Below are positions 1 through 64,000 of a stretch of DNA of 64,000 nucleotides, one piece after another. Origin of the DNA: Mugil cephalus (lineage: Eukaryota; Chordata; Actinopteri; Mugiliformes; Mugilidae); contig NC_061783.1 in NCBI RefSeq assembly GCF_022458985.1, forward strand, positions 6,292,413-6,356,412. The letters are read 5' to 3'. Below the pieces are notes generated by a model. That model made no database searches, was not told the DNA's origin, and saw only the letters and a program-made list of their open reading frames with translations. Numbering within the stretch: the first letter of the stretch is position 1; each line of letters opens with the position of its first letter. The position numbers and the translations under genes were made by a program.

Positions 1-47
1 CACACTAACATTGGGGGTATTTTAGGGAGTGTAGCAGGGAACTATAC

Positions 48-3000
48 CTCCAGGGAACTCTGTTGTAATCTGGCCGGACTGCAAGCGCCAACAGACTTTC
101 CCAGATTGGAAGGTCTGGCTACTGGCCATGACGGAAACAGACTTAATCTTCATTCCTGCTGAAGCAAAGTCAAACTTCCAGCTGATTTTGCCCGACGAAG
201 ATCCTTCCGTTCGGGCTATGTACACCTAAAGAAGAAATCCAGTCAGGTCATTACGCCTCAAACTACATTCCCCTATTGATTTACATCAGTTCAATGTGTT
301 TATGTTGTTGAGAGAGATTTCAATCCGTCCATCAACAGGTGAGAGAAGTTTTTCCAGCCCCATACTCACACTAAACTGCCATTTATCAGAATTTTATTCA
401 CTCAGTGTGACACTGTTAATGTCAGCTGCCGTCATTGGTTAATTAATTGTAATCTGCAACAATTTTTGTGACAGTTTGTTGTCAAGACACAAGAACGAAT
501 ACAAAATAACAAAATTAACGTTCTTCCCAAAGATCACATACATTTTCATCTACGTAAATAGGAAGCTGAGCTGGTTTAATTCAATCACGCACACATGCTC
601 TAATTGATGAGTCTTTTCTCCACTTGGGGCAGCATTACACCGATTCTATTTGAACACCTGAACATATCAGAGGTGTTAGAAGGGATTTGTAGTTCTAGTA
701 CAAGGCTGCTCCTTTCCATGTTCTTTTTAATCTCAAACAGCAACTGCAACTTCTTTCAAATTATAATGTTTTACTGTTGTCATTACAACGGATTTAACGA
801 CCTGCAGAATTCAGGTGAAACCAGTTTTACAGTGAATACTTTCCGCCTGTTGTACCATCTCTGCCGTGACTTCTACAAAGCTTTATCTGGGTTATTTGAT
901 CTTAAAAATATTAAACTACACTGACTTTTGACTTTCAGCCCTTTTACTATTTTAAGGATGTCAATGTCAAACACAATATGTCCCTTGAAGGTCTCTAAAC
1001 GTTATGGCTTTGCCAACTTAAATCAGTGAGGTGCTCCTTAAAAGAGTTTATGCTCATGAGCAGAAAGCCTCTGAAATAATTATCTGTGCTGTTTGTAACT
1101 AAAATAGAGTTGATCTAATAGTTAACCAAAGAAGGTCACAACTGGCCACAATCAAAGTGTTTGCATGTAATAAAAATGCCCCTTTGACACAAAAGGAATT
1201 CAATAGCTGTGCAATTAAACAGCAACATTAGTTCATTTAAGACTTTAAAATAATAAGTTTTGTTTCTCCCAGAATAGTACACATACCATCTGCCAGTCAT
1301 TCTCCACTTTTCTGAAGACAGACTCCTTCCTCCACACACACTGATCCCAGCTCTGGATGATCTCAGAGTTGTTGGACACTCGGCAGTACTGGTCTTTGGT
1401 GGCATTGTAGTGCACATGTAGTAACCCGGCACTCTTTTCTTCCTCGGTAGCAGTAAACACGAAACCTGAAACCTGACAGAATAAAAACACATTTAAAGAC
1501 ACTTCGTCTTCAGTAAAATAAGCATCTGAAATGTGCATCCAGTCTAAGAGAACTCAAACTATTAGACTGATCAGAGTACAACAGACAAGGTTTTGTAACC
1601 TCATCTTTTGGGACTGATTTTGGGTTCCACGCTGGTGTCCATTCATGCAGTTTTAGCTTTGTGCAAAGTAAATTCAACAAACATGGAAGCTACAGAGACT
1701 CGCAAACCCACAACCCTACAAGTGTGCTGCCTAAAGGGTGAATGCTGAATTAAAGGTTTGGCTTGAAACATCAGAAACGCAAACAGGAGAGACTGAGTCA
1801 ATGGTTTCATATAAAAATTCAATACGGAGAAGTTGTTTATCCGATCTTTTCAAGGTCGAGAGAGAGAGACGAGATTAGCCGACATTTCCAGTTCTTTCAC
1901 ATATTCTAGACATTACCTGTAAGTGGCAGCAGACAACTACTAGTTGCCATGGATTCCTTTGAGGGTTTATATATCCACACACACATTTTTATATATATAT
2001 ATAAATTCAGTATTCAGACAAAACTGGACCAATGTACAACTTCACTTATCTGTTGTGACCATTACAAAGAATATCTAAAAGCAAATATTAACAAAGTTTT
2101 GGGCACAATGATGTTGAGGTCTACTGAAATGTTCAGTGAATGTCTGTGTAAGTCTACTTGAAATGTACTGTACCTGTTCGGAGGTCCCTGTATCGGCCGC
2201 TCCAGTCTCGCCCCGGGCTACCCTCCAGGCCAGAGACCCAGAGTTGCGGCCCCCCAGCTCTCCTGGTTTTGGTTTCTTTGGAGAAATGAACTCAACAAGC
2301 TCAACAAGCAACCTCTCGGTCAGCTCCTTCTTCCTGTTCGTGTTCGTGTTCAGTGACTGTTGCCTCTTCAGAGTCAGAGCAGAAAGCAGAGTGGTTTACA
2401 CGACAGCCTCCAAAGCAACTCTTCTTGTATGCGGGGTTAAAGGGTGAAGACTTACTGAAGCATTGAGGCGATTGATGTTGTGCAGCAGCCAGGCCTCCTG
2501 AACTCTGGTCCTTCTGGACAAAACCTCTGGATGTTTACAGGAATACCTCCACGTCACATCGACTACCTGCCCCACAAACACACATTTGTCACTCTACACC
2601 AGTGAAAACACCTTTTGAAACAGTTCATTATCTTTCCTTCAACATCACAACAAAATGTGCATCCTAAAACTAAGTCTTACCTAGAAACTGATTCAGCGAC
2701 TAAACTGACTTAGCCAACAGGTGCTACTACTGTTGCCCATGAAAGGTATGTCATTTCCTCACACTGGGATTTTTAGCCTAAAAAACGACTTAAAAATCAC
2801 ACAATGAAACTATTCAACTCTTAGTTTCCTTTAACAATAATCACTGGCGTTTAAAACTAATGTTTGTCTGAAGTACAGATTATTCAGTTCAGTCAAGATA
2901 ATCTTTACAAATACTTTGTGTATATTCTCCAAAATCCCAGATCATGACTGTGCAACACAGCTTGTCCAAAGTGCTGCAAACTATTTATCAATTAAACAAT

Positions 3001-6000
3001 TAATCATTAATAATTTAATATAACACAAGTGAAAATTCAGATTCACTGTTGTAAGCTGTTTGTTTTTAGGTGAGGTTTTTTAAGTCATTGCTAGTTTTTA
3101 AATACATGCTGTCTGACAGTAAAAGGTATGTACATATAAAATACATATAAAATTGTTCACTGACAAACAGGATCTTAAACAGGCAAAAAAATCTCAAGTA
3201 AAAGTTAGTATTCAACTAATGATAACAAAAGCATCAACAGTCCTAATATGTGTCCATTTTTCTGACCTGTTCCTTAGAGAAAGCCAGGACGTAGGCCAGT
3301 TTCTTTCCCCAGCCGACCTCGTACAGCAGCGGTTTATCACAGACGTTCTCACACGAGTCACAGTGGAGCCAACGACGCTGGGAGACCGAGTAAACCTCCG
3401 TCCACACGTGGTCTGCAACAACACACAGCTAAAATAGCATCGCATGCTCTTAATATATTAAATTCATGTGTGAAGGAGTCCTGCCAACATGTAACAAAAG
3501 CGAAACTCATCTATATATGAGCATAATTAATCAAAACTAGTGTTCAGACGTCTGTGATGCTTCTCAGTTATATGGGTCATGTTAAACCTAAATACTGGTC
3601 TTGATGGAGTTCCTCAGGGTGCTTTCACACCCAGATTTTGCTACGATTCAGGGAGCAATATAATATCCTTGGTTCGGTTCATGCTCGCAGCGCAATCAAG
3701 ACAATGTTCTGACATGACTTTGTCAAAATCGGGGGAAGGAGAAGGAGAACGGACACTAGAAAAAGTCCCAAATAGAGAGAACAGAGAGGAAAAGAAACAA
3801 GACAACAGTGTTAAGCCTCACGTGGCCAGAGAATCTGAATCCCTGTGAACTCTGTCCATCTTAGGTACAAAAAAAACAAATCACAGCAGTCAATACAACA
3901 GTGTACTGTACTGCAGAGCAAAGATCTGTACATTGGGGGAAACAAAACTACACCTTCACAAACAGTGGTCACATGTCAGCAATCCACCTACACCTGAACA
4001 TCAAGGTACCTTCTTTTAAGGTTGAGAATGTCACAGTTAGATTGTTTCAAAGAGGGGTGAAAGAAACCATCAATATCAAAGTGCTAAAATTCTCACTAAG
4101 GGGTGGTCTTATCACTTATCAGTCTCTTACAATATAGTCTTATCTCCTACTCATGACTGAACCCTTGTAAAAGGGTAAGTAACAATTCACTTTTTAGATA
4201 TACTAAGACGCGGATGACCAAGATTATTCAAGGACAGAACGACTCACATGACGGCTAGTGGGTTAACAACACTATTGCCGTAACAACCGACTTCAATAAC
4301 TCTCAAAAGCTTGAGATTCCTAGGAGTCTGTTTAGAATAGAAGAAACAGGAAAGGTTTTTAAGAAACTCAAAAAACTCTAGTTGCTTTGTTTTAAATATT
4401 TAATAATAGTCTAGATAGGGCTGCAAGGAAAACGTGTTAACGCTGGCGCCTCGTTGGTCACTCATGTACATACCTGTGCTGTCCCAGATGTACCTGGCCT
4501 CAAGGCCAAGGGCTCTGCAGCACAGGGTGAAACAGTTTGCCCACTCCCCACAGCGCCCCCTCCTGGTTTCCAACAACTTCTCAGGATGGTTATACCTGAT
4601 GTTCACAACAAAGAGCAGAGGGAAGGCTCACAAACTGTATAGTGTGTAGAACATAGAAGAAAATACTAGCTGCATAACTTCTTTTACTACTTAAATCAAA
4701 TCTCAACCTGAACCCTAACTCATTCACTTAAGAAGATAAAAAAAAAGCAACGCCAACACATACCTGGGGAATCTGGTGGAGAGCTTGCAGCTCTCACAGT
4801 AATGGTTCTCCACTGTGTGAGCGCCCCAGCGGCTGTCATCATCATCGCTGGGACTGAGGGAGCCTGCATGACTGGTCGGCCCTCCACAGCGGCTACAGGG
4901 CAAGCGGTCCACCCAAGAGAAGAAGTCCTGCTTGAACCACCTGAGCAACTCTAGTACCAGGAAGTCTTCTATTCCAAGTTTACAACCTACAAACAAGACA
5001 CCAAGTAATTTCGTTTAAACCCCCTGAAGCATCCAGACCTCAAACAGATAGCTTTAATGAAAGTGTGACAGGGCATCACCTGGGTCAGCCTCAACAGCAG
5101 CTCTGAGGTTTTTTTGAGCAGCAGAGGACAGCTCATGATGAGGGATGCAGTCCCTGGCCTTCTGCTGCAGCTCAGGGTTTTCGTACATCATCACATGTTC
5201 GAAGTTAGATTGAAGTGTCCTTAAGAAGCTTATACAGCTCTTCTGACAAACAGAAAGACATCCGGATCTCAACCCATGTCACCCAAAGAGGATATTCATT
5301 ACAACCTGGTGTATTTACAACAACACACACACCAGAGGGAAAAAGTGTGAGCTCCCAGCAGCAAAGAAACTAAATTAATTTTGTTTGCAGACTGACTGAA
5401 TACAAAGAACTGTAACAGCTGCAATTCGCAATGGTGGTTTTTATCCCACGCACCATTATAGGTAGGTAAAAGTGGATAACAGCAGTTTTACAGGTGCCTG
5501 ATTCCTGTGTTTACTTTCTTCATTTCCCCAATTCACTACAACAGAAGTTAACATGAGACATAGAGACAAATGGCACAAATTTATGGGTAAAACACCAGGT
5601 TGAAATTTTGAGAATCTGCCGAGATATGTTGAAATACAGCAGTTTTAAAAAGTTGTGAGGAACATTTCTCAATTTTTAAAGTCTCTTTAGTTGCAGACAA
5701 GACCAAGGATTAATAGAAAATAATATTGCCTGCCTAATCAATAATATAAATATATTTGGTGATGACGGGGCAAAATTCACAATAATGTTTAGAGACATTT
5801 GCATGAATTACAAAAAAAGGCTAAAATAAAATGATTGAAAATATAAATATGAAGCAAGGGGAAATCAGTTAATATCAATTCATTTAAATAAGAAACGCTA
5901 CAAAAAAGAAAGAAGCCTGCCTTTAGTAAAAGAAAAAAAAAAAGAAAAAAAGAAAAAATACCTCTCGCCTCTGATCCTGACCAACCCACCAGCCCTGATC

Positions 6001-7305
6001 ATATTCCTATGACACTTTGACACCAGAGTTACTGGATGATCTGAAGCCGGCTTGATGTCGACTTTCACCGTCAGCCTCCTCTGTGTACTTTCCATACCGA
6101 TATGAGTGGTGAATACTTTCGATGTCTTCATATGGTCTCGATCACTTCACTGAAGAAGAAAATGTCCTTACCAGGGATGATGGCTGCTGTGCGGGCGGTG
6201 TAACTGGCTGGCTGGAGGCAGCGGCAGAGTCCACTGGCGCTGAGGCTGAGGCTACAACTGGCCGAGTGGCAGACTGGACAGGACCCCCTCCATTCAGTCT
6301 CTGATCCCTCTCTGCTGCAATGGATTCCCTGATGAGCTTCAGCCGCTCCACTGATGCAGACTTGGGGAAGACCAAGTGAGTCTCAGCCTGAAAAACCAAG
6401 TAGTTTACGCTCAGGTATGCGAATGCCTGGATGCGCAAAATGATTCTAGGCAATGACATAGGCTAATAGTTATAATAGTTACCTCCTCAAATCCCATCTC
6501 AAAGAGACATTCCACAGCACCTTTGATGGGCAGCAGCTTGGTGGAGAAGGTAGGGTTGCCAATACGAATCGACCTGTACTTCTCTTCGTTGGGAAACCTG
6601 TTGGGGTGATGCATGATGATCATGTGAGGGAGTAGTAGCTGGTTGTCAGTTCGTTTTTTCACTTTATGCGAGAACTAGACCAACGTTTCCAACATTTCTC
6701 AGAGACATTAGAATACAAAAACAAGGCATTCCTACAGAAATTTCGGAGATAATTCTCAAACGCACTGGTGTTTTTCAGATAATGTTGGGAGAGGCACAAG
6801 TAAATAGTTTAAGTTAACAACTGTGAAGTGGGTGTGTCAGATCACGCTGAATTCACAACACCCTGCTGCAACAAGTAATTTTTGACAAATATTCTTTACA
6901 TATGTTGTAATAGGTTTTGATACAATTACGAAATAATAGTATATAAAGTAGTATTAGTAGTAGGCTGTTCAACTCGTCCTCAGTACGCCCCCTATGAATC
7001 CGCCTCTGGTCCTGACTTGCGCTTCTTAGTTCAGTCGTAATGTTAAATAAATAGGCGCGTTGTCACACGTAAAGACCAAAAGACAAGAATGTCAGCTATT
7101 ACTGTGTTTTACTTGACAGTCTGTTTCTAAAAACAAACAAAAAAAGAGCTCGAGCTTGACATACAACATCGCAAATGTGCCTTCCTCTCTTGTGAGAACC
7201 TTACCTTAAAATGTTGTCCGCGTATGTTAGTAACAACTTGGCGACGTCAAGGAAGACTTCAGTCGGATTTTCACTCAGTGTTGTGACCGCCGGTGACGCA
7301 GCCAT
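48..7305 (-). CDS. ngly1: NGLY1 copy A, peptide:N-glycanase 1 (3' end outside window)
   Basis: Cytosolic deglycosylase that removes N-glycans from misfolded glycoproteins exported from the ER, acting with VCP/p97 and the proteasome. Eleven coding exons on the minus strand: 7205-7305, 6483-6597, 6172-6387, 5080-5242, 4764-4986, 4474-4595, 3267-3412, 2456-2566, 2174-2365, 1287-1472 and 48-225. All have GT-AG borders and consistent phases. The final exon lies left of the window; using copy B's last exon the protein would be about 642 residues (human 654). Seen: an N-terminal PUB domain (about 12-99) with KYRSIRIGN; a Ser/Ala/Pro-rich linker; zinc-type cysteines C229, C232, C262 and C265; a transglutaminase-like core with catalytic C288 (RCGEW), H315 (DHVW) and D332 (HCD); and a C-terminal PAW domain. 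The triad sits exactly 21 residues before human C309/H336/D353. The start ATG is the first in a short leader facing OXSM. Confidence 0.96.
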
Positions 7306-7824
7306 GTTCGGGTTTACTTGCACGAGCGGAACCGTCCCGACACTTTTGAATTTGACTGCTAATGCTAACCGTGGCTAACTGACCGGGTCCTGAATGAAGC
7401 TGCCCTAGAAAAAGCCTATATAAATGCTACTTTTATGAAGCTGCTTTATAATGTCGTATTTGCTCGTTTTGTTTTGTTTTTTTGCAAAATAAATTCAGTT
7501 AAGCAGTGATAGATGATTCCATATTGTGGTATTGGCGTACGTGCGTTTTATTTTATATTTACAAGTGAATCGGTTCAGGCGTTTACTAGTACTACATACT
7601 ACGTTAGCTGCTCATGTGCAAATCAGAGGATGACATGAACGCGTCTTAACGAGTGACACTTAACGTTTAGCAAGTTCCCTGCTAAGTAATTTTTGAACTG
7701 AACATCCGTTTTGTGTGGAAGATATTTCACTTTTTGATTCGTTAAGTCTCCTTTCAGACCCTTATAGGAGAGTGATCGATGCTTAAAGCTAGCTGGCTGT
7801 CAAAGTTAGCAGAAAGATAGCAGA
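7306..7824. promoter_or_regulatory. Shared divergent promoter interval of NGLY1-A and OXSM-A
   Basis: These 519 bases separate the NGLY1 start codon (minus) from the OXSM start codon (plus), so both promoters and both 5' leaders must lie here. It is GC-richer near the NGLY1 end, becoming AT-rich toward the middle. A TATA-like TATATAAA occurs near 7417, but in a head-to-head housekeeping pair this may be chance. The same interval is kept in unit B with scattered substitutions and small indels. Divergent transcription is inferred from the gene layout; no start site can be read directly. Confidence 0.7.
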
Positions 7825-9949
7825 ATGTCTGCTTTATCAGTGTATTCCTGGACTAAACTCCAGTTGAGAACGCAGAGCATAATGTCTCTTCTCCAAAAGA
7901 ATGTCTGCATTTGTCCAAATCAAAATACAAGGCATCTCAGCTCTGGACAGCAGCACAGAAGGAGGGTTGTCGTTACTGGCATTGGGTTGGTGTGTCCTCT
8001 GGGCACGGGGACTGCTGTGCCCTGGGACCGCCTGATCAAAGGTCAGAGTGGCATTGTCGCTCTGGAGTCACAGGACTACAGGACTGTCCCTTGCAAAGTG
8101 GCAGCTTTGGTTCCGAGAGGGACGGAAGAGGGAGAGTTTGTGGATGAGAGGTTTGCCTCACGTGGGGAGATTAACAGCATGTCCCCAGCCACAGTGATGG
8201 CCCTCGGGGCCGCTCAGCTGGCCCTGGAGGACTCGGGGTGGTCCCCCAGGAGTGAAGAGGAGCAGCTCAACACCGGGGTGGCTGTTGGCATGGGCATGGT
8301 GTCGCTGGAGGAGATCGCTCGCACCTCCGCTGCCTTCCAAGAAAAGGGCTACAACAAAGTGAGTCCCTTCTTCGTGCCTCGCATCCTCGTCAACATGGCC
8401 GCCGGGCACATCAGCATAAAGCACAAACTGAAGGGCCCCAACCACGCAGTGTCTACAGCGTGCACCACAGGCACGCACGCAATAGGCGACGCAGCTAGGT
8501 TCATTGCCCACGGGGATGCCGTTGCCATGGTCACGGGGGGGACAGAATCGTGTGTCGGGCCCCTCTCAATAGCCGGCTTTGCCAGGGCACGTGCGCTCGC
8601 CACAAAATGGAACGACAGTCCCACGCTCGCATCGAGACCCTTTCACCCAGAGAGGGAGGGCTTTGTGATGGGAGAAGGAGCAGCCGTGCTCCTCCTGGAG
8701 GAACTGGACCACGCAGTGAAAAGAGGAGCCAGAGTCTACGCAGAGGTCCTCGGATACGGACTGTCCGGGGATGCTAGTCACATCACTGCACCCACTGCAG
8801 ATGGGGATGGAGCATTCAGGTCACTCACTTTTATAATATGCAATGTGACAAAATATTCCAACTTATTCCGCAGAACTGCTCACTTTAATTCCTGCAGGTT
8901 GGAAATCATACCATAAGTCTGCTTAACCTGCAACTGCAGGGTCACAAGACGGTGACACAAACAGAAAAGCACAATTGATTTTGTAGTTTTATCTCTTCTT
9001 GAATTGCAAGTTAAACTTGCAATAAAATTGGGTTGCCATTGCTTTAAAGGATTGTTTTCTAATAATAGTCTTATAGTTTTCTTGTAGTTTTTGTCAGCAT
9101 TTATCATCAGTAATTACAGCACTGTGTGCACCAAGTTAAAGTCAGTTTGTTTCCAGCAGATGGTCATGCAGATGGTGAGGAGAGATGGGGAGGTTTCTGG
9201 AAATACCTTAAAAGTTATTAACCAAGATTATGGGTTTTCCGACAGTTCTGTTAATTGATTTGTGTGCCAAAACATGAGAGGCAGGCACTGGGGCTAATTT
9301 GGGAAAACACATCACCATAAAACGTCAGACCAAATGTCTGCAGAATTTAGTGATAATTTCGGGGTTTGCAAAAAAAATCTAAAATATATTGACTGGTGCA
9401 ACATTAATTTCTCAGATGTGGGAGTATGGAAACATAACTTAAACAAATTAAGTTGAGGAAAATAGAACAGTGACATCAGCCACAACAACAATGGGGTAGT
9501 TGTTATAAACCTGCGATATTCTTTACCTCATCCATTGTCTCTACAGGTGCATGTCTGCAGCCTTAAGGGACGCAGGCGTCTCACCGGAAGACGTCACATA
9601 CATCAACGCCCACGCCACATCCACGCCTTTGGGCGACGCAGCAGAAAACGCAGCCATCAAGAGGCTCTTCCAGCAAAGCGCAGCCAACCTGGCTGTCTCC
9701 TCCACCAAGGGAGCCACAGGACATCTACTCGGGGCCGCTGGTGCCCTCGAGGCAGCGTTCACCGCTATGGCCTGCTACCACGGGGTCCTGCCCCCAACCC
9801 TCAACCTGGATCGCACAGAGCCAGAGTTTGACCTGAATTACGTCCCCTGCACGGCTCAGGCGTGGCGGACTCTGGGGCGGCGCGTCGCCCTCACGAACTC
9901 GTTTGGATTCGGCGGCACAAACGCCTCACTGTGTCTCGGTAGCATGTGA
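7825..9949 (+). CDS. oxsm: OXSM copy A, mitochondrial 3-oxoacyl-ACP synthase
   Basis: Beta-ketoacyl-ACP synthase of mitochondrial type II fatty-acid synthesis. It condenses malonyl-ACP with a growing acyl-ACP in the matrix and supports octanoate/lipoate supply. Two coding exons, 7825-8819 and 9547-9949, joined within an Arg codon (AG|G), give 465 residues (human about 459). Seen: an Arg-rich, acid-poor N-terminus (about 1-47) typical of mitochondrial import; the thiolase fold from RRVVVTGIG onward; active-site C213 (STACTTG), H354 (INAHATSTP), K386 (SSTKGATGH) and H391; and the C-terminal FGFGGTNA glycine loop. A second in-frame Met at codon 20 (7882) is an alternative start. Residue 217, four after the catalytic Cys, is Thr here but Ala in copy B and human. 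The intron is 727 bp. Confidence 0.97.
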
Positions 9950-10131
9950 TAACACACTGGGGCTGTTGTGTTAAAAATGTGATCTGACCCAGGCTGTACT
10001 CTTCACCTCTGAAGCGGTTCTAATGAACTGACGATGTGACCTCCTCCACAGACACTGGGACTGATCTTGTGGGTTTTCATTAACCGGCTTTGAGTAGTAT
10101 ATTAGGATAAAAATTCAGATGGTAGTATTCA

Positions 10132-10137
10132 AATAAA
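10132..10137 (+). terminator. Likely polyadenylation signal of OXSM-A
   Basis: AATAAA lies 183 bases past the OXSM-A stop codon. The matching site in unit B reads AATACA. Unit B instead has an AATAAA at 22202-22207, where unit A has AATGAA. Confidence 0.55.
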
Positions 10138-10170
10138 CTGTGAAAGTCAGAGGTGAACCAAGCTGAAATA

Positions 10171-10573
10171 CAGTGATCAGCCACAACATTAAAACCACCA
10201 GCCTGTGAAGTGAAAAACATTAATGATCTCATTAATGTTATTACTGTTATGTACTAACTATTTATTTTGATTCCTGCCACCACCTGAACATTGACCAAGG
10301 ACAACTCCTTTCTCTTCCTCCTCCTCCTCCCCATTGATCATTGGTCCCTTGGTCTCTGGTCCTTCTCCTTCCTTTGACCACTGTTGATAGATCATAAAAG
10401 CAGAGCAGAAACACCCAACAACAGCGGCAGTTCTGGAGATGTTCTGACCCAGTCGTCAAGTCATAACAGTTTCATCCTTGTCAAAGTCTCCTGTCATCAA
10501 CTTTAAGGACAAAATGTCCAACTTGCTGCCTGAGAACATACTTCACCTGTTAGTGGTTATAATATTATGGCTG
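10171..10573. mobile_element. Tc1/mariner-type MITE in unit A
   Basis: A non-autonomous element starting CAGTGATCAGCCACAACATT and ending with the rough inverse (GGTTATAATATTATGGCTG), flanked by TA on both sides as expected for Tc1/mariner targets. It carries a polypyrimidine stretch and no open transposase frame. The body resembles a Tc1-ended repeat family common in teleosts. A homologous copy sits at the same place in unit B (22369-22745), so it inserted before the duplication. Confidence 0.75.
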
Positions 10574-11334
10574 TACACTGCCCAGCCTGAAATTCCCCAA
10601 ATGGTGGCCCTCGCTATCAAGACTCGTACCAGCCACCTTTCTAGTCAGCATTTGCACCAAGTTGCACCAGAATATATTTAATATATTGTATGTCAGTTTG
10701 GTTAATGCAACCATTAAATTAAATTAAAAAAAAACAAGTTCCTCTTCCCTGAAGTGCTGTGAAACCTCGAAAATATAACACCTGTTAATTACGCTACTCA
10801 TACATTTTTCCAACATTGCATGCATGTAGACTCATGGCAAAAGGATTTCTGTTTGACTCTGAATAATGCTCTGCCTTAATGGCTTTATATGTTTGTGATA
10901 ACATGTTAACGTGGCATGTGGGATACAATGGACATGTGCAGGGGGGGTGTAGGGAAGGGAGGCGGTCCATCTAGTTGATGATGGCAGGCGATGTTGTTCT
11001 CTTGACCGGATAAAGAATTGAAAATAATTTATATGTGACAAACATTTGTTTGATGTTCATTTAAAGGGGGCACCGGTCTCATGGAGGTAATCAAGTAGGA
11101 TAACAGACAAACGGACAAGCGGTGGCACAGTAGGCCTAAACTTCCAACAAAGATGCTAACCGGGACACTTGCTTCAAAATAAATACTGTACAAAATGCGC
11201 GCGCTGAATAGGTTTACAGTTTCACGTGGAGAAAAAAACACATTAAAACAGTCGCTTGACTGGAACGCTTGGGGAAAAGACACAATTAAATACGTTTCAT
11301 TTAGAAATAAAACGAATATTAGCTAACAGTAGCT

Positions 11335-11530
11335 ACCGATGTCCGGCTCCGCCATCTGCAAGATAGACGGCGAATCGTCTCGCATATAAACCGACCAATC
11401 AGACGGCTGCTTTTCAAAAGCACCGGCATTTAGACCAATAGGAAACGTCGGCTTGCTCGTCTTCCAACGCAAGATGGCGGCAAAGACTCAGTCAAGCATC
11501 AGCCCTGGAAGAGCTCACAGTCAGTAATAT
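11335..11530. promoter_or_regulatory. Orphan CCAAT/YY1-type promoter, possible truncated first exon
   Basis: Two CCAAT boxes in the same direction (GACCAATCAG near 11394 and GACCAATAGG near 11433) sit between two ATGGCGG motifs that face outward. On the plus strand AAGATGGCGGC at 11471 is a textbook YY1 site and opens a 17-codon frame ending at 11527. On the minus strand ATGGCGGAG at 11355 opens six codons and then meets a GT donor (exon 11337-11355). This is the look of a housekeeping promoter with a first exon whose gene body was left behind at the breakpoint. In human the neighbour on this side of NGLY1 is TOP2B, transcribed away from it, which makes TOP2B a candidate; the few residues do not prove it. 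Confidence 0.5.
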
Positions 11531-11753
11531 AATACATATGTTATTATCACAGCTTTACACTTTAGACTCCACAACCACACTACAAAAATATCTTTATTAC
11601 CATACACTACATGAGTTCTTTTCATCACAGCAACTCAAAAATTAATCTGATCCATTTAGAATTGCAAACACACATCACTGGGTATGACCAGATGCAAAAA
11701 AACAAACAACAACAACAAAAAAAAACATAATACACACTCACCAAAAGAGACAG

Positions 11754-11759
11754 TTTATT
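11754..11759 (-). terminator. Possible polyadenylation signal of NGLY1-B
   Basis: Reads AATAAA on the minus strand, about 320 bases past the NGLY1-B stop codon. A nearer canonical signal was not noticed. Confidence 0.35.
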
Positions 11760-12081
11760 ACAAACAACAGATCTGGAGCCACATGCGCTCCCTTGCGTAC
11801 TATGTGGAATGTCTCCGCGCATCACATATGACCAGCAGATTCACAGTGGAGGCAAATTGTCAAAAAAAAAAAAAAAAAACTTATATGGCTTTATGGTTTT
11901 TAAAAGATAAACATTAAAAGGTTCAATTCAATCATCTATCATTAGGCCATGCATGTTCTATCGTCCTGGAGAGAATACACATTTATATAGTGCACTGATT
12001 TTGTCAAGAGGTGCCTGTCGCCTCCACAGTTTGGTAAAGAACAATTATGGGTTAATTTTTTTTTTAAGTTAAAAACTACTG

Positions 12082-15000
12082 TTAAGCATCTTGAAGGTAG
12101 ATTAGGATTTCAAATGATGACTCCTCTGTGTCCTTCAGGCTCTGTCTGAACAGCTGAGTGTGCTGCCACGAGACATCCCCATCTCCCCCGCTGAGTTCTG
12201 CTGCTACAATGAGCTCTGAAGCTCCAGACATAGAGGAGAACGATTCCATCTTTCCATCTAAGGGTTCAAAAGCAGAGAAATCATTAAAGGAATCATGTGA
12301 CACACTAACATTTGGGGGTATTTTAGGGAGTGTAGCAGGCAACTATACCTCCAGGGAACTCTGTTGTAATCTGGCCGGACTGCAAGCGCCAACAGACTTT
12401 CCCAGATTGGAAGGTCTGGCTACTGGCCATGACGGAAACAGACTTAATCTTCATTCCTGCTGAAGCAAAGTCAAACTTCCAGCTGATTTTGCCCGACGAA
12501 GACCCTTCCGTTCGGGCTATGTACACCTAAAGAAGAAGTCCAGTCAGGTCATTACGCCTCAAACTACATTCCCCTATTGATTTACATCAGTTCAATGTGT
12601 TTATGTTGTTGAGAGAGATTTCAATCCGTCCATCAACAGGTGAGAGAAGTTTTTCCAGCCCCATACTCACACTAAACTGTCATTTATCAGAATTTTATTC
12701 ACTCAGCGTGACACTGTTAATGTCAGCTGCCGTCATTGGTTAATTAATTGTAATCTGCAACAATTTTTGTGACAGTTTGTTGTCAAGACACAAGAACAAA
12801 TACAAAATAACAAAATTAACGTTCTTCCCAAAGATCACATACATTTTCATCCACGTAAATAGGAAGCTGAGCTGGTTTAATTCAATCATGCACACATGCT
12901 CTAATTGATGAGTCTTTTCTCCACTTGGGGCAGCATTACACCGATTCTATTTGAACACCTGAACATATCAGAGGTGTTAGAAGGGATTTGTAGTTCTAGT
13001 ACAAGGCTGCTCCTTTCCTTGTTCTTTTTAATCTCAAACAGCAACTGCAACTTCTTTCAAATTATAATGTTGTCTGTTGTCATTACAACGGATTTAACGA
13101 CATGCAGAATTCAGGTGAAACCAGTTTTATAGTGAATTCTTTCCGCCTGTTGTACCATCTCTGCCCTGACTTCTACAAAGCTTTATCTGGGTTATTTGAT
13201 CTTAAAAATATTAAACTACACTGACTTTTGACTTTTAGCCCTTTTACTATTTTAAGGATGTCAATGTCAAACACAATATGTCCCTTGAAGGTCTCTAAAC
13301 GTTATGGCTTTGCCAACTTAAATTAGTGAGGTGCTCCTTAAAAGAGTTTATGAGCAGAAAGCCTCTGGAATAATTATCTGTGCTGTTTGTAACTAAAATA
13401 GAGTTGATCTAATAGTTAACCAAAGAAGGTCACAACTGGCCACAATCAAAGTGTTTGCATGTAATAAAAATGCCCCCTTTGACACTAAAGGAATTCAATA
13501 GCTGTGCAATTAAACAGCAACATTAGTTCATTTAAGACTTTAAAATAATAAGTTTTGTTTCTCCCAGAATAGTACACATACCATCTGCCAGTCATTCTCC
13601 ACCTTTCTGAAGACAGACTCCTTCCTCCACACACACTGATCCCAGCTCTGGATGATCTCAGAGTTGTTGGACACTCGGCAGTACTGGTCTTTGGTGGCAT
13701 TGTAGTGCACATGTAGTAACCCGGCACTCTTTTCTTCCTCAGTAGCAGTAAACACGAAACCTGAAACCTGACAGAATAAAAACACATTTAAAGACACTTC
13801 GTCTTCAGTAAAATAAGCATCTGAAATGTGCATCCAGTCTAAGATAACTCAGACTATTAGACTGATCAGAGTACAACAGACATGGTTTAGTAACCTCATC
13901 TTTTGGGACTGATTTTGGGTTCCACGCTGGTGTCCATTAATGTAGTTCTAGCTTTGTGCAAAGTGAATTCAACAAACATGGAAGCTACAGAGACTCGCAA
14001 ACCCACAACCCTACAAGTGTGCTGCCTAAAGGGTGAATGCTGAATTAAAGGTTTGGCTTGAAACATCAGAAACGCAAACAGGAGAGACTGAGTCAATGGT
14101 TTCATATAAAAATTCAAAACAAAGAAGTTGTTTATCCGATTTTTTTCAAGGTCGAGAGAGAGACGAAATTAGCCGACATTTCCAGTTCTTTCACATATTC
14201 TAGACATTACCTGTAAGTGGCAGCAGACAACTACTAGTTGCCATGGATTCCTTTGGGGGTTTATATATCCACACACACATTTTTATATATATATATATAA
14301 ATTCAGTATTCAGACAAAACTGGACCAATGTACAACTTCACTTATCTGTTGTGACCATTACAAAGAATATCTAAAAGCAAATATTAACAAAGTTTTGGGC
14401 ACATTGATGTTGAGGTCTACTGAAATGTTCAGTGAATGTCTGTGTAAGTCTACTTGAAATGTACTGTACCTGTTCGGAGGTCCCTGTATCGGCCGCGCTA
14501 GTCTCGCCCCGGGCTACCCTCCAGGCCAGAGACCCAGAGTTGCGGCCCCCCAGCTCTCCTGGTTTTGGTTTCTTTGGAGAAATGAACTCAACAAGCTCAA
14601 CAGGCAACCTCTCGGTCAGCTCCTTCTTCCTCTTCCTCTTCCTCTTCGTGTTCGTGTTCAGTGACTGTTTCCTCTTCAGAGTCAGAGCAGAAAGCAGAGT
14701 GGTTTACACGACAGCCTCCAAAGCAACTCTTCTTGTATGCGGGGTTAAAGGGTGGAGACTTACTGAAGCATTGAGGTGATTGATGATGTGCAGCAGCGAG
14801 GCCTCCTGAACTCTGGTCCTTCTGGACAAAACCTCTGGACGTTTACAGGAATACGTCCACGTCACATCGACTACCTGCCCCACAAACACACATTTGTCAC
14901 TCTACACCAGTGAAAACACCTTTTGAAACAGTTCATTATCTTTCCTTCAACATCATAAAGAAATGTGCATCCTAAAACTAAGTCTTACCTAGAAACTGAT

Positions 15001-18000
15001 TCAGCGACTAAACTGACTTAGCCAACAGGTGCTACTACTGTTGCCCTTGAAAGGTATGTCATTTCCTCACACTGGGATGTTTAGCCTAAAAACGACTTAA
15101 AAATCACACAATGAAACTATTCAACTCTTAGTTTCCTTTAACAATAATCACTGGCGTTTAAAACTAATGTTTGTCTGAAATACAGATTATTCAGTTCAGT
15201 CAAGATAATCTTTACAAATACTTTGTGTATATTCTCCAAAATCCCAGATCATGACTGTGCAACACAGCTTGTCCAAAGTGCTGCAAACTATTTATCAATT
15301 AAACAATTAATCATTAATAATTTAATATAACACAAGTGAAAATTCAGATTCACTGTTGTAAGCTGTTTGTTTTTAGGTGAGGTTTTTTAAGTCATTGCTA
15401 GTTTTTAAATACATGCTGTCGGACAGTAAAAGGTATGTACATATAAAATACATATAAAATTGTTCACTGACAAACAGGATCTTAAACAGGCAAAAAATCT
15501 CAAGTAAAAGTTACATTTCAACTAATGATAACAAAAGCATCAACAGTCCTAATATGTGTCCATTTTTCTGACCTGTTCCTTAGAGAAAGCCAGGACGTAG
15601 GCCAGTTTCTTTCCCCAGCCGACCTCGTACAGCAGCGGTTTATCACAGACGTTCTCACACGAGTCACAGTGGAGCCAACGACGCTGGGAGACCGAGTAAA
15701 CCTCCGTCCACACGTGGTCTGCAACAACACACAGCTAAAATAGCATCGCATGCTCTTAATATATTAAATTCATGTGTGAAGGAGTCCTGCCAACATGTAA
15801 CAAAAGCGAAACTCATCTATATATGAGCATAAATAATAAACTAGTGTTCAGACGTCTGTGATGCTTCTCAGTTATATGGGTCATGTTAAACCTAAATACT
15901 GGTCTTGATGGAGTTCCTCACGGTGCTTTCACACCCAGATTTTGCTACGATTCAGGGAGCAATATAATATCCTTGGTTAGGTTCATGCTCGCAGCGCAAT
16001 CAAGACAATGTTCTGACATGACTTTGTCAAAATCGGGGGAAGGAGAAGGAGAACGGACACTAGAAAAAGTCCCAAATAGAGAGAACAGAGAGGAAAAGAA
16101 ACAAGACAACAGTGTTAAGCCTCACGTGGCCAGAGAATCTGAATCCCTGTGAACTCTGTCCATCTTAGGTACAAAAAAAACAAATCACAGCAGTCAATAC
16201 AACAGTGTACTGTACTGCAGAGCAAAGATCTGTACATTGGGGGAAACAAAACTACACCTTCACAAACAGTGGTCACATGTCAGCAATCCACCTACACCTG
16301 AACATCAAGGTACCTTCTTTTAAGGTTGAGAATGTCACAGTTAGATTGTTTCAAAGAGGGGTGAAAGAAACCATCAATATCAAAGTGCTAAAATTCTCAC
16401 TAAGGGGTGGTCTTATCACTTATCAGTCTCTTACAATATAGTCTTATCTCCTACTCATGACTGAACCCTTGTAAAAGGGTAAGTAACAATTCACTTTTTA
16501 GATATACTAAGACGCGGATGACCAAGATTATTCAAGGACAGAACGACTCACATGACGGCTAGTGGGTTAACAACACCATTGCCGTAACAATCCACTTCAA
16601 TTACTCTCAAAAGCTTGAGATTCCTAGGAGTCTGTTTAGAATAGAAGAAACAGGAAAGGTTTTTAAGAAACTCAAGAAACTCTAGTTGCTTTGTTTTAAA
16701 TATTTAATAATAGTCTAGATAGGGCTGCAAGGAAAACGTGTTAACGCTGGCGCCTCGTTGGTCACTCATGTACATACCTGTGCTGTCCCAGATGTACCTG
16801 GCCTCAAGGCCAAGGGCTCTGCAGCACAGGGTGAAACAGTTTGCCCACTCCCCACAGCGCCCCCTCCTGGTTTCCAACAACTTCTCAGGATGGTTATACC
16901 TGATGTTCACAACAAAGAGCAAAGGGAAGGCTCACAAAATATTTACTGTGTAGAACATAGAAGAAAATACTAGCTGCATAACTTCTTTTACTACTTAAAT
17001 CAAATCTCAACCTGAACCCTAACTCATTCACTTAAGAAGATAAAAAAAAAAAGCTACGCCAACACATACCTGGGGAATCTGGTGGAGAGCTTGCAGCTCT
17101 CACAGTAATGGTTCTCCACTGTGTGAGCGCCCCAGTGGCTGTCATCATCGCTGGGCCTGAGGGAGCCTGCATGACTGGTCGGCCCTCCACAGCGGCTACA
17201 GGGCAAGCGGTCCACCCAAGAGAAGAAGTCCTGCTTGAACCACCTGAGCAACTCTAGTACCAGGAAGTCTTCTATTCCAAGTTTACAACCTACAAACAAG
17301 ACACCAAGTAATTTCGTTTAAACCCCCTGAAGCATCCAGACCTCAAACAGATAGCTTTAATGAAAGTGTGACAGGGCATCACCTGGGTCAGCCTCAACAG
17401 CAGCTCTGAGTTTGTCTTGAGCAGCAGAGGACAGCTCATGATGAGGGATGCGGTCCCTGGCCTTCTGCTGCAGCTCAAGGTTTTCGTACATCATCACATG
17501 TTCGAAGTTGGATTGAAGTGTCCTTAAGAAGCTTATACAGCTCTCCTGACAAACAGAAAGACATCCGGATCTCAACCCATGTCACCCAAAGAGGATATTC
17601 ATTACAACCTGGTGTATTTACAACAACACACACACCAGAGGGAAAAAGTGTGAGCTCCCAGCAGCAAAGAAACTAAATTAATTTTGTTTGCAGACTGACT
17701 GAATACAAAGAACTGTAACAGCTGCAATTCGCAATGGTGGTTTTTATCCCATGCACCATTATAGGTAGGTAAAAGTGGATAACAGCAGTTTTACAGGTGC
17801 CTGATTCCTGTGTTTACTTTCTTCATTTCCCCAATTCACTACAACAGAAGTTAACATGAGACATAGAGACAAATGGCACAAATTTATGGGTAAAACACCA
17901 GGTTGAAATTTTGAGAATCTGCCGAGATATGTTGAAATACAGCAGTTCTAAAAAGTTGTGAGGAACATTTCTCAATTTTTAAAGTCTCTTTAGTTGCAGA

Positions 18001-19485
18001 CAAGACCAAGGATTAATAGAAAATAATATTGCCTGCCTAATCAATAATATAAATATATTTGGTGATGACGGGGCAAAATTCACAATAATGTTTAGAGACA
18101 TTTGCATGAATGACAAAAAAGGCTAAAATAAAATGATTGAAAATATAAATATGAAGCGAGGGGAAATCAGTTAATATCAATTCATTTAAATAAGAAACGC
18201 TACAAAAAAGAAAGAAGCCTGCCTTTAGTAAAAGAAAAAAAAAAAGAAAAAAAGAAAAAATACCTCTCGCCTTTGATTCTGACCAACCTCTGATTCACCG
18301 GCCCTGATCATATTGATCATATTCCTATGACACTTTGACACCAGAGTTACTGGATGATCTGAAGCCGGCTTGATGTCGACTTTCACCGTCAGCCTCCTCT
18401 GTGCACTTTCTATACTGATATGAGTGGTGAATACTTTCGATGTCTTCATATGGTCTCGATCACTTCACTGAAGAAGAAAATGTCCTTACCCTCTCTGCTG
18501 CAATGGATTCCCTGATGAGCTTAAGCTGCTCCACTGATGCAGACTTGGGGAAGACCAAGTGAGTCTCAGCCTGAAAAACCAAGTAGTTTACGCTCAGGTA
18601 TGCGAATGCCTGGATGCGCAAAATGATTCTAGGCAATGACATAGGCTAATAGTTATAATAGTTACCTTCTCAAATCCCATCTCAAAGAGACATTCCACAG
18701 CACCTTTGATGGGCAGCAGCTTGGTGGAGAAGGTAGGGTTGCCAATACGAATCGACCTGTACTTCTCTTCGTTGGGAAACCTGTTGGGGTGATGCATGAT
18801 GATCACATGAGGGAGTAGTAGCTGGTTGTCAGTTCCTTTTTTCACTTTATGCGAGAACTAGACCAACGTTTCCAACATTTCTCAGAGACATTAGAATACA
18901 AAAACAAGGTATTCCTACAGAAACTTCGGAGATAATTCTCAAACGCACTGGTGTTTTTCAGACAATTTTGGGAGAGGCACAAGTAAATAGTTTAGGTCAA
19001 CTACTGTGAAGTGGGTGTGTCAGATCACGCTGAATTCACAACACCCTGCTGCAACAACTAACTTTTGACTAATATTCTTTACATATGTTGTAATAGGTTT
19101 TGATAAAATTACGAAATAATAGTATATAAAGTAGCATTAGTAGTAGGCTGTTCAACTCGTCCTCAGTACGCCCCCTATGAATCCGCCTCTGGTCCTGACT
19201 TCCGCTTCTTAGTTCAGTCGTAATGTTAAATAAATAGGTTGTCATACGTAAAGACCAAAAGACAAGAATGTCAGCTATTACTGTGTTTTACTTGACAGTC
19301 TGTTTCTAAAAAACAAACAAAAAAAGAGCTCTAACTTGACATACAACATCGCAAATGTGCGTTCCTCTCTTGTGAGAACCTTACCTTAAAATATTGTCCG
19401 CGTATGTTAGTAACAACTTGGCGACGTCCAAGAAGACTTCAGTCGGATTTTCACTCAGTGTTGTGACCGCCGGTGACGCAGCCAT
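12082..19485 (-). CDS. ngly1: NGLY1 copy B, peptide:N-glycanase 1 paralogue (complete)
   Basis: Complete tandem paralogue of NGLY1-A with 12 coding exons: 19385-19485, 18666-18780, 18490-18570, 17383-17545, 17070-17289, 16778-16899, 15573-15718, 14764-14874, 14470-14673, 13582-13767, 12349-12526 and 12082-12257. They sum to 1803 nt (600 aa plus stop) with all phases consistent. The triad is retained at C242, H269 and D286, as are the four zinc-type cysteines, so deglycosylation is plausible. Differences from copy A: exon 3 lacks 45 codons of the linker after the PUB domain; exon 5 lacks one Asp codon; exon 9 has four extra codons giving KRKRKRKK (363-370). Changes at positions where copy A agrees with human include GFEE to GFEK at the exon 2 end, YENP to [12 protein letters not shown] to TWTYSCKR (323, 328), and a Pro at 377 in a hydrophobic stretch. 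No stop or frameshift is seen. Confidence 0.95.
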
Positions 19486-19995
19486 GTTCGGGTTTACTCG
19501 CACGAGCGGAACCGTCCTGGCACTTTTGAATTTGATTGCTAATGCTAACCGTGGCTAACTGACCGGGTCCTGAATGAAGCTGCCCTAGAAAAAGCCTATA
19601 TAAATGCTACTTTCACGAAGCTGCTTTATAATGTCGTATTTGATTGTTTTGTTTTGTTTTTTTGCAAAATAAATTCAATTAAACAGTGATAGATGTTTCC
19701 ATACTGCGGCATTGGCGTACGTGCGTTTTATTTTATATTTACAAGTGAATCAGTTCAGGCGTTTACTAGTACTACATACTACGTTAGCTGCTCATGTGCA
19801 AATCAGAGGATGACATGAACGTGTCTTAACGAGTGACACTTAACGTTTAGCAAGTTCCCTGCTAAGTAATTTTTGAACTTAACATCCGTTTTGTGTGGAG
19901 GATATTTCATTTGTTAAGTCTCTTTCAGACACTTATAGGAGAGTGATCGATGCTTAAAGCTAGCTGGCTGTCAAAGTTAGCAGAAAGATAGCAGA
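19486..19995. promoter_or_regulatory. Shared divergent promoter interval of NGLY1-B and OXSM-B
   Basis: These 510 bases between the two start codons correspond to 7306-7824 in unit A. The TATATAAA-like motif is kept. Small differences include a few missing bases just upstream of the OXSM start region. Divergent promoter function is inferred from layout. Confidence 0.7.
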
Positions 19996-22129
19996 ATGTC
20001 TGCTTTATCAGTGTATTCCTGGACTAAACTCCAGTTGAGAACGCAGAGCATAATGTCTCTTCTCCAAAAGAATGTCTGCATTTGTCCAAATCAAAATACA
20101 AGGCATCTCAGCTCTGGACAGCAGCACAGAAGGAGGGTTGTCGTTACTGGCATTGGGTTGGTGTGTCCTCTGGGCACGGGGACTGCTGTGCCCTGGGACC
20201 GCCTGATCAAAGGTCAGAGTGGCATTGTCGCCCTGGAGTCCCAGGACTACAGGACTGTCCCTTGCAAAGTGGCAGCTTTGGTTCCGAGAGGGACGGAAGA
20301 GGGAGAGTTTGTGGATGAGAGGTTTGCCTCACGTGGGGAGATTAACAGCATGTCCCCAGCCACAGTGATGGCCCTCGGAGCCGCTCAGCTGGCCCTGGAG
20401 GACTCGGGGTGGTCCCCCAGGAGTGAAGAGGAGCAGCTCAACACCGGGGTGGCTGTTGGCATGGGCATGGTGTCGCTGGAGGAGATCGCTCGCACCTCCG
20501 CTGCCTTCCAAGAAAAGGGCTACAACAAAGTGAGTCCCTTCTTCGTGCCTCGCATCCTCGTCAACATGGCCGCCGGGCACATCAGCATAAAGCACAAACT
20601 GAAGGGCCCCAACCACGCAGTGTCTACAGCGTGCACCACAGGCGCACACGCAATAGGCGACGCAGCTAGGTTCATTGCCCACGGGGATGCCGTTGCCATG
20701 GTCACAGGGGGGACAGAATCGTGTGTCGGGCCCCTCTCAATAGCCGGCTTTGCCAGGGCACGTGCGCTCGCCACAAAATGGAACGACAGTCCCACGCTCG
20801 CATCGAGACCCTTTCACCCAGAGAGGGAGGGCTTTGTGATGGGAGAAGGAGCAGCCGTGCTCCTCCTGGAGGAACTGGACCACGCAGTGAAAAGAGGAGC
20901 CAGAATCTACGCAGAGGTCCTCGGATACGGACTGTCGGGGGATGCCAGTCACATCACTGCACCCACTGCAGATGGAGATGGAGCATTCAGGTCACTCACT
21001 TTTATAATATGCAATGTGACAAAATATTCCAACTTATCCCGCGAAACTGCTCACTTTAATTCCTGCAGGTTGGAAATCATACCCTAAGTCTGCTTAACCT
21101 GCAACTGCAGGGTCACAAGACGGTGACACAAACAGAAAAGCACAATTGATTTTGTAGTTTTATCTCTTCTTGAATTGCAAGTTAAACTTGCAATAAAATT
21201 GGGTTGCCATTGCTTTAAAGGATTGTTTTCTAATAATAGTCTTATAGTTTTCTTGTAGTTTTTGTCAGCATTTATCATCAGTAATTACAGCACTGTGTGC
21301 ACCAAGTTAAAGTCAGTTTGTTTCCAGCAGATGGCCATGCAGATGGTGAGGAGAGATGGGGAGGTTTCTGGAAATACCTTAAAAGTTATTAACCAAGATT
21401 ATGGGTTTTCCGACAGTTCTGCTAATTGATTTGTGTGCCAAAACATGAGAGGCAGGCACTGGGGCTAATTTGGGAAAACACATCACCATAAAAACGTCAG
21501 ACCAAATGTCTGCAGAATTTAGTGATAATTTGGAGGTTTGCAAAAAAAAACAAAAAATCTAAAGTATATTGACTGGTGCAACAATAATGTGTCAGATGTG
21601 GGAGTACGGTAACATAACTTAAACAAATTCAGTGGAGCAAAGTAGAACAGTAACATCAGCCATAACAACGATGGAGTAGTTGTTACAAACCTGCAGTATT
21701 CTTTACCTCATCCATTGTCTCTACAGATGCATGTCTGCAGCCTTAAGGGACGCAGGCGTCTCACCGGAAGACGTCACATACATCAACGCCCACGCCACAT
21801 CCACGCCTTTGGGCGACGCAGCAGAAAACGCAGCCATCAAGAGGCTCTTCCAGCAAAGCGCAGCCAACCTGGCTGTCTCCTCCACCAAGGGAGCCACAGG
21901 ACATCTACTCGGGGCCGCTGGTGCCCTCGAGGCAGCGTTCACCGCTATGGCCTGCTACCACGGGGTCCTGCCCCCAACCCTCAACCTGGATCGCACAGAG
22001 CCAGAGTTTGACTTGAATTACGTCCCCTGCACGGCTCAGGCGTGGCGGACTCTGGGGCGCCGCATCGCCCTCACAAACTCATTCGGATTCGGCGGCACAA
22101 ACGCCTCACTGTGTCTCGGTAGCATGTGA
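19996..22129 (+). CDS. oxsm: OXSM copy B, mitochondrial 3-oxoacyl-ACP synthase
   Basis: Tandem paralogue of OXSM-A with the same role in mitochondrial type II fatty-acid synthesis. Coding exons 19996-20990 and 21727-22129 give 465 residues with the same split Arg codon and a 736-bp intron. The active site is intact (C213, H354, K386, H391), as is the Arg-rich N-terminal import region. By eye it differs from copy A at about 17 of 1398 coding bases, with only three amino-acid changes: T217A, V304I and V445I. Residues 217 (Ala) and 304 (Ile) here match human. The excess of silent changes implies both copies have been under protein-level constraint. An open frame reads back from exon 2 into the intron, but the CAG acceptor at 21726 and the match to human set the exon border. 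Confidence 0.97.
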
Positions 22130-22201
22130 TAACACACTGGGACTGTTGTGTTAAATATGTGATCTGACCCAGGCTGTACTCTTCACCTCTGATGCGGTTT
22201 T

Positions 22202-22207
22202 AATAAA
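22202..22207 (+). terminator. Likely polyadenylation signal of OXSM-B
   Basis: AATAAA lies 73 bases past the OXSM-B stop. It replaces the more distal signal used in unit A, which is mutated to AATACA here. Confidence 0.5.
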
Positions 22208-22368
22208 CTGACGATGTGACCTCCTCCACAGACACTGGGACTGATCCTGTGGGTTTTCATCAACCGGCTTTGAGTAGTATATTAGGATAAAAATTCCGAT
22301 GGTAGTATTCAAATACACTGTGAAAGTCAGAGGACATTGTATCGTGATCTGTGAACCAAGCTGAAATA

Positions 22369-22745
22369 CAGTGATCAGCCACAACATTAAAACCACCAGC
22401 CTGTGAAGTGAAAAACATTAATGATCTCATTAATGTTATTGCTGTTATGTACTTACTATTTATTTTGACAAGCACAACTCCTTTCTCTTCCTCCTCCTCC
22501 TCCCCATTGATCATTGTTCCATTGGTCTCTGGTCCTTCTCCTTCCTTTGACCACTGTTGATAGATAGTGATCATAAAAGCAGAGCAGGAACACCCAACAA
22601 GAGCGGCAGTTCTGGAGATGTTCCGACCCAGTCGTCAAGTCATAACAGTTTCATCCTTGTCAAAGTCTCCTGTCATCAACTTTAAGGACAAAATGTCCAA
22701 CTTGCTTCAGACTTCACCTGTTAGTGGTTATAATATTACGGCTCA
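22369..22745. mobile_element. Tc1/mariner-type MITE in unit B
   Basis: Partner of the element at 10171-10573, with the same left terminus and TA flank. It has an internal deletion of about 25 bases near 22470 and a disrupted right end (ATTACGGCTCACAG). It is shared by descent rather than a separate insertion. Confidence 0.7.
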
Positions 22746-23290
22746 CAGGTGTACCCAGGTGTAGCTAGCCTGAAAGTCCCCAAATGGTGGCCCTCGCTAT
22801 CAAGACTTGTACCAGCCACCTTTCTAGTCAGCATTTGCACCAAGTTGCACCAGAATATATTTAATATACTGTACGTCAGTTTGGTTAATGCAAAAAAAAA
22901 AAAAAACAAGTTCCTCTTTCCTGAAGCGTTGTGAACCCTCGAAAATATAACACTTGTTAATTACGCTACTCATACATTTTTTCAACATTGCATGCATGTA
23001 GACTCATGGCGAAAGAATTTCTGTTTGACTCTGAATAATGCTCTGCCTTAATGGCTTTATATGTTTGTGATACCATGTTAACGTGGCATGTGGGATACAA
23101 TGGACATGTGCAGGACGGGTGTAGGGAAGGGAGGTGGTCCACTAGTTGATGATTTAAGGTGATGTTGTTCTCTTGACCGGATAAAGAAGTGAAAATAATC
23201 TATATGTGACAAACATTGTTTGATGTTCATTTAAAGGGGGCACCGGTCTCATGGAGGTAATCAAGTAGGATAACAGACGAACAGAAAAGA

Positions 23291-26200
23291 TTTTGTCCTT
23301 GAAAGCATCTCTGAAGAAAAAAAAGGAAGATCAGGCTGCTAAAAAAAAAAAAAACAGCAATAAGAACCAGGGCTGTGTGAATCTAGCTTTCATTATTAGT
23401 TATGAGGTAGGCACGTGGCTTTAAGGGCCACACCAGAGACCCCCTGAACGGGAGCTGAGCCCCCACCTGCTGAATCGAAGCCAGTCGACTACCCAGCTAA
23501 TGACCCCCCCAACTGGGAGAGGGGCTCCAGCAGATCGCAGAAACAATCTCCCAGAAAAGAGTGCAGAACCATCCACTGGGTGGCAAACTGACATAAAATT
23601 AGATACACCAGTGAAGACAAATGCGTTCTAATACAAGCGGTCCTGCACCGATGGCTCTAATGGAGGTAATTCCACCAAATGATCAGCCTGTGGAGCTGTT
23701 AAAGTGGAGTTAAAGTGTTTCTGTTATTTATCCGAGAAAAATGACTAAGATGGCGCTGTCAAAATAATAGGAACATGTGTTTGTACAACACCATGTAATT
23801 CAGTAGTGCTACAAACCTCAGCCTTTAGATGAAAACACAGGTGAATCAGGAGCTCGCTCAGTCGTAACAACTCCCAAATACTATAAGCTTTGTAAGGCTA
23901 AGAGTTAGTAGAGCAGAACTGTTCTATTGGAAAGCTAACAAGTGATTGCACACACATACAGTAGTAAATATACATGAAGAATATACTGCACGTTTACGAG
24001 GCATCTGTTTATTCTTGCACTGAAGTTTCTTGGAGCAGGAGACTGGGGCTCTAGAACGTATAGTTTTTACAATTTACATATCTTGTGTATCATGCGTGCT
24101 GTGTGTGTGTGTGTGTGTGTGTTGTTTGGCACCAGTAGGTGGCATCTGTTCACCGCAAGTAATACGTCGCTTGGAATTAGCAACACAGATCTAAACAAGT
24201 TTGCATCGAGCTCATTTTTGCAAAGCTATGTTAGATCGCATAGCTTTAGCATTGTTTGTACAATAAGTAATTAAATAACGCAGAAAACCAATCAGTGTGG
24301 TCAAGAAAAATATCTGGAGGCAGTGTTGTGTATTGTATATACAGAGCTTTTTAACCATGCAAATCATATGCAAATGAAAGAAAGAAAGAAAGATCGGTCT
24401 AAACATAAGCATTTAAGACTGATTCTTATCAGTATCATGATACCAGTATGAGAAGTGGGGAATTGGGGAATTAAAATACTGAGTCATCAGGTCGATTTTA
24501 TTGCGTTGTCAGAACTTGAAACCAGTTCAATGCCAAGTGACGCAGGAATATTAGTGAGCACTGATATCAGACCAAATCAATAAATGAATGTTTTTGCATT
24601 GTGTATAGTGCATTCCATCTATATCCACAAGTAACATGTACGCACCTGGTAAACAGAAAGAGAGAGACTTTTAGAGAAGCTTTTAGCTCCATTAGAATAA
24701 ACGGAGGAAGATCTTTGTATTATGAAGCTAGTGGTGCTGAGGTTGCATGCAGTGGACCTTAATGACATCTTAACAGAGACGTTATCTCACAGTAGTGGCT
24801 TTTACGATCACTCATGAGGGCAGTCGGCAAACAGGTACTCTGCTCCAGCCTCTTCACTTTTACTGTTCAGAAAGCAGAAAGGAAGACTGAGAGAGGCCAA
24901 TTAGGTACACAATTGTGTTACATCCGGAGTAAAATACTAAGAGGGTCCCCTGGGGTAACAGTTTGGAAAACTTTTACCTTTCTTTAGAGTTTGTACGACA
25001 TCATTGTTATTGTTCTGCTGATTTATCTGGACACAGAGACAGTCAGTTCATGTCTCCCTTCCTGGGGGAAACATACAGTATAATGACTATAAAGGGGCCT
25101 GTATCAACAGAATTGGTCGCTGTATTTATGGTGGTTACTTTATACGCACTGGGCAACCCTTCATCATTCAATAAAAAAATAAGGTCACACCTTTAGAGTA
25201 GGAAGTGAATCTGGGTCCGTAGTGCAACAAATAGACCGACACATGCGGCTTTAAAGATAGAATATAAGGTATGATGATAATTCTGCACGAACTAACCTAT
25301 AAAATTACATAAAAAGAAAGATTTCAAATAGGTTTCACCTTTACCTTTATGGTCTTACATCAAATGTTCCAGTGCCCTTTCTAGAGGCCAGAAACTTTAA
25401 CAGGGGTCAAAGTGAAGAGTCTAATTGGCCTTGAAACACATCGTCTGACAGGACTTTAGGCTTGTAGATTTATCACTTCCAAGAATGTGTTTCTTGTTTT
25501 GTAATGAATTCGATTTTCACTTTTGAGGTTAACGTTGCCTTGGGAAGGACGCCAGAAGAAGAGTGTTCAAAATAATACTGATTCACCTTTGAAGCAGTGA
25601 CAGATTAAACTGTTTGGATGTCCTTCAGCCAAACAGAAGCCTAACACCCCACCGTTCGTTGTGTATTGTCTTCGTGGCAAAATTGGATTCGCCAAAAACT
25701 CATTTTGCAATACGTACTGTGTTGCCTACATCCATTATTGACCCTGGGCCTGAAGACCTGGAAATAAATATCCTTATTGTATAATTTCTGATTTGTTCCA
25801 ACAGAAACAAATTTAAACCCTCCCCACTTTGCCAGTGTCAGGAAACGATCTTGCGGTTTGCTTATTAGATTTCCTTGGTCTGGTGATGGCACCAGAAGAA
25901 ATACTGAAGGTGTCGCATAAAACAATAGGATGTATCCTCTCCAAATCTCTCTCTATTATCTCTAATATCCACAGCTACCATGTGATTAATGTCAATTATT
26001 TGGTGAATGGAACATCATAATGTTAGCTGGTGTAGTCTGGCGGGGTAATTAACATCTGTACGCAGTCAAAAACGCATGAACGAGAAGATTTATTCTTAGT
26101 GTTCACAATGAACACATGTTAACAAGGACTCAAAATCTGATTTGCTCTTTCTCTTTCTGCAGAACAGAGTAGTTAAAATCTGATTCCTTGGGGATATTCA

Positions 26201-27230
26201 GTATACAGTAGCTTCATCACATAGAAACAGATATCAATAAAATCAATATCATATCAATATAATACTGTGTAGAACGACCACAGTCCAGTTGTTGTCAAGT
26301 CTTTATCAAGTCTCTCAGTCAAAGCTTATCTACAGGTCTGGACTAATCCAAAATGTAATTCAATCAGCTGGTGCACTGAATAAATACTGAATGTTGTTTA
26401 TCTGGTAATACTGTACTGGTCAGTGTGGAGAAATACATTGTTTATTTCAATGCCCAATTCAATGAGTCTTGTCTATTGTGTTCTGGACAAGTCTGTTTAC
26501 TCCTACACAGGACATACAGGACAAGACATAAAATAGTGCACAGTCAAGATCAAAAGTAAATTAAATTAAAAACATCGACCTAAAAACGAGGTTAGTTGAA
26601 GGAAGGTACTGAGTTCCACGGCTGTTTCCTCCAGTGATGAGGCGTGTTGTGGGAACAGTGAGGAGGGATTTACCTGACGACCACAAGCAGAAGCTAGGCC
26701 CAAAGATCATGTGTAAATATATAATGAAGGATTCAGCAGGGACTTGTAGGGCTTTAAGAGTAATTAAAAGAAAGGGAATGAATCGTACACCTGACAGTGG
26801 CCAGTGTAGTGTAGCGAGGGTGGGAATGTGCTCTTGTCTGTCATGAGAAGTCTTGCAGCTAATTTTTGAATTAGTTGCAGACAGGTGATGGCCTTTCACT
26901 TGAGGCATGAATACAAAGAGGTAAAATAACCGCAGCGTGATGAGATGAATGTATGGTTAATTAATTCCTAACTTTTGATATGCTCACTACTTTGGTAATT
27001 TCTAACACAAAACAAGGCTTAAAGTCAAAGAACACACTGGGGGATTAGGTTCAGTTTGGACACAGTGACCCAGAAAACGTGTTCATGATGTCAACCATAT
27101 ACCATATCATACAAAAAAAAAAAAAAGTCTAAGTCACCAGACAACAGAGGGCACAACAGGAGCCAATAGGGGCATGGCAACATATTTTAACCATGTATCT
27201 GGTTTCCTCAATTTGGGCTCCAGCATCAAT
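23291..27230. other. Gene-free intergenic stretch
   Basis: AT-rich sequence after the end of unit B. It contains a GT microsatellite at 24099-24122, a GAAA run at 24374-24392 and short poly-A tracts. The longest frame (26561-26908, minus) has no recognisable domain. No gene is supported. Confidence 0.6.
24099..24122. repeat. (GT)n microsatellite
   Basis: About twelve uninterrupted GT units. Confidence 0.9.
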
Positions 27231-27234
27231 TAAA

Positions 27235-27660
27235 TGCTGACTAGGGGACTACAGCGACAGCGTAGAGTTTACACAGACCCTAGCGCCGTAGCGTACACCT
27301 CCTCAGAAATGTAACTACGTACTGCAGTGATGCGAACCGCAAGAACTGTGATTGGTCCACTTAGTAGTAGCGAGTTTCCACTTTAGTATTTCCGGCTGCT
27401 TCTCCATATCTGCAATTATCAGATTCATTGTTTTGGATCAATACAGATGGAACACATTGAGGAAAGGTTAACTGAGCAGGTTCAGAGATGCAGACATTTG
27501 TGTGACTGGTCGAAATTTCCGGCAAATATTTCAGTCACCATTGCGGAAAGTGAAGTGGGAATTAAAGCAGTTAAGTAGAAACGAACAGTTCTCAGACTGG
27601 CAAAAAAAAAGAAAAAAACACAGCGCCGACTAGTGTTTAGGTGGTGTTTTTACACAGTGT
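27235..27660 (+). mobile_element. Possible degenerate PIF/Harbinger-like element
   Basis: A segment with TACG-rich ends (around 27280-27330), a phrase close to GAACTGTGATTGGTCC that I recognise from teleost Harbinger-type repeats, and a 43-codon frame (27447-27578). That frame begins with an acidic helix (IEERL, HLCDW) reminiscent of the start of a MADF/Myb-like domain from Harbinger elements. Clear terminal inverted repeats were not found. Family assignment is from memory and weak. Confidence 0.35.
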
Positions 27661-30600
27661 GCCTGACTGACAAGGGCACGAGTGTAAATGGTTCACACAG
27701 GCATGGGCTATATGTGCATGTACTTTAAAAAAGATGCAGCCTTGATTTAGTCATGGACCTAAACATTCCTACAGTGTGTTTATGATGCCCTTATTTTTTC
27801 CTGCATTGTCTTGTGAACAGTACACAAAGTTAAATTTGGCCAAACCCTGAACGTGAAAGCTCAGTTTCATGCTTGGACTTCTTTTTCTGTTTTTCACCAT
27901 TTATTAGCGTGATGTAAAGCCAGACCGGGATGATGAATTACTGCGCCGGGGAACGTCTCTCCAGATCCATTTTTAGAGATTAAGTTTTATTAACTCTTCT
28001 GGATGTCATATCGAGCTAATGAATAAATCAATTATTCATTCATTAAAAAAAGAAAAAAAAGAAAAGAAAAGTGAAATAACCAGACATGGATAAATTAGTC
28101 ATGACAAGCCTCTTTTTTTTGTGGGGTTAGAAAGGAAAGCCCAGCATCTCCACGGGGAATGTTTCGTCCTCAGGACCTTCACAGAGTCTTAACATCGTAT
28201 ATGTTATTGTTTTATGCACCAGGTTGTAGATTACAACCATCATGCTTTTATGTGGACCTGATGGCTACTATTATATGATATGAGAAGTGAAATGGCATTT
28301 TTACGTGTCAGTGTAAAAATATGTTGCAGCATTAAGATATACTGCACATGTACAGGATGAAACTTTTTCAGTGATTTCTGAGTTCCACATCAAAAGTTCA
28401 CTAGTGGGGCAGCAGTTATCGATTCATATTGTGACACGATATTCTTTCTCCAACACTTTTTTTTTTTTTTTTCCCTACCTCCTAATTAGGAGATATCCAA
28501 GCTGAATTATGATCACCATGGCAACAGAGTCAGCATGCATTCCCTTTGATATCACCCTGTCCCACAGGGAGCACAGCTCATCACCAGAGTCTAAAATTAG
28601 ACCTCCTTTCTTAGGCTGTGGCATGGCCTTCATTCCTCTGCTTTGACCATTATTCAGGTCCGGGATTGGTCTTTTGTTCAGCTTCAAGTTTTAACACAGT
28701 CGTGACAAAGTAATTACGGTTATACTTTAACACCACTACAATACTTTGAGTGCATTAGACTGAACTGTAAAAACTGACATTAAACTAAATGGTGACCACT
28801 GGATCTTAAATAATGCACCCAATGAAGTGCCACCTCAGTTCGCTAGTGAGTGTTTGTGTGGTGATGACCTTCTTTATGGAGAAATCATCTTTTGGCGCGA
28901 GTTTGATCTGATTGGAAGGTGGCCAATGTCCTCCCAAAACAACAAACTGAAGCCCTCATGAGCTGCAGCTGGAACATGTTCCATAATACAAAAACTGTGA
29001 CAATGGTTCACGGTATTACAAGAACTACTATAGCGCTGTTGCCACAAGATACCGGACTGTTGTGGTTGCGCTAACTGCAGTACTGTTGAATATATTGTTT
29101 GCACAGGTGCAGCCAGGTTACGGGATGAAAGCACAAAGTTAAAGTGCAACATTTATGGGAAGCTGAAGAGACATTATTTTGTATTAGAACAGTTGTAAAA
29201 GGATATACATATAGTTGGTACTTAATCTCTTATCAGTTTGTTGGTCCTTGGCCTGGAAAACGTTGAAGACAACTGTCTTAGAATGTACAGTAAACATACA
29301 TGATCATTCATATGGTTGAAAACATCGAACCACTGACCCATCCTCGTCTGCTGTAGACAGATTATAGACCAGTTTCTCATCAAACAAAATACTGCAGAAA
29401 CCTGAACAAAGCCAAACACAGCACACCTACCTACACTTATCTCTCCTCACCGAATCTCTGCCCCATCTGTCTCGCATGCCTGACACCAGTCAAAATAGCA
29501 GGCATACTGAATGTTACTGAAAAGCAGCTGGAGAAGGCAAATGCACATAATGTAGCCTTATAATTGTATGCCACCCCCACATTAATTCAAACAGCAGTGT
29601 GCAGGATTTACTGGAACCTAGTAAACCCTTCCCTAAACCTTCTTTTCCAAACATGGTTCCACATGGGTGTACTTATGATAACTAGATTGATAATGTCTTC
29701 ATCAAATAGTTTAGTTACTATTAACGAATATTATATTCCACTTGATTCCTTAAATTCTAACATCTACAAGACCTACAGGAGACTTAACTTTTTCAGAAAT
29801 GTCAATTTTGTGTTATTATAGCACTTTTTTTTTATTTATTCAAAATGTCATTTTTCACATAAAACTGAAATAACTACAAAGTCTACCCTCTATGAGTAAT
29901 CCTAATTTAAACACAGCAGAGTTCTATACAGAGCACACGCTGACCCCAGAATGCCTCCAAACGAAGAGAGCCTTCTCCAAGCTGACACCGTTAAATGAAG
30001 ACACAGTTGGGAAGAAATGAGAGGAATGGCGGGTTCTATAGTGGTCAGGGTCAGGGCAGACAGCGGGGGTCAGGGGTGGTGCACTCTGCATCACATGCCA
30101 CAGTTGTTGCAGCAGATTTTCCAAAAGGGAACACGGCCCTTGCTCTTTCCTTTCCGGTGCATAGTATTAGCCATAGTATGCTCTTTTCTTTTAATGAAAT
30201 GTCAGTTGGAGGCGTGATTGCTGGCAGGCGTGTATAATTAACTGGCTTCCCTCAAAAGTGGAAATATTTATGATCTCCTTACAAAGCGGGCTAATAATAA
30301 CTGACTGCAGCTTTTTACTTTTTTTCAAATTCTTCTCCAAACTCTTTTGGACTATTTTTATTTTTTTTTTCACTTCTGAGGAGAATCAACAGAAAGAAGC
30401 TCCTCCAAAGGTACTAATTTAAATTTGAATTTACATTTCATTCAGTGATTAAAGGAAATTCAAAGGTACAGACATTAGTTGTTGTTTGCCTTTTCTCCCA
30501 CTCTACAGGCTTTGCATATGTGTGCAAGTTACTACAATGGAAACACAGTTAAATGTGGCTCCAAGGCCGTTCTCTTCATTTGACACACCACCAAAAAAAG

Positions 30601-32300
30601 AAAGGGATTCTTTTCCATCACATTCAGCTTTACCTGTTTTTAGTTTATTTATAGCCAGTAAGCTAGCAAACAAGGCATTACTGCGAAATGCAATGTGACC
30701 ATGCTTTCCACAGAGAGTGGACGAGTCGGGAACGTGTGTTTTTAGAAAGACTTTTATCTTAAGTGAGTCATAAGTGAGCTAGCTGCAATGGTTGAATGTA
30801 AATTTATTACGTATTATCCGCCCAAGTGCCACTGCTCTTTCTTCTGGATTTGCTGCTCCTAAATGAAATAACTATCCAATGCAATGTGACAGTGTCTACT
30901 TAGCCTGCTGTTCATTTATCCATTGACTGGGTCACCTTAGACATCATTGCAAAATGATTTGGCAGCGGCCAATAGATTTGGCAGGTGCCCATCCTGTCTG
31001 GGTAGCTCATTTGCTGATGAAAACGTTTTACTATGAGCATAACTCCTGTAGACTACATCCACATACTATAGGACCTCCGTAGCCCAATGCTCCAATGTAA
31101 ACTGAAAATGGGTAAGACGTGAAGAAAGAAAGCAGAGGCCCAGAGAAACTGAGTGTAGACCAAAGATAAGTCCTCCAGGCAGATTTTAAATGAGCAAATG
31201 TGGATTGATAAATAGTTGGTGCAGAACCCTTTTTGTCATTTGTATTATGTCATACACTTTAGTGTGAATGGATGGACTCAGCATGCAGAAAAAAACTTTA
31301 TAAAAACATTATGATGCTCCTCATTATATGGGGCCATCTTTGCTGTCCTACAGTATATCCAGTTCTCCTTAATACACACATGAGCCACCATGTCGTATGT
31401 CATGTCATCTGTATACAAAGTCACTGATCAATCTGTTGAAAACAATGTGTCAAGTCAACATGTCATTATTAACTGTAGTTGCCAAATAAATGTAGTGTAG
31501 TGAAAAGTTCAATATGTGTGTATGGAATGAATGAGTGTAAGCTCAGTCAGGAGGATTACATTTATACTCACTCATTCACATCTCTCTCTCTCTCTGTCAA
31601 GTTTAACCATTCACATTTTGCCACAGTTTCACTCAGCCAATCATGTCCTTACTGTCAAACCCTAAATATGTTCTCTTCTTCTGCTGTCAGCTGTCACTTC
31701 AGTCTGAAATTGCTGCAACCCTTCTCCATCCCCAGTTTTCTTAACCTCTAAGTCCCTATGCCTATTTTTCTGCTTCTTGTGTGAAAATGACATATAGTAA
31801 TAAATGTATTATATCTTATTAGGGTATAAGATATAATATAATATAAGTATATTAAGGGTATGAAACTTTTGGTCACCTGTGACACAAACGATTGCTGCAA
31901 AAGAGTCAGAATAAAGATATATGTTACTGTGTCAGAGAAAATTCAACTGGAACAAAGTAAAAAATATACATTTCTATTCTTGCCTAAAAAAACACCACCC
32001 TGATATGTGGGTTAGTAGCCCAGTTCAAATTTGAATTAGTAATGTAAAATCTCATGAGTAACTGTACAAAAATTGATGGTAAAAAGGTGAATCTGAACAA
32101 TTTTAGTCCAAGCAGAATCACAAATTATGCCTTTTTGTCACATTTTGACACCATATGTGCCATTTGACTGTCCTCACATACCAGTCTGAAAATCTGGTGA
32201 TAAATCTAGTGATACAATAGTTTTCACTCATTCACCTAGACCATGTGTAAAAGGAGGCCTTCGGTGAAACTCAAAGGAGAATATCTCCACAACCCATTGA
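27661..32300. other. Gene-free intergenic stretch
   Basis: No coding exon could be supported. The stretch holds poly-T and poly-A tracts (for example at 28457 and 30360), a short TC run near 31583, and a repeat-free block at 28480-28700 listed separately. Open frames are short and without recognisable motifs. Confidence 0.55.
28480..28700. other. Candidate conserved noncoding element
   Basis: Compositionally balanced, non-repetitive block with ATTA-type homeodomain cores and an ATGGCAAC half-site of the RFX type. Proposed only because it differs from the AT-rich background; conservation cannot be tested here. Confidence 0.2.
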
Positions 32301-32366
32301 TCATTTTTAATGACTGACACCTCTATCGACCAATCAGAGTCTAGAGAATTGGACGCCATGCTCAAA

Positions 32367-32380
32367 GTTGCCGTAGCAAC
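32367..32380. promoter_or_regulatory. Perfect RFX X-box with flanking CCAAT boxes
   Basis: GTTGCCGTAGCAAC is a near-palindrome that fits the RFX X-box consensus (GTNRCC, 0-3 bases, RGYAAC) exactly. A CCAAT sits a few bases to the right (CACCAATGAC) and another about 40 bases to the left (GACCAATCAG). X-box plus CCAAT (NF-Y) is typical of ciliary-gene and MHC-II promoters. No gene start is recognisable beside it. Confidence 0.4.
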
Positions 32381-34554
32381 CACCAATGACAATGCAGAGC
32401 AAAGTAAACACAAAGATTGCCTATGGCCAGCAACACTATCCTACTCTAACCTAGAAGCCGCTTCCTCTTCATGTAAACAAATGGGAGCGTCATGATTCAA
32501 CTGACGCTGAGTCATAGGAGAAGCCATTTTTTGGAGCTGGAATATAACTTTTAATCACAAAACAGCAAAGATACACTTTGTTTTGTGAATGTTATTTTCG
32601 CGACTCTCTGGCCTCTAGCCCTCTGAGTTTTTGTCACACAGTGAAGAGACAGACTCCATTGCAATCAGCAGGATCTCTGCTTTTATATCATTTGTGTGTC
32701 TATCTTGAAGTGGTGAGGTTAGTAGAAGCACTAAATGAAAAGTTCGCTGTATTTGTGTTTTCGTCACATTCTCATACAATTGCTTGGGGTTTTATTTGTG
32801 TTTCCTTTAGGTGGCAATGCCTGATAGAGGCTTTTAGACGAGTTTCTCCCTGTCATTGTGGTGTATTACATGCTCATAATGGTGCATGCTATCACTTGTT
32901 TAGACCGTCTGTCGCACACAGATCTGACAACATCCGCCCTGTACAGGGGGCACTTGGGTCGAAGAGATTTCTTAACCAGTAGTTATTGGAGCACATTAGT
33001 GGCCACTCCTCACTCCATACAGATCTCTAACATTCTCGTCAACACCACCACCACCTGGGGTTTTTCTTACACTAAGCGCGGCCTTACCTTCTCCCTTAAA
33101 TATGGTGATGTTTTGAAACAATCAGCAAAGACAGTCAGATTTCTTTTATGGTGTCTGTAGCTGAATAAAATCTGCTGCTCACTCAGAAGGAGGTCACTCC
33201 TGATTGAAATGTAATATAAAGTGTATCATCAGTCCCATATAGCTGGTAATGAATTGAGTTCAAATATAGTTTCTTGCTTGAGTTTTGGGTGCTCTCTTTT
33301 TTTGTTCACTTATGCTTCTGCACCTCTGTTTGAGTTTTTGATTACTTTAGGTGCATTTTCAGGGGCTGAAAATGCATTCTCTCCATACCTCTAACAAAAG
33401 AAGCTAGTGATTTCTGCCTTGCGCTGAGCTTTAGATTTAACAGCTTTAGGGTTACAGCAGCCTTGTCTCTGATGTGTAGGGGTGTGCCCCTTGAGTTAGG
33501 AGTGGATTTTACAGTCATCACTCTTATTCGTACTTTGAGAGTGTTCACTTCCTTCTGTAAAGGCTGTGTTACCACATCTGGCTTACTTTTTGCTGTTCTC
33601 CTTGTATTTTCATGGTTAACTGACACACTTTGTTTTTCTGCTCATTGTGCTTTGCTTTTAACTCTTAAACCTACTAGGGTGCAAAACATCTAGTATTTGT
33701 ATTTGTTGAGGGAGGCAATGCAACGCATTTGCTCCTATATTGTTGTATTTGTATAAAATTCAGAATTGATGTAAAAATTCATTTTTTTGAGTAACACTTC
33801 TAATTTAGTATATGTAAGTGTAAAAACAAGTATTCTTTAATTATCCATTATAATAATATTGGTTGATGTTTTGTATTTAATGCAGCTGATATAGGTGATT
33901 TAGGCTGACTTGAAGGGGCAGACCATAATACTAATGTAATGTAACGGAATAACGGAATAATCTCCCAGTCAAACTCCACTTCCCAAAAGTTATATGCTGC
34001 CTCCGCAACCTCCACAATCTTTTCGGAGCCTTCTCTGACTTTTCACCCTGACTCCTGAGCATCACACAATCTGGGCAGATGCACAAATATTGCGGTCACA
34101 TAAGGAGAGGCAGCTTTTTAATAGGATGTTTGACTTGTTCTCAAATACAAATAACTTTAAAACTATTTGTTTGAAATAAGTATTAGTAAAACACGTTATT
34201 TGTGCCTTTCCAAACACCGCATTTGGGTTGACTCCACCTCTAATAAGTAAATATCCTACATAAGTATCTAAATTGCAATCCATACATGCACAAGCTACAT
34301 TTAGTGCAGACAATTTAACAGAATTCAGACAAGGCTTGTTCCTGACAATGAGTTCCATGCTTTTCACAGATGTTTCATCTGAAAATGGAGCAAAGCTACT
34401 GAAAAGATATTTTCACTGATAGTGCACTTGGTAAAACTAACAAACTACACTGAAGCACGAATTTCACAAACTAAAACTCCCTTTTTGCTCTTTCAGCAGT
34501 CCCATTCACTCATCCCTAACAACGACATTTCTGCCAACACTCAGGACCCTTGAC

Positions 34555-34720
34555 CTGAACAGCTGTTGCATATCATAACAGCCGCCATTACTGTCCTCAT
34601 GACATCCACATGAGCTGTTTAGGAGCTGTTATCCTATCTGGTGATTAGAAGTCATTATAAAGCACCACATGTGCTGTAATCAGCCATTTAAAAAGTGTTT
34701 AGTACCGCACTGCATTCTGC
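34555..34720. other. Candidate conserved noncoding element
   Basis: Non-repetitive block with several CAGCTG/CACATG E-box-like motifs and AGCTGTT repeated around 34560-34630. It has no open frame. Proposed as a regulatory candidate in the desert beyond OXSM; conservation is untested. Confidence 0.22.
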
Positions 34721-36259
34721 TGTCGGCCTTGTAATTATCTACTAAAAGAGAATATTTTCCAGCAGCCATTATAGTCAAGGCCTGCACCAATTACTTGCAT
34801 AATGTGATGAGTTTTTCCAGCCAAGGTAGAAAAAGGATAAGTCATCAAAGCGGTGCACAGGTTGCACAACAAATTAAGTAGCATAGAAATAAGATTTTCA
34901 ATAAACTGTGATCTATAAAACAAGCTGAACCAAGCTGGCAACTGGAGTTGTAGGGTTCCATGAGGACATTTTGTCTTTCATCCAAGTAACTTCTTAAGAT
35001 CTTCGCTTCATCTTGTGTTCTGGATACGTCAAGACCTGATCAACTGTAATAAAGCAAATGAAAGAGTCAGCAGTTTTTCAACCATTCAGTCATAGATTTA
35101 CCATTAGACTTTATCCTTATTAGATAAGTGTTCATCATTATTTCAGTTTGATAGTGACCGTTAATTTGTTCTTGGGTTAACATCACACATCAAAATCAAG
35201 CTTTTTAATGCACAGTCCCTGATAGGATATGGTTACCTGCAGAAGGCCCTCAGCACTGGCCAGGATGGTAGTGTGGTAGTGCCCATTGTGTCCTCTAATG
35301 AATATGTGGCTTTCAAATCACAACCCAGAGGTAAAACAACCAGAGATGCACAAGGCAAGCCTTCTGCCCCCGAAAAGCTGAGAAAAACAAAAACAGTCAC
35401 CATGACAATAATGATACGAGACAGGAGAACATAACCAAAAGAGGAGGAAGAGACAATAGAACAGGTGCAGGTGGCTGGAACACTCACAGACAACATAGTG
35501 AGATGCAGACAGAGCAGAACAGGAGGCTCAGGAAAACAGTAAAGAAAATCAGACCAAGTCCATGACAGCTCAATATTAACTGTGTTTCACTCCAGCTGCA
35601 AACTATTTCTATTCCTATGGCCCCTGAATTTAAGGTGTTTTTGATCTGAATTTTTTGTTGTTACATATAAGTCGTGCCTCATGCCACTGCAACCTTTCTC
35701 TAAAAGTGGAGACTGTTTTTATTCCATGCTTTTCATGAACTATTTTAGTACTCTGCCTTCAATGCTCCTCCTTTAGAGGTGCAAACGTTTACAGATGAAG
35801 GCCAAGGGAAACAAAAGGGAAAAAGTCTAATATTTGGCTGCAGCACAAACCGTTCTGTCAAAAGTATCTTCTTTAGATGTTTTTTCAGGCCCTCAAAGTA
35901 CTTGGCTACAGTTCATGTTTCTTACGGGGCTCTCTGTCTTTACCGTCCTTTTCAGTAGAGGGGATTTTAAAGTTCTGACTGACTTGGCAAGCTGTGGTTG
36001 ACAGCCCGTGTGTCTGTTCGCAGGATAAAGATCTGGACAGGCACTCTGCTGCTAACATAATTTGGGGATATAACCTTCCCTGTATTTCACTGATGATGGA
36101 TGTTTTAACTCAGTGACACTTTGTATCCTCATCCCACCCTTCCCTTCCTGGGGAGAGAGATAGCTTGGACACCCGACCGACACAATTGTGTATTTTGGTG
36201 GATAGCAGAAAAAGGAGCTAAGCTAATCTCTCAGTGGTTAAAAGTGGTGTGGTGGCAGC

Positions 36260-36337
36260 ATGGAGGGGATGACTCCAGGACACTGGAACTCACTTCCTGA
36301 AGTTTTGTGGGCCAAACTCAACGAAACATTGGTGAAG
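36260..36337 (+). other. Exon-like 26-codon frame with F-box-like start
   Basis: ATG in fair context (GCAGCATGG) opens 26 codons that end in phase 0 at a strong donor (AAG|GTAGGT). The peptide has the pattern W..LP..LW.KL, which resembles the start of an F-box helix. I could not find a following exon in the next few kilobases that continues an F-box domain. It may be chance, a lone first exon, or part of an unknown repeat. Confidence 0.15.
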
Positions 36338-37073
36338 GTAGGTGCCCACTTGAAAACCCGAATGATGTGCCACATACTGCCTACTGCCGTTGGCTAGGCT
36401 AGTTAGCTGGTGTCTTCTTGTTGGCCACTAGTTGGTAGTTGACTGCTAGCCTGCTGGTTGGTTTTCAGACTGGGCTTCTAAATGTGTTTTGCCTCAGATC
36501 TTGGCACAAAGGACTGTAACATCTTATCTGATTAATGCCAGTCTTTTGCCACTGTGTAATTCTGTTGTTGGAGTACGAGAACCAGTTGGAGCTGAGTTCC
36601 AGGGCATAGGGCTGTGTCCCCCCATGAAAAGAGAGAAATCCTAGGTTTGTGGTGGTTACCATCATGTATTTTCAATTTTGATTTATTTATTTATTTATTA
36701 CATTTTCTAGATAAACAGGCCAAAAAACAAAGACATGTGAACAACCTGGTACAATCTCTTCTCAACGACAGTACACCTGTACTCCACCAGCAAGCCACCA
36801 TGGAGCACGATAGAAAATTGTGCAAACATCTTTTGTGTGAAAACAATGGGTTGCTATCACTGTCACTGTTGTTTCAGTTGTTTCCGCTGTTTGCTGTGTG
36901 TATGGGATGTGTGCACGACAAAAGAAAAACTTGCGCCGCCGTGTGTGTATTTTTTATGTTGTGGAGGGCTACAATTTTTACAGAATACTCTGCAAGACAA
37001 TGTTGTCTTGCAACTTTTGTAGGATTAAAACCTTGTGTTAAGACTCGGCTTGAGGGTTAAGGTTAGGTTAGGT

Positions 37074-37091
37074 TGTGTGTGTGTGTGTGTG
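37074..37091. repeat. (TG)n microsatellite
   Basis: Nine TG units. Confidence 0.85.
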
Positions 37092-38518
37092 TTCTTGTAC
37101 AGCTATCTTTCAGAGGACTGGTTTTTACGAGATCAGAGTAAGGACACATGTGAATTGAGGCCTTTTTATATTAGCCAGTCATCACTTCTTCACAAGGCTG
37201 TATGAGGGCTGGTCAATGAATGCCCTCACACACACATCCATACAAACACTTTCTTTAAAACACAGTATAGAAACTACAGGTATTATATTGTTATTTCAAA
37301 AAGATTATGACAATAATGTTTGAATATAAATCATATTTCTAATATTACATCTTTTGTAAGAGAAGCAGATGTCATTTGTAAAATTAATGTCTGACCCATA
37401 TGATTGTGGTCAGTTAAAAGTAAAGACTACCACCTGTTATTGGCTATGGCGGCAGCGTTGCTATGATGCGGCGCATCTATTTGCCCTGTCATCACAGAAC
37501 ATTGATAAAACACTACTAGATGACTGCAGAATAAACTAATGGGCAGCACAGCTCTACAAACACTGCCTAATTAACCCAAATAAGCTTTTCTCTTACAGAT
37601 TGTGAGAACCTGAATAGACGAATGGCTTTTGTGTTCCACACTCTTTGGGATGTGTCCAAGAATACGTCTTCCTGTTCTTCTCAGCAGATTATTTGACTAG
37701 CAGATTGCAGAAAGAAAAAGGAAGCATGAGATGCCTCTTCCATCTGCTCCTCTTATAATATGGAGGAAGGCCTCATGACATGATGCTAAATTGTTAAATG
37801 CCTGGCATCTCATTCATTGTGTTCCTGTGAAATATTGTCTTCTCGGCATGTTTTAATCAGTTTGTATCACAAAAGCAAAATGAGGTAAACTGTCACTTTT
37901 CTCTAAAAATGAGAATGGCTATATCTTTTTTCAGTGTGTTGATATTCATAAGTTAGTATTGTGCAATTGTTGGAGCAGCACCATTGTAGTGTTTAGATAG
38001 CCTCTGTGAGCTGTCAGGAATTGAACAGATGCCTCTTGCATAGCACAGATGGAAACATTTCTGAAAACACAGTGGTATTGCCACTTACCCAAGGCCTTTC
38101 CCTGTTTCATTAGTATTTCACAATCTCTTAGTAGCCATTGATCATATTAGCCATCAACATTGATTATTCTTCTTCACATCCACACTGCATGACACCTCTA
38201 ATTAAACCAATCATTACATCTTATCTCTTCATGATTATTTAAATACTAGTGCAGTGGTGTCTATTAAGTGACTCCTGAATTTAGAATAATCCATTAGAAA
38301 TCTTATTCTGTAAGGATGACAGTGTAACACCCTTAACTAATTAATACAACATTTCTATTTTAATAAGACTAGAGTTGATGAACTTGAACACAGGAGGCAA
38401 AACCCTTACCCTAACCTAACGTAACCCTAATCTGTTGTGTTTACTGGATCCAACAACACACTACTAGTGGCCACATACACTATTATGAAAACTGACAGGA
38501 GAAGTAAATATCATTGAT

Positions 38519-38889
38519 CTTGTGACAATAGAGTGTTCTGCTTGGAAACTTTTGGACTTGATGGCAGCAGCCATCCCCAGCAGGATGCAGCCTGACACAG
38601 ACACACACACAAAAACGGTTTAGGAACAACCCAACTATCATGAAGAACAACACAAGGTGGTGCCCTGGCTTCTAAATTCTCTAGATCTTAAACTGATCAA
38701 GTATCCGTAGGATGATCCACAGCAAACCCCCTCAACCCATAGGACCCAAAGACCTTCACTAACAACATTCTGTTTCCAGACACCACAGGACACCCCCAGA
38801 AGGTCCATGTCCATTCTCTGATGAGTCACATGTTCTATGGAGGCACAAGGGCCACCTAGACATTATTAGGAAAGTGGTCATAATGTCAT
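38519..38889 (-). mobile_element. Tc1-ended MITE, reversed and truncated copy
   Basis: Reverse-complement match to 51556-52050. Shared marks include CTTGTGACAATAGAGTGTTCTGC at the left, a GATGATCCACAG phrase in the middle, CTCTGATGAGTCAC near the right and a terminal AAAGTGGTCATAATGTCAT that is the inverse of the partner's left end. The segment corresponding to the partner's far right end is missing. Confidence 0.65.
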
Positions 38890-41640
38890 AATGTGAACTT
38901 TGTAATTTAAACAATATTCTTTGTCAGAATATTGAAACAAAGCAGAATTTGACTGAAAACAAAAGAGAGATAATGCTGCTGAATACTTTGTATTTACAAG
39001 AGCTTCTGGCCCATCAATGCTTCCTGTACTCCAAAACGTGTGAAGGAACTTGAATTAATGATAACTTTTGAACAACTAAACAACTAAAGCTTAGGCAGAG
39101 GCAAGCAGAATTCATGTTCTGTTGGTAGCATTCAACATTTCCTCCCCACCCCTTTAAAATGTTGTATCGTCACCCATTACCTGTAAGTTTCTAAAGGCAC
39201 TTTAAGCACAGTTGCCCAACTGTGTGATGAGGGATGTGTGAGGTATTGGTGGAGCATTGTACTTCTCTTTTTTTTTTTTCATTTGAACTATTTGTGGCAC
39301 CTGTCATATGAACAACTCAGTTCATGCTATGACAGCATTTTAAAGTTGACATTTTGAGTGCTTTTGAAGCCGAGGAACTCACGGCCACAAGGCAGAAACT
39401 GATGATTGCTGCCACTGTTAATGTACAGACATAAGGGAAGAAGCTAGTGGAAGCTAGTGGAAGAAAAATGTAGGAAAACATTTACATAGAAAGACAGTCT
39501 GAAAGGCTAGGGTTTATTTTTACCCATTATTGTATGTCATAATGTTGACTGACAAACGTCTCACTTTGGCATTCCTATTGGACAGAGTATTCCTCCTGAA
39601 GGTACCTGATGTTATGCGGTTCACAAGTGAGTAGTTATCCTTGAGAGTCCAAAGAACAGTTTGGTCCAAAACCAAACCAAACCCTAACCCTAACTCTCAT
39701 TAAAGAAGTAGTCCTGATAGACAATTACATGGCCCTAACCCTGTTTGACCATAGGTAATTAGTTGAACTGGACAACAGAGACATGCACACTAAAGTTCTG
39801 TCTCCTTATCCTATTATCAGTGTTCACAGTTTTGGTTTAGATAATTTCCTGTGCTTACCACTACTGTGCCCCACATACTGTGCACAACTGTATAGTAGCA
39901 CCACAATGACAGAAATCATCTGGGAAGTTGTGTTGCATTACACTTAGATGTGAGTGAGAACTGGACCTGCAGGTGGACATAAATTCAAGGGTTTATATGG
40001 CATTTTCATTGGTGGATCACAAATATCTACATGAACTGTACTTCCACCCCTGTCATTACATAGCCTCGTGACTTTGACCCAAGAGTAAAAGTGTCCAGAA
40101 TGAGAGGCAATGAGAATTTGATTGCAATATATCTATTCCATTTAGATCACAATTGCTGAGCCACCAGTAATTCTGCCAATTAATTCTGCTCATGTCAGGA
40201 TGACACCTTTAGAAGTTCACCCTCCTGGGGGTTACTGACACCCATGTTAAGTGTAAAGGTAATCTGAGCAGCAGCTGTCATGGCATCTCGGTCTGGATGA
40301 ATGGCTTTCCATTTGTAGGAACAGGTGGTACTTCTGTATGTTACTTTTACCTCAAAGAAATACTAGATTGTGTTCTTGACGAGAAATTTATGAACAGCAT
40401 TGCATTACTATTAGAGTAAATGAATAAGAACTGTTTTATTCTAGGTACACTGGATAGTGAGTGTTTATAATTTTGTAGGTATGTAATGTCTGCATAGTCC
40501 ATCCCCCGGGTTTTCATCTGCGCTTGAGACATGTCCACATTGAGTACTTGACATTGTGCTTGACACTGTGTCCTGGATACGTGACTCAACAAGACTTGAA
40601 TTGCTATGGCAGGGTGAAGACAAGTCACCAAATTCCAGAGAGAAGGACCCACACTATTTCTAGACTTAGACTCCTGCAGAGCTCAGTGTCCTGGCTTTGT
40701 TGAGATGTGCAAATGTTTTTTAAATCATGAAAAGAAAAATTGTGATTCACATTAAATTATCAACTAAGCTAGCAAACAGTTAGTGCTTGGGCTTGACAAT
40801 ATAATACAGTATGTTCAGAACATATTTCTCAGGCTGGCTTTTTCTCGCAGCCTCTGACCTGTTTACGTCAGCTTCAGACTTATTTCAGTTTTGCTTTTAC
40901 AGTTCTTAATGACGTCCTTCTCTTGGTACAATGTGTATGTTGTCGTCCACAAGGTATAGCTACCTGGAGGACAAGGAGCAATCCTTTGAGGACAACAAAG
41001 AATACATATTTTATCCAGGGAAGAAAAACGAAGTGAAAGAAAACCACAAAAGGAAGCACTATCAAACATGGGAGTCAGACTCAGACATCACAGACAGAAT
41101 CACCAGTCGAGGAAAAGAAGAGGCCAATCAGGTTAACCTGAATGAATTCCTCCATCTGCAAACCTAATTCATGCAAGTTTCTGATTGACAACACTCGCAG
41201 ATGTTCCTAACACAAACCTAAACTTGGATGAGCGGTGAAATGCCTCCAAGAAAACTCACACAAGTCCAGTTGCCTTCATTTTAGGATTGTTTCTGATATA
41301 TCATGACCTGGATAAGTGAGAATCTTCACGGGTCTAAAGGAAAAAGCCCACACGCTTAAAATGTTGTGAAACGTCAGCAGGTGTTTGGATGTGCACAAAT
41401 ATTGCTCTACCCATCTTTTCCAGAAGGTGTTTTTTTAAAGAACAAAAGGAGGTCATGTTTGCACATTCTCACAAGGCTGCCATCAGATGAAATGTAAACA
41501 GTTGAGTGGTACATTCACTTCCACTGGCCAAGTAAACAGCTTTGTAGGAATAAAACTGCATTGTATTTCGCTTCTAAACATAGTAATTTGGGACATGCAG
41601 AATGTAAAAAAGAAAAAGCAGAAATCCCTCTTCATGAAGT
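38890..41640. other. Gene-free intergenic stretch
   Basis: AT-rich, with poly-T at about 39269 and short CCCTAACC runs near 39685. No coding exon is supported; frames at 40347-40652 (minus) and 40931-41167 (plus) lack recognisable motifs. Confidence 0.55.
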
Positions 41641-42450
41641 CTTTTGTTACAATCTTATACCCTTCGGATACCTTCTCTGCTTCTAAGGTTCGGCTTAAAT
41701 CATAAGGGCTCTTACCCTGAACCATCGCTTATCCATGCTACTATAGGTGTAGGCTGCTGGGGGACTTCCCATGACGCACTGATGCCCTTTGCTTTGTTCT
41801 CTCTCACTATCCATGCATCCATGTGCTACGACTGTACAGCATGTTATTATCTGCATGTCCACCACCCCCCCCCTTTTTCTCGTGAGTGTCCCCAGGCTGG
41901 AGCTGTGTGCTTCTGATCTGCAGAGCTTCATTCATCCTGACCCCATCAACACCTCCAGTGTACTTGACTTGTAGTTATCCATTCCTACCTGAATGCATAA
42001 TTCTCTAAGCTCTTCGTGACATTATATTCATACAATATAACAGTTAACTCACCTGTTTTTTTGTCCCTATAACAGTAACTCCATGAGCACTCTGTATACA
42101 CATTTCTACAATGAATACATTGATTGCTTTATCCTTTTGAATCATGCGTCATCTATATCTTGTTCTCTTGTCTGAATGCTGTTTAAACACTGCATGTATG
42201 CTTTATTCAGATGCGGTATGTATGAATTTATCTAATTCCCTCTGTTGCTCCTCCTCCTCCTCCTCCTCTATGCCCTCCTCTCATCTCTCTTTTTCTATCT
42301 CTCTACCCGGCTGGCCTCAAGCAGATGGGTCCCCCATATGAGCTGGGTTCTGCTCACATTTTTTTCCTGTTAAAAGGGAGTTTTTCTTTGCCATCCTACT
42401 TTCTCTAGGGGTTTCAGGCCCTGGGTTCTGTAAAGCGTTTTGAAAGAATT
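41640..42450 (+). repeat. Degenerate teleost dispersed repeat
   Basis: Carries the phrase CCTGTTAAAAGGGAGTTTTT near 42368, followed by a GTAAAGCG.TTTGA-type tail, and upstream a GGCTGCTGGGGGACTTCCCATGA-like passage near 41751. These are landmarks of a very common dispersed repeat in spiny-rayed fish genomes. A TCC microsatellite lies at 42247-42269. Recognised from memory; the class (LINE 3' end or SINE) is not resolved. Confidence 0.6.
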
Positions 42451-42629
42451 TGGACTGGATTTTAGAAGGGATTTAGAGGTAATTTATGCTGCTATCTTCT
42501 AAACGTTCTTTCTTAACATAACATTGTGTGTTTAAAATGTACTAAATAATTGTGCTGATATTTAATAGAACTGTTAATACAATAATTGTGATGAAAGACA
42601 CTTGATTATATTGCTGGATTGACTGGCTG

Positions 42630-43600
42630 CTTTAGTAGGTACACCTGTTCGGCTACTTGTTAGCTAATAGCTAATCAGCCAATCACATGGCTGCAATTCA
42701 ATGCATTCAGACATATAAAGGTGATCAAGACGACTTGCTGAAGTTCAAACCGAGCATCAGAATGGAGACGAAAAGAGATTTAAGTGACTTTGAACATGGT
42801 ATGGTTGTTGGTGCCAGACGGGCTGGTCTGAGTATTTCAGAAACTGCTGATCTACTGGGATTTTCACGCACAACCATCTCTAGGGTTTACAGAGAATGAC
42901 CACACCGGGTGCCATTCCTGTCAGCTAAGAACAGCAAACTGAGACTATAGTTGGCACAGACTCACCAAAATTGGACAATAGAAGATTGGAAAAACATTGC
43001 CTGTTCTGACGAGTCTTGATTTCAGCTTTGACATTCGGATGGCAGGGTCAGAATTTGGTGTAAACAACATGAAAGCATGGATCCATCCTGCCTTGTATCA
43101 ACGGTTCAGGCTGGTGGTGGTGGTGTAATGGTGTAGGGGGGATATTTTCTTGGAATACTTTGGGCCCCTTTGTACAAACTGAGCATGGTTTAAATACCAC
43201 AGCCTACCTGAGTATTGTTGCTGACCATGTCCATCCCTTTATGACCACAGTGTAACATCTTCTGACGGCTACTTCCAGCAGGATAATGCACCATGTCACA
43301 AAGCTCATATCATCTCAAACTAGTTTCTAGAACATGAACATTGAGTTCACTGTACTCCAATGGCCTCCACAGTCACCAGATCTCAATCCAATAGAGCACC
43401 TTTGGGATGTGGTGGAATGGGAGATTCTCATCATAGATGTGCAGCCGACAAATCTGCAGCAACTGTGTGATGCTGCCATGTCAACATGGACCAAAATCTC
43501 TGAGGAATGTTTCCAACACCTTATTGAAAGTATGCCACGAAGAACTAATGCAGTTCTGAAGTCAAAGGGGACCCATCCACCTAAATGTAGGTACAGGGAC
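42630..43600 (+). mobile_element. Broken Tc1-like DNA transposon
   Basis: Starts near TAGGTACACCTGTTCGG. Frame 42687-42899 encodes the N-terminal helix-turn-helix of a Tc1-type transposase (DFEHGMVVGARRAGLS, then DLLGFSRTTIS). It then jumps at about 42897 straight to sequence matching the middle of the usual gene, implying an internal deletion. The catalytic part continues in fragments. Frame 43334-43666 holds the diagnostic SPDLNPIEHLWD block with the second Asp and the Glu of the DDE triad. Frames are broken by stops and indels, so it is inactive. The 3' terminal repeat is not clear, suggesting end truncation. Confidence 0.88.
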
Positions 43601-43974
43601 AAACCAGTAAGTAGGAAGCACATCTTGGCACCTTATATAGTGACAGGAAAGCCCTGTAAGCTTTAATACCCTTCAGTACTGATGAGACTGCTGCTCGTCC
43701 TTGTCATCTTAATCCTGAATGTATCCTGCAAGTATAACAGTATTCATTGGTAAGGATGTTGTACCTCAACTCTCATTTATATTCCTGTATTTGGCAAATA
43801 TCAAAACCACAACAACAAAATGTGGATTCAGAGAAACGCAATAAAAAGATCCCATTAGATTCTTTCCTATGGGTGACCGTTTTACAAAAAATGGCTTTAA
43901 GGTTAATGAAATGAAGCACTCAGAGTTATTTCATACAAAGTACTGTATAAACAAACTAAGTTCTTACAGTTTTT

Positions 43975-44230
43975 CAAGCTACTTGCCAGGTAGGTTGTTC
44001 TGGATTTAGTTCATCTAAGTGTCTTCATGTAATCCCAGACTGAATCCATGATGCTGAGATCAGGTCCAGACTCTGAATCTGGGCTTATGTGACACATCTT
44101 TGATGGTGTTGGGTACTTGCACAGCCCTATATATACACCGCATGAGAACTGATCGCTCAATTAACCATTCATGTGGCAGTACCAAATAATGTGCAGATCT
44201 GAGAATGTCTTTGTGACTTTGAATCCAATA
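43975..44230 (-). pseudogene. Fragments of a second Tc1-like transposase
   Basis: On the minus strand, 44075 down to 44020 translates to a degenerate DLNIIES.WDYMK-type motif, the DLNxIE block of Tc1 transposases. It differs from the element at 42630-43600, and the strand is opposite. Adjacent plus-strand sequence near 44180-44250 (CAAATAATGTGCAGA, AATCCAATAG) resembles another piece of the same domain. Short and decayed. Confidence 0.45.
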
Positions 44231-47200
44231 GCATTAATGTGTTGAATTGTTATTTAGAAATCATCGTTATTATCCAGCCATGTGGGCATGGATCTCAAAT
44301 CTCTGCGACACCAAAAACATTTGGGTGTTTTGAAAGCAAAGTTAGGCCAGAGTCAGGATTGGTATCCTGCTCCTTATAAACACCTCTCTGAGTTAACATT
44401 GAGTCAGTGCTTTTCAGCTGAAATCAAAATCAAGAAAGACTTGGGGCAAAACTATCCTCCCACAACAAATTTTATAAACCTCTCATCACCCCCAGGACAC
44501 CCATGTTTTTCACAGCGCAGAACCAGAGAAAGGAGAGACCCAGAAATACTCCTGTTCACAATATCTCTGATTACAATTAAGTTCATCAAGACAAATCCTA
44601 ATATAATGTTTTGACAGTGTGTCACTTTCAATTACTACTACAATCTGTATCAGTGGAGATGTCCTTTGTTTCAGGAGCTTTAGCGGCATGCTAACATGGC
44701 ACTGAATGTTGACTATTCTAGATGAAGATGATTTCCAAAAGCTCCTTCTGGCAAACATGGAGTCAAAGTTAAACACAAATTTTTAACTCATTAGTTTTGT
44801 TTTCTGGTCCATAAACTCCCTTCTATCTACTTTGCTGCTGCAGCACAAGGCAGCTGTTTTTACTACTAAATCCTCTGTAGACAGGCTGCTGATCAGTGAC
44901 TGTCTATAAAGAGGGCTCAGTCAAGTGTCTTCAGCAATCGCTATCTTGACGCAACCTAACTCCTAAATAATTAAAAACTGCATGAAGAAGAGGACCGTGA
45001 TTGGAGCTTAGGTGGGGGTGTGTTAGCATCAGTGTGGCCACCTAAGCACACAGCTATAATATCTCACAGCACCCACCTATCACTCAAAGCAGCCACTCCT
45101 TTCATGCATAGCTAATGTTGCATAATGCATGTATTAACATTATGCATAACCTCATATAAAACTTCACCCCGTGCAACAAATGCAAACACATATTCAAACA
45201 GACGTCACTGAATGCAGCTTTAAAAATACCCGAACATTAGGCTCATGTAATGTCAAACTATCACAGAATGTGCCAAGCGTTGCTTTTCATGGTTGAGGGA
45301 GCTAGTTCTTTTCAAAGGTTTTCAAGGCCAAAAGCAATAACACAGAGTTCTGTGTATTTTGTCGAGTTAAATTCCTGCATTAGTTGCCATTTGACAGTAT
45401 ACTGACCTCCTTGTGGGGATTTGCAGGCAAAGCCACAGTGTGTTGCTCATGGTGTGCAAGCATGTCAAGTGTTATTAATGTTAGACCGGGGAAGGGAGAA
45501 GGAGGACCCCAGCTGCAGCTGTCAGTGTGGGCAATGTGGAGGTTATTACACCAAATATCAGGGGAAACAGCCTGCCCTGCTCACCATGAGAGTCTGTCAG
45601 TCTTGACCCAACCGAAAAGATCCACAAGCCTGTTTTAGTGACTAAATTCAAAAAGATATACTCAGTATACTGAAGGAATCTCAGATGTTGTGTGCTGTGT
45701 GTTAATGTTGAATTCCCTGTAGTCTGATTTGAACATCATCATTTTCATGAGTTAATTAGGTATTTCACCAAATGAGGTGGTGGTTGCATGAGTTCAGATT
45801 TTTTAAAATCATTTATTACGCGATGAAAGTCAAGAGGACACATACTAGTCTAGACTACGACTAGTACATATATACTGAGCGCTGCAGATATGCATAGCCT
45901 GTATAAAAACAGGCTGCAACTCAGCACCATCAATAGCATTTCATAGTACTCCACGGCTTGTTGCAAGATCTCTGTGTACTGCGGCTAAGGGTTGAATATC
46001 TTTGTCTTCTCTCTTTTACAGCAGGGTGTTTATTAATAATTGACTGCTTGGACTTTTCCTCTGCTAGCGTTAGCGGATGCCTTTTCAGATGAGTGTGCAT
46101 TGCAGTCGTACTACTTAATCGTATTTCAGAACTGACTTACATATTTTGCATGTCACAGTAGCATGGGCTTCATCTTTAGTGGAGTATTTCTGCACACTTG
46201 ATAAGCTCCTGACCTGTCTTCTTGGAGGTGCACATGTTGTCATGTGATGCTTAAATTGTCACTGCACAGCAATAAGGTCGATAAACTGAGGACCAGTCAA
46301 CTAGTCGGTCCAGCTCCTTGGGTCATCCTCTTTTCAGTGAGCAGTAACTTGAATTATGCAGCCAACATTAGTGCCGATTAATATTTGTTTGATGTGAGTG
46401 CTCACATAATCTTTTCTCTTGTAGAGCTGCAAAACTGTCAGTTTGGTTTGGAGTGAAATTTAATATTGGTGAAGTCACTACACTTCAACCCTTCTGAATT
46501 TGGTTTAGGCCAACTTAAAATTGTTTTTTCATTGATAGGCCAAGCCAAAAATCATGGCCAATGACGAATGAGTACAGTTGATCATCATACTTGCCAACCT
46601 CCACACATCCCAGCCTAAATTGGGAGATCAAAACAAACCAGGGTATCTGGGGATCTTCTCCCAGGGTCCTATTCATTTCAGAGACAGTTTTCCTCCATTC
46701 CAGTGAATTTATGGACTCATTTCAGGACCAATATGTGGAAAGCGGGACGGGGAACTCACTGAACCATCTGGAGTGTTGGCAGTTTACTATGATCCACAAA
46801 CAAATGATATTTAAAGGAAGAGAGAAAAAAAGGCACATTGTTGAAAGATAGAACAAAGAAAGACTTTAAAGCTAGAAAAACAGATCAGATCAGAAACACA
46901 AAGGAATAAAGTTTTTCGCCTAACTACCTTGTTTGACTTTGTCAGAATTCTCTTGTTACAACAGCACTAGATGGTCTGTATCACACTACTAATAAATGAT
47001 TAAGGAATTTAATGTATAAACACCATTGTCTAATGGTGACTGGATTTTGTATAGTAGTGGGGTTCACTTCATATAATTGGTTGATTTGTCTGACCTGTCC
47101 TAAGTGAACTAAATGTTGTACTGTGCTTTTGACATGTCTTATCGTTCTATTAAAACACAGTGAGGTTAATAGGCTAACTAGCATGGTACAAGCACATGCA

Positions 47201-48420
47201 AGTTAGTTAGCATGGAACCAGCCATCTACATTCATCCTAGTGGTGGAATTCATAAATCCCTTTACTGATTTGAATCATCTGAATTTCAGACTTTCACTGA
47301 AGCTAAGTGCTTGTCTCAAATGCACAACAGTATGGGAATGTGTTACGTGGTCAGGTCTGATTTGGATCATTCAGTTCAGTAGCATATTCAGCCGTTGCTA
47401 GCTCAAGCTGTTAGGTTAAGTTCAGTAAAACAGTATGTACAAGCACTGAACATGTGGTTAATAGCTCTGCAGCCAGCTGTTTACACCAATACCTTCAGAT
47501 TATGACTTGCTAGGCCTATGACTGTGTCTGATATGCTTTTAACCAGAAAGCAACACAAACATGAGTCACTCTCAGTCACCCCCGAGGAGGTGATTCATTC
47601 TGTTACAGTGGTCAATTCAGTCTTTTTATCTTATTCTTTGAAAGAAAGTAAATGCACATTAATCTTTTCACTGAGGTTACAGTATAAGGTGAAAGCAACG
47701 CCATTAGACCTACTCATGGATGGGAAAAAAATCTGTTTTCATAGATCTCTTATCATTCATGAAACTTAAACAACATAAACAACTCAAACAAATGTATGTT
47801 TAGCATGTGAATACAGCAGGTTTTACAGTGAAGGAATCTGGCACTTTCATTGCAACCTTTGTCTCCCTTGTTCTGCACCGTCATCCAGCAATTTTCCGCC
47901 ATCCATAAAAGTGTTGAGGCTGCTTCTAAACATAGACAGACTGAACACTTTCCCCCCGAAGGCTATTTTAGTTTTTCTTGCAGATCCAAATGTAACCCGG
48001 AGATTTGACTATATATCAGTTCTGCAAAGCGTTAATTAACTGTGAATGATACAGAAGTTGTTCCTCATTCTTTAATACTGAAGTTAGGCTGGGGGAGAGC
48101 CTTCCTAGGGGGAAGCTGGAGCTGAGAAGATCAGAGGGTGAAATGGCTGGATAATCACATCCTGTTCATATTTAATTGCTGTAGGAAAGAAGACCATTTC
48201 AGCCCCTTTAACGCGAAGGCAAATTTAGCTAGTTCGTATGAATCTACTGTATCTGTACACTGACCCTACATGCCTCCATGCAATGTATGTGTTAGTGATC
48301 TATACTTATATATATTGGGTAAACTGTCCGCAGATCAAGATGCATTATGAGTGAACATTCAATCTGGTTTTGATTTGTCCAGCAGTTATTCTTTCATTCA
48401 TCATCTATTACTGCTTACGC
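44231..48420. other. Gene-free intergenic stretch
   Basis: No gene is supported. Frames such as 44282-44614 and 45384-45638 show no domain. The stretch is AT-rich with little recognisable repeat content. Confidence 0.55.
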
Positions 48421-48900
48421 TCGGTAGCAGAGGGTTGAGTGGCGGCTGGAGCCCATCCTGGCAGTCGTTACGCAAGAGGTGGAGTACACCCTAGCCACCA
48501 GTCTTTTACAAATACAAACAACCATTCACGTGGACACTTACTGTCAAGCTGTGGAGCAGAAAACGCAGGCACACGGAGAACACACAAATTTTCTGGTTGT
48601 GAAGCATCAGTGCTAACCTCTGTATCACTCAAATATAACAAATAGAATTAAATATTTCCATTAAACCTGGCTTAAAATTGTGTTGCCTGAATAGCCAAAT
48701 GTTAACATTCTCTAATGGTGCAAGTACCACGTTGATTTTAGAACTTAAGGTCTTAATTCTTGAGAGTTTAGGTGTCATGGTTCAGTAGGTTGCACTGTCA
48801 CATTTAAAAGGTCATAGTTTCAAACCTGTCAGCAAGCCAGGACCTTTCTTTTCAGTGTGCATTCTGTGTTTGAATTAACATGTTCTCATACATTAACATG
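48420..48900. repeat. Two inverted fragments of a teleost dispersed repeat
   Basis: The first piece (48420-48640) has GGCTGGAGCCCATCCTGGC, GGTGGAGTACACCCTAG and AACCATTCACGTGGACAC, landmarks of a dispersed teleost repeat often seen in this order. The second (48770-48900) reads as its 3' end on the other strand (GGTTGCACTGTCAC, then TTTCAAACC, then CATGTTCTC). Both are decayed. Confidence 0.55.
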
Positions 48901-51555
48901 TTGGGAGTTCCAACCAGGACACTGGTGTTTATGTCCTTGGTTTTATGTCTTGTCCCATTGTTTTATCAAAATGCTGACTACTTTTTCATACAGTTGACAA
49001 TTATGTTTGATTTCACGTGCAGCCTGGTTAAGTTTAGGCAGACGAACTGCTCGGTTAGCACTATTCATTCATTCCTTGGGTTAAAATACACCTTTTCATC
49101 TCCTCATTTTCTTGGCCACCATCGTCATGACTAGCGGCACAGTTTGCTCGCACTTATTCACACAGAGGTGGCTTATATAAATGTCAGTTAAGCCATTAAA
49201 TAATCATCCGTAACTGTCACTTTTCCTGTCAGGTCATGCTGCTTTGAGTGCTTATATGAGTTTTCTCTGAGTTCTCCAGTGTCTTCCCGCCCCAGTTGCC
49301 CTCTTAGATGAGCGGACACAGCTAATGGAGAGATGGCCAATCCGCGTCAACAAAAATAATGTATCTTTGCAGGAGCATTAGCAACTTTAATGGGCAGATA
49401 TCCATTTGCTTGTGAAATTGCTTTACTGCAGAGCAGAGCTAACATCTTGCCTCATGGCAGGGTTCTCCTGAGGTTTCTCTGCAGAGTACTTAAGTGGGTA
49501 GGAAAATTCTCTCATTACATTTTGATTACTGGATATTTTGAACATTTTATCATTTTTGTTTTTGTTGGCTCAATCCAACAGGGCAACAGGTCACCATAAT
49601 ATTAGGGTTAATTCTGTAGAGACAGTGATTATCCACAACAATGAAATTTTGCCCTGTGGTCACCAGAAGGTCGGGGACTCGCCAAATCAGGGACGATAAA
49701 TATCCACAGTAAATGTCATGGCAAGTCATTGTGGTGGGGTAATATCAGCAGTTTGATGATGAATGGACCAACAGGCTAACTAATGGGTTAATAGATAGAG
49801 ATAGTATTTGGACTGGCTGAAGCTGGCAATTTCTTTCTGAAGAAAATATTACATAGTATATTTTATAAACAGTTTGCTACGTGTGGCGGGTTCAAGTAAT
49901 TCTTCCATCGGGCCTCCACCGTCAAAGACTCCTCCATCCCTTTGCTTTTATCAACCACTGAGACTCTGCCAACTCTCTGCTTTGGAGTGGACAACCTTTC
50001 CACGCAGTTCGACGAAATGTTATCTGATGGTTCAAATGTTGGTGTTCAAAGAAACTGTGAGCGCCCATTGTATCGTCCAAACTCAATACAGTAATGATTC
50101 ATGAATGATTTATGAGTGACTGGTATTACTTCTCTGGGGATAAAAATGCACGTGTTTAATTCCTAACCTTGCCTTCTGTTTTGTTAAGCTTCTGTCTGCA
50201 TTGCATTTGTAAAATTGCACGGCTACAAATTGTATTAGAAAGATATTGAAAACACGACTCAGGCATTTGAACAGGAAGCATTATTTATATTTCATGCCAG
50301 GTGAATGGCATAATGAGCTGTCTATTGAGCTGATAAAAGCTTTCCAAGCATTTATTAAGCTTTGCTTTCCTCTGGCTCCATTTACAGCATGTAATTATCT
50401 CCAAGCTATATGAAGACAGACCACTTACCCAAAGAAGGAACACGTCACCACAATTTTCCCGATAAATGAAATGGAATTCCTCTGCGGACACACTCTGAAT
50501 GAACGCTGGGAGTGAAGGGGAAGCCGATGTTGGCCCTTTCCACTTTGGGATAATGACTCATCTTGTGCTAATGAAGCTCCTGGAGATGTACTCAATGTAA
50601 TAAACAAGCAGCTCACCTGACGTTCTCGTGACAACAGAGTTCCAAGGAATCTAAAGGAAGATCAAGCATCATCAAGTGTTGTTTGTCATCTCAGGAATTT
50701 ACTGGAAAACAAGAAGAAGCTTGATTCCCAACCAAATGATGGTGAATAGTGATCATTCTGGATGAATTTCGAGAATATCGTAAAAAGAAAATGTGAGCTA
50801 ACACTCGTTTCCATCCGCTGTTGCGGCAACAGTAAGAGTTGCCTTTTTGAGATTACCCCCCTGGGCGCCACTAAACTCCTGCAGCAGAACAGCCAAAAAG
50901 ATGATGTCACTTAATGTGCTACAATTATTCCTCAAACGGTGAAAAAGAGTGTAAAAAAATATATGGAAATATATCATTTCATTGTGCCAGCTTAAGGCAG
51001 CCAGGGGCGGCTGAGTGTGTCCCGGAGGCCCCCTAGCCAGTTGACAAAGTGCTAATTAAAGGCATTAAACCCTTGCAGCTTTTCTTCAGAATTGTCAGAC
51101 TGATCGCCGTTATCACAAATATTCACATTGCGAGTGTTACAACATGTTTCTTGTGTGTGTGTTTTCTCTTCTCTCCTGTGTACCTTCAGGTGCTGCCCTT
51201 TCCCCATGCTGCAGCAGGGGACTGAGTGCACCTGATGCCACTCGCCTGTCACGGGAAGAGAGCATAAATAGTGGGAGGGAAGGCGCAACCAGTCACCACT
51301 GGGCCATTTTCACTCCTGATGGAAAAAGCAGCGTGACACAAATTGGTGAGCTGAAGCTTCTAACTGATGACTGACTTGCCGCTGATTGACGAGCATGGTG
51401 TTGAACGTTGCCTACAATATTTGGACAAATGACAATTAATGAAAAAAGCACACCATTATTCATGAAAATACTGGATTATTTTCTTGAGAATTCTTTGTGT
51501 TCGACTAAGTACATGTACTTAAATTAAGTGCTTGTCACTACAGTACAGGTATGCA
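48901..51555. other. Gene-free intergenic stretch
   Basis: No coding exon is supported. The block 50280-50640 stands out as repeat-free and motif-rich and is listed separately. Confidence 0.55.
50280..50640. other. Candidate conserved noncoding element
   Basis: Repeat-free block with many TAAT/ATTA homeodomain cores (TAATGAG, TAATTATC, TAATGACTC, CTAATGAAG) and a TGATAAAAGC-type motif. It looks like a developmental enhancer candidate in the desert beyond OXSM. Conservation is untested. Confidence 0.28.
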
Positions 51556-52050
51556 TACACGGATGCCATAACATTATGACCACCTTTCTAATATTGTCTA
51601 GTGTGTATAGTGCTTGTGCCTAACCCTGACCCAAAGTAGTTGTGACTCATCAGAGAATGAGTCGGTCTGGCAACAGAATATTGTTAGTGGGGGCCTTTAG
51701 GTCCTATAAATTGAGGGGAGGGTCCTCTGTGGATCATCCCACAGACGCTTGATTAATTTGGGATTTGGAGATCTTGTGCAGTTTTTCATATTTTTTGAGC
51801 TGTTCCTAAACTGTTTTTGTGTGTCTGTGTCAGGCTGCATCCAGCTGGGGATGGCTGTTGCCATTAAAGAGTGTCATTGCTATGGGGTGGGGGTGTCTGG
51901 TCTGGTCTAGGTGGAGGGTACATATATAAGTAACATCTACGTGTACGCCAGGTCCAAAAGTCTCCCAGCAGAACACTGAATTGTCACAAGATGGTGAATG
52001 TTATTTGCTTCTCCTGTCAGTGGTTTTAATGTTACGGCTGATCGTTGTGG
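51556..52050 (+). mobile_element. Tc1-ended MITE, fullest copy in window
   Basis: Left terminus carries GCCATAACATTATGACCACC and the right end the approximate inverse (GTGGTTTTAATGTTACGGC). The internal sequence has no transposase frame. The reversed truncated copy at 38519-38889 and the left-end fragment at 61793-61905 belong to the same family, and its termini resemble those of the MITE downstream of OXSM. Confidence 0.75.
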
Positions 52051-53494
52051 CTTGGGGATATATCAACAGGAGGGAGCAGTTAATTGATACAGGTATTCGG
52101 ATAAAGTGTACATGCAGCATATAAACATGATGCAATAATGATACAAACAGGAGTACAGGATCTAGGTAATGCATGATATTTAGAAAAACTAAGTGATTAA
52201 ACAATGTGGTTATAAAGTTGTTAGTGGAACTGGAGAATTATGACATTTATATAGGAGAGAATAACTGTGTCCCATGCACACTGAGCATGTCGATCAAGAA
52301 CTTACCCACAGAAAGGTCTGGTCTGGAGAAGAGGGGATTGTATGGGAGAGGAAATGGACAAGGGGACACAACGTAGGGATTCCCAAATCCACCCCTGGAG
52401 ATGAAAAATATCGTATGTGGTGAGATCTGACTATGCGATGACTGGCTGCAGGCAGAGAGCCGTGGCCTGGACTGGCAGTAACATGTCTGACATGGCTCAG
52501 TGACTAGCTGTGACTAGCTGAAAGGTCAGATAAATTTCATCAGCATATAACTTCATGACTTCAAGAACATTGTTCTGCTACAGGAACTAATCTCAGATTT
52601 TCAGATTTTTCTTTCTCCACAATAGAGAGGGTAATTTTACTGTAGAAATACAGAGATAGATAATAACTGTCTAATTTAACCTACATCATGTGTCATATAA
52701 GATGTAGGGCTCTCCAGTAATAACCCTTGCTCAACCCCACCCTATATCCCCCAGCCGATATTACCATTGATCTTCCATTCATTCTATCTGCTCTTTACAT
52801 AGTGAATACTACAGCTGCATCAAGTTGCTGAAGTTAGCAACAAGCAGGAAACCAGGTGAGTCTGCTGTTAAAAATAAGGCAGATATCAGGTATGAAATTG
52901 TATCCAAGAGATTTAAACATTTAATTTACATATTATATCCTGTTAAACCGAGGTTTTGGGAGGGGGGAGGTCCAAGACATGTATCATATAATGTGGTTAA
53001 TGTTCCTCCCAGATGAACAAAGTGGTCATATTTAGAACTGGTGCTTGTGACGTCAACAAATTCCTGAAAAAATAGAGAATTCACAACAAAAATCTTTGAA
53101 TGAATGAATCAATGAATCTTGAACGTGTATGTCTCGCCAAGTGGTAGTAGTGGATCAACACTCAATACTACCAACTTGATTGGGCCAGACAAAAAAAAAA
53201 AGGAATAGGCCTATGTCAAGTACACAAAAAAAATGCTTGACATCATTAGTGATTACTGATGACTGACTGGGACTTGATTTCTAAAAGAGAGGGCAAAAGG
53301 ACTTAGGTAGCGTGAGTTGTTGTTCGCAGAAATCCAGTCTTGCCAGCCGTTAAATCTTTCCTGCCTGTCTACATTTGTACTTCAATAATAGTACAAATGT
53401 CAAAAATAATGTCAATAAAAACTGTTTATTTGGTGGATTCTGATTACGAAATTAATTATCTACTTAATACTATTCACATTACCCCTGAGAATTA
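52051..53494. other. Gene-free intergenic stretch
   Basis: AT-rich with short A runs (53191, 53226). Nothing recognisable as a gene. Confidence 0.55.
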
Positions 53495-53502
53495 CTCTAC
53501 AG

Positions 53503-53807
53503 CAAGGGTGTCAAACCCATTTTAGTTCAGGGGCCACACTCCGCCCAACTTGATCTCAAGGGGGCCGGACCAGTAACACAATAGCTTATTAACTTGTAAA
53601 TAAAGACAACTCCAAATGTTTCCCTTTACTTTAGTGTAAAGAAGTACAAGTAAATGTAATGAACAATCATACATTTCTTAAAAAGTGCAAGGTGCAAACT
53701 CAATTGTTGATATCTTCAGTGTAATTTCTGCAAATTCATCAAACGGGCCAGATTGGACCCTTTGGCGGGCTGGTTTTGGGCCCCGGGCCGTATGTTTGAC
53801 ACCCCTG
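53503..53807. mobile_element. hAT (Charlie-like) MITE with perfect 8-bp target duplication
   Basis: A 305-bp element flanked by identical CTCTACAG at 53495-53502 and 53808-53815. Terminal inverted repeats are CAAGGGTGTCAAACCC at the left and GTTTGACACCCCTG at the right, with one mismatch in the overlap. The interior has GGGGGCCGGACC and GGGCCAGATTGGACCC near the ends, as in common teleost hAT MITEs. No coding capacity. Confidence 0.92.
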
Positions 53808-53939
53808 CTCTACAGTACTTCAAGTCATTTTACTGTATAATTTTGACTAAAAAAATACTGACAAAGACTCCCAACATAAAAGGGGATAAAAGTTATGAAC
53901 AGTTAATCAGCACCAACGTTTCACCTGTTACGAAAACCG

Positions 53940-54200
53940 CTTTATGCTGAAGCCTGACACCGGAAGTGGTGCTTGTCTTTACGGCGCGACGGCTTCGCTC
54001 ATGGAACCCCTCCCTTTCTCTCCATTCACTCTCCTGTGCAGTGTTTTATACTGAAAGGTACAAGATGCGAATTCACACTGCGACTTGTGCCTCGGTGAGC
54101 GGATACGACAGCAGGCAGGCTGCTCCCTCAGCCTCTCTGGTCGGCTTCATGTGGTGAGGCTTCCACCCCAGCAGCGGCTGGCTGTCTGCAGGTGAGCGGA
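53940..54200 (+). promoter_or_regulatory. GC-rich promoter-like segment with possible 5' exon
   Basis: GC and CpG content jump locally. An ETS site (ACCGGAAGTG near 53959) is followed by GGCGCGACGG and a splice-donor-like CTGCAG|GTGAGC at 54191. A second donor-like CTCAG|GTAGGC lies near 54465. Together these suggest a plus-strand 5' untranslated exon. In human the next gene beyond OXSM is LRRC3B, whose 5' exon is noncoding, so it is a candidate, but nothing here identifies it. Confidence 0.35.
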
Positions 54201-57200
54201 CTAGTGCCGCCTGTTGCTTCGGTCTGTCTCGCTGTGTTATGTTTGAGTCGTCTGTCCTGGTGGTCGCTGGTTTCAGGAATGTTTGCATGGAAGAACTGTT
54301 TTCAGATGCATTTCATTTTCTAGTGTTAATTATCTTTTGCTGGTAATTCTGAATATCTGCTTTTGCTCGGCGTTTTATTTATTTATTTGTTTAGTATTTC
54401 TTATTATTTCAATCTCTTCTCACAATTAGTCAGCGCGGAGCTTTGATTCGGTGTCGCCAGCTCAGGTAGGCTGATGCGTGATGTTTTCACAGGGACGTCG
54501 TTCCAGACGCCATTTTAAAAAATAGAGTTTCATGTTTATTTGGTTATAATTCAACTACCACAGCGCAGTCAACCTAGGTCAGTAAGCCACCCGAGAGCTG
54601 AGAAGACGTACATTAATTCGGCGCACTCATAACTCGTAAAAAGGTATTTTTCTTTTGCATAATTTCAACTTTATTCTGGCTTCATCCGCAATTCCTTGCC
54701 ATCTTTTCATTGCAAAACGCTCCTCCTAGGGCGGTAGCGACCAATACGAACCAGTCACGAAAGTTAAAATATTATTAATTCAGCCGCCGCTGTTTGTGCT
54801 TGTTTTGTGCCGAATTGTTATATTCCCTCTGTATATTAAAACCCTGCGTCTTAATTAGTAACGAGCTTAGCCGGTGTTTGCCAGCAACAGCGGTTATGTT
54901 AAATGACCAAATTGTCAAATGGTGGTTTTGTGTGACGTCCTCTCCATTTCATCGCGGCCAAATTTTTCAGACGGCGTTGGGTGTATTGGGCTGCCAGTGC
55001 TGATAGCTTATTGTTATGTCACCTGCTTTCTGTTTGCTCGGGTCACAGAAGCGAAAAGCCGTGTTTGCAGACTCTGTCATAGGATAGCACAGCTTTGAGT
55101 GCAGCAGTTGAATAGTTGGGATATGGCAGAGGTGAGGCAACAGCTGGATCCTCGGGGCTTTCTCCGTGTATCCCTTGAGACTGCAGGAGCACCCCGGCCA
55201 GAAGGTGATGTTTTTATTCACACCCGGTTTTTACATTATCACACTCACAAGGCGGCGACCATGAGTCCTGGCGGATGAGGTAAACCCCACAACAGCTATG
55301 GAGTCCAGTCTCATTTGTATTTAGAGTGCCATCTACACATGCACATAGAGATTTATTTCTATGGAGGAATAAGCCCAGTAAAACATGTCTGGGGAATCTG
55401 GCACTGGACTTAAATTACTGCATCTAACCTGCTCTGGATTATTTTCTGCTTCTGGGTTATTTTCAACTAATAAAATAATCAAGTTACTAATTACAGAATG
55501 CCAGAGTGGTAATAGCACCCATTGCAAGTTCTCATTCCAAGGTCATATCTTCGGATGCCTCGGTTTGTCTCACAAACAATGAGTTTGAGAATAATGGCTT
55601 TTCTGTAGGCAGACAAAAGATGAATTGGTTTCTGTGGCTCTATCTGCCAACACGCCGGGAACGTCTACAGTTCAGAATGGGTTAGATTAAGGGATTGAAG
55701 GTGAGAAGAATTGCTCCAATTTCCCCTATTAATGTGAATGAATAGTGTTTATTCGTAATGATGTATTCAGTGTCATATTTCATTAGTTCAGTTAATTGTT
55801 CAGTTGTCAATTTTCCAAGCTGGAAAGCGTAATTTTTTGTTGTTGTTATTATATTTACAGGGCTAAGTATTGAATTCCAGTAGTTTGTTTGGTGGGGAAC
55901 ACGATGTTGCCGTAACTGCTCGGTCTATTCCCTTAGTTATTTATTGATTCATTGACTCGATGTTTGTGGATTTGAATCAACAGAGAGACTTCGCCGTAAT
56001 GGAGTCTTTGAGATGTAGTCTGTGTTGAGGTGGTTCTGTTCTCAGGGAATGTGATGTACATCAGGGACAGATTTCGCGTTTATTTGATGTGTTGGGCTCC
56101 TCGTTGACGTGGCTGACCGGGGTTGAATTATGTGCAGTCTATATTGTGGACCGTTTCCTGACAAGTCAAAGTGTTGTAACTAAACTCAATAAATCTATTA
56201 AGCATGCACATACTCCAACTTGAGGCACTGATTTTAAATTGTACCGAAATGCATCCTATATTTAATATAAGATATATACTGTTTCTTACTGTGTCACAGG
56301 CTTCTGGTGAACTGAAAAATACTGCAAGCATAGATAAGTTGTGATGGTGGTGAAATGATACTTCTGAATAAGTATATCCTTCTTTTGCATGAAAAAAAAT
56401 GTTTCTTTATAAATTATAATATTTCAAAAAAAAAAAAAAAGATGGAAAATACTGTTACCACTTTTGATCGATAATCGAGTTGTTGTATCAAACCTGACTG
56501 ATCTGACATTGGAAAGCCCAGGTGGAAATCTGTCTCAACACAAACTATTGATTTGCCCATAGCTGCCTAATGTTCAACTATTTCACTGTGTTAAAATATC
56601 TCTACATTCATCCCCAGCCAGCACTTGAGAGGCAATAACCGTTTTGCACTCCGTGTGTAAATAAACACCGCCACTGTATCAGGACCACAGCTGTTTGCTG
56701 TGTGCATCATGACCTGGAGGGAATGAGACATATTTTGGTAGAATATGAATTTTCTCTCACTCACAGAAAGAGCACACGTTGAGTTACCCTGATGTTCGTA
56801 ATTTTAGAAACCTGCACACAGCTCAGATTATAACAGCCCTGAAAATTACCATATGCACTGTAATTTCACCGCTGCGCTGTTTGAAGCCATAAAAGTAAGA
56901 AACTCAGCTCCACACAGCTCCTTACATGTCACGCTAATATACGATCACATTAGTAATCACTACTTTTTTTTTCTTTTTTTTTTACAAAAAAGCCCTTATT
57001 ATGCTTTGTTTTCCTCTTGCCTCATTTTTTAGCTTGTTACATATTTTGCGAGAAATTTGTCCTTGTTTTTTCGAGGTGTGCAAGAAGAAGAAAGAAGAAA
57101 GCTCGTTCTGGCCAGGTCATTTATACATACACGAGAAACTCAAGTGCTGAACTCTGGGGAAGTCCTCATAGGGCCTCCCCACTGCAGCGTACGTCACAGA

Positions 57201-58870
57201 CGCTAAGCTTGCGGGAGATGGAGGATGAGGGCCCCCTCCCTTTTTTTTTTCCTGGATGTCGGCCAGTCGTTTTGACAACTGTGTCCATCGGATCACGACG
57301 TTCATTCAGCATGCACGCACACACAGTATGATGATCTCTGCCCGGGAGGGTTTAGCGGTTACACTGCGAATATTAGCGTCTGGGAGCTCACAGATTAGCC
57401 AATAGCATTTTTGTATTAACCACACCCACTTCCAATTTCTGACCAAAATAATTCTGTGAGAACCTCCAAACAAGAACAAAATTACCTCATTTTGCAGAAT
57501 ATGTAACTGCCTTCATACAACAGCACCCCTTTAATGTGACCCACCCACTGTGTGTTCACACATACTTTAAACTTAACGGGAACGCAAGATCTGAACGGAG
57601 CCTAAAACAGTATGCTCAAAGACTATAAAGAACCTGAGAATGTCAGATTGGTAATATTTTCATGCAGGGTTGTCACTACGTGAGACATTTTTCATGGCAC
57701 AGGTAGTAATTTATGTCATTATATAAAAGAAAACCTTTTGTAAAGAACTAATTCCACCATTAGCAAACTATGGGTCGATCACTAAGAATATAATTCTAAT
57801 AAATCTAGGGAACCCCTCTGGTTGTTTGACCTTAACAGCTGCCATAATATTGAAGTATGTGTGGTTCCTTGAACTGATACAAGACAGCCTGTTTGCACAG
57901 TCTGTTTGCAGCAGTGGAGTGACATATCTCCTGATATTTTAAACCGTTGGCATGTAATCCTTCACTCACAGACAGGATGATCTGACCTTTCACAATGTGG
58001 CCTATAATAACAGCGAAGCTTTGCCGTGTGATTGCCGTGTCTCAGACCAGCCTTGCTTTGTAATTCATCCTGCTGGGGGGGGAAAAAAAATAAAATCAGT
58101 GGCAAGCAGAGAGACAGTAAGTGCTTTTCACCAGCAGGCGAATGATACGTTGATTGCAAAGCTCCTCCCTTCTCTGGAAAAGCACAAACATTCTGATTGC
58201 AGGCAATTTTGAGGAAGGTGGTAACAGCCCTATTTTCCTCAATTTGGCCTCCTTAGAGCTATGCTAGTCAACTGTTACCCAGTGGTGAAATACATAGGGT
58301 CATGCTATACATGTATTCAGCTTGTATATAGTGTTTACATAAACTGATCATATCTATATATTTAATATATACTTCAACCAAGTATTTGGTTGAAGAGTGT
58401 CATTCTTAAGTGTTACCCTGTATTCTATACAAGATTGGAACAGATTGAACGATTTACAGGTCATTTATGGGAGGAGAAGGGAAGAGAGCGCCTATGTCAA
58501 TATTATTATCAAAAGGCAGGTGAAACAGACTCTGCTGTGCTTCGTATTAAATCAAATAGTCTGAAACCGTGTTTTCAGTCAATTTCAATTCATTTCATGC
58601 TGACAATCCAGTCAGTTTCACAACTTTGCCGTAGAAGTTTCAACCTTCTCACAGTTTTTTTCGTAAATTTTTTCACATTTCTGCTTCTGTCATCTTTAGT
58701 TTTCACGACTGCCTTTTGCCCCCGTGGTACATTTCATGGGGTTAAGGTTTGAAAGACACTCTGTGACAAACGTGTCACAGATCACAAATAGAGGACTCAG
58801 AGAGACAGGTATAAAGTTCTAACAGCTTGCCTTTATTGAAGTTGATGCTGGCATTAGAAGGTATTAGATT
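54201..58870. other. Stretch without a supported gene
   Basis: The first kilobase is moderately GC-rich, perhaps intron 1 of a gene starting near 54 kb. A 51-codon frame at 55123-55278 has a donor-like AAG|GTGATG inside but no recognised relatives. The rest is AT-rich with poly-A and poly-T runs (56428, 56965). Confidence 0.45.
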
Positions 58871-59260
58871 AGGTTTAACTTCATTGTCATTGTACATGTT
58901 AAACAAGGCAACGGAATGCAGTTCGCAGCACCCAACCAAAAGTGCAGAAGCTGTAAGAGTACAGAGTATGTAGCTACATATGTACAGATATACATGTGGA
59001 TAGAGTTAAATAAAATCAGGATGAGTTCCTAAGTGTAAGTAGTGCAAGGGTAGTAGGAGGACTGACTGTGAAGGGGTTCAGTAGCGTAGTGGAGATTAGA
59101 TTTAGTAATGAGACAGCTGTGGGGAAAAAAAGCTGTTTGCTGGTTTTAGACTGCCGGCACCTGTAGCGCCTACCTGAGGGCAGGAGGACAAACAGTTTTT
59201 GTGCTGGGTGGGAAGCGTTCTTTACAATGCTGCGTGCTCATTGCACACAACTTTTGCTGT
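58870..59260 (+). repeat. Degenerate teleost dispersed repeat
   Basis: Contains AACTTCATTGTCATTGTACA near 58879, and GAGACAGCTGTGGGGAAAAA with GTAGCGCCTACCTGAGGGCA near 59110-59185. These resemble a repeat often found in teleost intergenic DNA. Recognised from memory; class not resolved. Confidence 0.45.
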
Positions 59261-60795
59261 GGATGTCATTGATGGCTGGAAGCGGAGACTTGATTATGGG
59301 TTGGACAGCTTGGTGTTAGGCAAACAGGGAAGTCAGCTGGCAGACAGAGGGCTGTAACTGACGATAAGAGAGGGGAACAGATGAAATGCAAAATCCAAAG
59401 GCATGCAGAAGAAGGTCAGATTAAAAAAAAATAAAACACAGGAAAGCAAAAGAAGAAACTACATGACACTATAACTAATATGGTAAATGAAAGTGGATTT
59501 GCTTAGCAGAGTTGGAGGAAATGGAGAGGAGATGACAAGATTTAGCAGTAACTATGAATCAGAGGATGTTGAGGAACTGACAGTGTTACCAAGCTCAACC
59601 ATACCTCACAGAAATGATCCCGTTTTACTGTTTTCCCTTTCTATCTTTCCCCAAAATGAAGCGATGATAAACGTAATTGCCGGCTAAAATATGTTCAGAC
59701 GCAGCATTTTGAATGAATGACGTGCCACATGTATAAACAGCTTCAGAGTGGGCAGAAAGGAGGTGGTTGAGGTGGATGGTGGGCGTGCAGAACGCCTGTG
59801 ATGTTAGGTTAAATAAACAAAAGTACTTTGCTGTAGTCTTTGCAAGTGGATATTATACTCTAAGGTCAGATTAATAAATAACATCTTAGTTACAGATTGT
59901 CATCATATTAGCCAGTTACATAAGTAGATTTGAATTGTTTGAATACAAATAAAAAATGTCATTTGTTGGGCAGGTCAAACTTGGAATCAGCAAAAGTCCT
60001 TTTACCTGCTTAACTTAAGAATTAACAAAGGAATCTTATATATCTGTCCATGACACTGCTTTTTAGTCAAGCACTTAACAATAAACGGAAGTCAAAAAAA
60101 GCCCTGATTCTAACTGTGTCCAGGGTTCAGTCTGATATTACAGTTGACCTACCACAGCCAGGAAACATCCTGGGAGCAAGGGGAAGAGAATTTCATTAAA
60201 CTCATTGCTGCATTTGATTCCACATTAAGCAAAGTACCCAGATTCTATTATATCCACAGCCCCGTTTTTGTTTGGAGCCCATTTTTAATCATAAATATAT
60301 GATTAAAAGAAACAACTTAAAACCTTATTTCCGCCTTATTTCAGATTTATTTTTTGCCTGGACTATTAAAGCGATCCATCTCAAACTTGGTCCTAAAGCA
60401 AGATATTGGTGACAGCATATTTTATCACAGTTATCACCAATTAATGATCCAAACTGGCTTTTGTGCGTCCTGCTCTGGGAGTGGTTGGGGTCACTTTAAA
60501 GTTTTTAATTTGCCTAAACCCCAATGGAAAGTTTGTGATTATTGACAAATGCCACAGGCGTTATTAAAGCGTGTGTACAAACTCTTGCAGATTTAATTGC
60601 AGGTTCAGGCATGAGGCCAATTGTTCTTTGTCTGTGAATGGGGCAATTACTGTAATTCTTTTCCTATGCCAGTCTTGAATCATTAGGCACCTAAGTGGAT
60701 ACATAATCGGTGAATAATAGGGAGGGGTTTCATAACCCAGGATAAGAGTCCATGAAATACTGCAAATAAAATACCAAACTACCGAGCAGAAGTTT
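59261..60795. other. Stretch without a supported gene
   Basis: No coding exon seen. The block 60540-60720 is repeat-free with AATTAC/ATTAAA cores and may be a conserved noncoding element; this is an impression only. Confidence 0.4.
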
Positions 60796-60803
60796 CTCTA
60801 GAC

Positions 60804-61660
60804 CAGGGGTCGGCAACCTTCAACACTCAAAGAGCCATTTCAACCCATTTCCCACAGAAAAGAAAACACTGGGAGCCACAAAACACCTAAAAAACATCTA
60901 AAATGAAGATAACACAGCATATATCATTTTTACCTCTATGCTGGGCCTATGTATAAAAAACTATAGTGTGTTGCATTTATGAAATGAAACAAATGCTACA
61001 GAGAAAACAAAGTTTTATTTATGCATACAAATACATTTTTTCAAAAAAAGCAGGTTGAACGTAACACTGCATGTATCGTTTTTTTTAACTCTATGCCACG
61101 TATTAAAAAACTGTAGTGTGTTGCATTTATGAAATGAAAGAACAACACATTTTTATTTATGCATCGAACAGGGATTTATCCATGGTTGGCTTACCTCCGG
61201 TGGAAAAGTTAAATAAATAGCAGGCTGGACCTACTGGCGGGTGTCACACATCGGCAGTTGTGATGTATATTTTGAGCGGCAAAAAATTAAACACATTTTA
61301 TTTTAATGTTACAAGATCACCACAAATTCAAATTTAGAATTATATTTAAAAAACTTAACGAACTAAAATAAAATACATTTGAATTAAATACTTGATAGCA
61401 AGGAGTATGTGTGCTGCAATGCACTGCGGGAGTTCATTGTTTTTGGTTGATGTTACAACCACGAGTGTGGTGTGGTATTCAATATCATTCAGTTGTTGTG
61501 TAGCTCTCCGTCGTTCACTATTGAGTGAATAGTTGTCGAAGCAGTTAGCGTGAAAAAGTCGACTTTGATCAACATCCTTGCTCCGCACCACTCGTCAGAG
61601 ACGCAGCAGAGAGACGAAAGAGCCGCATGCGGCTCTGGAGCCGGGGGTTGCCGACCCCTG
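60804..61660. mobile_element. hAT MITE with degraded 8-bp target duplication
   Basis: An 857-bp element starting CAGGGGTCGGCAACC and ending GGTTGCCGACCCCTG, a perfect 15-bp inverted repeat. The flanks CTCTAGAC (60796-60803) and ATCCAGAC (61661-61668) match at 6 of 8 bases, a decayed target duplication. The interior holds AGAGCC near both ends and two direct copies of a segment with TAGTGTGTTGCATTTATGAA (60963 and 61113). No transposase frame. Confidence 0.92.
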
Positions 61661-61792
61661 ATCCAGACCATCAACCCTGACGCAGGAGATACCTCAGTTT
61701 CACATTCTGTTATTCTGAACTAGAAAATGAAATGAAGAGCCCCAGTTTCTTACTGCCTTTCATAAAGGTCCATGTATCAGACAAATCTGTAT

Positions 61793-61905
61793 ACACCGAT
61801 CCAGCATAATATTATGACCACCTTCCTAATATTGTGTAGTTCTCTATTGTGCCTCCGAAACAGTCGTGACTCATTCAGATACTGAATCATGGATTGATTT
61901 TAAAT
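61793..61905 (+). mobile_element. Left-end fragment of the Tc1-ended MITE
   Basis: Begins ACACCGATCCAGCATAATAT and matches the left end of 51556-52050 (ATTATGACCACCTT.CTAATATTG, then GTGACTCAT.CAG). The rest of the element is absent. Confidence 0.65.
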
Positions 61906-64000
61906 ATAGCCGAAGTCCGTATGTGTGTTGATGAGATGGGAAGAGACTGTAGTTCAGAAGGTTATGTCCCTCATGGAAATGAAACAGCCCCCTCTCACAT
62001 TAAGAAGGAACACACTCACATCTGGAATAGTTCAGTATTTTTGTCTAACATGAAACTAATAGAACAGAGGTAACAAGGGTTGCGGACAGTCATGCTGTCT
62101 CTGTTAGTGAGTTTTGAAGTTTCTCTAGCTGCAAACTCTCAGTTCCACAGCAGGGTGATTAATATTTTTATGTACATACCGTACGTATGGTATGGTCAGA
62201 AATTCTCAATAGGCTTGAAGTCAGTTGACTGTGGAGTAAAGTATGTGACTGTATGCACTCATTAGTGTCCAAGTAGTTGTTGATGAGTAGACCAACATCA
62301 CCCACTGCTTCAGTGCACAATATGAAATATTTCTACATCCTCAAATTTCTGGATTGTTCCCAGGTTTGTGTGAAAACATTACAGATATTGGATCATCATC
62401 AAAAATGGATGTAAAAAGATTTACCATATAATATTTAAAAAAATATTTAAGGTTCTTGAATGTCTCAAACCAAACCCAACTTCATTTTGCAGATATCTAC
62501 TAAAATCATTATTAAGCCGACATGATGGAAACAATGAAAAAACAATGGTGATTTTAAAACCGGTCTCTTAAGATGGCAGTATAACACAGCATATATTTAT
62601 GTACTGAGGAAATGTATAGAACACGAGGTCAATAAAACACAATCTCTGGTTTCCCCGATCCTTCCACAAGCTACACCTTGTTGCCTAGGTTACCCAAAGA
62701 TTGTCGTGACTCGTGGTGCACACTCATACTTACTTACCTCCTTGACACGAACCCTCTCTGACTGGTGTTGCCTGCGTTCATTGAAGGCAAAATACACACT
62801 TTGCTTACTAAAAATACAAAATGACAACACTGCATTCTAATTTAGAGTCAGCAAACTCACTAACAAAGGAGTTTCTAGTCTAATTTTAATCTGTGGTGCT
62901 CGCATACTACAATTTATCCACAAAATACCAATACCAGTGTACCATACAGACCCCAGACAAGTATGTTTTAGTTTTGCTCACACCCATAACAAATTTAACT
63001 AAATGAGTATTAGAACTGGGGTTTCTCTGTCAGATAAACAAGTAGATACTTTAGTGCTATTATTATCATAGTGCTTAATGAAAATGGATCATAAAACAGC
63101 TGTGCTCTGTAGTTGTCAACAAATGTTAATCAAACAGATGGAAATGGCGTGTTTGCTGGGGACCATTTCAGCAGTGGATTAATACACATTTGCTCCTCTG
63201 GTGAGTGTTTTCTGGCGGCAGGACAGTCTGTGTAGTCCTTAGTCAAAACAAACTACCGTGTGTGTTCATTATAATGAAGGAACGTGTCGCCCAGTGCAAC
63301 AGTGCAGGCCCTAATGTTTTTTTAACACTGGTGCTCAGTGGCATAGAGAAATAAGATGCAGTGGTTCACAGTGCCTAGCACGATCCGTTTTTGTGGGTGG
63401 CGTTCGTTGACAAAAATAAGGATAGTTCACCATACACCATGTTTAGAAATATATAGCACAGGAGCAGACTGGGATTGAAATAACAAAGGTCTCAAAACGA
63501 GCCGTGAGCCATTTGAGACCGTATTCCGGAACAAGGCTGTCGGTTAAACCCACAGAAATAAGACTTCACCCAGCAACCTATTCGTGTCATCTGAAATGCC
63601 CTTCAAGCTAAAAGCGTCAAACACTATTTGACAGCACAATATTTTTTAGTCACGCTGCCTGTGCAGCTGTAATGATGCCAGCGCCAATCAGTCCATCACC
63701 TTGATCCAGAGTGAAACAACTCAAAAACTGTTCAGTGAGACAGTTATGGTCCAGAGAGGATGAATAGCTGATGTAATCCTGACTTTGCTGTTCCACCACC
63801 TTGAGGCCATTCTGTTCACTCCCTGTGAAACCACACACGGCTGTTATCGTGCCGGACTCTTCCTGATCACCGAGCACGTGGAGGTAATTTATGAGGGGGG
63901 TTTTAATGAAGTGTAATAATCAGGGTGTGTGTCAGTGGATCAGGCCTGCTGTAAGCGCCGTGGAGGTTTTAATGGATTCCGCATGAAGCCTGTTTCCATA
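61906..64000. other. Stretch without a supported gene
   Basis: No gene is supported. The block at about 63050-63300 is repeat-free and could be a conserved noncoding element. A 75-codon minus-strand frame (63650-63877) has a balanced composition, an acceptor-like TTTCACAG and a donor-like CAAG|GTGATG, but no family is recognised. Confidence 0.4.

Follow-up and report, generated by a model that had tools for sequence, protein, structure and literature searches.

The window, i.e. the whole stretch of 64000 bases that we analysed, harbours at its left end two copies, A and B, of a unit containing the head-to-head genes NGLY1 and OXSM. In the self-BLAST comparison of the window, positions 1-6172 match 12301-18490 (97.7% identity) and positions 6306-11119 match 18489-23289 (95.1% identity), both in the same direction. 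These are the only two off-diagonal matches at E 1e-20 across the window, and no third copy was found by that comparison. The global alignment of 1-11119 with 12301-23289 contains 242 substitutions over 10909 aligned bases and 29 indels. The homology between the copies ends sharply, at 11119 in A and 23289 in B. There is no N in the 64000 bases, and thus no assembly gap between the copies. The copies were delimited as follows.

1..11119, no strand: copy A of the duplicated unit, delimited by self-BLAST and by its alignment with 12301-23289; judging from copy B, its left end would lie ~1.05 kb further, before base 1
11120..23289, no strand: copy B, spanning 12170 bp provided that the tandem junction is 11119|11120

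If the tandem is exact, the unit runs from 11120 to 23289 (12170 bp), and the left end of copy A and exon 12 of NGLY1-A would precede base 1. The segment 11120-12300 has no counterpart inside the window, as its copy A equivalent would also sit before base 1. Two direct, adjacent copies with a common sharp boundary, as in a true tandem duplication, are therefore present, the left boundary of copy A being outside the window. In the window, neither 11120-12080 nor 23290-24600 has any match besides itself (E 1e-3, dust on). Near both right ends, only short imperfect repeat pairs of no more than 26 nt were found (within each of 9950-12300 and 22100-24600).

The two units comprise the following genes and features.

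48..7305, minus strand: NGLY1 copy A, exons 1-11 of 12, with GT/AG at the intron ends seen and 584 codons visible
7305-7205, 6597-6483, 6387-6172, 5242-5080, 4986-4764, 4595-4474, minus strand: NGLY1-A exons 1-6
3412-3267, 2566-2456, 2365-2174, 1472-1287, 225-48, minus strand: NGLY1-A exons 7-11
12082..19485, minus strand: NGLY1 copy B, 12 exons including the stop, 600 codons, frame open
19485-19385, 18780-18666, 18570-18490, 17545-17383, 17289-17070, 16899-16778, minus strand: NGLY1-B exons 1-6
15718-15573, 14874-14764, 14673-14470, 13767-13582, 12526-12349, 12257-12082, minus strand: NGLY1-B exons 7-12
7825..9949, plus strand: OXSM copy A, 465 codons in two exons, 7825-8819 and 9547-9949 (stop included); residue 217, four positions past the conserved Cys213, is Thr
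19996..22129, plus strand: OXSM copy B, 465 codons in two exons, 19996-20990 and 21727-22129 (stop included); residue 217 is Ala, like its human equivalent
7306..7824 in A and 19486-19995 in B, no strand: interval separating the start codons of NGLY1 and OXSM, presumed shared promoter, with 24 substitutions over 510 aligned bases
10171..10580, no strand: MITE-like terminal-inverted-repeat element with 41-bp imperfect arms, in copy A
~22370-22752: counterpart of the 10171-10580 element in copy B, its limits deduced from the alignment

The first-pass annotation had proposed a tandem duplication of the NGLY1-OXSM pair. The sequence backs the direct repeat, which contains both genes, the stretch between their start codons and the downstream MITE twice in the same orientation as claimed, with NGLY1-A seen for 11 of its 12 exons only. 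All 11 visible exons of copy A and 12 of copy B could be placed with GT/AG ends and consistent phases, and NGLY1-B has intact splice sites and no stop within its 600 codons. As exon 12 of copy A falls outside the window, the completeness of NGLY1-A cannot be asserted, and its PAW match stops at profile position 140 of 197. Both NGLY1 copies contain PUB, Transglut_core and PAW domains (Pfam) and match the mouse core, PUB and PAW chains of solved structures. The catalytic Cys, His and Asp are retained in NGLY1-A and NGLY1-B, so that each copy has the PUB domain, the transglutaminase-like core with its triad and the PAW domain of an NGLY1 protein. A candidate plus-strand gene at 11473-12217 was dropped, its reading near 12140-12217 being the antisense of NGLY1 exon 12.

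Both OXSM genes code for full-length ketoacyl synthases (Pfam) with the Cys motif STACTTG, and copy A, on which the structure comparison was run, matches solved structures of the human mitochondrial 3-oxoacyl-ACP synthase. In A (8461-8475 for codons 213-217), codon 217 reads ACG (Thr), versus GCA (Ala) in B (20632-20646), i.e. two base differences in a single codon of an otherwise constrained gene.

In the segment 11320-11500, we noted CCAAT boxes upstream of a short minus-strand reading that begins with MAEPDI near 11360 and ends at a possible donor. This segment may hold the promoter and exon 1 of the following gene, truncated at the unit's left breakpoint. To the right of the repeat, the longest stop-to-stop reading of 23290-64000 is 154 codons in ~40 kb. 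That region looks gene-poor as judged from such readings, which spliced genes with short exons could escape. A fragment at 43331-43663 presumably resembles the terminal part of a Tc1-type transposase. Pfam was searched with ten large ORFs right of 23290, picked from the 365 that have at least 45 codons and use more than nine residue types. One, this fragment, matched DDE_3 below the cut-off (25.4 versus the curated 28.6 bits), two gave weaker sub-threshold matches (RnaseA, DUF2069) and seven had no match. The segment 51989-52043 is related to the arm sequence of the inverted-repeat element at 10171-10580. One tandem repeat array was detected, at 55429-55464, and no Rfam match was obtained at gathering scores.

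The two genes of the unit differ markedly in their substitution patterns. Between the OXSM copies we counted three nonsynonymous and 14 synonymous changes (dN 0.0029, dS 0.0416, dN/dS 0.069), versus 20.5 and 7.5 between exons 1-11 of the NGLY1 copies (dN 0.0165, dS 0.0214, dN/dS 0.771). The contrast in nonsynonymous and synonymous counts has a Fisher p of 0.0002-0.0007, depending on rounding. The coding sequence of OXSM has diverged by 17/1398 (1.22%), compared with 104/2361 for its intron, promoter and downstream sequence (p 1.5e-8). For NGLY1, coding sequence (28/1616, 1.73%) and introns (93/5534, 1.68%) have diverged equally (p 0.91). The probability of at least 20 nonsynonymous changes among the 28 of NGLY1 is 7e-7 at an omega of 0.1, 0.001 at 0.2, 0.026 at 0.3 and 0.27 at 0.5; with 28 changes, the dN/dS of 0.77 thus weakly rejects an omega of 0.3 and does not reject 0.5. 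NGLY1-B looks released from constraint, and the two OXSM copies, of 465 codons each and with a dN/dS of 0.07, bear out the earlier claim of two intact OXSM genes.

Selection on NGLY1-B may nevertheless have lasted until recently. The three coding indels between A and B (135, 12 and 3 bases) all keep the frame, versus six of 26 noncoding indels with a length divisible by 3, and no stop interrupts the 600 codons. The 135-bp gap was counted as a coding indel here, the script having placed it in noncoding sequence by one base.

Noncoding divergence between the copies is mosaic, with 73/4956 (1.5%) left of A 6622, in the NGLY1 half, and 124/2939 (4.2%) to its right, in the OXSM half. A step of this size was reached by none of 1000 site permutations and by 2/2000 permutations of 100-base blocks. 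When the sequence beyond A 10000 was omitted, the divergence of the right side was 3.7 to 3.8%, and the step was reached by 28/2000 (100-base) and 74/2000 (200-base) block permutations. After the duplication, gene conversion may have lowered the divergence of the NGLY1 half. Recombination between haplotypes would explain the step too.

The latter possibility belongs to a different account of the locus, in which two haplotypes of a single-copy NGLY1-OXSM locus were assembled in series and 11119|11120 is an assembly join. Steps in divergence occur between haplotypes too, and the 1.5% of the NGLY1 half is within their reach, such a value being attainable between two haplotypes in a diverse fish. 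The 4.2% noncoding divergence of the OXSM half and the OXSM dS of 0.042 would, in contrast, be very high for alleles of one vertebrate. A dN/dS of 0.77 in NGLY1 beside 0.07 in OXSM would also be odd for alleles, given the probabilities of 7e-7 and 0.001 obtained at omega values of 0.1 and 0.2. According to excerpts of PMC9516828, such heterotype errors accounted for 4 to 16% of the three older assemblies studied, and their marks are haploid depth, gaps between copies, discordant reads and single-copy k-mers. The locus resembles them in having adjacent near-identical copies in one sequence. Unlike them, it has no gap between the copies, and its divergence and dN/dS, as read from the sequence, are not allele-like. 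The lack of N at 11119|11120 is no proof of the join, however, and the same excerpts mention some false duplications joined without an assembly gap. Altogether, we regard a false duplication as doubtful, if a contender that deserves to be taken seriously.

A true duplication might also segregate in the species as a copy-number polymorphism, one haplotype being single-copy. Our sequence results fit this sub-case equally well, and an allele-specific tandem duplication within one contig is mentioned in the excerpts of PMC9516828. Nevertheless, the ~4% divergence of the OXSM half points to an age by which a duplication would more commonly have been fixed or lost, and we hold such a polymorphism to be unlikely.

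We then considered the changes that distinguish the NGLY1 copies, the main ones being the following.

6172..6306, minus strand: 135 bp, i.e. 45 codons after the PUB domain, in exon 3 of copy A; missing in copy B beside 18490, as seen from the aligned bases and the in-frame product
14764..14874, minus strand: NGLY1-B exon 8, with Arg-to-Thr at human R390/mouse R387 and His-to-Arg at human position 395
14470..14673, minus strand: NGLY1-B exon 9, with Leu replaced by Pro two positions ahead of the Glu of helix 12 (mouse E437); 12 bp longer than in copy A, in frame

In exon 3 of NGLY1-B, the cut ends exactly at the splice donor of that exon (GTAAGG), a G/GG microhomology being common to both ends, and the product of the 45-codon loss is in frame. 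The long form of exon 3 is probably ancestral, since the mouse PUB construct extends beyond the position of the cut and its residues there align to RLNG of copy A. The region between the PUB domain and the core of human NGLY1 is described as flexible and disordered in the parts of PMC12248763 consulted. The claim of open frames throughout holds for the visible parts of the genes. With 45 codons gone from exon 3 of NGLY1-B and 18 replacements between it and A, however, the NGLY1 copies are intact to different degrees.

Two of the other changes affect the core. Counting from the catalytic Cys, residue 369 of the fish proteins corresponds to human 390 and mouse 387; it is Arg in A and Thr in B, so that NGLY1-B lacks the Arg anchor of a working NGLY1 enzyme equivalent to human R390. 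The proline of NGLY1-B sits at mouse Ile435 (I435) of helix 12, two residues before Glu437. Section 3.6 of PMC12248763 has mouse R387 anchoring helix 12 via E437/E440, plus E337. Thr at the R387/R390 position and Pro at I435 of the partner helix would therefore change two parts of one predicted contact.

The patient table of PMC8997433 includes R390P, R390Q and R390X, and R390P is likewise found in PMC7012742. The R390Q protein is unstable in cell models according to PMC12248763, which also reports very low reporter signal in cells into which its pathogenic variants were knocked in; R390Q and R401* are the ones named in the legends. The discussion of PMC11065741 states that the mutant proteins of three patients, apparently including L318P/R390P, lack activity. 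Thr at this position appears in none of the portions of the NGLY1 variant literature consulted. Since the replacements at the R390 position and in helix 12 would both alter the same predicted contact, NGLY1-B is probably weak or inactive. The expectation of two intact peptide:N-glycanases was thus not borne out, in view of the missing 45 codons, the dN/dS of 0.77 and core changes expected to be damaging.

The polarity of the NGLY1 replacements was assessed with mouse as the reference. At the 18 aligned replacements, the mouse residue equals that of A at seven, that of B at two and neither at nine; this 7:2 polarity toward A has a p of 0.09. The replacement at site A 100, one of the 18, is an artefact that the deletion produces in the alignment; what actually changed there is Lys145 of A, which is Glu in B. 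Mouse agrees with B for the one-codon length difference in exon 5. With BLASTP, the mouse core scored 403 bits against NGLY1-A and 389 against NGLY1-B, versus 187 for each with the yeast core. The Pfam Rad4-type core gave 34.1 bits for A and 23.5 for B; Transglut_core was nearly equal (68.4 and 68.1), and PUB was higher in B (85.9 for A, 87.1 for B). The larger share of the likely damage thus lies in NGLY1-B, but not all of the change does.

Alternatively, both NGLY1 copies might be working, with NGLY1-B diverging adaptively, e.g. toward other partners through its shortened linker. Its 12 exons out of 12 placed with splice sites and frame intact, its coding indels all in frame (3/3) and its retained catalytic Cys, His and Asp are consistent with this. 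The coding rate equals the intron rate with no sign of an omega above 1, however, and the replacements strike the R390 anchor and its partner helix, which makes adaptive divergence quite improbable. An even slimmer chance is that NGLY1-B is retained, without its linker and with weak catalysis, as a PUB-PAW protein that would bind p97 and glycans without cutting, as a regulator or decoy of NGLY1-A. For this putative non-cutting role, the Neurospora PNGase offers a comparison, being reported to act without enzyme activity in the part of PMC8997433 consulted.

On balance, we think it probable that the locus arose by a true tandem duplication after which both OXSM genes were kept and NGLY1-B was relaxed, becoming weak or inactive. 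We favour a true duplication on the grounds of the gapless direct repeat with one sharp end, the ~4% noncoding divergence of the OXSM half and the NGLY1 dN/dS of 0.77. A tandem duplication of ~12.2 kb would have copied the head-to-head pair. Both OXSM genes would have been retained as working enzymes, and NGLY1 function would be supplied by copy A. Freed from selection, NGLY1-B would be hypomorphic or inactive, though its frame and splice sites are still open. Exchange between the copies after the duplication (gene conversion) would have reduced the divergence of the NGLY1 half.

If the duplication is real, it has separated the fates of two head-to-head genes, with OXSM doubled under constraint. 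A spare NGLY1 would then tolerate a substitution at the position of human R390, where changes cause disease if there is no spare, and the locus would provide a natural fish comparison for the effects of NGLY1 variants. Should it be an artefact of assembly, it would caution against claims based on gene counts. In the library of articles searched, no paper combines ngly1, oxsm and duplication. Among the matches listed for duplicated genes or paralogs in fish, none mentions ngly1, and among those listed for OXSM with zebrafish, none is relevant by title. Literature pairing any two of ngly1, oxsm and bidirectional promoter includes none on fish or duplication by title, and the parts of PMC9234281 consulted contain nothing on NGLY1 copy number.

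Having two peptide:N-glycanases had been called unusual for a fish. Two PNGases, cytosolic Ngly1 and acid Ngly2, are already reported in fish in excerpts of PMC12753239, so that a pair of them would not in itself be unusual; two NGLY1 genes would be a different matter. As a working duplicate would be, Ngly2 is a second de-N-glycosylating enzyme in fish. It differs, according to the same excerpts, in having a PNGase F-type domain and in being another gene, not the one duplicated here.

Cytosolic peptide:N-glycanase of mouse (2F4M, 2D5U, 2G9G) and human NGLY1 share with both copies the PUB domain, the transglutaminase-like core with its Cys/His/Asp triad and the PAW domain. In copy B, unlike in these proteins, 45 codons that follow the PUB domain are missing, the R390 position is occupied by Thr and helix 12 contains a Pro. 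Human OXSM (2C9H, 2IWY) is likewise a ketoacyl synthase, with 68.0% (A) and 68.7% (B) identity over 291 columns of the human piece. Here the gene is present twice, and at residue 217, close to the motif Cys, copy A carries Thr, whereas B agrees with human in having Ala. The duplication is ordinary in kind, and its interest is that OXSM and NGLY1 parted ways after one event and that a natural Thr is found at the position of human R390. Tandem duplicates whose copies meet unequal fates are common. As in those, the unit here is direct, and one gene is constrained between the copies and the other is not; unlike in those, it is two head-to-head genes of a single unit that diverge in fate, though the stretch between them was copied with both.
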